The notes under the pieces are model-generated. The model had not been told where the DNA came from. It worked only from the letters and a program-made list of their open reading frames with translations, and made no database searches. Shown in pieces: positions 1 to 56,750 of a DNA stretch of 56,750 nucleotides (its first letter is position 1; the number at the start of each line of letters is the position of its first letter). Source of the stretch: an uncultured beta proteobacterium (lineage in GTDB: Bacteria; Pseudomonadota; Gammaproteobacteria; Burkholderiales; Burkholderiaceae_C); contig CAIJPE010000167.1 of assembly GCA_903822435.1 (NCBI GenBank), forward strand, positions 1 to 56,750, written 5' to 3'. The translations under genes and the position numbers were made by a program.

Positions 1-212
1 CCGAGATTGCCGCGGCGCAGGTGCGCGGCGATGCGGACCTGGGCGACACCTACTACGACCATTGGCTGGCCACGCTCGAGCGCCTGGTCGCGGCCAAGGG
101 CGCCAGCAGCGCGGCCGAGTTGGCGGCCTACCAGCAGGCCTGGGACCACGCGGCCGACCGCACGCCCCACGGCCAGCCCATCGAGCTCCAATCCGCAGAC
201 TTCAGCGCCTGA
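1..212 (+). CDS. Nitrile hydratase accessory (activator) protein, C-terminal part
   Basis: Only the last 70 or so residues are in the window; the frame is open from base 3 and the 5' end lies upstream. The visible part has the family pattern D-T-Y-Y-x-H-W near the start, then a Leu-rich helix, a conserved Trp, and T-P-H-G-Q-P-I-E-L close to the end. This matches the small chaperone-like proteins (P14K type) that deliver metal to nitrile hydratase. The hydratase subunits would be expected just upstream, outside the window. An internal GTG at 21 is not needed as a start, because the frame continues upstream with plausible sequence. Family assignment is from remembered motifs. Confidence 0.75.
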   Translation, partial: EIAAAQVRGDADLGDTYYDHWLATLERLVAAKGASSAAELAAYQQAWDHAADRTPHGQPIELQSADFSA

Positions 213-251
213 TCCGGCTTGGCCGGGCCGCAGCCTGGGTACCATCGGGCG

Positions 252-1034
252 ATGAGCACCAAGGTCCTGTTCGGTTTCCATGCGGTGACGGTGCGGCTGA
301 AGACCGCGCCGCAATCCATCACCGAGATCCACGTCGACGCCAGCCGCCGCGACGCCCGCATGCGGCAGTTCGTGCAGCGGGCGCAGGACGCAGGGGCCCG
401 CATCGTCGAGGCCGACAACGCCCGCCTGGCCGGCCTGTCCGGGACCGAGCGCCACCAGGGCGTGGTGGCCCGCGTGACGCCGCTGCCGCTGCGCCATTCG
501 CTGGACGACGTGCTGGACGAGGTGCAGGGCCCGCCACTGGTGCTGGTGCTGGACGGCGTGACCGACCCGCACAATCTGGGCGCCTGCCTGCGGGTGGCCG
601 ACGGGGCCGGGGCCCACGCGGTGGTGGCCCCGAAGGACCACGCCGTGGGCCTGAACGCCACGGTGGCCAAGGTGGCCAGCGGCGCGGCCGAGACCGTGGC
701 CTACCTGATGGTGACCAACCTGGCCCGCACGCTGGGCGAGCTGAAGGAGCGCGACATCCGCGTCATCGGCACCAGCGACGATGCGCCCATCAGCCTGTAT
801 GAAGCCGACCTGTCGGGCCCCGTGGCGCTGGTGCTGGGCGCCGAAGGCACGGGCCTGCGCCAGCTCACGCGCAAGACCTGCGACGAGCTCGTGCGCATCC
901 CGATGCAGGGTGCGGTGGAAAGCCTGAACGTCTCGGTGGCCTCGGGCATCTGCCTGTATGAGGCCCTGCGCCAGCGCCTGGCGGCCGCCGCCGCCCGTAC
1001 CCCAGAGTCCGACCCGGAGGAAGAACGGCCATGA
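252..1034 (+). CDS. rlmB: 23S rRNA (guanosine 2'-O)-methyltransferase RlmB, SpoU/TrmH family
   Basis: RlmB methylates the 2'-O of G2251 in the 23S rRNA peptidyl-transferase loop, using S-adenosylmethionine. The protein is 260 aa, the usual length. The N-terminal substrate-binding part opens with an F-G-F-H-A-V stretch. The SpoU catalytic domain follows, with motif 1 [11 protein letters not shown] at about 99-109, the knot motif [10 protein letters not shown] at about 196-205, and motif 3 with S-L-N-V-S-V-A near 226. ATG at 252 was chosen over an in-frame upstream start at 219, because the sequence between them is not conserved-looking. Its stop overlaps the ATG of upp by 4 bp, so the two are probably co-translated. 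Confidence 0.93.
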
Positions 1035-1657
1035 GCGTGATCGAAGTCCGGCACCCGCTGGTGCGGCACAAGGTGGGCCTGTTGCGCGAGGAGGGCATCT
1101 CGACCAAGAAATTCCGAGAGCTCACCAACGAGCTGGCCCGGTTGCTGGCGTACGAGGCCACGGCGGACTTCCCGCTCGAGCCGGCCGAGATCGCCTGCTG
1201 GAGCGGCCCGATCCAGGTCGAGCAGATCGCCGGCAAGAAGGTGACCGTGGTGCCCATCCTGCGTGCCGGCCTGGGCATGCTCGATGGGGTGCTGGACATG
1301 ATCCCCAACGCCAAGGTCAGCGTGGTGGGCCTGAGCCGCAACCACGAGACCCTGCAGCCCGAGCACTACTTCGAGCGCTTCGTGGGCCACCTGGACGAGC
1401 GCACCGCGCTGATCGTCGACCCCATGCTGGCCACCGCCGGCTCGATGATCGCCACGGTGGACCTGCTCAAGAGCCGCGGCTGCAAGGACATCCGCGCCCT
1501 GGTGCTCGTGGCCGCGCCCGAGGGCGTCAAGGCCCTGACCACCGCGCACCCCGACGTTCGCTGCTGGACGGCGGCCATCGACAGCCATCTCAACGAGATC
1601 GGCTACATCATCCCCGGCCTGGGCGATGCGGGTGACAAGATCTTCGGCACCAAGTAG
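1031..1657 (+). CDS. upp: Uracil phosphoribosyltransferase
   Basis: Upp salvages uracil: uracil + PRPP gives UMP + PPi, in the cytosol. The protein is 208 aa, standard for the family. It shows the PRPP-binding loop as [10 protein letters not shown] at about 130-139, the conserved R-A-G-L-G-M near 80, and the uracil-binding C-terminal [12 protein letters not shown] near 195-206. A good ribosome-binding site (GGAGGAAG) lies about 8 bases before the ATG. The gene overlaps rlmB by ATGA. A short inverted repeat (AGCCCC/GGGGCT) sits at the stop codon and runs into the end of the convergent hydrolase gene. Confidence 0.95.
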
Positions 1658-1668
1658 CCCCGGGGGGC

Positions 1669-2535
1669 TCAGCGCGCCACCAGCGCCCGGGCCAGCCCTT
1701 CGAGGTAGGCGGGGAACTCGTGGATGTCGCCGTGCCCGGCCTCGGGCACGATGAGCACCTGCGAAGTGGGTGCCAGCGCGTGCAGCCGTTGGGTGTGGGT
1801 GGCCGGAATCAGCGCATCGCGCCCGCCGTGCACCAGCATCACCGGGGTCCGGATCGCCGCCAGCGCCTGGTCGGTCTGCAAGGGATAACGCAGCAGCCCG
1901 CGCAGCACCGCGGTCGGCGCCCACGGGTACTGTTCATGGGCCAATGTGGCCATGTCCAGGTAGGGCGACACCAACACGGTGAGATCGGGTTGCTCCCGCG
2001 CGGCCAGCCGCGCGGCCAAGGCCGTGCCGAGCGAGCGGCCGTAGATCACCTTGCGCAGGCCCGCGTAGTGCGGCGCCACCTGCTCCCAGGCGGCGCGCAC
2101 ATCGGCATCCAGTTGGCCCTGGCCCTGGATCCGCCCCGTGCTCTTGCCATAGCCGCGGTAGTCGATAATGTAGAGGTCGAGGTTCACCCGCCGGTAGTCG
2201 TCGGTGTTGACGAACCAGGTGTCCAGGCTGCCGGCGTTGCCGTGCAGGAAGAACACCACGCCATCCGGGTGCGGCAGGCGCAGGTGCAGGGTGTTCAGGC
2301 GCGCGCCGGGCACGTCCACCCAGCCTTCCTGCACATCGGGCGGCAGGTTGAAGCGGTGGTCCGGCGGCAGCACCGTCGGGTGGAACAGCAGCCGCTCCTG
2401 GGCCCACCACATCAGGGCGACGATGGCGAGGTACAGGGCCAGCGCCCCGGCGGCAGACCAAACGACAAAGGCCATCCAGCGGGTCCGGCGATGGGGTTGC
2501 CGCCGTGCGGGCGGGTTCAGGGTTGAGTCGCGCAT
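1669..2535 (-). CDS. Membrane-anchored alpha/beta hydrolase
   Basis: A 288-aa alpha/beta-fold hydrolase of the BEM46/YfhR (ABHD13-like) type. One N-terminal membrane segment lies at about residues 20-41, followed by the family signature for W-A-Q-E-R-L-L-F-H-P-T. The oxyanion region H-G-N-A-G-S is near 103. The nucleophile elbow is G-R-S-L-G near 166 (catalytic Ser), with an acidic residue in V-H-G-G-R-D-A and His in A-G-H-G-D-I near the C terminus. The start at 2535 is preferred to an upstream in-frame start at 2622, which would place 29 unlikely residues over the end of the transporter gene. The natural substrate is unknown; esterase or acyl-transfer activity is only a family guess. Confidence 0.85.
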   Translation of the reverse strand: MRDSTLNPPARRQPHRRTRWMAFVVWSAAGALALYLAIVALMWWAQERLLFHPTVLPPDHRFNLPPDVQEGWVDVPGARLNTLHLRLPHPDGVVFFLHGNAGSLDTWFVNTDDYRRVNLDLYIIDYRGYGKSTGRIQGQGQLDADVRAAWEQVAPHYAGLRKVIYGRSLGTALAARLAAREQPDLTVLVSPYLDMATLAHEQYPWAPTAVLRGLLRYPLQTDQALAAIRTPVMLVHGGRDALIPATHTQRLHALAPTSQVLIVPEAGHGDIHEFPAYLEGLARALVAR

Positions 2536-2590
2536 CGAAGCTCTACGCAGGCTGCGGCGCGCCGGATGCAGCCTGCCCGCCCGGGCCGGG

Positions 2591-3151
2591 TTAGACCCAG
2601 CCGGCCACGCCGGCGATGGCACCGGCGCAGATGGGCCACAACGGGCTGTAGCGGGTGCGCAGCATCACCAGCAAGGTCAGTGCCACCAGCACCGCGCTGC
2701 CCCAGTGCCCGCGCGTGGGCTCCAGCAGGATCCAGCTGGTGGAGAGCAGCAGGCCGATGGTCACCGGCGCCATGCCGGTGGTGAAGGCCCGCAGCCCTGG
2801 CGCCTGGCGGTTTCGCTCGCCGTAGCGCGTGGCAGCCAGTGCGAGCGTGGTGGACGGCAGCAAGGTGCCGGCCATCGTGGCCACCACCCCCAGGAGCCCG
2901 CCGATGTTGAAGCCGATGACGGCCACGAACAGGACGTTGGGTCCCGGGGCGGCCTGCGCCAGCGCGACCGAGGCGGTGAACTGTGCATCGGTCAGCCAGC
3001 CGTGGTCGCGCACGATGAAGCGCTGCATGTCGGGCGCGGTGGTGATGGCTCCGCCGATGGCCAGCAGCGACAGCACCGTGAAGTGCAGGAAGAGGCTGAA
3101 CCAATCGCCCGCCGTGAGCAGGCCGCTGCCGAAGATCCAGTGGCTGATCAT
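2591..3151 (-). CDS. Chromate transporter, half-size CHR subunit (second of pair)
   Basis: A 186-aa integral membrane protein of the CHR (ChrA) family in the short-chain form, where two separate genes each encode one CHR domain. The diagnostic stretch A-L-A-Q-A-A-P-G-P-N lies near residue 58, followed by F-N-I-G-G. About five hydrophobic segments are visible. The start codon overlaps the TGA of the upstream half by ATGA, so the two halves are translated together and presumably form a heterodimer. Characterised members export chromate by proton or sulfate exchange; many relatives have no tested substrate, so actual chromate resistance is inference. Confidence 0.87.
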   Translation of the reverse strand: MISHWIFGSGLLTAGDWFSLFLHFTVLSLLAIGGAITTAPDMQRFIVRDHGWLTDAQFTASVALAQAAPGPNVLFVAVIGFNIGGLLGVVATMAGTLLPSTTLALAATRYGERNRQAPGLRAFTTGMAPVTIGLLLSTSWILLEPTRGHWGSAVLVALTLLVMLRTRYSPLWPICAGAIAGVAGWV

Positions 3152-3741
3152 GGCTTCGAGCGCCACCAGGCCAGGGCCACGGCCAGCGGCCCCAGGCCCA
3201 GCACCACGGCCACCAGGGGCCAGCGCAGCGCGCCCACCATCAGCACGGTCAGGGCCAGCAGCAGGGCGCACAGCGGGCGGCCCAGCGCGTTCTTGTGCAG
3301 CCCGCCCATCAGCCGAAGCGCCGTGGACAGCACCAGCCCCGCGGCCACGGCGCCCATGCCCCGCAGCGCTCCGGCAACGGCCGGCAGGCCTTGCAGCTGT
3401 TGCGCCAGCACCGCCAGCGCCAGCACCACGCCCAGCGGGGCCAGCAGCACGCCGCCCATGGCCGCGGCCGCGCCACGCCAGCCGAAGTGCCGGTCGCCCA
3501 GGATCAGCGCCAGGTTGACGATGTTCGGGCCCGGCAGCACCTGCGAGATCGACAGCAACTCCAGGAACTGTTCGCGCGTCAGCCAGCGCTGGTTCTCGAC
3601 CAGCTCGCGTTGCGCCACGGGCAGCACGCCGCCGAAGCCCTGCAGCGCCAACCTGGTGAACACGCTGAACAGCTCGCCCGCCGAGCGGGGCACGCGCGGG
3701 CCGGTGGCATCGGGGCCGATGGCTTCAGCCGTTTCAGCCAC
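3148..3741 (-). CDS. Chromate transporter, half-size CHR subunit (first of pair)
   Basis: A 197-aa membrane protein, the other half of the split CHR transporter. It has the typical N-terminal F-x-x-L-A-L-Q-G-F-G-G-V motif near residues 30-40, then R-x-L-V-E-x-x-R-W-L-T-x-E-Q-F and the signature S-Q-V-L-P-G-P-N-I-V-N near 68. Four to six hydrophobic helices follow. It overlaps the downstream CHR half by 4 bp and the upstream MFS gene by 8 bp, giving a three-gene transport operon. Confidence 0.88.
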   Translation of the reverse strand: MAETAEAIGPDATGPRVPRSAGELFSVFTRLALQGFGGVLPVAQRELVENQRWLTREQFLELLSISQVLPGPNIVNLALILGDRHFGWRGAAAAMGGVLLAPLGVVLALAVLAQQLQGLPAVAGALRGMGAVAAGLVLSTALRLMGGLHKNALGRPLCALLLALTVLMVGALRWPLVAVVLGLGPLAVALAWWRSKP

Positions 3742-4924
3742 GCCGCACCCCCGCCTGCCGCGCCGCCCACAGGCTCAAGGCGATGGCCAGTGCCATCCAT
3801 CCGACGGCCGCGTAGGGCAGGGGGGCGAAGCCACCCGCGGCCGCCAGCAACAGACCGCCACCGCCTGCGCCGATGGCCTGGCCCACGTACATGGCCGAGG
3901 TGTTCAGCGCCAGCAGGGCCGGCGCCACCGACGGGTCGCTCTGCGACAGCCGCGCCTGCTGGGCCGAATTGCTGGAGAAGCAACCCAGCGCCCAGGGCAC
4001 CAGCACCATGGCCATCACCGCCACGGGCCAGGCCCCGCTGTGCCCGTTGCCGGCCGTCAGCGGCCACAACAGCAGCGCCAGCACCATGCAGGACAGGCTG
4101 ATGTTGACGCAGCGTGCCGCCCCCAGGCGGTCGATGCGCCGCGTGAGCAACACGTTGCCGATCAGCCCGAAGGCGCCGAACCAGAAGAAGAGGAAGGTCA
4201 CCGACGTCGCATCGGCCCCCAGCACCTGCCGGTAGTAGGGGGCGAAGTAGCTGAACAGCGTGAACTGCCCCGAAGCGCTGAGCGCCGTGACTGCCACCAT
4301 GCCCATCAGCCAAGGGTTGCCCAACGCGCCGCGCCAGCTCTTGAGCGACAGGGCGGGCGGCCTGACGCCATCGGGCACCGTGGCCCACACTGCCGCCGCC
4401 GCCCCGCAGGCCAGCACCGCCACCACCGCAAAGGCCCAGCGCCAGCCGAAGGTCTCGGCCACGAAGCCGCTCATCGGCATGCCCAGCACCGAGGCCAGTG
4501 ACCACCCCAGGAACACGAAAGTCATGGCCCGCCCGCGCTGCTCGGCCGGGACCAGCACGTTGATGGAGGCCGCTGCCTGCGGGGTGTAGACCGCCGCGCC
4601 CAGCACGCTCAGGGCCCGCACGGGCAACAGCGCCGCCAGGCTGGGCATGGTGGCGGCTGCGGCATGGCCCAGGCCGTACCAGAGCAGGGCCACGGTCAGC
4701 AGGCGGCGGCGGTCGAAGCCGCCCAGCAGCCCGGCCAGCAGCGGTGCGCCGGCCCCCATGGCCACGGCGGCAGCGGTGATGAGCTGCCCGGCCACGGCCG
4801 GCGCGACCTTCAGCGAACCCGACAGGTCGTTGAGCGAGCCGGCCACCACCATCACGCCGCAGCCGATGGCGAAGTTGCCGAACATCAGGGCGCGGCCTGC
4901 CGAAGTCCAGTCGGACCGGATCAT
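3734..4924 (-). CDS. MFS transporter (drug or sugar efflux type)
   Basis: A 396-aa major facilitator superfamily permease with about twelve predicted membrane helices. It resembles AraJ/sugar-efflux or multidrug proton antiporters: an early G-x-L-L-G-G-F-D-R-R-R motif follows helix 2 and fits the MFS motif A region, and a G-W-S-L-A-S-V-L-G-M-P motif-C-like segment sits in helix 5. It is the first gene of a minus-strand set with the two CHR halves, overlapping the first by 8 bp. Substrate cannot be told from sequence. Confidence 0.85.
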   Translation of the reverse strand: MIRSDWTSAGRALMFGNFAIGCGVMVVAGSLNDLSGSLKVAPAVAGQLITAAAVAMGAGAPLLAGLLGGFDRRRLLTVALLWYGLGHAAAATMPSLAALLPVRALSVLGAAVYTPQAAASINVLVPAEQRGRAMTFVFLGWSLASVLGMPMSGFVAETFGWRWAFAVVAVLACGAAAAVWATVPDGVRPPALSLKSWRGALGNPWLMGMVAVTALSASGQFTLFSYFAPYYRQVLGADATSVTFLFFWFGAFGLIGNVLLTRRIDRLGAARCVNISLSCMVLALLLWPLTAGNGHSGAWPVAVMAMVLVPWALGCFSSNSAQQARLSQSDPSVAPALLALNTSAMYVGQAIGAGGGGLLLAAAGGFAPLPYAAVGWMALAIALSLWAARQAGVRRG

Positions 4925-4985
4925 GGAAGGGTCACGCCCAGGGCTTCAAGCGGGCATCGGGTGCGTGCCCCATGGCCCCACGACC

Positions 4986-5996
4986 TCAGCCACGCATCAC
5001 CTTCAAGGCATCGGGGTTCACCAGGTTGGTGGGCGCGTTGTTCATGAAGTTGATGACGTTCTGGAATGCCGCGGCGAAGTACAACTCGTAGCTGTCCTGC
5101 TCGACGTAGCCCAGGTGCGGCGTGCACACGGCGTTTTCCAGCCGCAGCAGCGGATGGCCCTGCAGGATGGGCTCGCTCTCGAAGACATCGACCGCGGCCA
5201 TGCCCGGCCGGCCGCGGTTCAGCGCAGCCACCAGGGCGTTGTCTTCGATCAGTTCGGCGCGCGAGGTGTTGACGATCAGCGCCGTGGGCTTCATGCGCGA
5301 CAGGTCGTCCAGGCGGACCACCCCGCGCGTGGCGTCGTTCAGGCGCAGGTGCAGGGTGAGGACATCGCTGGTGGCGAAGAAGGCGTCCTTGTCGGGCGCG
5401 GCCTGGTGGCCATCGGCCACGGCCCTGGTCCGCGAGGCCTCGCTGCCCCAGACCAGCACCTGCATGCCGAAGGCCCGTGCGTAGCCGGCCACGATCTGCC
5501 CGATCTTTCCGTAGCCCCAGATGCCCAGCGTCTTTCCCCGCAGCACCATGCCGATGGCGAAGTTGGGCGGCATCGAGGCCGACTTCAGCCCCGACTGCTG
5601 CCAGGCCCCGTGCTTGAGGTTGCCGATGTACTGCGGCAGCCGCCGCATCGCGGCCATGATCAGCGCCCAGGTCATCTCGGCCGGTGCCCAGGGAGAACCC
5701 ACGCCCTCGGCCACGGCAATGCCCATGCGCGTGCAGGTGGGCACGTCGATGTGGCCGCCCACCTTGCCGGTCTGCGAGATGAGCTTCAGGCGCGGCAGCT
5801 TTTCAAGCAGCGCCTTGGGGAACTGCGTGCGCTCGCGGATCAGCACCAGCACGTCGGCGTCGCGCAACCGCACCGACAGCTGGCCGATGCCCTTGACCGT
5901 GTTGGTGAAGACCTTGGCGTTCAAGGGCTCGAGCAATGCCGCGCACTTGAGCTTGCGCACGGCGTCTTGGTAGTCGTCAAGGATGATGATGTTCAT
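4986..5996 (-). CDS. D-2-hydroxyacid dehydrogenase family protein
   Basis: A 336-aa NAD(P)-dependent dehydrogenase of the phosphoglycerate/glyoxylate reductase fold. The nucleotide-binding loop is L-G-I-W-G-Y-G-K-I-G at about 145-154. The catalytic Arg is in N-T-S-R-A-E-L, a conserved Glu follows in V-F-E-S-E-P, and the catalytic His is in T-P-H-L-G-Y near 290. The central sequence matches the subgroup usually annotated as D-2-hydroxyacid dehydrogenase family rather than SerA: no ACT domain is present. Specific substrate unknown. It stands alone, 61 bp upstream of the MFS gene and divergent from the DUF1993 gene. Confidence 0.87.
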   Translation of the reverse strand: MNIIILDDYQDAVRKLKCAALLEPLNAKVFTNTVKGIGQLSVRLRDADVLVLIRERTQFPKALLEKLPRLKLISQTGKVGGHIDVPTCTRMGIAVAEGVGSPWAPAEMTWALIMAAMRRLPQYIGNLKHGAWQQSGLKSASMPPNFAIGMVLRGKTLGIWGYGKIGQIVAGYARAFGMQVLVWGSEASRTRAVADGHQAAPDKDAFFATSDVLTLHLRLNDATRGVVRLDDLSRMKPTALIVNTSRAELIEDNALVAALNRGRPGMAAVDVFESEPILQGHPLLRLENAVCTPHLGYVEQDSYELYFAAAFQNVINFMNNAPTNLVNPDALKVMRG

Positions 5997-6106
5997 GTTC
6001 TTCTCGGCGGCACGGCCGTGGATTCTGCCCGCCCGGCCGCATGTTCGCGCGCCATCGGGCGGGGGGCGCTAGCATGCGCCACCTTCAACCACCACGGGGA
6101 CCTTTC

Positions 6107-6619
6107 ATGTCGCTCTCGATGTATTCCGCCAGCGTGCCCGTCTTCGAGCGCATGCTCGGCAACATGCTCAACTGGTTCGACAAGGCCCAGGCCCACGCCG
6201 AGGCCCGCAAGTTCGACACCGCCAACTACCTGGGCATGCGCCTGGCGCCCGACATGCTGCCGCTGACCCGCCAGGTGCAGATCGCCAGCGACGGGGCCAA
6301 GGGCTGCGTGGCGCGCCTGTCGGGCCAGGAGCCGCCGAAGTGGGACGACACCGAGGCATCGCTGGACGACCTGCGCGCCCGTGTGCGCAAGACCATCGAC
6401 TATGTGAAGTCGGTGCCGGCCAGCCAGATCGACGGCACCGAAGCGCGCGAGATCGTGCTGCCGGTCCGTTCGGGCGAACCCATGCGCCTGTCGGGCGAGG
6501 CCTTCCTGAAGAACTTCGTGCTGCCCAACTTCTATTTCCACGCCACCACCACCTATGCGCTGTTGCGGCATGCCGGCGTGGAGCTGGGCAAGCGCGACTA
6601 CCTCGGCCCCATGGCCTGA
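6107..6619 (+). CDS. DUF1993 domain-containing protein
   Basis: A 170-aa protein of the DUF1993 family, predicted to be an all-alpha four-helix bundle related to DinB-like proteins. Recognisable elements are the start S-M-Y-x-A-S-V-P-V-F, the internal R-L-A-P-D-M-L-P-L-T-x-Q-V-Q, and the end F-Y-F-H-A-T-T-T-Y-A-L-L-R-H-x-G-V-x-L-G-K-x-D-Y-L-G. Biochemical function is not known. ATG at 6107 was chosen because it gives the family N terminus; in-frame starts further up add about 22 unlikely residues. The 3' end overlaps the convergent mltD gene by 22 bp. Confidence 0.88.
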   Translation: MSLSMYSASVPVFERMLGNMLNWFDKAQAHAEARKFDTANYLGMRLAPDMLPLTRQVQIASDGAKGCVARLSGQEPPKWDDTEASLDDLRARVRKTIDYVKSVPASQIDGTEAREIVLPVRSGEPMRLSGEAFLKNFVLPNFYFHATTTYALLRHAGVELGKRDYLGPMA

Positions 6620-8217
6620 GCCACGCGCACGCGGGCCGTGGGCATGCCACCCCGCTTGTGCCCTGAGCCGGACCGCGCCACCTGGCGCGCCGGCGTGGCC
6701 AGCATCACGACCACGTGCTGGCCGGCCTTGAAGCGGGCCTGCGCCGAGACGCCGTTCCACTGCGCCACCTGGGCCGCACTGACCTTGTAGCGCTGGGCGA
6801 CGGCGGCCACGGTGTCGCCCCGGCGGCCCGCCTTGAACGACACCTTGCGCAGCGGCCGCGCTTCGGGCGCCAGCGACATCATCGCGTTGTCGGCCACGGC
6901 CACCGAGACATCGGCTGCGGTCTGCGCCGAGCGCGGTACCACCAGGGTGGAACCCACCTTCACCAGCATGCGCGGCGGGATGTGGTTCACCTCGCGCAAC
7001 TGCGCCTCGGGCATGCCGGTCAGGCGAGCGGCCTCTTGCGGCTTGAGGGTCTTGGGGGCCACCCAGGCCGTCCAGCTGGCCAGGGCGCCGTGGTGAGTGG
7101 CCAGTTCGCGAAGGAAGCGGTTCGCGTTGTCGTAGGGCAGCAGCACCCGCGGCGTGCCAGCGGCCAGGATCACCGGCTTGTTCATCTGCGGGTTGAGCTG
7201 CTGGAACTCTTCCAGCGACAGGCCCGCCAGGCGCGCAGCCAGCGCCATGTCGATGTCGCGTTCGATGGGCACGCTGAGGAAGAAGGGGTGGTTCTGGAAC
7301 GGCGGCAGGCTCAGGCCGAAGGCTTGCGGCTGCATCACGATGTTCTTCACGGCCTGCAGCTTGGGCACGTATTCGCGCGTTTCCTGCGGCATGCGCAGGC
7401 TGAGGTAATCGGTGGGCAGGCCGGCCTTGCGGTTGCGTTCGATGGCGCGCTGCACGTTGCCCTGCCCCCAGTTGTAGGCCGCCAGCGCAAGGTGCCAGTC
7501 GCCGAACATCGTGTTGAGCTGCTGCAGGTAGTCCAGTGCGGCCCGGGTGGATGCCAGCACGTCGCGTCGGTCATCGCGGAAGAGGTTCTGCCGAAGCTCG
7601 AAATCCTTGCCGGTGCCCGGCATGAACTGCCACATGCCCGAGGCGCGGGTGCGCGACATCGCCTGCGGGTTGAAGGCACTTTCGATGAAGGGCAGCAGGG
7701 CCAGCTCGGTGGGCATGTTGCGCCGCTGCAGGTCTTCGAGGATGTGGAACAGGTAGCGGCCGCCGCGCTCGGTCATGCGCTTGACGTAGGCGGGGTCGGA
7801 CGCATACCAGCTTTCCCACTTGTGGACGAGGTCGGAGTCCAGCTCGGGCATCGCAAACCCGTTGCGCACCCGCTCCCACAGGTCGCCCTGCTCTGCGTCC
7901 TGCCCCGGGTCGAGCCGGCCGCGCGGGGGAGAGGGCCCGCGGGCCACGGTGGTTTCGGGTTCGATCGCCGGCGCCATGATGGGGTCGGGCTCCGAGGCGG
8001 CGTCCACAGGCTCCGCCGGTGCGGTCGCAGGCGCCGCGGCGACGACAACCGGTGTGGGTTCGGGCGCGCCGGCCAGGGGGGCGTTGGCACAGCCGGCCGC
8101 CATCAAGGCCAGCAGCCATGCTGCGGTGGCGGCGCCCAGGCGGGGAAGTCGGGTGAGCGGGGATCGGTCGAACAGGCGTTCGGTGGGCAAGGGGCGGCCG
8201 CAGCGCAGGTTGGTCAT
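6598..8217 (-). CDS. mltD: Membrane-bound lytic murein transglycosylase D (lipoprotein)
   Basis: A 539-aa periplasmic lipoprotein that cleaves peptidoglycan glycan strands to 1,6-anhydro-muropeptides. The signal ends in a lipobox (L-M-A-A-G-C) near residue 43. A Pro/Ala-rich linker leads to the SLT domain, with catalytic Glu in L-L-P-F-I-E-S-A-F-N-P and the typical A-A-Y-N-W-G-Q-G-N-V motif. Two LysM-like modules follow in the C-terminal third. The start at 8217 overlaps the TGA of gloB by ATGA, so the two are co-translated, as is often seen in Burkholderiales. The end runs 22 bp into the convergent DUF1993 gene. Confidence 0.92.
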   Translation of the reverse strand: MTNLRCGRPLPTERLFDRSPLTRLPRLGAATAAWLLALMAAGCANAPLAGAPEPTPVVVAAAPATAPAEPVDAASEPDPIMAPAIEPETTVARGPSPPRGRLDPGQDAEQGDLWERVRNGFAMPELDSDLVHKWESWYASDPAYVKRMTERGGRYLFHILEDLQRRNMPTELALLPFIESAFNPQAMSRTRASGMWQFMPGTGKDFELRQNLFRDDRRDVLASTRAALDYLQQLNTMFGDWHLALAAYNWGQGNVQRAIERNRKAGLPTDYLSLRMPQETREYVPKLQAVKNIVMQPQAFGLSLPPFQNHPFFLSVPIERDIDMALAARLAGLSLEEFQQLNPQMNKPVILAAGTPRVLLPYDNANRFLRELATHHGALASWTAWVAPKTLKPQEAARLTGMPEAQLREVNHIPPRMLVKVGSTLVVPRSAQTAADVSVAVADNAMMSLAPEARPLRKVSFKAGRRGDTVAAVAQRYKVSAAQVAQWNGVSAQARFKAGQHVVVMLATPARQVARSGSGHKRGGMPTARVRVAQAMGPR

Positions 8218-8984
8218 CGGTATCGGTTCTTCCATTCGCGCAGGGCAGCCAGTACGCTGATGTCGTCGTGGACGCTGGCGTCCTGGGCGCGGGCCGAGGC
8301 CACCACCTCGGGTTCGCGGCAGCGCAAGAAAGGGTTGATCTGCAGCTCCAGGCCGATGGAAGAGGGCAGGGTGAACCTGCCTTCTTCCCGCAGGGCCTTG
8401 CAGCGCAATTCATGGGCGGCTCGTGCCGCATTGCCGGGCTCTACGGCCGCCGCAAAACGCAGGTTGGACAAGGTGTACTCGTGCGTGCAGCACACCTGGG
8501 TGTCGGCAGGCAGCGCCGCGAACTTGGCCAGCGAGGCGCTCATCTGCGCCGCCGTGCCTTCGAAGAGCCGGCCGCAACCGGCCGAAAACAGCGTATCGCC
8601 GCAGAAGAGCAGGGGCGCCCGGGCAACGCCTTGCTGCACGTAGGCGATGTGCCCGGCGGTGTGGCCCGGCACGTCGAGCACACCGAAGCGCAGGCCCAGC
8701 ACCTCGATGGCATCGCCTTCGTGCAAGGGCACGAAGGGCTTGGGAATGCGCTCGGTGGCTGGGCCGTACACGGGGCCTTTCAGTCGGGGCCGCAAGGCGT
8801 CCACGCCCCCGACATGGTCGGCGTGGTGGTGCGTCACTAGAATGGCTGCCAAGGCCAGGTCGAGACCGTCGAGCGCCCGTTCAACGGGGGCTGCGTCACC
8901 CGGATCCACCACCACGGCTTGCTTGCCATCGTGCAGCATCCAGATGTAGTTGTCGGCGAAGGCGGGCAGCGCAAGCAGAGTCAT
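8214..8984 (-). CDS. gloB: Hydroxyacylglutathione hydrolase (glyoxalase II)
   Basis: GloB hydrolyses S-D-lactoylglutathione to D-lactate and glutathione, the second step of methylglyoxal detoxification. The 256-aa metallo-beta-lactamase-fold protein carries the binuclear metal motif T-H-H-H-A-D-H-V-G-G at about 52-61, H in V-P-G-H-T-A-G-H, D in F-C-G-D-T-L-F-S-A-G-C-G-R-L-F-E-G-T, and H in T-H-E-Y-T. The start at 8984 gives the canonical N terminus with P-A-F-x-D-N-Y-I-W. It is followed by mltD with an ATGA overlap. Its start codon shares bases with the divergent methyltransferase start. Confidence 0.94.
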   Translation of the reverse strand: MTLLALPAFADNYIWMLHDGKQAVVVDPGDAAPVERALDGLDLALAAILVTHHHADHVGGVDALRPRLKGPVYGPATERIPKPFVPLHEGDAIEVLGLRFGVLDVPGHTAGHIAYVQQGVARAPLLFCGDTLFSAGCGRLFEGTAAQMSASLAKFAALPADTQVCCTHEYTLSNLRFAAAVEPGNAARAAHELRCKALREEGRFTLPSSIGLELQINPFLRCREPEVVASARAQDASVHDDISVLAALREWKNRYR

Positions 8985-9825
8985 GACGCGAGATGAATCG
9001 ATTATAGAGTTGGGGGCCTGGCTGCACACCGCGCCGGGAGCCTATCTTCTGGCCTGGGAGCAAGACCGGCTGGACCGCGCCGTGACCGATGCCTTCGGCT
9101 TCCACGCCCTGCAGCTCGGCCTGCCTGAAATCGATGGCCTGCGCGCCAACCGCATGCCCCACCGATGGGTCGCCAGCGACTCATTGCTGGTGCCCGAAGC
9201 CCTGGCGTTGCCGCCGCTGGCCGACCCGCTCACCACCACCATGCCGCCGCGCGAGCCCGTCGCCCTGCATTGCGAGTTCGATGCCTTGCCTTTCCCCAAT
9301 GCGAGCATCGATCTGGTGGTGCTGCCGCACGCGCTGGAATTCGCGCGCGACCCGCACCATACCCTGCGCGAGGTCGAAAGGGTGCTCGTGCCCGAAGGCC
9401 GCGTGGTCATTGCCGGCTTCAACCCCGCCAGCCTGTGGGGCCTGCGCCAGCGCGCCGGCGCATTGCGGCGCAGCATGGGCCAGGCGCAGGGCCAGGGCCC
9501 GTACCTGCCACGGGCCGGCGAATTCATCGGCTACTGGCGGCTGCGCGACTGGCTGCGGCTGCTGGGCTTCGAGGTCGAGGCCGGGCGCTTCGGCTGCTGG
9601 CGCCCGCCCGTGCGCACCGAGGCCTGGCTGGAGCGCTTTGCGTGGATGGACCGCCTGGGCGACCGGTGGTGGCCGGTGCTGGGTGCCGTGTACTTCGTGG
9701 TGGCCGTCAAGCGGGTGCGGGGCATGCGCCTCGTGGGCCTGGCGCGCACCGAACGCCGCAAGCCGCATGCGGCCCCGGCGGTGGTGGCCAATCGCCACCG
9801 TGAGACGACCGAGATGGAGACCTGA
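8983..9825 (+). CDS. Class I SAM-dependent methyltransferase (type 11-like)
   Basis: A 280-aa predicted SAM-dependent methyltransferase, the gene usually found between gloB and rnhA in Burkholderiales. The N-terminal region W-L-x-T-A-P-G-x-Y-L-L-A-W-E-Q and F-G-F-H-A-L-Q-L-G is typical. The core has [23 protein letters not shown] and the post-motif stretch L-V-P-E-G-R-V-V-I. The classical glycine-rich motif I is absent, which fits the family. Substrate unknown. The annotated ATG at 8983 shares the palindrome CATG with the gloB start; a TTG at 9010 would also give the conserved N terminus. The stop overlaps the rnhA ATG. Confidence 0.82.
9001..9006 (-). promoter_or_regulatory. Candidate -10 element for gloB
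   Basis: Read on the minus strand, the bases are TATAAT, a perfect sigma-70 -10 hexamer, about 17 bases before the gloB ATG. No good -35 is seen 16-18 bases upstream, so the call is tentative. If real, it lies inside the start region of the divergent methyltransferase gene. Confidence 0.35.
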
Positions 9826-10262
9826 TGCACGAGGTGTTGATCTACGCCGACGGCGCGTGTCGTGGCAATCCCGGCCCTGGCGGTTGGGGCGCCTGGCTGA
9901 AGAGCGGCGAGCACGAGAAAGAATTGTTCGGGGGCGACAAGCTCACCACCAACAACCGCATGGAACTCACCGCGGTGATCCAGGCGTTGGCGGTGCTCAC
10001 GCAGCGCAGCCAGGTGGTCATCTACACCGACAGCGAGTACGTGAAGAACGGCATCACGACCTGGATCCACGGCTGGAAGAAGCGCGGCTGGAAGACGGCC
10101 GACAACAAGCCCGTGAAGAACATCGAACTCTGGCAGCGGCTGGATGAACTCAACGCCGCACACAGCGTGCAATGGCGCTGGGTCAAGGGCCACTCCGGCG
10201 ACCCGGGCAACGAGCGCGCCGACCGCCTGGCCAACCTGGGCGTGGACTCCGTGCTGGCCTGA
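9825..10262 (+). CDS. rnhA: Ribonuclease HI
   Basis: RNase HI cuts the RNA strand of RNA-DNA hybrids. The protein is 145 aa, close to the E. coli enzyme. The four catalytic acidic residues are visible: D in [11 protein letters not shown] (about 8), E in N-N-R-M-E-L-T-A (about 46), D in Y-T-D-S-E-Y (about 68), and D in G-N-E-R-A-D-R-L-A (near 132). Its ATG overlaps the TGA of the methyltransferase gene (TGATG). Confidence 0.96.
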
Positions 10263-10284
10263 GGCCCGTTTGGCGGCACCCCGC

Positions 10285-10950
10285 TCAGGCAGTCTGCAGG
10301 AGGGCGCGCACGCGGCGCTGCAGCTCCGGCACCACCTCGTCGGTGAACCAGGGGTTCGACTTCAGCCAGATGTTGTTGCGCGGGCTGGGGTGAGGCAGCG
10401 GCAGCACGCGCGGGCCGTGGTCACGCCAGGCCCGCACGGTCTGCGTGAGGTTCTGCCCGGCGCTGCCGGGCAGGTGCCACTCCTTGGCGTACTGCCCGAT
10501 CACCAGCGTCAACTCGGTGCGCGGCATGGCTGCCAGCAGCCGGTGGCGCCACTGTGGCGCGCACTCGGGGCGCGGGGCCAAGTCGCCGGACTTGCCGGTG
10601 CCCGGGTAGCAGAAGCCCATCGGCACCAGCGCGATCAGCGCCTCGTCGTAGAACACGCCCTTGTCCACGCCCATCCACTGCCGCAGGCGGTCGCCGCTGG
10701 GGTCGTCGAAGGGCACCCCGCTGGCGTGAACCCGGCGCCCTGGCGCCTGGCCCACCACCAGGATGCGGGCCGTGGCGCTGGCCCGCAGCACCGGCCGCGG
10801 CCCGTGCTCGAGATGCACTGCACAGAGCGTGCAAGCCCGCACGGCCTGCAGCAGGGCGGGCATTCCCAGGGCGCTGGCATCGACGGGCTCGGCTTTCACG
10901 GCAGCGATCGTGTCATCTTTGCGGCCTCGGGTGTGCGGGCGCGCGGCCAT
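10285..10950 (-). CDS. Uracil-DNA glycosylase family protein
   Basis: A single-domain uracil-DNA-glycosylase-fold protein. The motif-1 equivalent V-G-Q-A-P-G is visible, followed by S-G-V-P-F-D-D-P-S-G-D-R-L-R-x-W-M-G, and the C-terminal motif-2 equivalent L-P-H-P-S-P-R-N. An N-terminal C-T-L-C pair precedes the fold but a full Fe-S cysteine set is not evident. It likely excises a damaged base, but the activity of this subgroup is not assured. ATG at 10950 is the longest start that avoids large overlap; ATG at 10863 (193 aa) gives the compact family form and is a serious alternative. Confidence 0.8.
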   Translation of the reverse strand: MAARPHTRGRKDDTIAAVKAEPVDASALGMPALLQAVRACTLCAVHLEHGPRPVLRASATARILVVGQAPGRRVHASGVPFDDPSGDRLRQWMGVDKGVFYDEALIALVPMGFCYPGTGKSGDLAPRPECAPQWRHRLLAAMPRTELTLVIGQYAKEWHLPGSAGQNLTQTVRAWRDHGPRVLPLPHPSPRNNIWLKSNPWFTDEVVPELQRRVRALLQTA

Positions 10951-11404
10951 GCCTGAATCCGACCGGCTGTGCAGCCGCATGGAGGTGCGCAGCAGCCCGG
11001 TGCACGGCACCGGTGTCTTCGCCACGGGCTTCATTGCCGCAGGGACCCCCATCGGCTGCTACACCGGCCGGCGCTACGGCCCGCGCGAGCAGCAGGCACG
11101 CGACTGGAACAACGAACTGACCTACATCTTCGGCCTGTCCGACGGCAGCGTGATCAACGGGGCCGAGGGCGGCAATGCCACGCGGCACATCAACCATTCC
11201 TGCAAGCCGAACTGCGTGGCCTACGAGATCGAGTCCGAAGACGGCAGCCTGCACATCGAGATCGAAGCCGCCGTGCGCATCCGCGCCGGGCAGGAGTTGT
11301 TCCTCGACTACAGGCTGGACGCCGGCGGTGGGCAGGGCGGCTATGTGTGCCGGTGTGGTGCGCCAGGATGCCGCGGCACGATGCTCGGCAGCAGCGGGAA
11401 TTGA
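10949..11404 (+). CDS. SET domain-containing protein (putative protein-lysine methyltransferase)
   Basis: A 151-aa small SET protein. It shows the SET opening S-P-V-H-G-T-G-V-F-A near residues 15-24, the core N-H-S-C-K-P-N-C near 85-92 (NHSC box), a G-Q-E-L-F-L-D-Y motif near 119, and a post-SET-like cluster C-R-C-G-A-P-G-C-R-G at the end. Small SET proteins of this kind occur in many proteobacteria; targets are generally unknown. The start shares CATG with the divergent glycosylase gene. A downstream ATG at 10979 is an alternative start. Confidence 0.87.
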   Translation: MPESDRLCSRMEVRSSPVHGTGVFATGFIAAGTPIGCYTGRRYGPREQQARDWNNELTYIFGLSDGSVINGAEGGNATRHINHSCKPNCVAYEIESEDGSLHIEIEAAVRIRAGQELFLDYRLDAGGGQGGYVCRCGAPGCRGTMLGSSGN

Positions 11405-11417
11405 AGCCTGCGCGGCC

Positions 11418-11702
11418 CTAGCTGACGCTGGCAGCCAGCGGTTCGGACGGCGTGAGTTCGCTGACCAGATAACCCTCTTTGAGCAGGGCGTGGCGCAACC
11501 ATTCCGGATGCGGCCCGTCGCCGTCCCAGGTTTCGCCGGTCGTGGGATGCCGATACTTGATCCTGGGCTCCCGGGGCCGCGGGATATCGGTCGGCGCGTG
11601 CTGGATCTCTTCAGCAGATATGCGCCAGTACTCCATCAGGCCTTCGATGCGGGACAGCGCGGCCCGTTGCGCCGGAGTCAGGCTTCTGACCTTTGATTCC
11701 AT
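11418..11702 (-). CDS. H-NS family nucleoid-associated regulator
   Basis: A 94-aa protein. Its C-terminal half carries the H-NS DNA-binding signature: K-Y-R-H-P-x-T-G-E-T-W-D-G-D-G-x-x-P-x-W-L at about 48-69. The N-terminal half is a short predicted helix (A-Q-R-A-A-L-S-R-I-E-G-L-M-E-Y-W) that could dimerise but is shorter than in E. coli H-NS. Such proteins bind the minor groove of AT-rich DNA and silence genes. It is divergent from the TonB-dependent receptor gene, with a 286-bp gap. Confidence 0.8.
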   Translation of the reverse strand: MESKVRSLTPAQRAALSRIEGLMEYWRISAEEIQHAPTDIPRPREPRIKYRHPTTGETWDGDGPHPEWLRHALLKEGYLVSELTPSEPLAASVS

Positions 11703-11782
11703 GGGCTTTGGCGAATCTATACGGGGTGAATATCCGTCATATTGAGGATTCTAGGCGCCGTCACGTTTCGGGGTATGTACGA

Positions 11783-11796
11783 ACGTTTGCAAACGT
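11783..11796. promoter_or_regulatory. Perfect 14-bp palindrome in hns-like/TonB-receptor gap
   Basis: ACGTTTGCAAACGT is its own reverse complement. It lies 81 bp upstream of the H-NS-like start and about 190 bp upstream of the receptor start. Which gene it serves, if either, cannot be decided by eye. Confidence 0.45.
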
Positions 11797-11885
11797 GTCT
11801 TGCGGGCGCGTGGAAGCCACCGCGCCTGCGGACTCGGGTTTGCCGCAGTGCGCGCCGAAAGGGCGTGGTGATACCGTCGCGATCG

Positions 11886-11905
11886 GACTGTTAGCGCTAA
11901 CAGTC
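11886..11905. promoter_or_regulatory. LacI-family operator before the TonB-dependent receptor
   Basis: A perfect 20-bp palindrome whose core TGTTAGCGCTAACA matches the general LacI-family operator style (central CG, TGTTA/TAACA arms). Thirteen of the 14 core bases are identical to the site at 25769-25782 next to the LacI-family gene in this window. It lies 83 bp upstream of the receptor ATG, a position suited to repression. The rest of the gap (11703-11988) shows no other gene. Confidence 0.75.
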
Positions 11906-11988
11906 GCTTCGATCAACGCTGTCGGCCGCCCAGCCCGGGGCCAGCGCCCAAGCCGCGTCCGACGGCCCAGAACAACGCAGGAGACGAC

Positions 11989-14283
11989 ATGACCCGCCGC
12001 ATTCCCAAGCCCGTGCTTTCCACGTTCGTGCTGGCGCTGGCCGCCGCGCTGCCCGCCCTGGCCCAGCAGGCGCCGGCCGCCGATACCGGCCAGCTCGAAA
12101 CCGTGACCATCACGGCCACCAAGCGCGTCCAGCCGCTGCAGACCACGCCCATTGCGATCTCGGTGCTCAACGGCGCCTCGCTGGAAGAGGCGAACATCAA
12201 CACCTTGTCCGCGGTCACGGCCCAGACGCCCACGGTCAACTTCCGCACCAACGCGTCCAACAAGGACACCGCGCTGTTCATCCGCGGCGTGGGCACCATC
12301 TCCACCTCTCCCGGCGTGGAGCCCACGGTGTCCACCGTGCTCGACGGCGTGGTCACCGCGCGGCCTGGACAGGCCACGCTGGACCTGCTGGACATCGACC
12401 GCGTCGAGATCCTGCGCGGCCCGCAGGGGACGCTGTTCGGCAAGAACGCATCGGCTGGCGTGATCAACATCATCAGCAAGGCACCCGGCAAGCAGACCGA
12501 ACGCTTCGTCGATGTCTCTTTCCTCGGTGGCGGCAATGAGCGGCGCCTGCGCATCGGAGCTTCGGGTGAGCTGAAGGAAGGCGTCTTGCGCGGCGGCGTC
12601 GCGGCCTTCGTGGGCAAGTACGACGGCAACGTCACCAACGTCTACGACGGCAGCACCGTCAACGGCTACGACCGCAAGGGCGTGCGCGGCCGGCTGGACA
12701 TCACGCCCGCCAAGGGCCTGAAGATCTCGCTGATCGCCGACGCCATGCAGGCCGACGACGACACGCCCACGGGCGTGGTCACCAACACCACCACCACCGC
12801 CTACGCCACGGGCGTGGTCACCCCCAACCCGCTGTTTGCCGCCGCGCTGGGGCCCGTGGTGCCTTCTGCCGACAACCGGCAGATCAACAGCGACTTGCAC
12901 ACCCGCGTGTCGGACAAGAACTCGGGCCTGTCGGCGCAGGTCGACTGGGACATGGGTGCGGGCTTCCAGCTGACCTCCATCACCGCCGCCCGCACCTGGA
13001 AGAACACGCAATACCAGGACGGCGACCGCCTGGGCACCATCTACCGGCAGTTCCCGCAGAGCCACGACGTGGGCAACCTCGACTTCAAGCAGTACTCGCA
13101 GGAGCTGCGCATCGCCTCCCCCAAGGGCGCCTACTTCGACTATGTGGCCGGCCTCTTCTACCTCGACGCCAAGGACGACGAGCGCTACGAGCGCGACGTC
13201 ACCCGCTGCCTGGGCACCACGGCGACGGCCCTGGCCTCGGGACTGATCCCTTGCTCGGCAGGCTCCTTCACGCTGGACAGCGGCGTGGCCAACTACGGCA
13301 CGCACAACAAGAGCGCCTCGTTCTTCGGCGAAGGAACCTTCAACATCAGCAGCGCGCTGCGCGCCATCGCCGGCCTGCGCTACACCAGCGACAGCCTGTC
13401 CTACTACCACGGCCGCGTGGCCACGGCCACGGGCGTGCCCGGCGTCGGCGCCACGCGAGACCCCGTGGTCGGCAGCACGCAAGAGCATGCCTGGTCGGGC
13501 CGGGTGGGCCCTCAATACGAAATCACCCCCGACATGATGGTCTATGCCACGCTCTCGCGCGGCTACAAGGGCCCGGCCTACAACGTGTTCTTCAACATGA
13601 CTTCGGCGCAGGACAACGTGCTGCGCCCCGAGACCTCGCGCTCGGTGGAAGTGGGCTTGAAGTCCACCTGGATGGAAAACCGGCTGCGCCTGAACGTGGC
13701 CGTGTTCGATACCCAGTACGCCGACTACCAGGCCAACGTGCCCGACCTCGTGAACGGCGCCATCGTCACCCGGCTGATCAACGCCGGCGACGTCAGCACC
13801 AAGGGGGTGGAGCTCGACCTGACGGCCCGCGCCACACAGCAGCTCACCGTGAACGCGTCGGTGGCCAATATCATCGCCCGCGTCAAGAACTTCAACTGCC
13901 CCACCGGTGCGGCGCTGAGCTGCAACATCAACGGCCAGCCGCTGCCTTTCTCGCCGGATTGGAAGGGCAACCTGCGCGGGCGCTACACGATGCCGGTCGG
14001 CAGCGCCTACACGATGGACCTGAACGCCGACTACAGCTGGCAGAGCAAGGTGCAGTACGACCTGGCGCAATCGCCCGATGCCATTCAGCCGGCCTATGGC
14101 ATCCTCAATGCCAGCATCGGCCTGGCGCACAACACCCAGGGTTGGCGCGTGTCGCTGCTGGCCAAGAACCTGGCCAACAAGTCCTACGCCTCGTTCCTGC
14201 AGAATTCCGGCACCAACATCAACCGTTATGTACCGCGTGACGACCAGCGCTACTTCGGCGTGAACGCGCGCTACGAGTTCTAG
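11989..14283 (+). CDS. TonB-dependent outer membrane receptor
   Basis: A 764-aa outer-membrane active transporter. A signal peptide spans about residues 1-26 (cut after A-L-A). A TonB-box-like segment L-E-T-V-T-I-T-A-T-K follows at about 36-45, then the plug domain with R-V-E-I-L-R-G-P-Q-G-T-L-F-G near 137-150, and a 22-strand barrel ending in Phe (Y-E-F), as BAM substrates do. The G-A-V/N-I-I-S-K region is typical of the iron-complex or carbohydrate (sucrose/maltodextrin-like) receptor classes. The upstream LacI-type operator points to a sugar or sugar-acid ligand instead of a siderophore. RBS GGAG about 8 bases before the ATG. Confidence 0.9.
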   Translation: MTRRIPKPVLSTFVLALAAALPALAQQAPAADTGQLETVTITATKRVQPLQTTPIAISVLNGASLEEANINTLSAVTAQTPTVNFRTNASNKDTALFIRGVGTISTSPGVEPTVSTVLDGVVTARPGQATLDLLDIDRVEILRGPQGTLFGKNASAGVINIISKAPGKQTERFVDVSFLGGGNERRLRIGASGELKEGVLRGGVAAFVGKYDGNVTNVYDGSTVNGYDRKGVRGRLDITPAKGLKISLIADAMQADDDTPTGVVTNTTTTAYATGVVTPNPLFAAALGPVVPSADNRQINSDLHTRVSDKNSGLSAQVDWDMGAGFQLTSITAARTWKNTQYQDGDRLGTIYRQFPQSHDVGNLDFKQYSQELRIASPKGAYFDYVAGLFYLDAKDDERYERDVTRCLGTTATALASGLIPCSAGSFTLDSGVANYGTHNKSASFFGEGTFNISSALRAIAGLRYTSDSLSYYHGRVATATGVPGVGATRDPVVGSTQEHAWSGRVGPQYEITPDMMVYATLSRGYKGPAYNVFFNMTSAQDNVLRPETSRSVEVGLKSTWMENRLRLNVAVFDTQYADYQANVPDLVNGAIVTRLINAGDVSTKGVELDLTARATQQLTVNASVANIIARVKNFNCPTGAALSCNINGQPLPFSPDWKGNLRGRYTMPVGSAYTMDLNADYSWQSKVQYDLAQSPDAIQPAYGILNASIGLAHNTQGWRVSLLAKNLANKSYASFLQNSGTNINRYVPRDDQRYFGVNARYEF

Positions 14284-14291
14284 GCCTGGTC

Positions 14292-14317
14292 CGTCGGGCC
14301 CACCCTGGGGCCCGACG
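14292..14317 (+). terminator. Hairpin after the TonB receptor
   Basis: Arms CGTCGGGCCC (14292-14301) and GGGCCCGACG (14308-14317) with a 6-base loop, 9 bases after the receptor stop. No T-run follows, so termination is plausible but not certain. The rest of the gap to 14554 holds no gene I can support. Confidence 0.55.
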
Positions 14318-14554
14318 TGCCGCGGTCGATCAGGGCGGCCGGCTTGCGGCCGCTGCGCTTGCCGCCGTAGAGGCCGTGGCGCGACGGCTGCGCGAGTTGC
14401 CGCCGCCGCTCGCAAGCGCCGCGAATTCTTCACCGCCCGGCCGCGCCGGCGGGACCCCTTGGTCGCGGGCTAGGCGCTGGGGCCTGTACGGACTAACGTT
14501 CGGACTCGTGGACCGGCGCCGATGCCGGGCCGATTCGCCCCGCCGGAGATCGTC

Positions 14555-15619
14555 GTGAACATTTGCCGCACCCATGTCGCCGCAGGCTTGGCCCTGATGC
14601 TCGCCAGTGGAGCTTCGCAGGCCCTGAGCTTCAACTTTTCCTTCGTGGCGGGTACGTCCACGGCTGCGCAGCAGGGCTTCATCGACGCCGGCGCGCGCTG
14701 GTCTGCCCTGTTCAGCGACGCGGTCACGCTCGACATGACGGTGGGCACCAGCGCGCTTGGCACCAGCATCCTTGCAGAGACGGGCTCGCGCGACCTGTTC
14801 GTCAGTTATTCGACGCTGAAGACAGCGCTGAACAATGACAGGACCACGGCTGCCGACAACACCGCCGTGGCCAACCTGCCGGCAGGCAGCAGCTTTGGCG
14901 TGCTCATCAACCGCACCACCGACAATCCGAACGGTTCGGGGTCGGCCACGCCCTTCGTTTCCAGTGGCAGCACCACCGTCAACCTCACCACGGCCAACGC
15001 AAAGGCCCTGGGGCTGGCCGTGGGCACGGGCTCGGTCGGTGCGTGTACCGGAACCTGCGATGCCAGCATCGTGTTCAGCAACAGCTTTTCCTTCGACTAC
15101 AACCCGAACGACGGCATCGCAGCCGGACAGTACGATTTCGTGGGCATCGCCACGCACGAGATCGGCCATGCCCTGGGCTTCATCAGTGGCGCCGACATCA
15201 TCGACGGCAATGCAGGGCTGTTCCCGGCTTCGACTTTGCGGCAATACACGACACCGCTGGACCTCTTCCGTTACTCCACGCTGAGCAAGCAGTCCGGCGT
15301 GAACGACCTGACCGCCGACACCCGTGCCAAGTACTTCTCGATCGACGGCGGCACCACGGTGGGCGCCGGGTTCTCCACAGGCTCGACCTTCGGCGACGGC
15401 CAGCAGGCCAGCCACTGGAAGGACAACCTCGGCCTGGGCATCATGGATCCCACCGCAGCCACGGGCGAATTGCTCCAGATCGGCGCCAACGACAAACTCG
15501 CGATGGACGCGATCGGCTGGAACCTGATCACCGCCGTGCCTGAGCCTTCGACCTATGCGCTGTTCGCGGCGGGCCTGGCCGCCATCGGTCTGCGTCGCCG
15601 CGCCGGCCGCGCAGCCTGA
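14555..15619 (+). CDS. NF038122-type metalloprotease with PEP-CTERM anchor
   Basis: A 354-aa exported zinc metalloprotease-like protein. An N-terminal signal peptide ends near A-S-Q-A. The zinc site H-E-I-G-H-A-L-G-F is near residue 200 of the mature region. The C terminus has the PEP-CTERM sorting signal: V-P-E-P-S-T-Y, a hydrophobic helix, then L-R-R-R-A-G-R. Exosortase/PEP-CTERM proteins are cut and exported to the surface or extracellular matrix; the exosortase is not in the window. GTG at 14555 was chosen because GGAGA lies at 14545 and the signal peptide then begins at once. An ATG at 14522 in frame has no ribosome-binding site. Confidence 0.82.
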   Translation: MNICRTHVAAGLALMLASGASQALSFNFSFVAGTSTAAQQGFIDAGARWSALFSDAVTLDMTVGTSALGTSILAETGSRDLFVSYSTLKTALNNDRTTAADNTAVANLPAGSSFGVLINRTTDNPNGSGSATPFVSSGSTTVNLTTANAKALGLAVGTGSVGACTGTCDASIVFSNSFSFDYNPNDGIAAGQYDFVGIATHEIGHALGFISGADIIDGNAGLFPASTLRQYTTPLDLFRYSTLSKQSGVNDLTADTRAKYFSIDGGTTVGAGFSTGSTFGDGQQASHWKDNLGLGIMDPTAATGELLQIGANDKLAMDAIGWNLITAVPEPSTYALFAAGLAAIGLRRRAGRAA

Positions 15620-15693
15620 GCGCCGAGCCATTCGCGTTCCAGCGCGCATCGGCGGCACAATCGCCGCCGATGCTGCAGCCCTGAAGGACGCCG

Positions 15694-16344
15694 ATGGACA
15701 CCGCGCCGGCCCACCGCCTGACACCGCACGTCATCCGCACCGAGGCGCAGTTGCGCGCCTTGATCGGCGAGCCCGCCGAGATCGTCTGCGCCAAGATCAG
15801 CGACCGCCTGAACGAGATGACGCAGATGTTCGTCGAGCGCTCGCCCTTCGTGTGCCTGGCCACCAGCGACCGTGACGGCCGCTGCGACCTCAGCCCGCGC
15901 GGCGACCCGGCCGGGTTCGTGCGCATCCTGGACGACCGCACCCTGCTGATTCCCGAGCGGCCCGGCAACCGCTTGGCGGACACGCTGCGCAACGTGCTGG
16001 CCAACCCGCACATCGGGATGCTGTTTGCGGTGCCCGGGGTCACCGACACCTTTCGTGTGAACGGGCGCGCCACCATCACCGTCGATGCGGGCCTGCTGGC
16101 GCCTTGCGCCGTGGAAGGCCAGGTGCCGGCGATGGGCATCCTGGTGGACATCGAAGAAGCCTACACACAGTGCTCCAAGGCGTTCCTTCGCTCGCATTTG
16201 TGGGATCCGTCGCGCTTCGTCGACCCCGCCCTGATGCCGACCGGTGGCCAGGTCCACCGCGCGATACAGGGCGGGCATTTCGACGCCGAGCAATACGACC
16301 GCGAGCGCGCGGAGCGCTACCGGCAGCGCGTCGGCTTCTATTGA
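15694..16344 (+). CDS. FMN-dependent PPOX-type flavoprotein (pyridoxamine 5'-phosphate oxidase family)
   Basis: A 216-aa split-barrel flavoprotein. The FMN-binding pattern F-V-C-L-A-T-S-D-R-D-G-R-C-D-L-S-P-R-G-D near 49-68 is clear, followed by N-P-H-I-G-M-L-F-x-V-P-G and a C-terminal H-C-S-K-like E-A-Y-T-Q-C-S-K-A motif. This is the MSMEG_1061-type subgroup: predicted FMN-binding oxidoreductases with no settled substrate. It stands between two unrelated genes and converges with tdk. Confidence 0.87.
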   Translation: MDTAPAHRLTPHVIRTEAQLRALIGEPAEIVCAKISDRLNEMTQMFVERSPFVCLATSDRDGRCDLSPRGDPAGFVRILDDRTLLIPERPGNRLADTLRNVLANPHIGMLFAVPGVTDTFRVNGRATITVDAGLLAPCAVEGQVPAMGILVDIEEAYTQCSKAFLRSHLWDPSRFVDPALMPTGGQVHRAIQGGHFDAEQYDRERAERYRQRVGFY

Positions 16345-16358
16345 GGCAAGCGCCGACG

Positions 16359-16955
16359 TCAGCTGTCCCTGGCGTCCCGGTAGAAGCACCGCGAGCACAC
16401 GGCTTCGTAGCGCGCATTGCCGCCGATCTCGATCTGCGCGCCCTCCGTCACCCGGCTGCCATCCGCCGCGAGCCGCACGTTCATCGAGGCCTTCTTGCCG
16501 CAACGGCAGACGGTGCGGATCTCTTCCAGGTCGTCGGCCAGGCACATCAGCATGGCCGCCCCTGGAAAGGGATTGCCCAGGAAGTCGGTCCGCAACCCGA
16601 AGCACATCACGGGGAGGCCCTTGTCAGCCGCCCCGCCGGTGCCCGAACCCACGTGCGCCATCCGGTGGAGTTGCCGCACCTGCTGCTCGGTCAGGAACTG
16701 CGATTCGTCCACCAGGACGCAGGCCACGTCGTCGTCCAGCAGATCGCGGTTGAAGACGGTTTGGGGATCGAAGATCCGGGCCTCGGCCCAGATGCCCACC
16801 CGCGAACTCACCCGCGCCGCCCCGTAGCGGTCGTCGATGGCCGCCGTGAACACGGCCACCTTCATCGAACGCTCTTCGTAGTTGTGCTTCACCGCCAGCA
16901 GTTGCAGCGACTTGCCGGCGTTCATGCTGGAGTAGCGGGCGTAGAGCTTGCTCAT
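16359..16955 (-). CDS. tdk: Thymidine kinase, type II
   Basis: Tdk phosphorylates thymidine to dTMP with ATP in the salvage pathway. The protein is 198 aa. The P-loop is S-M-N-A-G-K-S near residues 10-16, the Mg2+/catalytic region is V-L-V-D-E-S-Q-F near 80-87, and the zinc site is formed by C-R-C near 148 and C-S-R-C near 189. The substrate-binding lasso F-G-L-R-T-D-F is near 119. Normal length; start ATG at 16955 gives the expected S-K-L-Y-A-R-Y-S opening. Confidence 0.95.
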   Translation of the reverse strand: MSKLYARYSSMNAGKSLQLLAVKHNYEERSMKVAVFTAAIDDRYGAARVSSRVGIWAEARIFDPQTVFNRDLLDDDVACVLVDESQFLTEQQVRQLHRMAHVGSGTGGAADKGLPVMCFGLRTDFLGNPFPGAAMLMCLADDLEEIRTVCRCGKKASMNVRLAADGSRVTEGAQIEIGGNARYEAVCSRCFYRDARDS

Positions 16956-17044
16956 CGATCCTGGTTCTCGCCGGTCACGGGTTCATCTTGCCGAGAATAC
17001 CGGGACTCCTCCAAGCGGATCGAAGGACGGTCCGTCGCCTTGCC

Positions 17045-17827
17045 CTAGGTCACCACCGACTGCTGCGCGATGCCTGCGTCCACCAGCATGTGCTGCCCCG
17101 TCATGCCGTCGGAGTCGTCGGCCGCCAGGAACAGCGTGGCGCGGGCCACGTGGCCTGCGTCCAGCCGGATCTTCAGGCACTGGGCGTCCAGGAAGGCCTG
17201 GTCGGCCGTGGCATCGCGGTGCAGGGCGCTCTGCCGCTCGGTGACGATGGCGCCCGGCACCAGCGCGTTGACCCGGATGTTGCGCCCGCCGAGTTCGCGG
17301 GCCAGGGTGCGCGTGAGGCCCAGGATGCCGGCCTTGGACGTGGTGTAGCCCACCAGGTTGGGCCGGCCGCGCATCCAGCTCACCGAGCCCATGTTGATGA
17401 TCGAGCCCCCGCCGGCGGCCGCCATGGCCGGGGCCACGGCCTGGATGGCGAAGAAGTGGTGCTTCAGGTTGAGCGAGAGGCGCTCGTCCCAGAATTCGGG
17501 CGTGACGTCCTCCATCGCGTGGCGGTCATCGCGGCCGGCGTTGTTCACCAGCACGTTGATGGTGCCCACGTCGGCGATCACCCGGTGCAGCAGGGCCTGG
17601 TAAGCGGCCGTGTCGCGCACGTCGCAGGCGGCGTAGAAGGGCGCCGGCAGGCCGGCGGCCGTGAGTTCTTCGGACAATGCCCGGCCGCCTTCCGGGCGCG
17701 TGCCGCAGAAGGCCACCCGGGAGCCCTGGTGCGCAAAGGCCCGCACCAGCTCGGCGCCGATGCCCGAGCTGCCGCCGGAGATGAACACCACGCGGTCGCG
17801 CAGCGAGGGATAGGTTGCGTAGGCCAT
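17045..17827 (-). CDS. SDR family oxidoreductase (putative sugar dehydrogenase)
   Basis: A 260-aa classical short-chain dehydrogenase. The cofactor loop is S-G-G-S-S-G-I-G at about 17-24, N-N-A-G is near 95, the catalytic Ser is in G-S-V-S-W, and Y-T-T-S-K is near 162. D-V-R-D follows the second strand. It is the last gene of the minus-strand sugar operon, 4 bp after the Gfo/Idh/MocA gene. In non-phosphorylative sugar pathways such enzymes oxidise the free sugar (arabinose, xylose, galactose, fucose and others) to a lactone, which is the likely role here. The exact sugar cannot be read from the sequence. Confidence 0.85.
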   Translation of the reverse strand: MAYATYPSLRDRVVFISGGSSGIGAELVRAFAHQGSRVAFCGTRPEGGRALSEELTAAGLPAPFYAACDVRDTAAYQALLHRVIADVGTINVLVNNAGRDDRHAMEDVTPEFWDERLSLNLKHHFFAIQAVAPAMAAAGGGSIINMGSVSWMRGRPNLVGYTTSKAGILGLTRTLARELGGRNIRVNALVPGAIVTERQSALHRDATADQAFLDAQCLKIRLDAGHVARATLFLAADDSDGMTGQHMLVDAGIAQQSVVT

Positions 17828-17831
17828 GGTG

Positions 17832-18971
17832 CTACCAACCGGTAGGGAGGACTTCGTTCATCGTCACCACGCGGCCTTCGTCGATGCTGAGGTGCGCCGC
17901 GATGCCCGTGGCCACGGCGCGCAGCCCCTCTTCCAGCGTGATTTCGGCGGGCTTGCCGTCGCGGATGGCCGCCGCGAAGCGCTGGTGCTCGATGAACGAC
18001 GCGCCGAAATGGTGGCCGGCATACTTGATGTTGGTGTCCCACACCCGGCGCACCGAGACGCCCTTGCCAGTACCCGAGGGCTGGCCCCAAGCCTCGCGAC
18101 GGCCCCAATCTTCGCGCCGGCCGTGGCGCAGGGTCAGGCTGGGTAGCAGCGATTCGAGCTTGCCCTCGTCGCCCACCACGGTGATGTGCTCGTTGTCCAC
18201 CGAGTTCTCGGCGTACATGCACAGGTCGAGCATGGCGCGGGCGCCGCTCGGGTATTCCACGATGACGTACGCGCTGTCCAGGATGTCGGGGCGGCGGCCG
18301 CCGTAGCTTTCGTTGAGGTGGTTCACGCGCTGCTCTCCCGAGGCAAAGACGCGCCAGGGCCGTTCCTTGAGGATCAGGTCCATCAGGTTGAAGTAGTGGC
18401 AGCACTTCTCCACCAGGGTGCCGCCGGTGTTGGCCGTGAAGCGGTTCCAGTCGCCCACCTTGGGGTAGAACGGCTCGCGGTGTTCGCGGATGGCCACCTG
18501 CTGGATGCGCCCCACCGCACCCTCGTGGGCCATGCGCAGCATCTCGGCCACCGGCGGCATGTAGCGGTACTCCTGGGCGACCCACACGATGCCCGGGCGG
18601 CCCGAGGCCCGGGCCACCAGTTCGGTGCCGTCCTGCATGCGCGTGACCAGCGGCTTTTCCACCAGGATGTGCAGGTGGCTGGCGGCCAGTGCATCGCGCA
18701 TCACCTCCACGTGGGTGTGGTTGGGCGTGGCGATCACCACGGCGTCGCACAGGCCGCCGGCTGCGGCCTTGATCAGGTCGCGGTAGTCCTCGAACACCTC
18801 GGGCTTGCTGCGACAGCAGGCCAGCGCGGCTTCGCGGCTCGGGGCGTGCGGGTCGGCGATGGCCGTCACCACCGTGCCGCCGTCGGCCGGGCCCATGGCG
18901 ATGAGGTTCTCGATGTGCTCGCGGCCCATGCTGCCGCAACCGATGATGCCGTAGCGCAGAAGCTTGTTCAT
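17832..18971 (-). CDS. Gfo/Idh/MocA family oxidoreductase
   Basis: A 379-aa NAD(P)-dependent sugar or inositol dehydrogenase family protein. The N-terminal Rossmann loop is G-I-I-G-C-G-S-M-G at about 8-16. The diagnostic E-K-P-L motif is near 100, with the following domain carrying N-R-F-T-A-N-T-G-G-T-L-V-E-K-C-C-H in place of the common G-G-G-x-x-x-D-x-x-x-H pattern, so substrate handling may differ from typical members. It lies between the ABC permease gene and the SDR gene, with 4-bp gaps on both sides, so it belongs to the same operon. Likely oxidises or epimerises the imported carbohydrate. Confidence 0.87.
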   Translation of the reverse strand: MNKLLRYGIIGCGSMGREHIENLIAMGPADGGTVVTAIADPHAPSREAALACCRSKPEVFEDYRDLIKAAAGGLCDAVVIATPNHTHVEVMRDALAASHLHILVEKPLVTRMQDGTELVARASGRPGIVWVAQEYRYMPPVAEMLRMAHEGAVGRIQQVAIREHREPFYPKVGDWNRFTANTGGTLVEKCCHYFNLMDLILKERPWRVFASGEQRVNHLNESYGGRRPDILDSAYVIVEYPSGARAMLDLCMYAENSVDNEHITVVGDEGKLESLLPSLTLRHGRREDWGRREAWGQPSGTGKGVSVRRVWDTNIKYAGHHFGASFIEHQRFAAAIRDGKPAEITLEEGLRAVATGIAAHLSIDEGRVVTMNEVLPTGW

Positions 18972-18975
18972 GCGT

Positions 18976-19806
18976 TCATCCTTTCAATCCACCTTGGGTC
19001 AGGCCACCCACCACGCGCTCCTGGAACAGCGCAATCAGCACGGCGATCGGCACGATGGCCACCACGAGTGCGGCCGAGATGATCGGCCACGGAAAACTGA
19101 ATTCGCCCTGGTACAGGGTGATGCCCACGGGCAGCGTGCGCAAGGCCGGGCTGGCGTTCAGCGACAACGCCAGCAGGAACTCGTCCCACGCGTTGACGAA
19201 GGCCAGGATGCCGGCCGTGAACACGCCCGGCGCGGCCAGCGGCAGCACCACGCGCCACAAGGCCCCCAGTCGGGTGCAGCCGTCGATCATGGCCGCATTC
19301 TCCAGGTCCTTGGGGATGCCCTGGAAGAAGCTCACCAGCACCAGCGTGCACACCGGCAGGTTCAACACCGTGTACGGCAGGATCAGCGCGGTGTAGGTGT
19401 TGAGCAGGCCGAGCGAGCGGAAGGTCTCGAAGATCGGCACCAGCAGGGTCACCAACGGGAACATCGTGGATGCCACGATCGTGGTGAGGATGAGTTGCCG
19501 ATGCCGCAGGTTGAGGCGGGCGAGCGCATAGGCCGCCAGGGCCGCCACCACCAGCGACACCACCGTGGAGCCCAGCGCGACCGCCAGGCTGTTGCCCAGG
19601 TAGCGCAGCAGGGGCTGGTCGCCGAAAGCCTTGACGTAGTTGTCCAGCGTGGCGTGCCGTGGCCAGTAGCTGATGGGCTTGGCCACCAGTTCGGCCTCGG
19701 TCTTGAACGAGGTCAACAGGATCCACACCGCCGGAAAGAAGCCGTTGACGACCACGATGCCCGCGGCCAGCAGGCGCAGCGGGCGGCCCTGCAGCCAGCC
19801 CGTCAT
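18976..19806 (-). CDS. Carbohydrate ABC transporter permease (MalG-type)
   Basis: A 276-aa inner-membrane permease with six predicted helices. The ATPase-docking EAA loop is visible as E-N-A-A-M-I-D-G-C-T-R-L-G-A-L-W-R-V-V-L-P near 180-200. It is the MalG/UgpE-type partner of the CUT1 importer and overlaps the other permease gene by ATGA. With its partner it forms the channel energised by the MalK-type ATPase of the same operon. Confidence 0.93.
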   Translation of the reverse strand: MTGWLQGRPLRLLAAGIVVVNGFFPAVWILLTSFKTEAELVAKPISYWPRHATLDNYVKAFGDQPLLRYLGNSLAVALGSTVVSLVVAALAAYALARLNLRHRQLILTTIVASTMFPLVTLLVPIFETFRSLGLLNTYTALILPYTVLNLPVCTLVLVSFFQGIPKDLENAAMIDGCTRLGALWRVVLPLAAPGVFTAGILAFVNAWDEFLLALSLNASPALRTLPVGITLYQGEFSFPWPIISAALVVAIVPIAVLIALFQERVVGGLTQGGLKG

Positions 19807-20702
19807 GCGGACTGCCCCACGCGGCGCAGGTAGACCGCCGTCACCACCAGCGAGATCAGGAACATGCCCACCGCCAGCGTGGAGCCATAGCCCACATCCA
19901 GGTATTCAATGGTGGTCTTGTGGATGAGCATGGCCAGCGTTTCGGTGCTGTTGCCAGGCCCGCCCTTGGTCATCGTGTACGGGATGTCGAAGGTTTGCAG
20001 CGCGGTGATGGTGCGGAAGATCAGCGCCACCACGATGCTGGGCATCAGCATGGGCACGGTCACCTGCCAGAACTGCTGCCAGCGGCTGGCACCGTCGACC
20101 TCGGCGGCTTCGTACAAGGTCCTGGGGATCATCTGCAGGCCGGCCAGCAGGATCAGCGCCATGAAGGAACTGGTCTTCCAGATGATGGTGGCGCAGATGG
20201 CCGCGAAGGCCCAGCCAGGGCGCAACAGCCACATGGCCGGCGCAGCGCCGCTCAGGCGGTGCAGCACGTCGTTGACCACGCCGAATTCGGTGTGGAAGAA
20301 CCACGCGAAGATCAGGCCGGCGAAGGACAGCGGCATGGCCCAGGGCAGCAGCAGCGCCAGGCGCACGGGCCACTGGCGCTTGAAGGGCAGGTTGGCCAGC
20401 AGCGCCAGGCCCAGCCCCACCAGCAGGGCGCCGGGCACGGTGATCAGCGTGATCAGCACCGTGTTCTTTGCCGCGTTCCAGAAATCGGTGTCGTCCAGGA
20501 CCAGGGCGTAGTTCTCCAGGCCCACGAAGCGCGTACCCTGCCCGCCGGACAGGCGCATGTCGAAGAAGCTGTTCACGATCAGGCGGCCGATCGGGTAGGC
20601 CACGATCAACGCCAGCAACAGCAGGGCCGGGGCGAGCATGAGCAGGCCCAGCGTCTTCTCGCTGGGGTCGCGCAGGCTGTCGATCAGGCTGCGGCTGGCC
20701 AT
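19803..20702 (-). CDS. Sugar ABC transporter permease (MalF-type)
   Basis: A 299-aa permease with six helices. The EAA loop is Y-E-A-A-E-V-D-G-A-S-R-W-Q-Q-F-W-Q-V-T-V-P near 194-214. It has the extended N terminus typical of MalF/UgpA partners in CUT1 systems. It begins 4 bp after the binding-protein gene and overlaps the MalG-type gene by 4 bp. Confidence 0.93.
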   Translation of the reverse strand: MASRSLIDSLRDPSEKTLGLLMLAPALLLLALIVAYPIGRLIVNSFFDMRLSGGQGTRFVGLENYALVLDDTDFWNAAKNTVLITLITVPGALLVGLGLALLANLPFKRQWPVRLALLLPWAMPLSFAGLIFAWFFHTEFGVVNDVLHRLSGAAPAMWLLRPGWAFAAICATIIWKTSSFMALILLAGLQMIPRTLYEAAEVDGASRWQQFWQVTVPMLMPSIVVALIFRTITALQTFDIPYTMTKGGPGNSTETLAMLIHKTTIEYLDVGYGSTLAVGMFLISLVVTAVYLRRVGQSA

Positions 20703-20706
20703 CGTC

Positions 20707-22007
20707 TCAGCGCATCACGCGGCCCAGCCGCGAGCCGATGTCGTTGGCGCCTTCCTCGGCCGTTCGGGTGCGGGCCAGCACGGCGCTGGTGGTCGTGCGG
20801 ATGATGTCGCTGACCCGGCCGTACTCCCTCGACAGCGGACGCGCCTTGCCGGCCACCACGCCGGGCGCGGCGTCCTTCAGCCAGGGCACGGCCTGCACGA
20901 CATCCGGGTCGGTGTAGACGCTGGCGTAGCTGGGCAGCAGTGCGCCACGCATGGCCAGGTATTTGCTGGACTCGGGGCTGGACAGGTAGCGCACCAGTTG
21001 CGCCGCCTCGGCCTTGTGGCGGCTGAAGGCGCTCACGGCCCACTGCCAGCCGCCCAGGCAGGTGACGCTGCGCCCGCCGGGCATCCCCACCGCCGGCAGC
21101 GCCATCACGCCCACCTGGCCCTTCACGCGGCTGTCGGCATCGTCGCGGAAGCGGTCCCAGGCAAAGCTCCAGTTCACCGCGAACAGCACCTGCCCGGCCT
21201 TGAATTCGTTGATCGTGTCCGGGGTCTTGACCTCGGCCACGTTGGGCTTGATGACGCCGGCGTCCACCATGCCCAGCCATTGCTGCAGGCCGCGGGCGGC
21301 AGCCGGGCGGTCCAGGGTGAGCTTGCCGCGGGCGTCGTTGAACTCCTTGCCCTGGCCCCAGTACGGCAGCAGGAAGGTGCACACCGCCCCTTCGATGGGG
21401 GCGCCCTGGATCGACAGGCCCTGCAGCCCCGGGCGGCCTGCCTGGGCCTCGCCCGCCTGCACCTTGCGGGCGGCTGCCGCCAGCTCGTCCCAGGTGCGCG
21501 GCTCGCCCAGGCCATACCGTTGCAGCAGGTCCTTGCGGTAGTACAGGAACATGGCGTCGGCAAAGGCCGGCAGCGCGGCCAGCTTGCCGTCCACCACGTT
21601 GGACGCGGCATAGCCTGGCAGGTAGGGCTTCAGCACCGTGGCCGCATCGCCGAGATAGGTGTCCAGCGGCTCGAGCCAGCCTGCGCCGAAGTACTGCGCC
21701 GGGTTGACGATGTCGATCAGGTAGATGTCGATCGCCGGGTCCTTGGCGTTGAGCACCGTGCTCAGGTACTGCCGCTGCAGCTCGCTCGTGGCGCCGCCGG
21801 ATTCGGTCTCGATGGTCAGCCCGGGGTGGCTGCGTGCGTAGTCGGCCAGCAGCTTGCGGGTGAGGTCGGGGCGCTGGTTCTGGCCACCGGCAAAGACGCG
21901 CAAGGTCGTCTGGGCCTGTGCGCCGCCCAGCGCCAGCCACGCGGCGGCCGCCAGCACCCACGGTGCCCACGGGCGCCCACCCCTGGCCCGCGCCGCGGCC
22001 GCGTTCG

Positions 22008-22011
<4 letters not shown>
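20707..22011 (-). CDS. ABC transporter extracellular sugar-binding protein
   Basis: A 434-aa periplasmic solute-binding protein (family 1, CUT1 class). A signal peptide runs to about residue 33, cut after A-Q-A. The mature part begins T-T-L-R-V-F-A-G-G and contains the usual D-I-Y-L-I-D-I-V and L-P-A-F-A-D-A-M-F-L-Y-Y-R-K-D-L-L sequences of the sugar-binding class. The start is a GTG that overlaps the TGA of the ATPase gene (GTGA); no ATG gives a signal peptide. The open frame extends far upstream but overlaps the ATPase gene there and is not coding. Confidence 0.9.
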
Positions 22012-23080
<1,069 letters not shown>

Positions 23081-23081
<1 letters not shown>

Positions 23082-23893
23082 CAGTAGGCGCCCTGCACCG
23101 GTGCTGGCGATGCGGCCGGCGCCACGGGGGCGTCGATTTCGCGCAGGGCCTTGGCCGCTGCCTGCGCCGCGCGCATGAGCAGCCCCAGGTCGGATGCCGC
23201 GGCCACGAAATCGTAGCCGATGGCACGGTAGCGGGCCACGGTCTCGGGCGTGCCGCCCACGGTGCCGATGGGCATGCCCAGGGCGTGGGCGCGGCGCGCC
23301 GCGTCGGCCATCTGCGCCATCACGGCCGGATGGGTCAGGTCGCCCACGTGGCCCATCGTGCCCGAGAGATCGCCCGGCCCGACGAAAAGCGCGTCCACAC
23401 CCGGTACGGCCGCGATGGCTTCGAGCTGGCCGATGGCTTCCACGGTCTCGAGCTGCAGCACGGCGCACAGGCCGGCATTGGCCGTGCGGAAGTAGTCGGG
23501 CGTGGTGCCGAAGCGCGAGGCCCGGCCCATGCCCGCCATGCCGCGCACGCCTTCAGGCGGATAGCGCATGGCAGCTACAGCGCGGGCCGCTTCCTCGGCG
23601 TTCTGAATAAAGGGGAAGAGCAGGGTGCGGGCCCCGGCATCCAGCACCCGCTTGACGGTGACCGTGTCGTTCCAGGGCACGCGCACGACCGGCTGCATCG
23701 GCGTGTTGCCCACGGCCTGCAACAGGTGCACCAGGTCCATCATGTCCAGCGGCGTGTGCTCCATGTCGAGCACGGCCCAGTCGAAGCCTGCCAGGCCCAC
23801 GGCCTCGGCCACCAGGGGGCTGGCCGACATGATCCAGGTCCCTACCGGGATGGCCTGGCTACGGGCTTGCAGCATGCGGGCAAAGGCGTTCAT
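23081..23893 (-). CDS. HpcH/HpaI family aldolase (2-keto-3-deoxy-sugar-acid aldolase)
   Basis: A 270-aa class II metal-dependent pyruvate aldolase. The family motif D-W-A-V-L-D-M-E-H-T-P is at about 38-48, V-R-V-P-W is near 70, metal ligand Glu is in L-Q-L-E-T near 148, and Asp in G-P-G-D-L-S near 176, with G-T-V-G-G near 213. Such enzymes cleave 2-keto-3-deoxy acids to pyruvate and an aldehyde. Placement directly after the IlvD/Edd dehydratase gene makes it the likely next step for that product. Confidence 0.9.
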
Positions 23894-23913
23894 GGCGGGT
23901 GTGTCCTGGCGGG

Positions 23914-25632
23914 TCAGTAGATGGCGGGTTCGGGCGTGGCCGTGGTGCCTTGCAGGAAGTCGAGGTCACAGCCCAGGTGGGCCTGTGTCACGTGCTGCTG
24001 GTGCAGCTGGGTGTAGCCGCGGCCGTAGGCCCGCGGCGGCGGTGTCCAGGCGGCACGGCGGCGGGCCAGTTCGGCATCGTCCACCTCCATGTGGATGCGC
24101 CGGGCCGGCACGTCCAGCTCGACCATGTCGCCCGTCCGCAACAAGGCCAGCGGGCCGCCGATGGCCGACTCGGGGCTGGCGTGCAGCACGCAGGTGCCGT
24201 AGTGGGTGCCGCTCATGCGGGCATCCGACAGGCGGACCATGTCGCGCACGCCGCGCTGCAGCAGCTTCTTCGGCAAGGGCAGGTTGCCCCATTCGGGCAT
24301 GCCCGGCGCGCCCACCGGGCCGGCGTTGCGCAGCACCAGCACGGTGTTCTCGTCCACGTCCAGCGCCGGGTCGCCCATGGCGGCCTGCATCTGCGCCTGG
24401 CTGTCGAATACCAGGGCGCGGCCGCGGTGCTGCAGGAAAGCCGGGCTGGCCGCGCTGGGCTTGATGACGGCGCCGTTCGGCGCCAGGTTGCCGGTGAGCA
24501 CGGCCAGTGCGCCGTGCGGGCTGACGGGGTTGGACAGCGGCCGGATGATGTCGTCGTCGGTGGCCTCGCGGCCCTCGAGCTGCGCGCGCAACGGCTGGCC
24601 GGTGACGGTGATCTCGTCCAGCGACAGCACGTCGCGCAGTCGGTTCATGAGTGCCGGCAGGCCGCCGGCGTAGTAGAAGTCTTCCATCAGCTTGTCGCCG
24701 CTGGGGAACAGGTTGGCCAGCACCGGCACGCGGCGGGCCATGTCGTCCAGGTCGGCCAGCGAGAGCGGCACGCCCGCCCGGCCGGCCATCGCGATGATGT
24801 GCACCACCGCGTTGGTGGAGCCGCCCAGGGCCATCTCGACCGCCGCGGCGTTGAGGAAGGCGCCGCGCGTGAGGATGCGCTGCGGCGTCAGGTCCTCGGC
24901 GATCATGGCCACGATGCGCTCGCCGCAGTCGGCGGCCATGCGCGGGTGGGCCGAGTCCATGGCCGGGATGCTGGTGCTCCCGGGCAAGGCCATGCCCAGC
25001 GCTTCGGCGATGGCCGTCATGGTGCTGGCCGTGCCCATGGTGTTGCAGGTGCCGGGGCTGCGCGTCATGCGCGACTCCAGCCGGATCCATTCGGCCGCAT
25101 CGATGCCGCCGGCCTGCAGTTCGTCCCAGAAGATCCGCGTGTGCGTGCCCGCACCCACGGTCTTGCCGCGGTGGCGGTCGTTGAGCATGGGGCCGGCAGG
25201 GCAAAACAGGGCGGGCAGGCCCATGCTGATGGCGCCCATCAGGAGGCCGGGGGTTGTCTTGTCGCAGCCGCCCAGCAGCACCGCGCCGTCGACGGGCAGG
25301 CTGCGCAGCAGCTCTTCCACCTCCATCGCCAGGAAATTGCGATACAGCATGGTGGTGGGCTTGACCATCACCTCGCCCAGGCTCATGGCGGGCAACTCGA
25401 AGGGCATGCCGCCGGCCAGCAGCACGCCGCGCTTGACGGCCTCGGCCCGCTCACGCAGGTGGGCGTGGCAGGGCGACAGGTCGCTCCAGGTGTTGATGAT
25501 GGCCACGATGGGGCGGCCCATCACGTCCTCGCGGCGCAGCCCCATCTGCTGCATGCGCTGGCGGTGCGCGAAGGCGCGCATGTCGTTGGCCGCAAACCAG
25601 CGGCGGCTGCGGAGATCGGAAGGGGCTCGCAT
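23914..25632 (-). CDS. IlvD/Edd family sugar-acid dehydratase
   Basis: A 572-aa [2Fe-2S] dehydratase that would convert an aldonate to its 2-keto-3-deoxy derivative. The cluster cysteines are at 55 (D-L-S-P-C), 123 (G-G-C-D-K) and 196 (S-P-G-T-C). Their spacing (68 and 73 residues) equals that recalled for characterised L-arabinonate and D-xylonate dehydratases, which supports a pentonate or related sugar acid over dihydroxy-acid or phosphogluconate substrates. Lys125 is the candidate Mg2+-ligand. The start at 25632 was chosen to give M-R-A-P-S-D-L-R-S-R-R-W-F; the frame upstream is Pro/Ala-rich and not coding. First gene of the operon. Confidence 0.9.
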   Translation of the reverse strand: MRAPSDLRSRRWFAANDMRAFAHRQRMQQMGLRREDVMGRPIVAIINTWSDLSPCHAHLRERAEAVKRGVLLAGGMPFELPAMSLGEVMVKPTTMLYRNFLAMEVEELLRSLPVDGAVLLGGCDKTTPGLLMGAISMGLPALFCPAGPMLNDRHRGKTVGAGTHTRIFWDELQAGGIDAAEWIRLESRMTRSPGTCNTMGTASTMTAIAEALGMALPGSTSIPAMDSAHPRMAADCGERIVAMIAEDLTPQRILTRGAFLNAAAVEMALGGSTNAVVHIIAMAGRAGVPLSLADLDDMARRVPVLANLFPSGDKLMEDFYYAGGLPALMNRLRDVLSLDEITVTGQPLRAQLEGREATDDDIIRPLSNPVSPHGALAVLTGNLAPNGAVIKPSAASPAFLQHRGRALVFDSQAQMQAAMGDPALDVDENTVLVLRNAGPVGAPGMPEWGNLPLPKKLLQRGVRDMVRLSDARMSGTHYGTCVLHASPESAIGGPLALLRTGDMVELDVPARRIHMEVDDAELARRRAAWTPPPRAYGRGYTQLHQQHVTQAHLGCDLDFLQGTTATPEPAIY

Positions 25633-25768
25633 GGGGCTTTGGGCTGATGGGGGCGAAGGGCGGAGGGAGCGGGTCGCGGTGGGTGCCGCAGGTCGCCCGG
25701 CGGGGCCTGCGGCGGCACATCCGGCCAGCCCCCGAGGGGTTGCTGCGGGGCCGCGCACCGCACGGTTC

Positions 25769-25782
25769 TGTTACCGCTAACA
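25769..25782. promoter_or_regulatory. LacI-family operator in the dehydratase/regulator gap
   Basis: TGTTACCGCTAACA, a near-perfect palindrome with a central CG, in the 190-bp divergent gap between the dehydratase operon and the LacI-family gene. It differs by one base from the core at 11889-11902. Probably bound by the regulator encoded at 25823, with autoregulation likely. Confidence 0.75.
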
Positions 25783-25822
25783 TTAGGCTTCGCCCACTGC
25801 AGCGTCCATTCTGGCTAACCCG

Positions 25823-26920
25823 GTGACCCAGCCCCTGCCCCTGCCGCCCGCCGATCCCGCGTCGCCCGCCCGCCAGGCCCGGCGCGGGCACGGCCGGGTG
25901 ACCTTGAAGGAAGTGGCCCTGGCTGCAGGGGTCACGCCCATCACGGTCTCGCGCTTCCTGCGCGAACCGGCCGTGGTGGCCGCTGAAACGGCCCAGCGCA
26001 TCCGTGCGGCCCTGGCGCAGACGGGTTACGTGCCCAACAAGCAGGCCGGGCTGCTGGCCAGCGGTGTGTCCAACGTGGTGGCCGTGCTGCTACCCAATCT
26101 GGCCAACTCGATCTTTGCCGAGACGGCCCAGGGCTTGAGCGATGGCCTGCAGGCCGCGGGATTCGAACTGCTCATCGCGTCCACGGGTTATTCGCTGGCC
26201 CGTGAAGAGCATCAGTTGCGCGCGCTGCTCGGCTGGCACCCGGCGGCGCTGGTCGTCACCGGGCGTCGGCATTCGCCGGGTGCGCTGCAGTTGCTGGCCC
26301 ACGCGCAGGCCTGCGGCACGCCGGTGATCGAGATCTGGGATCACCACCCGCCCGAGCCCGGCCAGCGCCGCGCCAGCTTCACCCAGATCGGCTTCAACCA
26401 CGACGAGGTCGGCCGCGCGATGGCCGAACACCTGCTGCGCGCCGGGCACCGTGTGCTGGCCTATGTGGACAGCGGCATCGCCGAGGACTACCGCGCCCAT
26501 GAGCGCGGCATGGCCTTCGCGGCCGCGGCCCAGGCTGCCGGCGCGTCCGTGACCGTGGTGCGTTCGCCCTCCGGCGACGCCTTCGATGCCGGGCGACAGG
26601 TGCTGGGCGACCTGGTGCGGGCCGGCCCGCCAGCGATCACCGCGGCAGCCTTTGCCAACGACCACATCGCCTGCGGCGCCATGCTGGAGGCGGTGCGGCG
26701 CAAGGTCGACGTCCCGGGGCGGCTGGCGCTGCTAGGCTTTGGCGACTTCGCGATATCGCGCCAGCTCACGCCGTCGATGAGCAGCGTGCAGTTGCCGCGG
26801 CACGCCATCGGCACCGAGACCGCGCGCTCGCTGCTGGATGCCCTGAAGCATGGCGTTCCTGCGGTGCCCGCCTGCCTGCCGTGGGCGCTGGTCGTGCGGG
26901 GCAGCACCGCAGGCCGCTGA
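25823..26920 (+). CDS. LacI-family transcriptional regulator
   Basis: A 365-aa repressor-type protein. The N-terminal helix-turn-helix is V-T-L-K-E-V-A-L-A-A-G-V-T at about 26-38, with P-I-T-V-S-R-F-L as recognition helix and hinge K-Q-A-G-L-L-A-S-G near 73. The periplasmic-binding-protein-like sensor domain spans about 80-355, with G-H-R-V-L and F-A-N-D-H-I-A-C-G motifs and relatedness to GntR/IdnR-type gluconate regulators. GTG start at 25823 follows the operator closely; no better start is seen. Divergent from the sugar operon and the obvious candidate for both matched operators. Confidence 0.92.
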   Translation: MTQPLPLPPADPASPARQARRGHGRVTLKEVALAAGVTPITVSRFLREPAVVAAETAQRIRAALAQTGYVPNKQAGLLASGVSNVVAVLLPNLANSIFAETAQGLSDGLQAAGFELLIASTGYSLAREEHQLRALLGWHPAALVVTGRRHSPGALQLLAHAQACGTPVIEIWDHHPPEPGQRRASFTQIGFNHDEVGRAMAEHLLRAGHRVLAYVDSGIAEDYRAHERGMAFAAAAQAAGASVTVVRSPSGDAFDAGRQVLGDLVRAGPPAITAAAFANDHIACGAMLEAVRRKVDVPGRLALLGFGDFAISRQLTPSMSSVQLPRHAIGTETARSLLDALKHGVPAVPACLPWALVVRGSTAGR

Positions 26921-26945
26921 GGCGTTCAGGGCGCCCGTGCCCCGG

Positions 26946-27749
26946 TCAGGCCGGACGCTGCAGCAGGTTGACGTAGTCGTGCTGCGCCGTGACCACGGTG
27001 CTCACCCGCCACTCCACGGGCCGGCCGCCCAGCCCGATGGCCACGCGCCGCACCTGCAGCACCGGCTGCCCGGGCGTGACGCCCAGCACGCGGGCCGCGA
27101 CGCGGTCGGCGCCCATGGCGCGCAGGCGCTCGTGGGCCCGCACCACCGTGATGCCGAATTCGGACTGGTACAGGTGGTAAATGGTGCTGGGCCGCTCGCG
27201 CCAGCGCTTCTCGGTCAGGCCCTTGAACAGGGCGGCGGGGATGAGCAGGCGGTCGTGGACCACGGCCTTGCCCTGCAGCAGCAGGCGGTTTTCCACCTGC
27301 AAGGCCGGTTCGCCCGGCTTGAGCGCGAGTGCGTCCGCGGCGTCTTCATCCAGGCGCGTGCGCTCGAAGGACACCAGCTCCACCGTGGGCGCTTCGCGCA
27401 GGCCGTCGCTGCGTTCGACGTGGAAGAACTGGAACAGGAAGCGGTCACTCGTGTGGAGCGCCACGAAGGTTCCGCGCCCCTGGCGCCGCACCAGGATGTG
27501 CTCGGCCACGAGGTCGTCCACCGCCCGGCGCAGGGTGCCCACCGAGACGCCGAAGGCCGCTGCCAACTCCGACTCGCTGGGCAGCGCCTGGCCGGGTGAG
27601 ACGCGCCCGGCCTCGATGGCCTGCAGCAGCGCGCGCTTGACGGCGCGGAACAGCGGCATGCCGGCCGCATCGGGCGCGATGGGAGCCAGTCCGGCGAAGG
27701 TGGACAGGGATGGGGCGGCGGCATGGCGTGCCGGTCGGTGGGCAGGCAT
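26946..27749 (-). CDS. GntR/HutC-type regulator (UTRA domain) of the sulfolactate cluster
   Basis: A 267-aa regulator. A winged helix GntR domain lies at about 31-98 (P-L-F-R-A-V-K-R-A-L-L near the start, then L-P-S-E-S-E-L-A-A-A-F-G-V-S, R-R-Q-G-R-G-T-F-V). The UTRA ligand domain follows (Y-H-L-Y-Q-S-E-F-G near 185, then G-Q-P-V-L-Q-V-R-R-V-A). It is divergent from suyA, with an inverted repeat between them. Ligand is probably sulfolactate or a pathway intermediate, by position only. ATG at 27749 is preferred because an upstream in-frame start would run across the operator. Confidence 0.88.
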   Translation of the reverse strand: MPAHRPARHAAAPSLSTFAGLAPIAPDAAGMPLFRAVKRALLQAIEAGRVSPGQALPSESELAAAFGVSVGTLRRAVDDLVAEHILVRRQGRGTFVALHTSDRFLFQFFHVERSDGLREAPTVELVSFERTRLDEDAADALALKPGEPALQVENRLLLQGKAVVHDRLLIPAALFKGLTEKRWRERPSTIYHLYQSEFGITVVRAHERLRAMGADRVAARVLGVTPGQPVLQVRRVAIGLGGRPVEWRVSTVVTAQHDYVNLLQRPA

Positions 27750-27772
27750 GGCCGATTCTAGGCAGGTCGCCC

Positions 27773-27803
27773 ACAAGTCATCCATGTCATCTAGATGACT
27801 TGT
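27773..27803. promoter_or_regulatory. GntR-type operator between regulator and suyA
   Basis: Perfect 10-bp arms ACAAGTCATC (27773-27782) and GATGACTTGT (27794-27803), 11 bp apart. A second perfect palindrome GTCATCTAGATGAC (27786-27799) shares the right arm, so the half-site GTCATC occurs three times. The right arm ends one base before the candidate -35 of suyA. Confidence 0.75.
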
Positions 27804-27832
27804 TTGACTCCCCGGCCCGGCCCCGTGATACT
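27804..27832 (+). promoter_or_regulatory. Candidate sigma-70 promoter for suyA
   Basis: TTGACT (27804-27809, five of six matches to -35), a 17-base spacer, then GATACT (27827-27832, four of six to -10). Transcription would start near 27839. A strong AGGAG site (27866-27870) precedes the suyA ATG. Position directly beside the operator suggests control at RNA polymerase binding. Confidence 0.55.
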
Positions 27833-27876
27833 GCCCGCCGGCCGGCCCCAAGGCGCCGGTGGTACAGGAGCAAGAG

Positions 27877-28158
27877 ATGATTCATTTCGTATTGCACGAC
27901 GCCCACGACAGCGTGGCCGTGGTGGTGGTTGAAGGCGTGACGGCGGGCATGGCGCTCAACGGCTGGATCATGGACGAGGACCGCATGGTCGCGCTCGACG
28001 CCCGGCAGGACATCCCCATCGGCCACAAGGTGGCGCTGAAGAACCTGAGCGTGGGCGATACCGTCATCAAGTACGGCATCGACATGGGCAAGGTCGTTGC
28101 GCCCATCCAGGCGGGCGAGCATGCGCATGTGCACAACATCAAGACAAAGAGATGGTGA
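27877..28158 (+). CDS. suyA: (R)-sulfolactate sulfo-lyase subunit alpha
   Basis: A 93-aa SAF-domain protein of the UxaA N-terminal type, the small subunit of (2R)-3-sulfolactate sulfo-lyase, which splits sulfolactate into pyruvate and sulfite. Typical features are the I-G-H-K-V-A-L segment near 48 and the G-D-x-V-I-K-Y-G motif near 62-69, then H-A-H-V-H-N at the end. The small/large split form, not the fused 490-aa UxaA form, is characteristic of SuyAB. Alternative: a split altronate or galactarate dehydratase small subunit, judged much less likely given slcC, comC and sorAB downstream. Confidence 0.88.
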   Translation: MIHFVLHDAHDSVAVVVVEGVTAGMALNGWIMDEDRMVALDARQDIPIGHKVALKNLSVGDTVIKYGIDMGKVVAPIQAGEHAHVHNIKTKRW

Positions 28159-28241
28159 CACCCCCGAAGCGGCTTTCGCCGCTCCCCCCCCCCAGGGGGC
28201 AACCCCGGTGGCCGGGCGGAGCCCGATCCGCGGCGTTTGCT
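28159..28241. repeat. GC-rich intergenic repeat, copy 1
   Basis: Between suyA and suyB. Pattern: CCCCCGAAGCGG, a short dyad (GCGGC..GCCGC), a 10-base C run, AGGGGG, then GGCGGAGCCCGATCCGCGGCG. The last 21 bases match copy 2 at 19 positions. Repeats of this style are common in Comamonadaceae-type genomes (general knowledge). It separates two genes that must be co-expressed, so it probably does not stop transcription. Confidence 0.55.
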
Positions 28242-28271
28242 TGACCAGACATCCCGTTCGAAGGATTTGTA

Positions 28272-29447
28272 ATGAGCATCATCGATAAGAGCACGACGTT
28301 CATGGGCTACCGGCGCGAGAATGGTCGCGTGGGGGTTCGCAATCACGTCATCATCCTTCCGCTGGACGACCTGTCCAATGCGGCGGCCGAGGCCGTGGCA
28401 CACAACATCAAGGGTGCGATGGCCATTCCGCACCCGTATGGGCGGCTGCAGTTCGGCGCTGACCTCGACCTGCACTTCCGCACGCTGATCGGCGCAGGCT
28501 GCAACCCCAACGTGGCGGCGGTCGTGGTCATCGGCATCGAGGACGGCTGGACGCAGAAGGTGGTCGACGGCATCAAGACCACGGGCAAGCCGGTGGTGGG
28601 CTTCGGCATCGAGCAGCACGGCGACCACGACACCATCATGCGGGCCAGCAAGGCCGCGCGCGAGTACGTGCAGTGGGCCAGCGAGAAGCAGCGCGAGGTC
28701 TGCGCGATCCAGGAACTGTGGGTGAGCACCAAGTGCGGCGAAAGCGACACCACCAGCGGCTGCGGTTCCAACCCTTCGGTGGGTGACGCCTTCGACAAGC
28801 TCCACGCCCTGGGCAGCACCCTGTGCTTCGGCGAGACGACCGAACTCACCGGCGGCGAGCAGATCGTGGCCGCCCGCTGCGCGAACGACGCGGTGCGCGA
28901 ACAGTTCATGTTCATGTTCAACCGCTACCAGGACGTGATCAACCGCCACAAGACCTCCGACCTGTCGGACAGCCAGCCCACCAAGGGCAACATCGCCGGC
29001 GGCCTGACCACCATCGAAGAGAAGGCGCTGGGCAACATCCAGAAGATCGGCAAGAAGTGCACGGTCGACGGCGTGATCGACAAGGCAGAGATGCCCACGC
29101 ACCCGGGCCTGTGGTTCATGGATTCGTCTTCCGCGGCGGCCGAGATGGTCACTTTGTGCGCGGCCTCGGGCTATGCGGTGCACTTCTTCCCCACGGGGCA
29201 GGGCAATGTCATCGGCAACCCCATCGTGCCCGTGATCAAGATCTGCGCCAACCCGCGCACGGTGCGCACGATGAGCGAACACGTGGACGTGGACGTGACG
29301 GGCCTGCTGCAGCGCGAGATGACGCTGGACCAGGCCGGCGACAAGCTGCTGGCGTGCATGCTGCGCACGGCCAACGGGCGGCTGACGGCTGCCGAGGCGC
29401 TGGGCCATCGCGAGTTCGTGATGACCCGCCTGTACGAAAGCGCTTGA
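28272..29447 (+). CDS. suyB: (R)-sulfolactate sulfo-lyase subunit beta
   Basis: A 391-aa UxaA/altronate-dehydratase-family large subunit, catalytic part of SuyAB. It opens with [16 protein letters not shown], as the characterised SuyB proteins I recall. Conserved Cys-containing segments likely bind metal: [12 protein letters not shown] (near 156) and a [11 protein letters not shown] motif near 309. Product sulfite is presumably passed to SorAB and pyruvate to central metabolism. AAGGA lies about 8 bases before the ATG. It is 113 bp from suyA because of the repeat. Confidence 0.92.
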
Positions 29448-29448
29448 T

Positions 29449-29585
29449 GTTGCCCCCGAGCTCGCTCGCGCTCGCTACTTCCCGAGGGGGCCATCCGCCG
29501 ACGGACCGGCGGAGCCGGATCCGTGGCGGGAAGCCTGGCCGGGGGGATGCGCCCCGTGGGTCGCGCTTGGCGCACAACGCGGGGG
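29449..29585. repeat. GC-rich intergenic repeat, copy 2
   Basis: Between suyB and slcC. It has the same skeleton as copy 1: GCCCCCGAG, a dyad of GCTCGC/GCGAGC type, CCCGAGGGGG, then GGCGGAGCCGGATCCGTGGCG, followed by about 60 further bases with GGGGGGAT/GCGCCCC pairing. No gene is supported in it. Confidence 0.5.
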
Positions 29586-29594
29586 GCCATTGAG

Positions 29595-30521
29595 ATGGCT
29601 CGAATCGTCATTACGGAGGTCATGGACAGCCCGGCCGTGGCGCAGTTGGCTGCGGTGCACGACGTGCTGTACGACCCGCTGCTGGTGGACCAGCCTGCTC
29701 GGCTGTTGGCCGAAGCGCCGTCGGCCGACGCGCTGGTGGTCCGCAACCGCACGCAGGTCCGGGGCGAGTTGCTGGCGGCCTTGTCGCGCTGCCGCGTGGT
29801 CGGGCGGCTCGGGGTGGGTCTGGACAACATCGACGTGCCGGGCTGCGAGGCGCGGGGCCTGCCGGTGATCCCGGCCACCGGGGCCAATGCGCTCAGCGTG
29901 GCCGAGTACGTCATCGGCACCGCCCTCGTGCTGCTGCGCGGCGCCTACCAGTCCAACGCCGCAGTGGTGGCCGGCAAGTGGCCCCGCCAGGCGCTGTCCA
30001 ACGGCCGCGAGGCCGCAGGCAAGACGCTCGGGCTGGTGGGCTTCGGCTCCATCGGCCAGCTCACGGCCCGGCTCGCCCAGGCCGTGGGCCTGAAGGTGCA
30101 GGCCTGCGACGCGCTGATGCCGCCGGGCGACCCGGTGTATGCCGGGGCCGGCGTGGCCGGTGTGAGCCTCGAGGCGCTTCTGGCCGGCTCCGACGTGATC
30201 AGCTTGCATGTGCCGCTGGTGGACAGCACGCGGGGCTTGTTCAACGCCACCCGCATCGCCACCATGAAGGCGGGCAGCGTGCTGATCAACACGGCCCGCG
30301 GCGGCATCGTGGACGAAGCCGCGCTGGTGGCCGCCCTGCGCAGCGGTCACCTGGGTGGCGCTGCCCTGGATGTGTTCGGCACCGAGCCGTTGCCGCCTGC
30401 CCCCCAGTTCGCCGATTGCCCGAACCTGATTCTCACGCCGCACATCGCGGGCGTGACGGCCGAGGCCAACGAGCGCGTGAGCACCTTGATCGCCCGCAAG
30501 GTGCTGGAGGCACTGGCATGA
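29595..30521 (+). CDS. slcC: (S)-sulfolactate dehydrogenase (D-2-hydroxyacid dehydrogenase family)
   Basis: A 308-aa NAD+-dependent dehydrogenase. The Rossmann loop is L-G-L-V-G-F-G-S-I-G at about 144-153. The catalytic Arg is in N-T-A-R-G-G-I-V near 234, Glu is in G-T-E-P near 265, and His is in T-P-H-I-A-G near 285. In the sulfolactate pathway this fold oxidises (S)-sulfolactate to 3-sulfopyruvate. Here it sits between suyB and comC, with an ATGA overlap to comC. Named from context plus fold; generic phosphoglycerate dehydrogenase-like activity is the alternative. Confidence 0.83.
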   Translation: MARIVITEVMDSPAVAQLAAVHDVLYDPLLVDQPARLLAEAPSADALVVRNRTQVRGELLAALSRCRVVGRLGVGLDNIDVPGCEARGLPVIPATGANALSVAEYVIGTALVLLRGAYQSNAAVVAGKWPRQALSNGREAAGKTLGLVGFGSIGQLTARLAQAVGLKVQACDALMPPGDPVYAGAGVAGVSLEALLAGSDVISLHVPLVDSTRGLFNATRIATMKAGSVLINTARGGIVDEAALVAALRSGHLGGAALDVFGTEPLPPAPQFADCPNLILTPHIAGVTAEANERVSTLIARKVLEALA

Positions 30522-31519
30522 AGCTTCCCGTCGCCGAGGCCCGGGCCCTGGTCGCCCATGCCCTGGGCCAGGCCGGCGCGGGTCCCGAGATGGCCCGCAG
30601 CACGGCGCAAGCCCTGGTGCTGGCCGAGGCACAAGGCCTGGGTTCGCACGGCCTGAGCCGGGTGGCGCAGTACACCATGCACCTGCGCAATGGCCGGGCC
30701 GATGGCGCCGCTCTGCCCAAGCTGCTGCGGCGCAAGGGCAGCGCGTTGCTGGTGGACGCCGGCACGGGCCTGGCCTTTCCGGCCTGTGAACTGGCGGTGC
30801 GCGAAGCGATGGCCACCGCCCGCGAACACGGCGTGGCCATCGCCGGCGTGGTCCGCAGCCACCATGCGGGCGTCATCGTCGACCACCTCCGTCCCGCCGC
30901 CGCTGCCGGCCTGGTGGGCCTGGGTCTGGCCAACTCGCCCGCGGCCATGCCGGCCGCGGGGGGCCGACACGCCATCTTCGGCACCAACCCCGTGGCCGCG
31001 GTCTTCCCGCGGCAGGGCGCCGATGCATTGATGATCGATCTCAGCCTGAGCGAGGTCGCCCGTGGCAAGCTGATGGTGGCCGCCAAGGAAGGCCGGGCCA
31101 TTCCCGCCGGCTGGGCCCTGGACGCGGCGGGCCAGCCCACCACCGACCCGAAGGCGGGGCTGTCGGGCTCCATGCTGCCCATGGGCGCGGCCACCTCGCC
31201 CAAGGGCGCGATGCTGGCCCTGGTGGTCGAACTGCTGGTCACGGCGCTGATCGGCGCGAATTTCGGCTTCGAAGCCTCCAGCTTCTTCGTCGACGAGGGC
31301 AACCAGCCCGGCCTGGGCCAGCTATTCATCCTGATCGACCCTGCCGCTCTGGCCGGGCAGGCCAGCTACCTGGCCCGCGTCGAGGTGCTGGTGGCCGAGA
31401 TGCTCGTGGACGAGGGCGTGCGCCTGCCCGGTGCCCGGCGTGAGGCGCTGCTTCGGCGGGCCCAGGCCGAAGGCATCGAGGTGGCCGACGCCCTGATCGC
31501 CGCCTGGCGCGGCAGCTGA
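30518..31519 (+). CDS. comC: (R)-sulfolactate dehydrogenase (Ldh2/malate dehydrogenase family)
   Basis: A 333-aa NAD(P)-dependent dehydrogenase of the malate/L-lactate/ComC family. Family marks include L-G-S-H-G-L-S-R near 42-49, R-S-H-H-A-G near 112 (catalytic His), and F-G-T-N-P near 151 (active site). ComC was first described in coenzyme M synthesis and is reused in bacterial sulfolactate metabolism to reduce sulfopyruvate to (R)-sulfolactate, the SuyAB substrate. Together with SlcC it would act as a two-enzyme racemase. Start overlaps the slcC stop by ATGA. Confidence 0.85.
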   Translation: MKLPVAEARALVAHALGQAGAGPEMARSTAQALVLAEAQGLGSHGLSRVAQYTMHLRNGRADGAALPKLLRRKGSALLVDAGTGLAFPACELAVREAMATAREHGVAIAGVVRSHHAGVIVDHLRPAAAAGLVGLGLANSPAAMPAAGGRHAIFGTNPVAAVFPRQGADALMIDLSLSEVARGKLMVAAKEGRAIPAGWALDAAGQPTTDPKAGLSGSMLPMGAATSPKGAMLALVVELLVTALIGANFGFEASSFFVDEGNQPGLGQLFILIDPAALAGQASYLARVEVLVAEMLVDEGVRLPGARREALLRRAQAEGIEVADALIAAWRGS

Positions 31520-31538
31520 ACACGGTTCCATCCCAACC

Positions 31539-32501
31539 ATGCAACGTCGAACGCTTCTCAGTGCGGCCACCCTGTTGCTGCCCGGCCTGGTCGGTGCCCA
31601 GGACTATCCCAAGGCCGGCGCCACGCTGCGCTACGTGGTGCCCTTTCCGCCCGGAGGTCTGACCGACGTGATGGCCCGCCAGGTCGGCCAGCAACTGGCC
31701 GAGCACTGGAAGGTCAATGTCGTCATCGACAACAAGCCCGGCGGCGGCGGCCAGATCGGCGCGGCCGATGTCGCCAAGGCCCCCGGCGACGGCCAGACCC
31801 TGCTGGCCATCACGCTCACGCACGCGGCCAACGTCACGCTGTACAAGGGCCGCGCCAGTTTCGACTTCCAGAAGGACCTGCGGCCCGTGGCCCTGCTGGC
31901 GGGTTCGCCCATGCTGGTGGTGGTGCCCGCGGCCAGTTCCATCACCGATTTCGCGGCCCTGGTGCAGCAGGCCAAGGTGCGCAAGCTCAACGCCGGCTCC
32001 AGCGGCAACGGCACGCCGCCGCATCTCACGCTGGCCCTGTTCAACGACCTGTACAAGACCAGCATCCAGCACGTGCCGTACAAGGGTGGGGCCCCCTCCA
32101 TCACCGACCTCATCGGCGGCCAGCTGGATGTGATCTTCTCCAACCTGCCCGAGAGCGTGGCCCAGGTCAAGAGCGGCAGGCTGCGCGCACTGGCCATCGC
32201 CAGCGGCGCCCGCCACCCGCTGGTGCCCGATGTTCCCACCACCGCCGAGGCCGGCGCCCCGCAACTGCTGGTGGAAAACTGGACCGGCGTGATGGCGCCG
32301 GCCAGCACGCCCGAAGCGGCGGTGGCCAAGCTCGGCGCTGAAGTGCTCAAGATCATGGCCGCCCCCGATGTCGAGGAGCGCGCCCGCGCCCAGGGCTTCC
32401 GGGTGGATGCCCGCGGCCCGCAAGCCTTCGCGCGGTTCCTGTCCGACGAAACTGCCCGCTGGGCCCGCGTGATCGCTGCGGCCGGCATCACCACCGAATA
32501 G
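31539..32501 (+). CDS. TctC/Bug-type substrate-binding protein
   Basis: A 320-aa periplasmic binding protein of the tripartite tricarboxylate transporter (TctC/Bug) family. A short signal peptide ends near V-G-A-Q at about 21. Family motifs are V-V-P-F-P-P-G-G-L-T-D near 34-44, D-N-K-P-G-G-G-G-Q-I-G-A near 66 and Y-K-G-G-A-P near 181. No TctA or TctB genes are in the window; orphan binding proteins of this type are very common in Burkholderiales and may share permeases encoded elsewhere. Sulfolactate ligand is inferred from position (19 bp after comC, 30 bp before sorA). Confidence 0.88.
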   Translation: MQRRTLLSAATLLLPGLVGAQDYPKAGATLRYVVPFPPGGLTDVMARQVGQQLAEHWKVNVVIDNKPGGGGQIGAADVAKAPGDGQTLLAITLTHAANVTLYKGRASFDFQKDLRPVALLAGSPMLVVVPAASSITDFAALVQQAKVRKLNAGSSGNGTPPHLTLALFNDLYKTSIQHVPYKGGAPSITDLIGGQLDVIFSNLPESVAQVKSGRLRALAIASGARHPLVPDVPTTAEAGAPQLLVENWTGVMAPASTPEAAVAKLGAEVLKIMAAPDVEERARAQGFRVDARGPQAFARFLSDETARWARVIAAAGITTE

Positions 32502-32531
32502 CATCGGCCCCGTGTCACTTCCGGAGTACCC

Positions 32532-33773
32532 ATGAGCCGTTCCTCGCCCCCTGACTTCCAACGCCGGCGCCTGGCCGCCGGCACCGCCGCCTGGGCTGCC
32601 ACGGGCGGCCTGCTGGGCTTGTCCGGCCCGGCGCGTGCGCAGACGCCGCCGCGCACAGTGGACCTGCCCTTTGCCAACGGGCGCCGCACCCTGGTGGCCT
32701 ATCCCGAGAAGCGGCCCCTGATGGTGCTGACTTCGCGACCGCCGCAGCTGGAAACTCCGTTCGAGGTCTTCAACGAAGGCCTGATCACCCCCAACGATGC
32801 ATTCTTCGTGCGGTACCACAACGTCGGCATCCCGACCTCGGTGGATCCCGACAAGCACCGCATCAAGATCGCGGGCAACGCGGTGGGCAAACCCTTCGAG
32901 CTCAGCCTGGATGAGTTGCGCACGCAGTTCAAGCCGGTGGAGTTGCTGGCCGTCAACCAGTGCTCGGGCAACAGTCGAGCGCTGTTCAACCCGCGCGTCA
33001 CCGGGGGCCAGCTGGGCAACGGCGCCATGGGCAACGCCCGCTGGGTCGGCGTGTCCCTGAAGGAAGTGCTCGCCCGGGCCGAACTGAAGAACACCGCACG
33101 CCAGGTGACCTTCGACGGCCTGGACACCACGGCCTTCGGCGGCGGAGACTTCGTCAAGGCCCTGGACGTGGGCCATGCCATGGACGGCGAGGTCATGATC
33201 GCCTACCAGATGAACGGTGCTGACCTGCCCATGCTCAACGGCTACCCGGTGCGCCTGGTGGTGCCGGGCTACTACGGCACGTACTGGGTCAAGCACCTGT
33301 CGGAGATCCAGGTCATCGACACCGAGTTCGACGGCTTCTGGATGAAGCCCGCCTACCGCATCCCCGACAACGCCTGCGCCTGCGTCGACCCCGGCAAGGC
33401 TCCTTCGGCCACGCGCCCCATCGGCCGCTTCAACGTGCGGTCCTTCATCACATCGCTGCAGGACGGCTCGCGGCTGGTGGCAGGCCAGGCCACCGTGGTG
33501 CGCGGCATCGCTTTCGATGGCGGCCAGGGCATCCGCGAAGTGGCCTTTTCCACCGATGGCGGGCAAAGCTGGCGCGGCGCCCAGTTGGGCACCGACATGG
33601 GCCGCTATTCGTTTCGCGAGTTCACCTTCGGCTTCACGCCGGGCAAGGGCACCAGCGACCTGCGCGTGCGGGCCTGGAACCGCTCGGGCCAGAGCCAGCC
33701 GGCCGAGGCCCTGTGGCAGCCCGCGGGCTACATGCGCAACGTGGTGGAGTCGATCCAGGTGGTGGCATCATGA
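32532..33773 (+). CDS. sorA: Sulfite:cytochrome c oxidoreductase, molybdopterin subunit
   Basis: A 413-aa periplasmic sulfite dehydrogenase. A twin-arginine signal (Q-R-R-R-L-A-A-G) is cut near A-R-A-Q at about 36. Moco-binding features match the sulfite oxidase family: F-F-V-R-Y-H-N near 94-100 (Arg and His of the active site), the cofactor Cys in V-N-Q-C-S-G-N-S-R near 142, and the active-site Tyr region G-Y-Y-G-T-Y-W-V-K near 242-250. A C-terminal dimerisation domain starts near 290. It oxidises sulfite made by SuyAB to sulfate and passes electrons to SorB, whose gene overlaps by ATGA. Confidence 0.92.
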   Translation: MSRSSPPDFQRRRLAAGTAAWAATGGLLGLSGPARAQTPPRTVDLPFANGRRTLVAYPEKRPLMVLTSRPPQLETPFEVFNEGLITPNDAFFVRYHNVGIPTSVDPDKHRIKIAGNAVGKPFELSLDELRTQFKPVELLAVNQCSGNSRALFNPRVTGGQLGNGAMGNARWVGVSLKEVLARAELKNTARQVTFDGLDTTAFGGGDFVKALDVGHAMDGEVMIAYQMNGADLPMLNGYPVRLVVPGYYGTYWVKHLSEIQVIDTEFDGFWMKPAYRIPDNACACVDPGKAPSATRPIGRFNVRSFITSLQDGSRLVAGQATVVRGIAFDGGQGIREVAFSTDGGQSWRGAQLGTDMGRYSFREFTFGFTPGKGTSDLRVRAWNRSGQSQPAEALWQPAGYMRNVVESIQVVAS

Positions 33774-34132
33774 AGCGCTCCGACGCTTGCAACTTCGCGC
33801 GCGTCGCACGCCGTGCGGCGCTGGCCCTGGGCCTGGTGACCAGCCTGGCCGGCGCTGCCTGGGCAGGGCCCAAGACCATCGAGCTGCCGCCCGATGGCGT
33901 GGTACTCAAGGCCAGCAGCCTGCCGGGTTACGGCAAGGCGCAAGCGCAATGCGTGGCCTGCCACTCGGCGGAGTACATGCTGTATCAGCCGCCCACGGCC
34001 CCGCGGCCCTACTGGGACGCCATGGTCAAGCGCATGAAGACCGTGTTCAAGGCGCCCGTGGACGAGGCCGACATGCCGGCCATCGTCGACTACCTCGTCA
34101 AGACCTACGGCAACGAGCAGCCGCCGCCCTGA
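33770..34132 (+). CDS. sorB: Sulfite dehydrogenase cytochrome c subunit
   Basis: A 120-aa small monoheme c-type cytochrome. A signal peptide ends near A-W-A at about 32. The heme site is C-V-A-C-H near 61-65, and the Met ligand is likely in the A-D-M-P segment near 103 that follows the W-D-A-M-V-K-R-M helix. SorB takes electrons from the Moco centre of SorA and feeds a soluble cytochrome or terminal oxidase. ATG at 33770 chosen because it gives the signal peptide and overlaps the sorA stop (ATGA). Confidence 0.9.
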   Translation: MKRSDACNFARVARRAALALGLVTSLAGAAWAGPKTIELPPDGVVLKASSLPGYGKAQAQCVACHSAEYMLYQPPTAPRPYWDAMVKRMKTVFKAPVDEADMPAIVDYLVKTYGNEQPPP

Positions 34133-34150
34133 CGTCCATGCGCGGTGGCG

Positions 34151-35467
34151 TCAGCTGAAGTGCAGCCCGTCCACCCGCAGCCAGGGCAGCAGCGAGCCGC
34201 CCATGTCCACGCGCTCGCGGCTGACGGCCTGCACGTCGCGCAGCATCTGCGCCACGTTGCCCGAGATCATCGTCTCGGACAGGGCCGGGCCCACCTGGCC
34301 GCCTTCGATGGCGAAGCTGTTCTTGATGACGCCCGAGAAGTCGCCATTGGCCGCCGGGCGGCCCATCGACAGGCGGTCTACCAGGGCTCCCCGGGCCACG
34401 CCTTCCAGCAGGGCCTGGCGTGGCGCAGTTCCTGCGTCCAGCAACCAGCCCTCGCCACCCACGGGCACGTGCGGCAGGCCCGTCTTGCGGCTGCCGTACA
34501 GGCTGGGCGTGAGGCATTGCAGGCGGCCGTCGGCCAGGATGGTGATCGGCGGCGTGTAGAACGCGTCGGCCGAGAAGGGGAGCACGCCGGGGCCTTCGAA
34601 GCGGCTGCGCAGGCTGAGGAGCGGCGACGTCACCTGTTGCCCCACGCTGTCGCGGTAGACCGAGCTGCCGTCGATCAAGGCAGCGTCGCTCAATTGCCCG
34701 AGCAGCCACCCCAGCAGGCTTTCGACGGCCCGCGGCGTGAGCACCACGCTGCCCACGAAACGGCCACCCGGTGGCTGTGTGTGCACCTGCCGCGTCAGAT
34801 CGCGCATCAGGCCCTGGATGTCGAAGCGCTCGACCACCGGCATGCCCAGCAGGCTGTCGCAGGCGCCGCCGGCGTAGTTGAAGGAACTGCTGTGCCCGTC
34901 TTCGCGCGCCAGGCCGAAGACCATGGCTTCGAACCAGCGGGCGTCGGCATGCAAGGCGCTGCCGCCGCTGGTCAAGGTGCAGGCCTGCACATGGGTGTGG
35001 GCGGCCAGGCTGTCTTCCAGCATCACGGTGGGCGTGTGGGCCGAACGCCAGGCGAGCAGCTCGCTCATGGCACCCGCAATCTCGGCCAATTCGGCGCCTT
35101 GCGCCGCAGGCTGGCCCCGCAGGGTGCGTGCATGCTGGCCGCGGGACAGCGCGTTGGCTGCATCCTGTGGGGCCGAGGCCACGCTCTGCCACAGGTCCTG
35201 CACGGTGGACTGCAAGGCCTCGGCATCGATGTCGCTGGCTTCGGTGGCCGCCCTGCGGCCGTCCAGCAGGCCCACCAGTTGCAGTTTCCAGGACTCGTTG
35301 CTGCGCAGCAGGCTGGGCTCGTTGTGTGCGACGCAGACCTCGCTGCGGCGGCTGTGGCTCAGGCTCACCTGGGCTTCGTCGAAGCCCTGTGCCTTCATCA
35401 GGGACAGGGTCTGCTCGGCCAGGGTCTCAGGCGTGGGGTCGGGCGTGCCGGCGGTCATCGCGCTCAC
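34151..35467 (-). CDS. TldE/PmbA-like metalloprotease-pair subunit
   Basis: A 438-aa protein of the TldD/PmbA family, the non-catalytic TldE-type partner: it has no HExxxH motif. The C-terminal region G-D-F-S-G-V-I-K-N-S-F-A-I-E-G-G-Q near 388-404 and I-S-G-N-V-A-Q-M-L near 416 are family features. The known TldD/TldE complex is a peptidase that degrades or matures peptides such as microcin B17 and CcdA. It overlaps the upstream TldD-like gene by ATGA. Confidence 0.87.
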   Translation of the reverse strand: MSAMTAGTPDPTPETLAEQTLSLMKAQGFDEAQVSLSHSRRSEVCVAHNEPSLLRSNESWKLQLVGLLDGRRAATEASDIDAEALQSTVQDLWQSVASAPQDAANALSRGQHARTLRGQPAAQGAELAEIAGAMSELLAWRSAHTPTVMLEDSLAAHTHVQACTLTSGGSALHADARWFEAMVFGLAREDGHSSSFNYAGGACDSLLGMPVVERFDIQGLMRDLTRQVHTQPPGGRFVGSVVLTPRAVESLLGWLLGQLSDAALIDGSSVYRDSVGQQVTSPLLSLRSRFEGPGVLPFSADAFYTPPITILADGRLQCLTPSLYGSRKTGLPHVPVGGEGWLLDAGTAPRQALLEGVARGALVDRLSMGRPAANGDFSGVIKNSFAIEGGQVGPALSETMISGNVAQMLRDVQAVSRERVDMGGSLLPWLRVDGLHFS

Positions 35468-36846
35468 TCCCCGCCCAGGTGGGCCCGCGCCCGCAGCGCC
35501 GGCCCGCCCATGGCCACCACCATCGGCTGCTTCTTGCCGCAGTATCCGGAACAGCTCCAGTGCATGTCGTCGCTCACGGCATCCACGCTCTGCAGCACCT
35601 TGATGGCGGTACCCGACAAGGTGGTGTTGCGCACAGCGCGACCCAGCCTGCCGGCGCGGATCTCATAGGCCAGCGTCACGCCGAACATGAACTCGGTGGT
35701 GGCGTCGGCCTGACCGTTGCCGGTCTTCAGCAGCAGGTAGCCTTCGTCCACGCCCTCGATCATGGCGGACAGCTTCGACTCGCCCGGCAGGATCACCGTG
35801 TTGCGCATCCGCACCAGCGGCTCGTCGTCGGGGTTGTACGCGCGGGCGTTGCCAGTGGGCGCCTGTCCCAGGCGCGCGGCGGTCTCGCGGCTGTGCATGA
35901 AGCTGTTCAGGCGGCCGCGGTCGATCATCGTCACGTCGCGGGCCGGCGTGCCTTCGTCGTCGACGTATACCGGACACATGACTTCTTCGCCGTTCCAGGT
36001 GTGGGCGATGTCCACCATCGACACCAGCTCGCTGGCCACGGGCTGGCCCACCAAGCCGCCTGTGACGGCGCCGCCCAGCACGGCGTCGGCCTCGCAGGGG
36101 TGGCCCATGGCCTCGTGCGCCAGCATGCCGGCCAGTTCGGGTGCCATCACCACCGTGCTCTGGCCGCCGCGCGCGGCCACGGCGTGGCGCTTGGCCTGCA
36201 GGTGTTCGTGCATGCGGTCCAGCAAGGGGGCCAGGGTCTGCAGCGACCAGTCGAGGTCGGCCAGGCTGCCCTTGCAGGAAAGCACCTCGTCGATCTCGAT
36301 GGGGGCACCCGCCGTGTCCTCGGCACCCAGCGACATCACGAGCAGGGCGCGCTGGATGCTGGACAACGAATCGCCGCCCGCTTCGGTGTACAGCGACTTG
36401 GCGTGGTGCTCTTCGCCCAGCATGAACCGCGTGCTGCGCAGGGCCGGGTAGCGCTGCTTGCACCACGCCTGCAGCTCGGCCAGGCGCGCGTTGCACTCCG
36501 CGGCCGACAGGGCCGGGCGGCCGGCAAACGCATGCCGGCCCTGGTAGGGCGCCTGCGCCAGGTTCAGAACCGGGCGCGGGCCGAAGCGTGCCATCGCCCG
36601 GGCGTTGTCCAGCGCCTGCCTTTGCACGCGCCGTCGCTCGGAGGCCGACTGAGCGCCGCTGGCCTTCGCGCCGGCCAGCGGCGCCGAGGCAAAGCCCCAG
36701 TAGCCGCCCAGGTAGGCGCGGGCGCTGAGGCCGCTCTGCACCGTGCGCAGGTTGGCGGTGAGGCTGCCGTCGATCATGACCATGCGCATCTTGCGCAGTT
36801 CGTGGTGGCGGGTTTCCAGTTCGGTGGGCGACAGCACGGTGTTCAT
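35464..36846 (-). CDS. TldD-like zinc metalloprotease
   Basis: A 460-aa catalytic partner of the TldD/TldE type. The zinc motif H-E-A-M-G-H-P-C-E-A-D near 244 is the family's HExxxH. A later S-C-S-G-Y-C-G-K-K near 430 is unusual: it holds two Cys and could add metal or redox function. N-terminal features (G-S-L-T-A-N-L-R-T) are the usual domain opening. This is likely a paralogue pair different from the housekeeping TldD/TldE, as sequence around the motifs is more divergent. No peptide substrate gene is seen nearby; the 245-bp gap to 37092 holds no supported gene. Confidence 0.87.
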   Translation of the reverse strand: MNTVLSPTELETRHHELRKMRMVMIDGSLTANLRTVQSGLSARAYLGGYWGFASAPLAGAKASGAQSASERRRVQRQALDNARAMARFGPRPVLNLAQAPYQGRHAFAGRPALSAAECNARLAELQAWCKQRYPALRSTRFMLGEEHHAKSLYTEAGGDSLSSIQRALLVMSLGAEDTAGAPIEIDEVLSCKGSLADLDWSLQTLAPLLDRMHEHLQAKRHAVAARGGQSTVVMAPELAGMLAHEAMGHPCEADAVLGGAVTGGLVGQPVASELVSMVDIAHTWNGEEVMCPVYVDDEGTPARDVTMIDRGRLNSFMHSRETAARLGQAPTGNARAYNPDDEPLVRMRNTVILPGESKLSAMIEGVDEGYLLLKTGNGQADATTEFMFGVTLAYEIRAGRLGRAVRNTTLSGTAIKVLQSVDAVSDDMHWSCSGYCGKKQPMVVAMGGPALRARAHLGGE

Positions 36847-37091
36847 GGATCGGGCCTCGTGTCGACGGGATCAGGCTGGAGATGATAGGCCGCGCCCACT
36901 CAAGCGGCTGACCGCCTGGGGGCCCGGCGGGGCGCACCGGGTGCCGTCCAACGGCGGCTTGGAGGTGGCAGGCGCGGCGGCGCCGGCGATGGGGGTCCAG
37001 GGCATGTTCTCCATCCACGAGGCGTGCGCACTGCCGCGCTCGGCCCATTCTGGACGACACTGCCCGGTCCTGCCCGCCCCATGAGCCTGCC

Positions 37092-37337
37092 ATGACTGCC
37101 GACACCCGCCTGCCGCCCACCGCCGATGCCACGCCGTTTGCCTTGCGCGGCGACCACATTACCCTGGATGCCCTGCTGAAGGCTTGCGGCCTGGCCGGCA
37201 GCGGCGGCGCCGCCAAGGTCCTCATCGCGGCCGGCGGGGCTCAGGTCAATGGCTTGACCGAAACCCGCCGCGGCCGCAAGCTGAGGGGGGGCGATGTGGT
37301 GGCCGCGGCGGGCGCCACGATCGTCGTGCAGGCCTGA
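37092..37337 (+). CDS. Small S4 RNA-binding domain protein (YbcJ-like)
   Basis: An 81-aa protein made almost entirely of one S4-like domain: I-T-L-D-A-L-L-K-A-C-G-L-A-G-S-G-G-A-A-K is the RNA-binding helix pair, then Q-V-N-G-L-T-E-T-R-R-G-R-K-L-R-G-G-D-V-V. E. coli YbcJ is the model; it may bind rRNA, but function is not settled. Stands alone between the TldD-like gene and the S53 peptidase. Confidence 0.88.
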   Translation: MTADTRLPPTADATPFALRGDHITLDALLKACGLAGSGGAAKVLIAAGGAQVNGLTETRRGRKLRGGDVVAAAGATIVVQA

Positions 37338-37449
37338 CCTTGCCGGTACAGCCCGTAACCGCCAGGTCCGGTTCTTACTGCGTCGTAGGGATGTCCCCGC
37401 CGCTTTCCCGTGCCGACAATCGCATCCCGCAACCCAACCAGGAAGCACC

Positions 37450-39039
37450 ATGGCCACGTCGTCCACCCGCTACACCATTCCCGGCAGTGAAAAGAGCCCC
37501 ATGCCCGGCGCCCGCGCGATGCGCGATGCCGCCCCCGATGAGCGCTTCGAGGTGACGGTGCGCCTGCGGGCGCGGTCTCGCCTGCGGGGTGTCGGCGACG
37601 GCGGCGTTCAAGCCGACCAGTTGCCGGGCCAGCGCCAGTACCTCAGCCGCGAGGCCTACGAGGCCAGCCACGGCGCCGAGGACGCGGATATCGCCAAGGT
37701 CGCCGCCTTCGCCCAGGCCCACAAGCTGGTCGTCGTGGAAACCAACGCGGCCCGCCGCAGCGTCGTTCTCTCGGGCACCAGCTCCACCTTCGGCGCGGCC
37801 TTCGGCGTGAGCCTGCAGCACTTCGAGCACGACGGCGGCACCTACCGCGGCCGCAGCGGCTCCATCAGCGTGCCCAGCGAGCTGGCCGAGGTGGTGGAAG
37901 GCGTCTTCGGCCTGGACAACCGCCCGCAGGCCGACGCCCACTTCCAACGCCAGCAGCCCGAAGGTGGCGCGGTGGCCACGCGCGCCGGGGGCGCCTCGTT
38001 CAGCCCGCCGCAGCTGGCCGGCCTCTACCAGTTCCCCACCGGGCTGGACGGCAGCGGCCAGTGCATCGGCATCATCGAGCTGGGCGGCGGCTTCAAGCCG
38101 GCCGACATCAAGGCGTACTTCACCGCGCTGAACCTGCCCGTGCCCACCGTGAAGGCCATCAGCGTGGATGGCGGCAAGAACCACCCGACCAATGCCAACA
38201 GCGCGGATGGTGAAGTCATGCTCGACATCGAAGTGGCGGCGGCCATCGCCCCCAAGGCGGTGATCGCGGTGTACTTCGCGCCCAACACCAACCAGGGCTT
38301 CCTGGACGCCATCACCACGGCCGTCCATGACAAGGTCAACAAGCCCTCGGTGATCTCCATCAGCTGGGGCTCGGCCGAATCGCGCTGGACCGGGCAGGCC
38401 ATGACGCAGATGGACCAGGCCTTCCAGGCCGCCGCGGCGATGGGCGTCACGGTGTGCTGCGCTGCGGGCGACAACGGTTCGGGTGATGGCGTCAATGATG
38501 GCCAGCCGCACGTGGACTTCCCGGCCTCCAGCCCCTTCGCGCTGGGCTGCGGCGGCACCAAGCTCACGGCCTCGGGCAACACCATCAGCGCCGAAGTGGT
38601 GTGGAACGCCAACCCGCAGACCAGCGCCACGGGCGGCGGGGTGAGCGGGTTCTTCCCGCTGCCGGCCTACCAGCAGAATGCCCACGTACCGCCGATCGCC
38701 GGCGGTACCAAGACGGGCCGCGGGGTGCCCGACGTGGCAGGCGATGCCGACCCGGCCAGCGGCTACAACGTCCGCGTGGACGGCCAGAACTTCGTGATCG
38801 GCGGCACCAGCGCCGTGGCCCCGCTGTGGGCCGGCCTGATCGCGCTGTTCAACCAGAAGCTCGGTCATCCCGTGGGCTACCTGAACCCGCTGATCTACGG
38901 CTCGCTGGCGGGCAAGGGCCTGTTCAACGACATCGTCAGCGGCAACAACGGCAGCTATGCGGCCGGCCCGGGGTGGGACGCCTGCACGGGCTGGGGTTCG
39001 CCGATCGGCGCCAAGCTGCTGAAAGCGCTTGGCGGTTGA
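37450..39039 (+). CDS. S53 family peptidase (sedolisin/pro-kumamolisin type)
   Basis: A 529-aa acid serine peptidase. The pro-kumamolisin activation domain covers about 1-170; the catalytic domain follows. The Glu/Asp pair is in [10 protein letters not shown] near 256-264, the oxyanion Asp is in A-A-G-D-N-G-S-G-D near 339, and the Ser is in [11 protein letters not shown] near 454-464. A C-terminal Ca2+ site is expected around N-D-I-V-S-G-N-N-G. No signal peptide or membrane segment is seen, which is unusual for a secreted acid protease family; export by another route or autolysis is possible. Start at 37450 gives GGAAG spacing of about 6. Confidence 0.9.
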
Positions 39040-39181
39040 GCACGCGCAATCGCACCTCTTCGCATCCGGGATATGGCTAAACCCTGAGTGTCCCCTCGCC
39101 CCTGGGCCACTAGCATGCACCGGCGCCGGAATGTCGCCGGTGCTGCACAACAAGACCCGCCCGGGTGCGAGGAGACCAACG

Positions 39182-39646
39182 ATGACGACGCGACTGACGG
39201 TCAATGGCAGGACGATCGATGCCAAGGCCGAACCGGATACCTCGCTGCTGTGGGTCATCCGCGATGAAATTGGATTGACTGGCACGAAGTTCGGTTGCGG
39301 CGCAGGCTTGTGCGGCGCCTGCACCGTGCACGTCGATGGCGTGCCGGTGCGGTCATGCCAGACGCTGCTCTCGTCGGTCTCGGGCAAGCAGGTTTCCACG
39401 GTCGAGAGCCTGCCGGTCGCCAACACCAGCGCCCTGCAGCGTGCCTGGATCGCTCACGACGTGCCGCAATGCGGCTACTGCCAGTCGGGCCAGCTCATGA
39501 GCGCCGCTGCGCTGCTCAAGGCCAACCCCAACCCCAGCGATGCCGAGATCGACGGCGCCATGAGCGGCAACATCTGCCGCTGCGGCACCTACGGCCGGAT
39601 CCGGGCTGCGATCAAGACCGCCGCCGCCGAACTGCGCAAGGCCTGA
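39182..39646 (+). CDS. (2Fe-2S) subunit of a molybdenum hydroxylase (IorA-like)
   Basis: A 154-aa iron-sulfur subunit of xanthine-oxidase family enzymes. The plant-type cluster uses [10 protein letters not shown] near 39-48 and a Cys near 60; the second cluster uses Q-C-G-Y-C-Q-S-G-Q near 97 and C-R-C-G-T-Y near 132. It passes electrons from the Moco subunit encoded next (11-bp gap). The 142-bp region before it holds no other gene. Confidence 0.93.
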
Positions 39647-39657
39647 GGAGCAACGCC

Positions 39658-41829
39658 ATGAGCCACACCAAGAATCCCTCCTCCGGCGCCCGCAAGATCG
39701 GGCTTTCGCGCCGCGGCTTCCTGCAGACCTCGGCCGTCGCCAGCGGCGGCCTGGCCATCGGCGTGAACCTCGCCGGACTGAGCGCCGATGCCGTTGCCGC
39801 CGGTACGCTGCACACGCCGAACGCCTGGGTGCACATCGCCGACGACAACACCATCACGCTCATTTCCGCGCGGTCCGAGATGGGGCAGGGGGTGTACACC
39901 TCCATGCCCATGCTGATCGCCGAAGAGCTCAACGTCGACCTCAGCACCGTCAAGGTCGCCATCGCGCCGCCCAACGCCAAGCTCTACGGCAATGCGCTGC
40001 TGGGCGGCCCGCAGCTCACGGGGGGCTCCACCTCCGTGCGCGACGGCTGGGACAAGCTGCGGACCGCCGGTGCCCAGGTGCGCGAAATGCTCATCACCGC
40101 CGCGGCCAACCAGTGGAAGGTGGACCCTGCCACCCTGAAGGCCGAGAACGGCGTGGTCACCGGCCCGCAGGGCAAGCGCGCCACCTACGGCCAGCTCGCC
40201 GCTGCAGCCAGCCAGCTGCCGGTGCCCGAGAAGGTGACGCTGAAGGACCCCTCGGCCTTCCGCATCGTCGGCCAGCGCACCAGGCGGCTGGACACGCCAG
40301 CCAAGACCAACGGCACGGCCGAGTTCGGCATCGACGTCAAGCTGCCCGGCATGGTCTACGCCTCGCTGGAGCAAAGCCCGGTGATCGGCGGCACGGTCAA
40401 GGGCTTCGACGCCGGCAAGGCCAGGGCGATGCCCGGCGTGATCGACGTGGTGCAGATTCCCGACGGCGTGGCGGTGGTGGCCGACACCTACTGGCACGCC
40501 AAGAAGGCCCGCGAGGTGCTGAACGTGCAGTGGGACGAGGGAGCCGGTGCGGCGCTGACGGTGCCGGCCATGCTCGACGGCATCCGCAAGGGCTCCGCCG
40601 CAGACGAGTTGATTCCGCTGAAGACGGTGGGCAACCCCGATGCCGTCATCGCCGCCTCCTCCAAGGTCGTCAAGGCCGAGTACGTGATGCCGCTTCTCTC
40701 GCACTCTCCGCTGGAGCCGATGAATTTCACGGCCCACTACCACGACGGCAAGGTCGATTTGATCGGCCCCACCCAGTGGCAGGACAACGCCCAGTCCACC
40801 ATCGCCAAGCTGCTGGGCGTCAAGCTGGAAGACGTGAGCGTGCAGACCACCTTCCTCGGTGGGGGCTTCGGCCGGCGCATCGACATCGACTTCATCATCC
40901 AGGCCGCGCAGATCTCCAAGGCCGTCAACCGGCCCGTCAAGCTGCTGTGGACGCGTGAGGACGACATGACGCACGATTTCTACCGCCCGCAGTCGGTGCA
41001 CCGCATGGCCGCTTCGCTGGGCGCCGATGGCAAGCCCACGGCGATGACCTTCCGCATGACCAGCCAGTCGATCACCGGGCGCATCTTCGGCCTGCCGGCC
41101 AAGGTGCAGGACCCGCTGATGACCGAGGCCGCCATCGCCGGCTATGAGATCCCGGCCACCCGGCACGAGATCGTCAAGCACGATGCCGGCCTGCGCGTGG
41201 GCTACTGGCGCTCGGTCAGCCACGCGCTGAACGCCTTCGCCAACGAGAGCTTCATCGACGAACTGGCGGCCGCCGCCGGCCAGGACCCTGTGGCCTACCG
41301 CCTGTCGTTGCTGGGCGGGCAACCTCGCTTCGCCAACGTGTTGCGCACGGCCGCGGCCAAGGCTGGCTGGGGCACGCCGGCGCCGGCCGGGCGATATCGC
41401 GGAGTGGCGCTGATGGAAGGCTACGACACCTACATGGCGCAAGTGGCCGAGATCTCGATGAAGGACGGCGTGCCCGTGGTGCACAAGGTGACCGTGGTGG
41501 CCGACCTGGGCCGCATGGTCAATCCCGACACCGTGGAAGCGCAGATCCAGTCGAGCATCATTTTCGGCCTGTCGGCGGCGATGTACGGCGAGATCACGCT
41601 CGACAAGGGGCGCGTGCAGCAGACCAACTTCCACCAGTACCGCCTGGTGCGGATGAACGAGGCACCCGCCATCGACATCACCCTGGTGCCCAGCACCGAA
41701 AAGCCCGGCGGCATCGGCGAGCCCGCCACGGCGCTGATCGGCCCGGCCGTGGCCAATGCGGTGTTTGCCGCCACGGGCAAGCGCACGCGGCAGATGCCGT
41801 TCACGGCGGCCAATATCGCCTCGGCCTGA
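39658..41829 (+). CDS. Molybdopterin-binding subunit of a molybdenum hydroxylase (IorB-like)
   Basis: A 723-aa large subunit of the isoquinoline 1-oxidoreductase/aldehyde dehydrogenase type. It starts with a twin-arginine signal (L-S-R-R-G-F-L-Q-T-S near 16-25), so the complex is periplasmic or membrane-associated. Marks include E-M-G-Q-G-V-Y-T-S near 78, F-L-G-G-G-F-G-R-R near 399, and the catalytic Glu in G-I-G-E-P near 690. Hydroxylates an N-heterocycle or aldehyde; true substrate is unknown. A third cytochrome subunit often found with such pairs is absent. Ends before a strong terminator. Confidence 0.91.
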   Translation: MSHTKNPSSGARKIGLSRRGFLQTSAVASGGLAIGVNLAGLSADAVAAGTLHTPNAWVHIADDNTITLISARSEMGQGVYTSMPMLIAEELNVDLSTVKVAIAPPNAKLYGNALLGGPQLTGGSTSVRDGWDKLRTAGAQVREMLITAAANQWKVDPATLKAENGVVTGPQGKRATYGQLAAAASQLPVPEKVTLKDPSAFRIVGQRTRRLDTPAKTNGTAEFGIDVKLPGMVYASLEQSPVIGGTVKGFDAGKARAMPGVIDVVQIPDGVAVVADTYWHAKKAREVLNVQWDEGAGAALTVPAMLDGIRKGSAADELIPLKTVGNPDAVIAASSKVVKAEYVMPLLSHSPLEPMNFTAHYHDGKVDLIGPTQWQDNAQSTIAKLLGVKLEDVSVQTTFLGGGFGRRIDIDFIIQAAQISKAVNRPVKLLWTREDDMTHDFYRPQSVHRMAASLGADGKPTAMTFRMTSQSITGRIFGLPAKVQDPLMTEAAIAGYEIPATRHEIVKHDAGLRVGYWRSVSHALNAFANESFIDELAAAAGQDPVAYRLSLLGGQPRFANVLRTAAAKAGWGTPAPAGRYRGVALMEGYDTYMAQVAEISMKDGVPVVHKVTVVADLGRMVNPDTVEAQIQSSIIFGLSAAMYGEITLDKGRVQQTNFHQYRLVRMNEAPAIDITLVPSTEKPGGIGEPATALIGPAVANAVFAATGKRTRQMPFTAANIASA

Positions 41830-41839
41830 ACCCCGTGCC

Positions 41840-41870
41840 GGCTCCCCGGGCGGGCGCCCGGGGAGCCTTT
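41840..41870 (+). terminator. Rho-independent terminator after the molybdenum hydroxylase genes
   Basis: Perfect 12-bp arms GGCTCCCCGGGC (41840-41851) and GCCCGGGGAGCC (41856-41867) with a 4-base loop, followed by TTT. The stem is about the strongest in the window. Confidence 0.8.
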
Positions 41871-41889
41871 GTGCGGTGTCGAACAGACC
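41871..41889. repeat. 19-bp direct repeat, copy 1 (before mgtA)
   Basis: GTGCGGTGTCGAACAGACC, identical to 44770-44788. It starts directly after the terminator T-run and lies 52 bp upstream of the mgtA start. Confidence 0.85.
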
Positions 41890-41941
41890 CGGCAACCGGG
41901 CCCTGCGCATCCTGGGGATGCGACGGGACGCGGGAGCCGGG

Positions 41942-44764
41942 ATGCGCAAGGTTCTGACCCAGGGTTTCAGCACGTTCCTGCGCCGCCGCAGGGCGCAGCG
42001 GCACTTTGAACGCCGGCCGCTGCTGGAAGCCCTGGCCGCCCTGCCGTTGCCGCCGGTGGCGGCGGGCACCGAGCGGCAGGCCGCGCTCAGCCAGGACATC
42101 GTGCGGGCTGCCCTGGACGAGCCCGCCGCGGCGCTGGCCCGGCTGGGTTCGCAAGCCGACGGGCTGGATGCCGCCGAGGCCGCCCGCCGCCTGGCGCGCG
42201 ACGGACCGAACGAGGTGCAGCACGAGGCGCCGCTGCCGGGCTGGTTGCGCTTGTGGCGGTGCTACCTCAACCCCTTCAACCTGCTGCTGACGGCGCTGGC
42301 GCTGCTGTCGTTCCTGAGCGCGGACGCCAAGGCCACGGTGGTCATCGCCGTGATGGTGACCCTGAGCACCGGCATCCGCTTCGTACAGGAGGGCCGCTAG
42401 CACCGCGCGGCCGAGAGCCTGCGCGAGCTGGTCAGCAACCGGGCCACCGTGATCCGCCGCGCCGAGCATGCGGCACCGGGCGCGGCCGCCAGCCACGCGG
42501 AAATCGCCGTACGCGACCTCGTGGCCGGCGATGTGGTCGCCCTGTCGGCCGGCGACATGATCCCGGCAGATTGCCGGCTGCTCACCGCCCGGGACCTGTT
42601 CGTGGCCCAGGCCGCGATGACGGGCGAGTCGCTGCCCGTCGAGAAGTTCGTCGCCGGGCCTGCCGCGGCGGGCCAGGCCAGTGCCCCTGCCACGTCGCCG
42701 CTGGACTTGCCCAATGTGGTGTTCATGGGCACCAACGCGGTCTCGGGCACGGCCACCGCGCTGGTGGTGGCCACCGGGGGTCGAAGCTATTTCGGCACCC
42801 TGGCGGCCCACGCCACGGCCACCGAGACCACGCCCAATGCCTTCCAGGCCGGCGTCAACAGCGTGAGCTGGCTGCTGATCCGCTTCGCCGCGGTGATGGT
42901 TCCCATCGTCTTCGTCGTCAATGGCCTGACCAAGCACGACTGGCTGGAGGCCTTCCTGTTCGCGCTGTCGGTGGCCGTTGGCCTGACGCCCGAGATGCTG
43001 CCCATGATCGTGACCAGCACCTTGGCCAAGGGGGCGGTGCTGCTCTCGCGCAGGAAGGTGGTGGTCAAGCGGCTGGATGCCATCCAGAACTTCGGGGCCA
43101 TGGACATCCTGTGCACCGACAAGACCGGCACCCTCACGCAGGACAAGGTCGCCCTGGCCCGGCACGCCGATGCCTTCGGGCAGGACACCGAGGCGGTGCT
43201 CAAGGCAGCCTTCGTCAACAGCTACTACCAGACCGGCCTGAAGAACCTGCTGGACCGGGCGGTGCTCGACCACGTGCACCTGGCCGAGGAACTCGAGCTG
43301 AAGGAGGCCTATCGCAAGGTCGACGAGATCCCCTTCGACTTCGAGCGGCGCCGCATGTCGGTGGTGGTGGCCCGGGTCGCCGATGGGCGGGACACGCGCC
43401 ACGATCTGATCTGCAAGGGGGCCGTGGAAGAGGTGCTGGGCGCCTGCACGCAGGTGCTGGCCCCCGCCGCAGGCGCCACCGCCTTCCCGGAGGCACCGGG
43501 CGCAGAGGCCGCCGTGCTGCCGCTGGACGGCCCGACCCGGGCGCACACCGACGCGGTGACCGCCGGCCTGGCGGCAGAGGGCCTGCGCGTGGTGGCCGTG
43601 GCCATGAAGACCCTGCCGCCGGACCAGAGCACGTACTCGGTGGCCGACGAGGCCGGCCTGACGCTGGTGGGCTACATCGCCTTCCTCGACCCGCCCAAGG
43701 AATCCGCCGCCCCGGCCCTGAAGCAGCTCGCCGCGCACGGCATCCAGGTCAAGGTGCTGACCGGCGACAACGAACTCGTGGCGGCGCAGGTGTGCCGCCA
43801 GGTGGGCTTGCTGACGGCCTGGCAGGAGGGCGCCGTGCTGCTGGGGGCGCAGGTGGAAGCCCTGAGCGACGAGGCGCTGAAGGCGGCGGCCTTGTCGCAC
43901 ACCCTGTTCGCCAAGCTCACGCCGCTGCACAAGGAGCGCATCGTGAGGGCCCTGCGCGCCGCGGGGCACGTGGTGGGCTTCATGGGGGATGGCATCAACG
44001 ATGCGCCGGCGCTGCGCGCGGCCGACATCGGCATCTCGGTGGACAGTGCGGTGGACATCGCCAAGGAGGCCGCCGACATCATCCTGTTGGAAAAGAGCCT
44101 GCTCGTGCTGGACGATGGCGTGGTGGAAGGGCGCACCACCTTCTGCAACATGCTGAAGTACATCCGCATGACGGCCAGTTCCAACTTCGGCAACGTGCTG
44201 AGCGTGCTGGTGGCCAGTGCGTTCCTGCCCTTCCTGCCGATGCTGCCTTTGCAGCTGCTGGTGCAGAACCTGCTCTACGACATCGGCCAGACCGGCATCC
44301 CCTTCGACAACGTGGACCCCGAACTGGTCACGCGGCCGCTGAAGTGGAACCCGGCCGATATCGGGCGCTTCATGTTGTTCTTCGGCCCCATCAGTTCCCT
44401 GTTCGACATCATCACCTTCGCCGTCATGTGGTGGATCTTCGATGCCCGCACCGTGGCCAAGCAGGGCCTGTTCCAGTCGGGCTGGTTCGTGGTGGGGCTG
44501 CTCACGCAGACGCTGGTGGTGCACATGGTGCGTACCCCCAAGCTGCCGTTCGTGCAAAGCCACGCCGCCGGCCCGCTGATGGCCATGACGCTGGCCATCA
44601 TGGCCCTGGGACTGTGGCTCCCCGTGGGGCCGCTGGCCGGTTACTTCGGCCTGCAGGCCCTGCCGGCGTCCTATGACGCCTGGCTGGTGGCCATCTTGCT
44701 CGGCTATTGCACGCTGACCACGCTGATGAAGCGCGTGTACATCCGGCGCCACGGCTGGCAGTGA
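41942..44764 (+). pseudogene. mgtA: Mg2+-importing P-type ATPase (MgtA/MgtB) interrupted by an amber codon
   Basis: A P3B-type Mg2+ transporter reading frame of 941 codons, interrupted at codon 153 by TAG (42398-42400). Both sides are in the same frame and continue the family sequence: F-V-Q-E-G-R before and H-R-A-A-E-S-L-R-E-L-V-S-N-R-A-T-V after, where intact relatives have Ser or a similar residue. Downstream are the actuator T-G-E-S-L-P-V, phosphorylation site C-T-D-K-T-G-T-L-T, hinge G-D-G-I-N-D-A-P-A-L, and the C-terminal helices with N-L-L-Y-D-I-G-Q-T. A GTG at 42449 could restart a product lacking the first helices, likely inactive. It is either a recent nonsense mutation, readthrough, or a base-call error. 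Confidence 0.85.
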
Positions 44765-44765
44765 G

Positions 44766-44796
44766 GGCGGTGCGGTGTCGAACAGACCGCACCGCC
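44766..44796 (+). terminator. Hairpin after mgtA containing direct repeat copy 2
   Basis: Perfect 11-bp arms GGCGGTGCGGT (44766-44776) and ACCGCACCGCC (44786-44796) with a 9-base loop GTCGAACAG. No T-run follows, so it may be a terminator or a protein-binding dyad. It includes copy 2 of the 19-bp direct repeat (44770-44788) and lies 72 bp before the PRC-barrel gene. Confidence 0.6.
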
Positions 44797-44867
44797 GCTT
44801 CGGCCTACAAAGCAGGTCTTGGCCGGCTCCGCGCCCCTGTGGACCGCCCCAACCCGAGACCCACATC

Positions 44868-45554
44868 ATGCGATCCAACCTTTCCAGCATTGCACTGGCC
44901 CTGGCCGCCCTGGCTGCCACCGCCTGGGTGGCGTCGCCCGGCTGGGCGCAGGTGGCCGGCGGCACGACCACCGTGGACACCAGCATCACCGCCTCGACCC
45001 AGCTTGCCATGGGCTGGAGCGTGAAGAAGACGCTGCTGGGCAAGACCATCCACAACGACGCCGACCAGGAAGTCGGCCAGGTCGAGGACCTGATCATCGC
45101 GCCCGACCGCAACGTCTCCTACATCATCGTGGGGGCAGGTGGCTTCATCGGCATCGGCCGCCACGACGTGGCCATTCCGATCAGCCAGATCGAGGACCGC
45201 GGCGGCCGGCTGGTCATGCCGGGTGCCACGAAAGAGATGATCAAGTCGATGCCGGAGTTCGCCTACGCGAGCGACACCACGCAACGCGACCGCTTCGTGG
45301 CGTCCGCCGACAAGGACATCACCGAGGGCAAGGCCAAGGTGGCCGACCTGGAGAGGAAGGGCAGCACGGCCGCCGGCGACGCCAAGGCGCGCATCGACCT
45401 GCAGATCTCGGCGTTGCGCCTGGATCTCAAGTCGGCCGAGGTCAAGCTGACCGAGATGAAGCAGGCCACGGCCTTGCGCTGGAAGGAATTCGAAGCCGGC
45501 GTCAGTGCCGCCACGGCGCGCGTGCGCAAGTCGATGGACAGTGCCGTCGGCTGA
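44868..45554 (+). CDS. Exported PRC-barrel domain protein
   Basis: A 228-aa protein with signal peptide 1-28 (ending A-Q) and a PRC-barrel domain at about 60-125: L-L-G-K-T-I-H-N-D-A-D-Q-E-V-G-Q-V-E-D-L-I-I near 56-77, then Y-I-I-V-G-A-G-G-F-I-G-I-G-R-H-D-V-A. The C-terminal third is a charged helix, probably coiled coil. PRC-barrel proteins in the periplasm are often stress-related; function here unknown. Upstream carries the 19-bp repeat/dyad. Converges with the PhoD remnant. Confidence 0.85.
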   Translation: MRSNLSSIALALAALAATAWVASPGWAQVAGGTTTVDTSITASTQLAMGWSVKKTLLGKTIHNDADQEVGQVEDLIIAPDRNVSYIIVGAGGFIGIGRHDVAIPISQIEDRGGRLVMPGATKEMIKSMPEFAYASDTTQRDRFVASADKDITEGKAKVADLERKGSTAAGDAKARIDLQISALRLDLKSAEVKLTEMKQATALRWKEFEAGVSAATARVRKSMDSAVG

Positions 45555-45562
45555 CTCAGGCA

Positions 45563-46205
45563 CCAGTTGTTGCGGACCTCGTGGTCATCCCACTGCACGG
45601 GCATCGGCACCTCGGCGCAGAAGCGGTGCTTGTTGACGTCCAGCAGGTTGTAGGCAAAGGCCCCCGGAAGTCGTCCAGCGTCTGCGCCACCTGCGACTTG
45701 GCCCGGTGTGATCAGGTTCTTCAAAGGGTGCCGTCGTCCAGCGTCACTTCGGGCGCGATCGGGCCGTCGGCGTAGATCTGGTCGCCCGAGTGGATGAAGA
45801 AGTCGGGCTCGAAGCGGCGCATGGCCTCGTACACGCGGTAGCCGCCGAAGGCCTCGTTGATGCCCCAGCCCTGGCCGGCCTCATCGCCTGAGAAGGCGAA
45901 CACCACGTCTCGGGGTTCTGTGGCGGGCGGGCGAAAGCGCCCCGGCAGCGGTGCGCTCAGGGCCGAGGGGTCGGCCAGGCACTGGAATACCACGCGGTAG
46001 AAGTCGGTCTGGCCCGCCTTCGGCCCGCCCAGGTCCAGGCGCGCGGTGAAGTCGGTGTTCTCGAGTGCGGCCGGCCCGGTGATGTCGCCGCTCATCAGGC
46101 CGTGGGGCGTCTGCGGGCGGGCGCTTTCAGCCGTCACCCAGCGCAACACGGGCCGGCGGTGTGTGGCCCCGAATTCCGGTGGTTCAGGCGGGTCCGCGCT
46201 CAAGA
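45563..46205 (-). pseudogene. PhoD-type alkaline phosphatase remnant
   Basis: Pieces of a PhoD-family phosphatase in different minus-strand frames. The upstream piece contains D-F-T-A-R-L-D-L, F-S-G-D-E-A-G-Q-G-W-G-I-N, and F-F-I-H-S-G-D-Q-I-Y-A-D-G-P-I, then stops at about 45721. Restoring one base gives W-K-N-L; further indels near 45700 and 45665 are needed before A-F-A-Y-N-L-L-D-V-N-K-H and V-Q-W-D-D-H-E-V-R-N-N-W. The sequence then ends abruptly at about 45563, and everything C-terminal (more than half of the family) is missing. No start codon or Tat signal is evident. A dead gene fragment. Confidence 0.82.
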
Positions 46206-46214
46206 TTGCATCCT

Positions 46215-48863
46215 TCAATCGAGGCCCGCATTGCCCATGGCCGCCGGCGCGCTGTCGGTCAGCACGGCTTGCACCACGCTGCCCAGCTGCTCGAAGGCGT
46301 ATTCCTTGAACAGCACCGCGCGCACGCCGGCCGCCCGGGCGCGGGCCTTGAGTTCTTCGGTCACGTAGCCCGATGTGATCACCACCGGAAGGCCAGGCGC
46401 CACGGCCTTCATCGCCTCGGCCAGCTCGACGCCCGACATGGTGGGCATGTTGTAGTCGGTGACGACGATGTCGAAGTCCCCGGGGTGGGCGCGCACCTGC
46501 TCCAGCGCCATGGAGGCGGAGGCCACGCGGCTGACCCGGTAGCCGGCGCTTTCGAGCAGCGCCTGCACGGTCAGGGCCACCACCTCGTCGTCGTCCACGT
46601 AAAGCACGTGCTCGCCGTGGCCCTGACCATGCCCGGGCGCCGCGACCTCGACGGCCGGCGGCTCGCCCGGGCCGTCGGCCAGCGGAAGCCGGATGTCGAA
46701 GCGGGCGCCGGCACCCGGTTCGCTCTGCAACTCGATGGTGCCGCCACTGGCGTTGACGATGCCGTGCACCACCGACAGCCCGAGGCCCGTGCCCTGGCCC
46801 ACGGGCTTGGTGGTGAAGAAGGGCTCGAAGACCCGAAGGCGGGTGTCCTCGTCCATGCCGCTGCCGTTGTCCTGCACGCGCAGCCGGGCCCACCCCAGTC
46901 CTTCGCCCGGAACCCGCTCCAGGCTCAGGTGCACCCAACCCGCCTGGCCGTGCAGGGCCTGCCAGGCGTTGGTGCACAGGTTCAGCACCACCTGCTGCAC
47001 CTGCGAAGCGTCCACCACGGCGTAAAGCGGCTCGGGGCTGAGGTCGGCCTTGAGCTGCACGCCGGCCGGCAGGGTGGCGCGCAGGAGCGCGAGGGACTCT
47101 TCCACCAGGGGCTGCAGCGGCTGGGCCGTGCGCGAGGGCGGGCTGCGACGGCTGAAGGTCATGATCTGCTGCACCAGCGCGCGGCCACGTGTGGCGGCGC
47201 GCTGGATCAGCTCGAGGTTGCGTTGCAGCGCGGGGTCGGCCGCGGCGCCCATCCGGGCGAGGGCCACGTTGCCCAGGATGGCGGCCAGCACGTTGTTGAA
47301 GTCGTGGGCCACGCCGCCGGCCAGCGTGCCGATGGACTCCATCTTCTGCGATTCCCGCAGCCGCACTTCCATGTCCCGACGCTCGGTGACGTCCCTCACG
47401 ATCACGCTGGAGACGAGCCGGCCGCCCGGGCCGGTCTCGCTGTAGGTGCTGGTGGTGACCTCGGCTTCGAAGAGGCTGCCGTCGGCGCGGCGCAACCGCA
47501 CCTGGCCCTGGGCACTGCCGCTGCCCTGCCGTTCCATGCGCAGCGCAGCGGCGCGGGGGTCGCTGTAGTCGATCAACTCATGGTTCGGGGCCGCCTTCAA
47601 CTGCTCTTCGGTGCAGCGGAACAGCGCGCAGGCCGCGGGGTTGGCGGCGAGCACCGTCCCGTTGGGCACCGTGCGCATCACCGCGTCCAGGCTGTGCGTG
47701 AAGAGCATGCGATAGCGGCTCTCGCTGCGCTGCAGGTTCTCGCGTTCGGCCTGCAGCTGTCCGCGGCCCTGATGGATCAGGTTCGCGGCCCGCACGTTGG
47801 CTTGCACCAGCACGTGGGTCATCACTGCCAAAGAGGCCGAAAGCGCAAGGCCCAGCGCGGCCAGCCACAAGGTGGCGTCTTCCAGAACCGGCGGCGCGCC
47901 ATCGGGCATGACGGCAATGTCCCAGACGCGGTTGGCCACCCCGATGCGGGCGGTGATGGCCGTTGCCGGTTCCGCTGCCTGGGCCTGCGATGGCTGCGGC
48001 GGCGCGCTTGCAAGCCAGGCGCTGTCGAAGATCAGGCCGTTGCGGCCCTCGGCCAGCGCCTGGGGATCCTGGATGCGCAGGCCGGCATGCCGCAGCAGTT
48101 CGGACGGCAACACGCTGCGCACCAAGTCGGCCGTGCGGAACGACACCCCCACCACGCCCTGCACGGCCTGGACGCGCTCGGCCGGCGTCTCGGGCGTCTG
48201 CCCGCTGGTGTAAACGGCCGCGCGGATGACGACGCTGGTCAGCTGCGGCTGCCCCTGGGTGTCGCGGTCGCGGGCCAGCAGGACCGGTCCCGTGGCGACA
48301 TAGACCCCGCCGGCCACGGCGGCATCGACGGCAGCGCGGTACTGCTGGGCGGGGTCGTACAGGTCATAGCCGAAACTGGGCTCGTTGGGGGGGTAGTTGT
48401 GCCGCAGCACCATGTACGACTGGCGCTGCCCGGGTGGTCGGATGTCGAAACCGGGATGCCCCCCGGGGGTCAGGGAGCGGTCTGCGCGCACGGCGTCCAC
48501 GTAGGCCCGCCGCGAGTCGCCCGGCACGAAGTCGGCCATGAATGTCAGGGCCAGACCCGGAAACCGCCGCTGCAGCGAGATGGCCTCGACGTAGCGGCTG
48601 AACTCCATGTCGGAGGGCGCCGAGCGCAAGGCGCCGAACACCCGCAGCCCGGGCAGCGTGTCCATGTAGGACTGGATGCGGCCCGACAGGGCCTGCGCAA
48701 AGGCCTCGGTCTGGCGCTCCTGCGCCGTGCGGGCTTCCCGTGCGGTGGTCCGGACCGACCATGCGCACAGCGTGCCGCTGAGCACCAGGCACAACACCAG
48801 CACCGCCGCTGGCAGCCAGCGCATGCCGGCGACTTCTCGCCAGTTCGACGCGTGTTCGGTCAT
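46215..48863 (-). CDS. CHASE-PAS hybrid sensor histidine kinase/response regulator
   Basis: An 882-aa inner-membrane sensor kinase. The first membrane helix is at about 16-36, a periplasmic CHASE domain follows (near 85-260, with R-F-P-G-L-A-L-T and P-P-G-Q-R-Q-S-Y), and a second helix lies near 330-350. A PAS domain spans about 385-500. HisKA has H520 in V-A-H-D-F-N-N, and the HATPase has N-L-C-T-N-A-W and D-N-G-S-G-M. A C-terminal receiver has D803 in V-V-T-D-Y-N-M. The H-D-F-N-N type usually works as an HK4-class kinase with its own receiver. Target regulator is not nearby. Ligand unknown. Confidence 0.92.
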   Translation of the reverse strand: MTEHASNWREVAGMRWLPAAVLVLCLVLSGTLCAWSVRTTAREARTAQERQTEAFAQALSGRIQSYMDTLPGLRVFGALRSAPSDMEFSRYVEAISLQRRFPGLALTFMADFVPGDSRRAYVDAVRADRSLTPGGHPGFDIRPPGQRQSYMVLRHNYPPNEPSFGYDLYDPAQQYRAAVDAAVAGGVYVATGPVLLARDRDTQGQPQLTSVVIRAAVYTSGQTPETPAERVQAVQGVVGVSFRTADLVRSVLPSELLRHAGLRIQDPQALAEGRNGLIFDSAWLASAPPQPSQAQAAEPATAITARIGVANRVWDIAVMPDGAPPVLEDATLWLAALGLALSASLAVMTHVLVQANVRAANLIHQGRGQLQAERENLQRSESRYRMLFTHSLDAVMRTVPNGTVLAANPAACALFRCTEEQLKAAPNHELIDYSDPRAAALRMERQGSGSAQGQVRLRRADGSLFEAEVTTSTYSETGPGGRLVSSVIVRDVTERRDMEVRLRESQKMESIGTLAGGVAHDFNNVLAAILGNVALARMGAAADPALQRNLELIQRAATRGRALVQQIMTFSRRSPPSRTAQPLQPLVEESLALLRATLPAGVQLKADLSPEPLYAVVDASQVQQVVLNLCTNAWQALHGQAGWVHLSLERVPGEGLGWARLRVQDNGSGMDEDTRLRVFEPFFTTKPVGQGTGLGLSVVHGIVNASGGTIELQSEPGAGARFDIRLPLADGPGEPPAVEVAAPGHGQGHGEHVLYVDDDEVVALTVQALLESAGYRVSRVASASMALEQVRAHPGDFDIVVTDYNMPTMSGVELAEAMKAVAPGLPVVITSGYVTEELKARARAAGVRAVLFKEYAFEQLGSVVQAVLTDSAPAAMGNAGLD

Positions 48864-48949
48864 GGCCTGTCCGGGCTGGATCCAACGCCCACTCTAACCG
48901 TGGCACGCCAAGTTGTCTTTGCCGCGTTGCTGCGTGGCACAGCAGGCAC

Positions 48950-50530
48950 TCAGGTGCCGTACAGCCCCTCGAAGCGTTGCCGCAGGACGCGCTTGAGCAG
49001 CTTGCCGCTGGGGTTCTTGGGCAGGGCGTCGACGAAGACGACCGACTTGGGCGACTTGAAGTGCGCCAGTTGCCCCGCGCAATGCGCCAGCACCTGCGCT
49101 TCGTCCAGCTGTGCGCCCGGCTTGCACACCACCACGGCCGTGACCGCTTCGATCCAGCGCGGGTGCGGCACGCCGATCACCGCCACTTCGCTCACGCCGG
49201 GCAGGCGGTACAGCGCCTCTTCGACCTCGCGGCTGGCCACGTTCTCGCCGCCGGTCTTGATCATGTCCTTCTTGCGGTCGACCACGCTGATGTAGCCCTC
49301 GTCGTCGACGGTGGCCAGGTCGCCGGAATGGAACCAGCCTCCCTCGAAGGCCGCCGCCGTGCGCTCGGCGTCGTGGAAGTAGCCCAGCAGCAGCTGCGGC
49401 GAGCGGTGGACGATCTCGCCGATCTCGCCGGGTTGCACGTCCTGCATGCGGTCGTCCACCACGCGGGTTTCGACGTTCAACGCGGGGCGGCCCGCCGAGC
49501 CGGGCTTGCGCAGCTGGTCTTCGGGCTTGAGCACGGTGGCCAGCGGCGCGATCTCGGTCTGGCCGTAGAAATTCCACAGCCGCATCTGCGGCAGGCGTTC
49601 CACCAGTTCGCGCATCACCGCCACGGGCATGATCGAGGCGCCGTAGTAGCCCTTGCGCAGGCTGGACAGGTCGTGCTGGTCGAACAGCGGGCTGCGCAGC
49701 ACGGCGATCCACACCGTGGGCGGCAGGAAGAACTGGCTTACCCGGTGCGCCGCGATCAGGGGCAGCAGGTTCTCGGGTGTCGGCTTGGCCGTGATGAGGC
49801 TGGTGCTGCCCAGGTACACGCTCGGGCCCAGGAACACATCGAGCTGGGCGCAGTGGTACAGCGGCAGCGCGTGCAGCACCACGTCGGCTTCGGCCATCTC
49901 GCCTTCGATGATGCAGCTGACGTACTGGTCGATGACGGCGCCGTGGGTGAGCATGGCGCCCTTGGGCAGGCTCTCGGTGCCGCTGGTGTAGACGATCTGC
50001 AGCAGGTGGTGGCGATCGAACTCGGGCTCGGGGCAGGGGTGAGCCTGCAGGTCGGTGGCAGCCAGGGCATGGAAATCGAGGCAGCCCTCGGGGCAGGTGC
50101 CGCCTTCCTCACCGGGCAGCCAGAGGAAGCGGGTGATCAGGGTGTCGCGCCCGGCGGCCTCGCGGCCCAGCGCGGCCAGGCCGCTGTCGACGGCCAGCAG
50201 CTTCACGCCGGCATGGCGCAGGATGTAGGCGGCTTCGTCCGCGTTCAGCATGAAATTCACCGGGACCATGACGGCGCCCAGCCGGGCCAGCGCGAAGCGC
50301 AAGGCCGCAAAGCCATGCGAGTTGCGCGCCAGCACACCCACGTGCTCGCCCTTGGCCACGCCTTGGGCATGCAGCCCCGCGGCCAAACGGCTGACGATGG
50401 CGTCGAACTCGGCCCAGGTCCAGCGCGTGCCGCCGCACACGATGCCGGTCTTGCGCGGCAGCCGCGCAGCCGTGCGGTGCAGCAGATCGGACAGGGTCTG
50501 GCGGCGCAGGGCAGGGTGGAGATTCATCAT
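48950..50530 (-). CDS. AMP-binding acyl-CoA synthetase
   Basis: A 526-aa ANL-superfamily ligase that activates a carboxylic acid as acyl-AMP and acyl-CoA. The phosphate loop is Y-T-S-G-T-E-S-L-P-K-G-A near 182-193. Y-G-Q-T-E is near 318, Y-F-H-D-A-E-R-T near 384, the H-S-G-D-L-A-T-V-D-D-E-G-Y motif near 399, and the C-terminal catalytic Lys in N-P-S-G-K-L-L-K-R near 508. In the phosphate loop the usual T-G-x-P-K position reads E-S-L-P-K, still compatible with function. Similar to long- or medium-chain fatty acid ligases; acyl specificity unknown. Either of two adjacent ATGs may be the start. Confidence 0.9.
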   Translation of the reverse strand: MMNLHPALRRQTLSDLLHRTAARLPRKTGIVCGGTRWTWAEFDAIVSRLAAGLHAQGVAKGEHVGVLARNSHGFAALRFALARLGAVMVPVNFMLNADEAAYILRHAGVKLLAVDSGLAALGREAAGRDTLITRFLWLPGEEGGTCPEGCLDFHALAATDLQAHPCPEPEFDRHHLLQIVYTSGTESLPKGAMLTHGAVIDQYVSCIIEGEMAEADVVLHALPLYHCAQLDVFLGPSVYLGSTSLITAKPTPENLLPLIAAHRVSQFFLPPTVWIAVLRSPLFDQHDLSSLRKGYYGASIMPVAVMRELVERLPQMRLWNFYGQTEIAPLATVLKPEDQLRKPGSAGRPALNVETRVVDDRMQDVQPGEIGEIVHRSPQLLLGYFHDAERTAAAFEGGWFHSGDLATVDDEGYISVVDRKKDMIKTGGENVASREVEEALYRLPGVSEVAVIGVPHPRWIEAVTAVVVCKPGAQLDEAQVLAHCAGQLAHFKSPKSVVFVDALPKNPSGKLLKRVLRQRFEGLYGT

Positions 50531-50611
50531 TCGTCCCGAGGGTGGGTCCGAACGTAGCCCCTGCCGCCGCCAGGGGCCATTGGGGGCACCCCGAATCGGC
50601 CGCGGCAGCGA

Positions 50612-50929
50612 TCAGGGCGTGAAGGCCAGCTCAGCGCGCGGCTGCAGCAGCACCACGTCGGTGTCGGCGATGGCCACGCAGGGCAGCACCCAACCCTCTT
50701 CCTGCTCGTCGGCCGACAGGCCCGGCCACTCGATGCGGTGGTGCACGTCGCCTTCCAGAAGGAGTGCGATGCACTCGCGGCAGGTGCCGTTGCGGCAGGA
50801 CCGGGGCAGCGAGACGCCTGCGGCCAAGGCCGCCTCCAGCAGGCTCTGGCCGTTCATGACCGGCACGCTCAAGCCCAGGGGCCGGAGCTGGAGCTTGTGA
50901 TGTCCGAGCGGCGAGATCGTGCCGATCAA
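50612..50929 (-). CDS. 2Fe-2S ferredoxin-type protein
   Basis: A 105-aa plant-type ferredoxin. Ligands are C-R-N-G-T-C-R-E-C near 45-53 (C-x4-C-x2-C) and L-P-C near 83. It opens with the usual beta-strand and N-G-Q-S-L-L-E-A-A-L helix. It overlaps by ATGA the small unknown gene upstream, so they form a two-gene operon. Partner oxidoreductase not visible. Confidence 0.87.
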   Translation of the reverse strand: MIGTISPLGHHKLQLRPLGLSVPVMNGQSLLEAALAAGVSLPRSCRNGTCRECIALLLEGDVHHRIEWPGLSADEQEEGWVLPCVAIADTDVVLLQPRAELAFTP

Positions 50930-51237
50930 CGGGGTGCCAGGCGCTGGCCAGGGGCCGGATCCGGTCGAACCGGCACGCCCACCGGCAGGCGCGGCACCCG
51001 CAGGTGCTCTGCGGCTGCCCGCTCACCGCAATCCAGGTGGCTGAAGATGAACCGGTAGGCCATGCCCCTGGCGCCCAGCATCAGCGCGAAGCCGGGTGCC
51101 ACTTCGGCGCCGTGCAGCCTGGCGTCGACGAGGGGAAGATCGGCGGTGCAATGCGCGACGTGGTGACGTCCGGCCTCGTCCATCAGCGCGACAAGGCGGG
51201 TACTCGTGTTCGTATCGAAGACGATGAACTCGTGCAT
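50926..51237 (-). CDS. Small conserved-looking protein of unknown function
   Basis: A 103-aa protein, start M-H-E-F-I-V-F-D-T-N-T-S-T-R. No family recognised. It has a compact mix of strands with two His in R-H-H-V-A-H-C and D-C-G-E-R-A-A-A-E-H-L-R-V-P-R-L-P near the end; one or two Cys are present. It is tightly coupled to the ferredoxin gene (ATGA overlap), so it may be its partner or an assembly helper. The open frame extends upstream of 51237 but overlaps the divergent gene there and lacks support. Confidence 0.65.
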   Translation of the reverse strand: MHEFIVFDTNTSTRLVALMDEAGRHHVAHCTADLPLVDARLHGAEVAPGFALMLGARGMAYRFIFSHLDCGERAAAEHLRVPRLPVGVPVRPDPAPGQRLAPR

Positions 51238-51441
51238 GAGGGCCCCCAGGTGATCGAAAGGCTCCAGATGGCTCTGGAGGACGGATCGATTCGTGCAATG
51301 CTGCACAGTACACCGGGAGCGTGGCGGCCGTGTGGTTCGGCGCGCAGAAGTTACATTGCTGACGTATGGACAGGCCGCGCAACGGGCCACACGTCGTGCT
51401 TCGGTGCCCATGCTAGCGCTGACATCGGCTACGCTGCGTCC

Positions 51442-53010
51442 ATGACGAACCTGCCTGCCCGTACCGGTGCCGATCTGCTCTGCGAGACCCTGCTGGCGCA
51501 GGGCGTCGATCACTGCTTCGCCAACCCCGGCACCTCCGAGATGCACTTCGTGGCGGCGCTCGACCGCCAGCCCGGCATGCGCTGCGTGCTGGGCCTGGCC
51601 GAGGGCGTGGTCACGGGCGCGGCCGACGGCTATGCCCGAATGGCCGACCGGCCGGCCTGTACGCTGCTGCACACAGGGCCGGGGCTGGCCAACGGCCTGG
51701 CCAACCTGCACAACGCACGCCGCGCCTTCACCCCGATCGTCAACGTGGTGGGCGACCATGCCACCCACCATGCCGAGCACGATGCCCCGCTGGCCTCGGA
51801 CATCGAAGGCCTGGCGCGGCCCATGTCGCATTGGGTGGGCCGCAGCACCTCGGCCGCCGGTCTGGGTGAGTTGGCGCGGCAGGCCGTGCAGGCGGCCCGC
51901 AGGCCACCTGGCGGCATCGCCACGCTGATCCTGCCGGCCGACCACGCGTGGTCGGCCGTCGACGTGGCAGCGCCGATGTTCCAGGCGCCGCCCGGGGCGC
52001 TGCCGCCGCGTGAGTCGGCCCTGGCCGAAGCGGCGGCGGCCTTGCGCCGGCCCGGGGCGGTGCTGATGGTGGCCGGCCGTGCCCTGCGCGACGAGGGCCT
52101 CGCGCTGGCGGCCCGGGTCTGTGCCGCCACGGGCGCACGTCTCTTGACGCAGCAGGCCAATGCGCGCGTGGAGCGCGGCCTGGGCCGCGTGATGATCGAT
52201 CGCGTGCCGTACGTCGTGGACCAGGCGCTGGAGTCGCTCAGGGACTCGCGCTGCCTGGTGCTGGTGGGGGCCAAGGCGCCGGTGGGCTTCTTCGCCTACC
52301 CCGGCAAGCCGGGCAGCATGCTGCCGACCGGCTGCCCCGTGCTGGTGGCCAGCGCGCCCGAGGAAGACGGCATGGCCGCCCTGCGCGACCTGGCCCTGCG
52401 CTGCGGCGCTGCCGCCGATGCCCATCGGCCGATGCTGGCGCAACGCCGCGACCTGCCACTGCCGCGGGGCGCGCTGACCGCATCGGCCGTGGCGCAGGCG
52501 GTGGTGGCGCTGATGCCAGAGCAGGCCATCGTCTGCGACGAGAGCGTCAGCTCGGGCCGCGACTTCTTCCCCATGAGCTGGCACGCCGCCCCGCACGACT
52601 ACCTGCAGATCACCGGCGGCGCCATCGGCATCGGCCTGCCGCTGGCCACCGGCGCGGCCATCGCCGCCCCGGGGCGCCGCGTCGTTGCGCTGCAGGCCGA
52701 CGGCAGCGCGATGTACACCCTGCCCGCGCTGTGGACCCAGGCCCGCGAGCGCCTGGACGTGGTGACCATCCTCTACTCGAACCGCCGCTATGCCATCCTG
52801 CATGGCGAGTACGCGCAGGTCGGCGCCGGTGCGCCAGGGGCCAACGCCAGGCGCCTGTTCGACCTGGTGGACCCCGAGCTGGACTGGGTGCGGATCGCCC
52901 AGGGCCTGGGCGTGGAAGCCGCGCGCGCCGACACGGCCGAGCGCTTCAGCGATGTCCTGGCAGCGGCCCTGGGGCGGCGCGGGCCGTTCCTGATCGAGGC
53001 CGTCATCTGA
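51442..53010 (+). CDS. Acetolactate synthase large-subunit-like ThDP enzyme
   Basis: A 522-aa thiamine diphosphate enzyme. The N-terminal domain has F-A-N-P-G-T-S-E-M near 30-38, and the catalytic Glu is in L-A-E-G-V-V-T-G-A-A-D-G-Y-A-R near 52-66. The ThDP motif is Q-A-D-G-S-A-M-Y-T near 416, and the tail continues with N-R-R-Y-A-I-L. It resembles the stand-alone IlvB/benzoylformate-decarboxylase-like proteins common in Burkholderiales, without an IlvN subunit gene beside it. A role in 2-oxo acid chemistry is likely; a housekeeping valine/leucine role is less so. The 204-bp upstream gap contains no gene. Confidence 0.88.
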   Translation: MTNLPARTGADLLCETLLAQGVDHCFANPGTSEMHFVAALDRQPGMRCVLGLAEGVVTGAADGYARMADRPACTLLHTGPGLANGLANLHNARRAFTPIVNVVGDHATHHAEHDAPLASDIEGLARPMSHWVGRSTSAAGLGELARQAVQAARRPPGGIATLILPADHAWSAVDVAAPMFQAPPGALPPRESALAEAAAALRRPGAVLMVAGRALRDEGLALAARVCAATGARLLTQQANARVERGLGRVMIDRVPYVVDQALESLRDSRCLVLVGAKAPVGFFAYPGKPGSMLPTGCPVLVASAPEEDGMAALRDLALRCGAAADAHRPMLAQRRDLPLPRGALTASAVAQAVVALMPEQAIVCDESVSSGRDFFPMSWHAAPHDYLQITGGAIGIGLPLATGAAIAAPGRRVVALQADGSAMYTLPALWTQARERLDVVTILYSNRRYAILHGEYAQVGAGAPGANARRLFDLVDPELDWVRIAQGLGVEAARADTAERFSDVLAAALGRRGPFLIEAVI

Positions 53011-53129
53011 GCGCCGGAGGCACTTCGCGATGCCCGGCGGTGTGGCTGGAACCGACGCCATTCAGACATCACTGGCTCGGCTTTTGAGCCACTGACAGGG
53101 CAAGATGCAGGTTTCGGCGCGCCAAGCTC

Positions 53130-56100
53130 ATGCAGTCCCCGCATCCATCCGGTCTTCTCATCCTGCACGGCAATCGGCTCGAGCTGCTGGCCGAGGCCAC
53201 CTTCGCCTGGCTGTCGGCCCATCCGCTGGGCCCGCTGGAAGAAGAAACCTTCCTCGTCCAGAGCAACGGCATGGCCGAGTGGCTGAAGATGGAACTGGCC
53301 GCGGCCCATGGCATCTGCGCGGCCACGCGCGTCGAACTGCCGGCGCGCTTCATCTGGCGCGCCTACCGCGCCGTGCTGGGCCGGGCCGCCGTGCCGGCCA
53401 TCCCGGCCATGGACAAGCTGCCGCTCACCTGGCGCCTGATGGCCCTGCTGCCCGAACTGGCCGGCCTGCCGGGCTTCGAACCCGTCGGCGGCTTCCTCGG
53501 CAACGGTGATGCGGTCCGCCGGCTGCAGCTGGCGCAGCGCCTGGCCGACTTGTACGACCAATACCAGGTCTACCGGAGCGACTGGCTGCAGGATTGGGAA
53601 CAAGGCCTCGACCGGATCCGCGCCGAGCCCGGTAGCGGCCCGGGCTCTGCAGCGCGGGTGCCGGCAGATCAGGCCTGGCAGCCGGCCCTGTGGCGGGCCG
53701 CCCTGGCCGGCTTGTCCGAGCGCGAGCGGCAAGCCACCCGCGCCATGCTGCATCAGCGCTTCCTGGCCGCGTTGCGCACGCCGGGCGACTGGCCGCTGTT
53801 GCCCCGGCGTGTGGTGCTCTTCGGCACCACCCACATTCCACACCAGACGCTCGAAGCGATTGCCGCCCTCTCGGCCCGCACCCAGGTGTTGATGGCCGTG
53901 CCCAATCCCTGCCGCTTCCACTGGGCCGACATCATCGACGGCCGGGAGCTGCTTCGCGCTGCGCAGCGCCGCCATCCCCTGCGCGAAGGCCGCGACCTGG
54001 CCGCCGTGCCGCTGCAGGACATGCACGCGCACGGCCATCCGCTGCTGGCCGCGTGGGGGCGCCAGGGCCGTGACTTCGTGCGCCAGCTCGATGCCTTCGA
54101 CGACGTGCAGCAGGCGCGCAAGCGCTTCGAGGTGCCGCGTGTCGACCACTTCGACGAAGCGCCCGACAAAACGCTGCTGCAGCAGGTGCAGGCCCGCATC
54201 CGGGACCTCGTGCCCTTGGCCGAGCACGCTGCCACCGCTTTGCCGCCGGATGACCGCTCGATCGTCTTCCACGTGGCCCACAGCGCGCAGCGCGAGACCG
54301 AGATCCTGCACGACCAACTGCTGCACCTGCTGGCCCATCCGCCGGGCGGCAAGGCCCTCAATCCTCGCGACATCGTGGTGATGGTGCCCGATATCGACGC
54401 CTTCGCGCCGGCCATCCGCTCGGTCTTCGGGCAGTACGCGCGGGGCCATGCGCGTCAGATCCCCTGGGGTATCGCCGACCAGCGCGAGCGCGGCCACCAC
54501 CCGCTGCTGGTGGCCCTGGAGTGGCTGCTGCGTGCGCCGCAGCAGCGCTTCACGTTCAGCGAGCTCCGTGACCTGCTGGACGTGCCGGCCGTGGCCCGGC
54601 GCTTCGGCATCGAAGCCGACGACCTGCCCACGCTGGTAGCCTGGATCGAGGGTGCGGGCGTGCGCTGGGGCCTGCATGCGGGGCAGCGCGGCCAGCTCGG
54701 TCTGGCGGCCTGCGGCGAAGACAACACCTGGCGCTTCGGCCTGCGCCGCATGCTCCTGGGCTACGCCACGGGCGATCTGGGCTCCGGGCACGCCGACATC
54801 GAGCCCTATGCCGAGGTGGCCGGCCTCTCGGCCACCCTGGCCGGCGCCCTGGCCGAGCTGCTGGCGGTGCTCGATCCCTGGTGGGCCGACAGCGCCGTGC
54901 CGCGCGCGCCGCCGGCTTGGGGCCTGCGCTTGCGCAGCCTGTTGCAACAGGTCTTCGCCGCCACCGACGATGAAGAGCGCGCCGTGCTGGCGGCGCTGGA
55001 CGATGCGTTGTCGGCCTGGCTGCAGGCCTGCGAGGCGGCCGGCTTCGAAGACCCGGTCGACGTTGCCGTCGCCCGCGAGGCCTGGCTCGATGCGGTGGAC
55101 GAGCCCGGGGTCTCGCGCCGATTCAGGGCTGGCGGGGTCACCTTCTGCACCCTCTTGCCGATGCGCGCCATTCCCTTCGAAGTGGTGTGCCTCATGGGCA
55201 TGAACGATGGCGACTACCCGCGGCGCGGCGCACGCAGCGATTTCGACCTGATGGCGCTGCCGGGCCAGGCACGGCCGGGCGATCGTTCGCGGCGCGACGA
55301 TGACCGGCAGCTGATGCTCGACGCTCTGCTGTCGGCGCGCCGCGTGCTGTATGTCAGCTGGGCTGGCCGGAGCCCACGCGACAACCAGACGCAGCCGCCG
55401 TCGGTGCTGGTCTCGCAGTTGCGCGATTACCTGGGCGACGGCTGGGGCCCCGGGGTGGTGGCTTCGCGCACCACCGAGCACCCCCTGCAGCCCTTCAGCC
55501 GGCGGTACTTCGAACCCACGGCGGCGCCCGCCGGCGGCGGCGGCTTGTTTACCTACGCCAGCGAGTGGCGCGCGGGGCACGCGCCATCGCCGGCAGCGCC
55601 CGCACCCGTGTCCGTGCAAGCCGAAGCGGCCGCGCCCATGCCGCTGACCATGGCCGATCTCGTCGGCTTCCTGCGCAACCCCGTCAAGGCCTTCTTCCGC
55701 CAGCGCCTGCAGGTGCGCTTCGACGAGCGCCGCGCCTCGGCCGAGGACGATGAGCACTTCGTCACGGGCGGGCTCGACCGATGGCAGTTGATGGACGAGG
55801 TGCTGGCCGCCGCACGCCGCACGCTCGACGCCGCAGGCTCGCAGCCGGTGGCCCTGGCCGGCCTCGTCGAAGGCCAGGTGGCGCGCCTGAAGCGGGCCGG
55901 GCGGCTGCCCATGGCCGGCCCGGGTGCGCGGGTGCAGGCCGAACTGGCGGCCACCCTGAACCCGATGGTGGCCCACTGGCAGTCGCTGCAGGTGCTGCAC
56001 CCACAGCGGCTCGGCAAGTGGCCTTTGCGGCTGGCCGATCCACAGCAACCTGGCCTGGCCCTGGACGACTGGCTGGTAGGACTGCAGTCCACCGGGCAGG

Positions 56101-56573
56101 CCGCTGCCCAGCCGGTCTGGATCGACCTGCAGGCCAGCCGGCTGACCGCGCCCAGGCGCGGTCGCCCTCGCGCGGACAAGCTGCTTGGCGCGTGGGTCCG
56201 CAGCCTGGCCCTGGCGGCCTGCGGCCAGCCTGCGGCGGGCATCCTGATCGGTGCCGATGCCGTGGCGCACCTGAAGGCGCTGGATCCCGAGGCGGCGCGC
56301 GACACCCTGCTGGCGCTGATGCGAGCCCAACAGGACGGCGTGTTGGGCGACCGCCCCTGGCCCACGGCGCTGCTGACCGGCCTGGCCTTGCTGGAAGACC
56401 TGGAAGACGCCCGTAACACCTACGACGGCAGCGGCTACGGCGGGCACCAGGGCGAGCGCCGCGAAGCCTGCCTGGCCCGCCTGTACCCGGATTTCGCGGC
56501 GCTGTCCGCCGAGCCTGCGTTCGATGCCGCCTGTTCTGGTGGGAAAGGGTGGCGGGTGGATGGATGGGGCTAG
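53130..56573 (+). CDS. recC: Exodeoxyribonuclease V gamma subunit (RecC), probably truncated at the C terminus
   Basis: An 1147-aa RecC: the Chi-recognition subunit of RecBCD, which resects double-strand breaks. The start L-I-L-H-G-N-R-L-E-L-L, the segments V-Q-S-N-G-M-A-E-W-L-K near 45 and L-F-G-T-T-H-I-P near 230, and the inactive nuclease-like C-terminal domain (R-N-P-V-K-A-F-F-R-Q-R-L near 847) agree with the family. After F-D-A-A-C near 1136, the tail reads G/W/R-rich and unlike the Leu-rich family end. The stop (56571-56573) shares bases with the stop of an opposite-strand frame, and recB is not seen downstream. Loss of the last 20 to 30 residues by an insertion is inferred. Confidence 0.9.
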   Translation: MQSPHPSGLLILHGNRLELLAEATFAWLSAHPLGPLEEETFLVQSNGMAEWLKMELAAAHGICAATRVELPARFIWRAYRAVLGRAAVPAIPAMDKLPLTWRLMALLPELAGLPGFEPVGGFLGNGDAVRRLQLAQRLADLYDQYQVYRSDWLQDWEQGLDRIRAEPGSGPGSAARVPADQAWQPALWRAALAGLSERERQATRAMLHQRFLAALRTPGDWPLLPRRVVLFGTTHIPHQTLEAIAALSARTQVLMAVPNPCRFHWADIIDGRELLRAAQRRHPLREGRDLAAVPLQDMHAHGHPLLAAWGRQGRDFVRQLDAFDDVQQARKRFEVPRVDHFDEAPDKTLLQQVQARIRDLVPLAEHAATALPPDDRSIVFHVAHSAQRETEILHDQLLHLLAHPPGGKALNPRDIVVMVPDIDAFAPAIRSVFGQYARGHARQIPWGIADQRERGHHPLLVALEWLLRAPQQRFTFSELRDLLDVPAVARRFGIEADDLPTLVAWIEGAGVRWGLHAGQRGQLGLAACGEDNTWRFGLRRMLLGYATGDLGSGHADIEPYAEVAGLSATLAGALAELLAVLDPWWADSAVPRAPPAWGLRLRSLLQQVFAATDDEERAVLAALDDALSAWLQACEAAGFEDPVDVAVAREAWLDAVDEPGVSRRFRAGGVTFCTLLPMRAIPFEVVCLMGMNDGDYPRRGARSDFDLMALPGQARPGDRSRRDDDRQLMLDALLSARRVLYVSWAGRSPRDNQTQPPSVLVSQLRDYLGDGWGPGVVASRTTEHPLQPFSRRYFEPTAAPAGGGGLFTYASEWRAGHAPSPAAPAPVSVQAEAAAPMPLTMADLVGFLRNPVKAFFRQRLQVRFDERRASAEDDEHFVTGGLDRWQLMDEVLAAARRTLDAAGSQPVALAGLVEGQVARLKRAGRLPMAGPGARVQAELAATLNPMVAHWQSLQVLHPQRLGKWPLRLADPQQPGLALDDWLVGLQSTGQAAAQPVWIDLQASRLTAPRRGRPRADKLLGAWVRSLALAACGQPAAGILIGADAVAHLKALDPEAARDTLLALMRAQQDGVLGDRPWPTALLTGLALLEDLEDARNTYDGSGYGGHQGERREACLARLYPDFAALSAEPAFDAACSGGKGWRVDGWG

Positions 56574-56750
56574 GTGGGTGGGTTGGTTCTTGCCTGCACC
56601 GGGGTGGGTGTTGCGAAGCCCTGCGACGCAAGGCCGCGCACCAGGTCGGCGGTCAGGCCTAGCCGGCTGAACTCGTTGGTGGCCTCGTCGATCTCCGGCA
56701 TCGCGTACTTCGGCCGCAAGTCGGCGTCAATGCTCTCGCCGTCGTTGATC
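56570..56750 (-). CDS. Partial opposite-strand frame of unknown function
   Basis: A minus-strand frame open from the window edge to a TAG at 56570-56572. It ends with a segment like F-S-R-L-G-L-T-A-D-L-V-R-G-L then G-F-A-T-P-T-P-V-Q. This recalls the Q-motif of DEAD-box helicases, but that would normally be N-terminal, and the frame stops soon after. It may be the end of a mobile-element gene inserted next to recC. Too little is visible to name it. Confidence 0.4.
   Translation of the reverse strand, partial: INDGESIDADLRPKYAMPEIDEATNEFSRLGLTADLVRGLASQGFATPTPVQARTNPPT

Follow-up and report, generated by a model that had tools for sequence, protein, structure and literature searches.

The window, by which we mean the whole stretch of 56,750 nt that was analysed and to which all coordinates refer, belongs to a 6.07 Mb assembly rated 98.5% complete. 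It contains two gene runs that adjoin one another, each headed by its own divergent regulator (Table 1). The eight genes from gntR to sorB are all open and have the order and strands given in an earlier, sequence-only reading of this DNA, although the true start of gntR may be an inner one at 27659. That reading presented the eight genes as a complete island. The description does not hold well, since the island was cut at 26946 although its likely sulfonate source, a sulfo-ED-type run on the minus strand (17045–25632), lies directly alongside.

Table 1. Features of the two runs and of the associated TonB receptor.
Feature	Position	Strand	Remarks
TonB-dependent receptor, predicted outer-membrane sulfosugar entry	11989..14283	+	PF00593 + PF07715; LacI operator upstream
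LacI operator, second exact copy	11889..11902	.	86 bp ahead of TonB receptor
SDR, predicted sulfoquinovose 1-dehydrogenase	17045..17827	-	best PDB match 9gwu
GH188-type NAD-dependent sulfoquinovosidase (predicted activity)	17832..18971	-	GH188 structure matches
ABC transporter permease 2	18976..19806	-	PF00528
ABC transporter permease 1	19803..20702	-	PF00528
SmoF-like solute-binding protein	20707..21957	-	best PDB match SmoF
ABC transporter ATPase, UgpC type	22008..23081	-	family assignment
HpcH/HpaI aldolase, predicted KDSG aldolase	23081..23893	-	PF03328
IlvD/Edd-family dehydratase, predicted 6-deoxy-6-sulfogluconate dehydratase	23914..25632	-	PF00920
Predicted LacI operator TGTTANCGNTAACA	25769..25782	.	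precedes sulfo-ED-type run
LacI-family regulator, predicted for sulfoquinovose genes	25823..26920	+	PF00356 + PF13377; divergent from dehydratase
GntR/UTRA regulator, predicted for suy genes	26946..27851	-	PF00392 + PF07702; divergent from suyA
Predicted GntR operator RGTCATNNNNATGACY	27785..27800	.	palindrome between gntR and suyA
suyA, predicted small subunit of (R)-sulfolactate sulfo-lyase	27877..28158	+	93 aa
suyB, predicted large subunit of (R)-sulfolactate sulfo-lyase	28272..29447	+	391 aa; GD_AH second + C-terminal domains
slcC, predicted (S)-sulfolactate dehydrogenase	29595..30521	+	308 aa; 2-Hacid_dh domain
comC, predicted (R)-sulfolactate dehydrogenase, Ldh2 family	30518..31519	+	Ldh_2 domain
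tctC, orphan solute-binding protein	31539..32501	+	TctC domain PF03401
sorA, predicted periplasmic Mo sulfite dehydrogenase	32532..33773	+	Oxidored_molyb + Mo-co_dimer
sorB, c-type cytochrome subunit	33770..34132	+	CVACH motif; NCBIfam SorB

The sulfolactate and sulfite genes

The sequence-only reading had named a closer match of the large subunit to altronate or galactarate dehydratases than to SuyB as the result that would overturn it, and the comparison comes out the other way. SuyB is 84% identical to the protein of the Cupriavidus pinatubonensis hps-suyAB cluster and 67% to that of Paracoccus, against 28.6% to E. coli UxaA. In a tree of 21 SuyB and 8 other sequences, all SuyB proteins, these two included, form one clade with support of 100/100, apart from the UxaA-type enzymes; GarD was compared outside the tree, by structure match (131 bits). 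The alignment columns of E. coli UxaA C132, C166 and C199 hold cysteine in 6 of the 8 other rows and in 0 of the 21 SuyB rows, and the C264 column is kept in all 29. The UxaA/GarD iron-site cysteines have likewise been described as not conserved in SuyB (PMC6336799).

The split enzyme might instead be a sugar-acid or hydroxy-acid dehydratase, given that the sole NCBIfam match of SuyB is the galactarate dehydratase model, far under its cut-off, and that a Variovorax plasmid (locus L091) carries a look-alike complement of GntR, hydroxyacid dehydrogenase, both UxaA-type subunits, TctC and Ldh. Because the large subunit encoded there, 37% identical to that of the window, falls outside the SuyB clade, gene complement alone does not prove a sulfolactate reading. 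The clade and the missing cysteines nevertheless count against a dehydratase, as do the adjoining sorAB genes and the drop in identity from 62% to 40% among the plasmid matches listed, and we regard this alternative as very improbable. That suyAB encodes (R)-sulfolactate sulfo-lyase is supported by these comparisons.

The remaining genes resemble their counterparts in known suyAB clusters. In the domain search SuyA gave no match beyond a SAF hit below threshold. It shares 71% identity with the small subunit encoded in the C. pinatubonensis cluster, 48–52% with those of Methylobacterium and Paracoccus and 32% with a UxaA-type small subunit. SlcC shares 60–61% identity with the hydroxyacid dehydrogenases of the Paracoccus and Methylobacterium clusters and 37% with that of the Variovorax look-alike; ComC is 48–51% identical to its partners in suyAB clusters and 30% to that of the look-alike, and its best NCBIfam family is L-sulfolactate dehydrogenase, at 186 bits, under the cut-off of 500. 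TctC is 58% identical to the TctC downstream of C. pinatubonensis suyAB. HpsN has a single match in the genome (35% identity), probably HisD, and by this search the DHPS route looks absent.

SorA and SorB exceed their NCBIfam cut-offs (658 bits against 600 and 107 against 93, respectively) and align over nearly the whole of the 2blf chains (2blf_A, 521 bits; 2blf_B, 79 bits), and SorB contains the haem c motif CVACH. An exporter of the SuyZ type (PF03601) was not found in the assembly at E values up to 0.001. The assembly encodes four TauE-family proteins (PF01925) and two copies of TctA, one of them cut by a contig end, all outside the window, so the absence of a sulfate/sulfite exporter and of a TctAB permease from the island, as noted earlier, is borne out.

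The minus-strand run

By family assignment, the minus-strand run holds the core of the sulfo-ED pathway for sulfoquinovose (SQ), and plasmids of Shinella HZN7 and B. multivorans carry the same kinds of genes. The best PDB match of the solute-binding protein is SmoF, which binds sulfoquinovosyl glycerol; the overall match scores 425 bits, where the protein ranked next reaches 202. The GH188 protein matches 8qc3, 8qc2 and 8zn9 at 311, 307 and 296 bits, the next structure scoring 70. In its alignment (positions counted by hand as chain index minus 13), Arg166 and Lys172 of the sulfonate site and the catalytic residues are kept, together with Lys107, Tyr136, Glu189, His193 and His321, which surround the substrate (PMC10755693). 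Leu170, a backbone contact, is replaced by tyrosine, a minority variant (PMC11465081). The SDR is closest to the P. putida SQ dehydrogenase 9gwu (287 bits; next 239) and keeps the catalytic tetrad as well as Arg152 and Arg154 of the sulfonate site (PMC12133307), neither of which is present in the two SDR structures that rank next; Arg154 is not universal, as the Shinella SDR has asparagine there.

The run could be thought to degrade an ordinary pentose or other sugar by a non-phosphorylative route of the L-arabinose type, or else sulfofucose, and to adjoin suyAB by accident. The dehydratase passes the NCBIfam cut-off for L-arabinonate dehydratase and its best PDB matches are not sulfo-enzymes, while the top NCBIfam model for the SDR is D-xylose 1-dehydrogenase, under cut-off. 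However, the dehydratase of the Shinella cluster, 65% identical, also bears the name L-arabinonate dehydratase, and the pentose version has to contend with the GH188, SmoF and SQ dehydrogenase matches, of which two retain residues that bind the sulfonate. Sulfofucose is disfavoured by the dehydratase family, which is the PF00920 of the SQ type and not the PF13378/PF02746 of the sulfofucose type. We consider these options quite unlikely.

The enzymes that mark sulfo-ED were thus found, namely an SQ dehydrogenase with the sulfonate-site arginines, a PF00920 dehydratase and a PF03328 aldolase; the aldolase is 52–57% identical to those of the Shinella and B. multivorans clusters, and its best PDB match is 2-dehydro-3-deoxy-galactarate aldolase. 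A sulfo-ED cluster counts as canonical when the full core set, with the lactonase among it, falls within ten ORFs (PMC13372026). The window has no lactonase, and for want of SGL in the cluster we class the run as working like sulfo-ED rather than as a canonical cluster. The single PF08450 match of the assembly, on contig C250, is 61–65% identical to lactonases in the SQ clusters of three relatives (L138–L140). The island likewise lacks a sulfolactaldehyde dehydrogenase. A GabD-like protein on contig C330 is 72–76% identical to dehydrogenases beside SQ clusters (L137–L140), although it may be a housekeeping enzyme, since it passes the succinate-semialdehyde dehydrogenase subfamily cut-off and its neighbour resembles alaS by eye. 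Homologues of the TonB receptor (63% and 58% identical) lie within the SQ clusters of L140 and L022.

Operators and co-occurrence in relatives

Among 80 close-relative loci, suyA precedes suyB in all 67 with at least 3 kb upstream, and gntR is present in 56 of these. The 53 loci with at least 6 kb downstream have comC (49/53), slcC (41/53) and tctC (25/53), and none has sorAB beside suyAB, an association that is present in a Methylobacterium plasmid. The suyA-suyB-slcC-comC grouping is not due to chance. The GntR box is found exactly in 34 of 64 gntR-suyA spacers and with one mismatch in another 23, the window among them. In relatives lacI accompanies the dehydratase, and the LacI box is exact in 9 of 11 lacI-dehydratase spacers, with one mismatch in the other two. 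Across the assembly there are two exact copies of the LacI operator, before the sulfo-ED-type run and before the TonB receptor, and one copy with a single mismatch, against none for a reversed-pattern control. The identity, tree and cysteine data and the conserved operator support the earlier sulfolactate reading of suyAB-slcC-comC-sorAB, which was nevertheless incomplete.

It is possible, though unlikely, that the two runs are independent neighbours, the suy genes serving external sulfolactate, as first proposed, and the sulfo-ED-type run exporting its own. The regulators are separate, and in the window neither box occurs in the other spacer (the best cross-matches differ at 4 and 5 positions). 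The suy genes also include one for a TctC binding protein, and in most suyAB loci of relatives no SQ genes are within reach. At least two SQ genes lie near suyB in 13 of the 80 loci, in three arrangements, but in only 5 of the 45 that extend 8 kb or more in both directions, and 7 of the 80 have suyAB near HpsN instead. Against independence, the SQ and suy runs are co-directional in L049 and L132, and sulfo-ED would yield sulfolactate in the same cytoplasm as SuyAB. Furthermore, in 299 genomes of the family SuyB is present in 20 of the 23 with a close GH188 (the host's own included) and in 19 of the 276 others (Fisher p = 1e-17, a value that ignores relatedness; in many genomes only six candidates were scored). 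Linkage alone does not explain this co-occurrence, because the pair lies far apart on one contig in G017 and G201 and on different contigs in G005, G113 and G183. The three exceptions without SuyB (L138–L140) encode a lactonase as well as an aldehyde dehydrogenase within the cluster, as would be required if the pathway stopped at sulfolactate, and among eight SQ clusters fetched from SuyB-bearing genomes one has the lactonase (L142) and one the dehydrogenase (L137). A GntR-type box with one mismatch lies between lacI and the dehydratase gene in L016 and L019.

A candidate route from sulfoquinovose to sulfate

We put at roughly 0.75 the probability that the two adjoining runs let one cell convert sulfoquinovose, a sugar of plant sulfolipid, into two pyruvates and sulfate. 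The genes, family assignments, conserved residues, conserved palindromes and co-occurrence are observed, and from sequence we infer the following steps. The TonB receptor and the SmoF-type ABC transporter would import sulfoquinovosyl glycerol or sulfoquinovose, GH188 would free sulfoquinovose from the glycoside and the SQ dehydrogenase would convert it to the lactone, which may open to sulfogluconate spontaneously or through the C250 protein encoded outside the island. The dehydratase and aldolase would then give pyruvate and (S)-sulfolactaldehyde, for oxidation to (S)-sulfolactate by an aldehyde dehydrogenase from elsewhere, perhaps the C330 protein. SlcC and ComC could pass (S)-sulfolactate through sulfopyruvate to the (R)-form, from which SuyAB would release sulfite and the second pyruvate. 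Sulfite may leave via a candidate TauE-family exporter and be oxidised to sulfate by periplasmic SorAB. LacI, with its two operators, would control sugar uptake and cleavage, and GntR the sulfolactate genes. The earlier view that uptake must rely on genes elsewhere probably asked the wrong question, as the likely import is of sulfoquinovose or its glycoside by the run's own transporter.

The joining of SuyAB to other sulfosugar pathways is already published. Paracoccus wurundjeri Merri has a tandem sulfofucolytic-SuyAB pathway in which one gene region combines ED-type cleavage of a sulfohexose to sulfolactaldehyde with SlcC/ComC, SuyAB and an ABC transporter, and sulfite is the end product; this alphaproteobacterium differs in using sulfofucose and a PF13378/PF02746 dehydratase (PMC12421959). 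Neither SorAB nor sulfite dehydrogenase appears as a term in the main text of that paper, whereas the window, from a betaproteobacterium, has SorAB, a PF00920 dehydratase, GH188, a SmoF-like protein and a TonB receptor. 'Extended' sulfoglycolysis in Thermotogae and Chloroflexi places SuyAB in a sulfoquinovose cluster with sulfo-TAL (PMC9594981), and Actinobacteria whose GH188 has the same Leu-to-Tyr change combine sulfo-EMP-type genes with SuyAB (PMC11465081); these systems, genome predictions too, use other cleavage routes in other phyla. The suyAB clusters of C. pinatubonensis (with hps genes), Methylobacterium oryzae and Paracoccus plasmids combine SuyAB with GntR, SlcC, ComC, TctC or SorAB in varied mixtures, and the sulfo-ED set is absent among the features listed beside suyAB in these four clusters. 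M. oryzae has SuyAB, SlcC-like and ComC-like proteins, SorA, SorB and SuyZ together; the window shares SorAB, in a genome without SuyZ.

Another parallel is a co-culture of two organisms (PMC9594981). Pseudomonas putida SQ1 supplies the SQ dehydrogenase, PF00920 dehydratase and PF03328 aldolase, and Paracoccus pantotrophus NKNCYSA supplies SuyAB and a sulfite dehydrogenase, SlcC/ComC being present in most Paracoccus. Here, both halves occupy one 17 kb stretch, with lactonase and sulfolactaldehyde dehydrogenase outside it. On balance we lean towards the host being a self-contained sulfoquinovose mineraliser, in which, as in a set of Burkholderiales relatives, sulfo-ED is joined to SuyAB in one cell, with a TonB receptor devoted to the sulfosugar and governed by the same LacI regulator, SorAB captured in the host and no need of a partner species. 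If so, lineages now read as cross-feeders would be primary degraders. With the two runs side by side, a breakdown usually described as split between two species would likely be finished by a single cell.

Predicted sulfolactate genes and the identity of SuyB

All eight genes of the sulfolactate desulfonation island proposed by the sequence-only reading, from gntR to sorB, are present where it placed them, and family scans of the suy set returned GntR/UTRA, GD_AH second and C-terminal domains, 2-hydroxyacid dehydrogenase, Ldh2 and TctC. The extent given for the island holds for its suy part; the claim that it was complete does not, as an adjoining run of predicted sulfoquinovose (SQ) genes had been overlooked (see table).

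Features of the window, with gene order as transcribed
Feature	Position	Strand	Remarks
LacI operator, second exact copy	11889-11902		before the TonB receptor gene
TonB receptor gene	11989-14283		
PEP-CTERM protein gene	14522-15619		365 aa
SQ run	25632 down to 17045	-	PF00920 dehydratase, PF03328 aldolase, ABC ATPase, binding protein, two permeases, Gfo/Idh, SDR
GH188-type (Gfo/Idh) gene	17832-18971	-	within the SQ run
lacI	25823-26920	+	
gntR	26946-27851	-	
suyA to sorB	to 34132	+	suyA, suyB, slcC, comC, tctC, sorA, sorB
Oxidoreductase region	39182-41829		154-aa protein, then 723-aa protein

The assignment of the large lyase subunit to SuyB was put against the UxaA-type dehydratases, the refuting check named by the sequence-only reading, and the protein proved closer to SuyB by identity, phylogeny and cysteine pattern. 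A search of 72,556 plasmid records gave 316 matches, of which 303 fall below 60% identity and 13 lie at 60–90% (62–84% among those listed); in the matches listed, identity falls from 62% to 40%. The best plasmid match, from C. pinatubonensis HN-2, lies within an hpsN-hpsO-(MFS)-(dehydrogenase)-UxaA-UxaA run that is consistent with the hpsRNOUPsuyAB cluster of the literature (extract of PMC11382572). In a protein search that scored 8000 candidates and listed 120, many entries are named at source as "(2R)-sulfolactate sulfo-lyase subunit beta". In a maximum-likelihood tree of 29 rows, a 100/100 branch separates all 21 SuyB sequences from the other eight (E. coli UxaA, two paralogues of the window's genome and five plasmid relatives, with long branches among them). 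The four iron-site cysteines of UxaA and GarD are described as kept except in sulfolactate sulfo-lyase (extract of PMC6336799); in the same alignment as the tree, three UxaA cysteine columns hold Cys in 6 of the 8 outside rows and in 0/21 SuyB, and the fourth holds Cys in 29/29. On the plasmid identity pattern, the SuyB clade and these columns, an altronate or galactarate dehydratase was rejected. Gene complement alone would be insufficient to assign SuyB: locus L091 of a Variovorax sp. SRS16 plasmid (1-11134) has a GntR regulator, a hydroxyacid dehydrogenase, a split UxaA pair, TctC and Ldh, a suy look-alike whose large subunit is 37% identical to that of the window and falls outside the SuyB clade. 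DHPS was rejected as the substrate, the sole HpsN match in the window's genome being only 35% identical. Sulfoglycolysis yields (S)-sulfolactate, whereas SuyAB takes the (R)-form (extracts of PMC11382572 and PMC9594981), which would account for the presence of the predicted SlcC and ComC together, and the sequence of sulfo-ED, SlcC/ComC and SuyAB fits as a stereochemically coherent one. Unrelated to the sulfosugar genes, the 723-aa molybdopterin-type oxidoreductase further along the window is matched by models for xanthine/aldehyde oxidoreductases, none of which comes near its cut-off.

Predicted sulfoquinovose genes and their linkage to suyAB

The dehydratase gene and lacI to the left of gntR recur beside suyAB in relatives. 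Among the other products of the SQ run, the binding protein has SmoF as its closest solved structure (425 bits; next protein 202), and the SDR has P. putida sulfoquinovose 1-dehydrogenase (287 bits; next 239). The SDR retains the catalytic tetrad, Asp99, Arg101, Gln198 and the sulfonate-site Arg152 and Arg154 (hand-counted positions; roles from an extract of PMC12133307), the last pair being Gln/Gly and Leu/Asn in the next two SDR structures; Arg154 is the weaker mark because the Shinella SDR has Asn there. The Gfo/Idh protein is of GH188 type (SqgA structures 8qc3 and 8qc2 at 311 and 307 bits; 8zn9 at 296; next 70) and retains Lys107, Tyr136, Arg166, Lys172, Glu189, His193 and His321 (roles from an extract of PMC10755693). 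The sulfonate-contact position Leu170 is Tyr in the window's protein and in relatives L016, L018, L049 and L072, and Leu in B. multivorans (L123). This exchange is described as uncommon and from other GH188 groups; Tyr-variant GH188s have been reported from Actinobacteria, in clusters where SuyAB genes are present as well (PMC11465081).

The predicted families of the run match the sulfo-ED set of PF13561, PF00920 and PF03328 (extract of PMC9594981), and sulfofucose use goes with a dehydratase of another family (extract of PMC12421959). A pentose pathway was weighed on account of the dehydratase name. However, a Shinella plasmid cluster with an SMP-30 lactonase, SDR, aldolase and nearby GH188 gene has a dehydratase that likewise bears the name L-arabinonate dehydratase and is 65% identical to that of the window, and Shinella has been assigned sulfo-ED (extract of PMC13372026). 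Since an SQ-type cluster bears this name, the name is no evidence for pentose use, and the pentose reading is not upheld given the matches to GH188, SQ dehydrogenase and SmoF. By GC, no foreign island was seen, parts of the window ranging over 64.9–72.3% against 69.8% for the whole.

In close relatives, the best 80 suy loci were surveyed, with counts restricted by the flank length available. suyA accompanies suyB in 67/67 and gntR does so in 56/67 of the loci with at least 3 kb upstream; where at least 6 kb lies downstream (n = 53), slcC is found in 41, comC in 49 and tctC in 25. A SuyZ-type exporter adjoins the cluster in 18/80 and HpsN in 7/80. Locus L036, from Piscinibacter defluvii SH-1, combines linked SQ genes with a SuyZ-type exporter and shows no SorAB beside them. 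In L025, L029, L032, L041, L043, L044, L054 and L056 (Caenimonas, Ramlibacter and related), comC follows suyB and slcC was not detected. At least two SQ genes lie near suyB in 13 of these 80 loci and at least one in 15, cut contigs included; with at least 8 kb on both sides, 5/45 carry at least two. The SQ genes are divergent upstream of suy, as in the window, in L006, L009, L015 and L027, downstream in L016, L018, L019, L022, L036 and L062, and upstream on the same strand in L049 (unbroken) and L072 (two minus-strand genes between). In genome G012 (L132) a single run leads from the dehydratase gene by way of those for GH188 and SQ dehydrogenase into gntR, suyAB, tctC, slcC, comC and suyZ. Locus L021 (1-6720) has ABC, aldolase and partial GH188 genes beside gntR-suyAB, with no dehydratase or LacI detected between.

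Across a family sample of 299 genomes, GH188 occurs in 31 (own genome included; only six candidates were scored in many), at 70% identity or more in 23 of them. SuyB is present in 20/23 genomes with the close GH188, 1/8 with a distant one and 19/276 that lack the close type (Fisher p = 1e-17 for co-occurrence with close GH188, own genome included, a value that ignores relatedness). SuyB and GH188 share a contig in G201, at a distance of 97 kb, and in G017, where 2.3 Mb of a 3.6 Mb contig separate them (1.4 Mb if circular); they are on separate contigs in G005, G113 and G183. In the three close-GH188 genomes without SuyB (L138-L140), the SQ cluster includes an SMP-30 lactonase as well as an aldehyde dehydrogenase; among eight SQ clusters from SuyB-bearing genomes, some cut (L132, L133, L135, L136, L137, L141, L142, L143), a lactonase is found in one (L142, 45%) and an aldehyde dehydrogenase in one (L137). 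G267 has two SQ clusters, L136 and L137, one adjoining suyAB, the other close to an aldehyde dehydrogenase gene, possibly a mineralising and excreting pair. Within the window's genus, one sampled genome has SuyB (82%) but no GH188, and two lack both, so that the SQ plus suy unit is patchy.

Predicted operators, a TonB receptor and steps outside the island

The predicted LacI operator between lacI and the dehydratase gene, the palindrome TGTTANCGNTAACA, is exact in 9 of 11 such spacers and has one mismatch in the other 2 (12 loci were tried, one being left out as too short). In the whole assembly it occurs twice in exact form and once with a single mismatch, against 0 for the reversed pattern; the second exact copy lies 86 bp before the TonB receptor gene. 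The SQ clusters of L140 and L022 contain homologues of this receptor (63% and 58%, respectively), and on a Sphingobium plasmid a 45% homologue lies about 6 kb from a GH188 gene. The operator upstream and the homologues in or near SQ clusters are two independent lines that tie the receptor to a predicted sulfosugar regulon. The PEP-CTERM protein encoded after the receptor has sub-threshold metallopeptidase matches, and the two genes may form one transcript. In G012, a second exact LacI operator copy stands on the far side of lacI (L132, 368-381).

The GntR-type palindrome RGTCATNNNNATGACY is exact in 34/64 gntR-suyA spacers and has one mismatch in 23/64, the window among the latter. No cross-over of the two boxes between the two spacers was seen in the window, but in L016 and L019 the spacer between lacI and the dehydratase gene contains a GntR-type box that deviates at one position. 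With one mismatch to RGTCATNNNNATGACY allowed, the window's genome holds 50 sites against 8 for the reversed control. Matrix scores for 23 of the 50 gave 27.5 for the window, followed by 20.0 for C97:11007 and 19.0 for C262:6100, the latter in a spacer with a TauE gene several genes further on. As these two score among the lowest five or so of 63 training sites, the box was rejected as a marker of a wider regulon and no further targets are claimed.

The assembly's sole PF08450 match lies on contig C250 beside an aldose-epimerase-like gene, and this lactonase-type protein is 61–65% identical to the lactonases encoded in the L138-L140 clusters. An aldehyde dehydrogenase on C330 is 72–76% identical to SQ-cluster copies (next own paralogue 39–42%). 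It adjoins an alaS-like gene (by eye) and exceeds the succinate-semialdehyde dehydrogenase subfamily cut-off, so that its supplying the sulfolactaldehyde dehydrogenase step is only a guess.

Sulfite disposal and relation to known pathways

Both SorA and SorB of the window exceed NCBI curated cut-offs; the SorA alignment spans residues 3 to 372 of the 373 in chain 2blf_A (521 bits), and SorB matches 2blf_B and has a CVACH motif. SorA retains Cys104, Arg55, His57, Arg109 and Tyr236 (2blf numbering, hand-counted), which we take to be the active-site residues. sorA and sorB were found in 0/53 relative suy loci with at least 6 kb downstream (from the best 80), and in the 299 family genomes SorA (E up to 1e-120) occurs in 23, SuyB in 39 and both in 3, the chance expectation, so that SorAB was rejected as a general SuyB partner across the family. 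In that sample only the window's genome has the two on one contig, although contig ends may hide linkage. A Methylobacterium plasmid cluster joins SorAB (SorA 60% identical) to suyAB, and in family locus L148 SorAB lies near a SuyZ-like gene plus TauE-like and Xsc-like proteins (the latter two by eye); SorAB thus behaves like a movable sulfite-disposal module. A profile search found no PF03601 (SuyZ-type exporter) protein in the window's assembly, so sulfite must enter the periplasm through another exporter, for which the assembly's four TauE-family proteins are candidates by sequence. The TauE gene near an aldehyde dehydrogenase on C49 was rejected as a lost piece of the pathway, its neighbours being unrelated by eye.

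Sulfoglycolysis is usually viewed as two-tiered, with sulfolactate excreted by one bacterium and desulfonated by another. SuyAB has been joined in print to sulfo-TAL and sulfo-EMP-type clusters, both as predictions, and to a sulfofucose pathway with growth, proteomics and sugar-half enzymes. We found no description of sulfo-ED joined to SuyAB in the open-access papers covered, most of them in extract, and the predicted linkage is a variant of the already known joining of sulfoglycolysis to SuyAB. Sulfoquinovose production is put at about 10 billion tons a year (extract of PMC10755693). In a 2026 stable-isotope study (PMC13372026, in extract), Burkholderiaceae ASV 16 was labelled from 13C-sulfoquinovose, as were Comamonadaceae ASVs; the canonical cluster was not found for ASV 16, and cross-feeding was suggested on the grounds that DHPS and sulfolactate degradation are encoded in related genomes. 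That study's rule requires the core enzymes, including the lactonase, within ten ORFs, and with its candidate lactonase outside the island the window's genome would fail it though the rest is carried. The linked sulfo-ED and SuyAB/SorAB unit predicts use of all six carbons and sulfate release by one cell, with the TonB receptor as candidate outer-membrane transporter for sulfosugars, and makes the open field result on ASV 16 testable.
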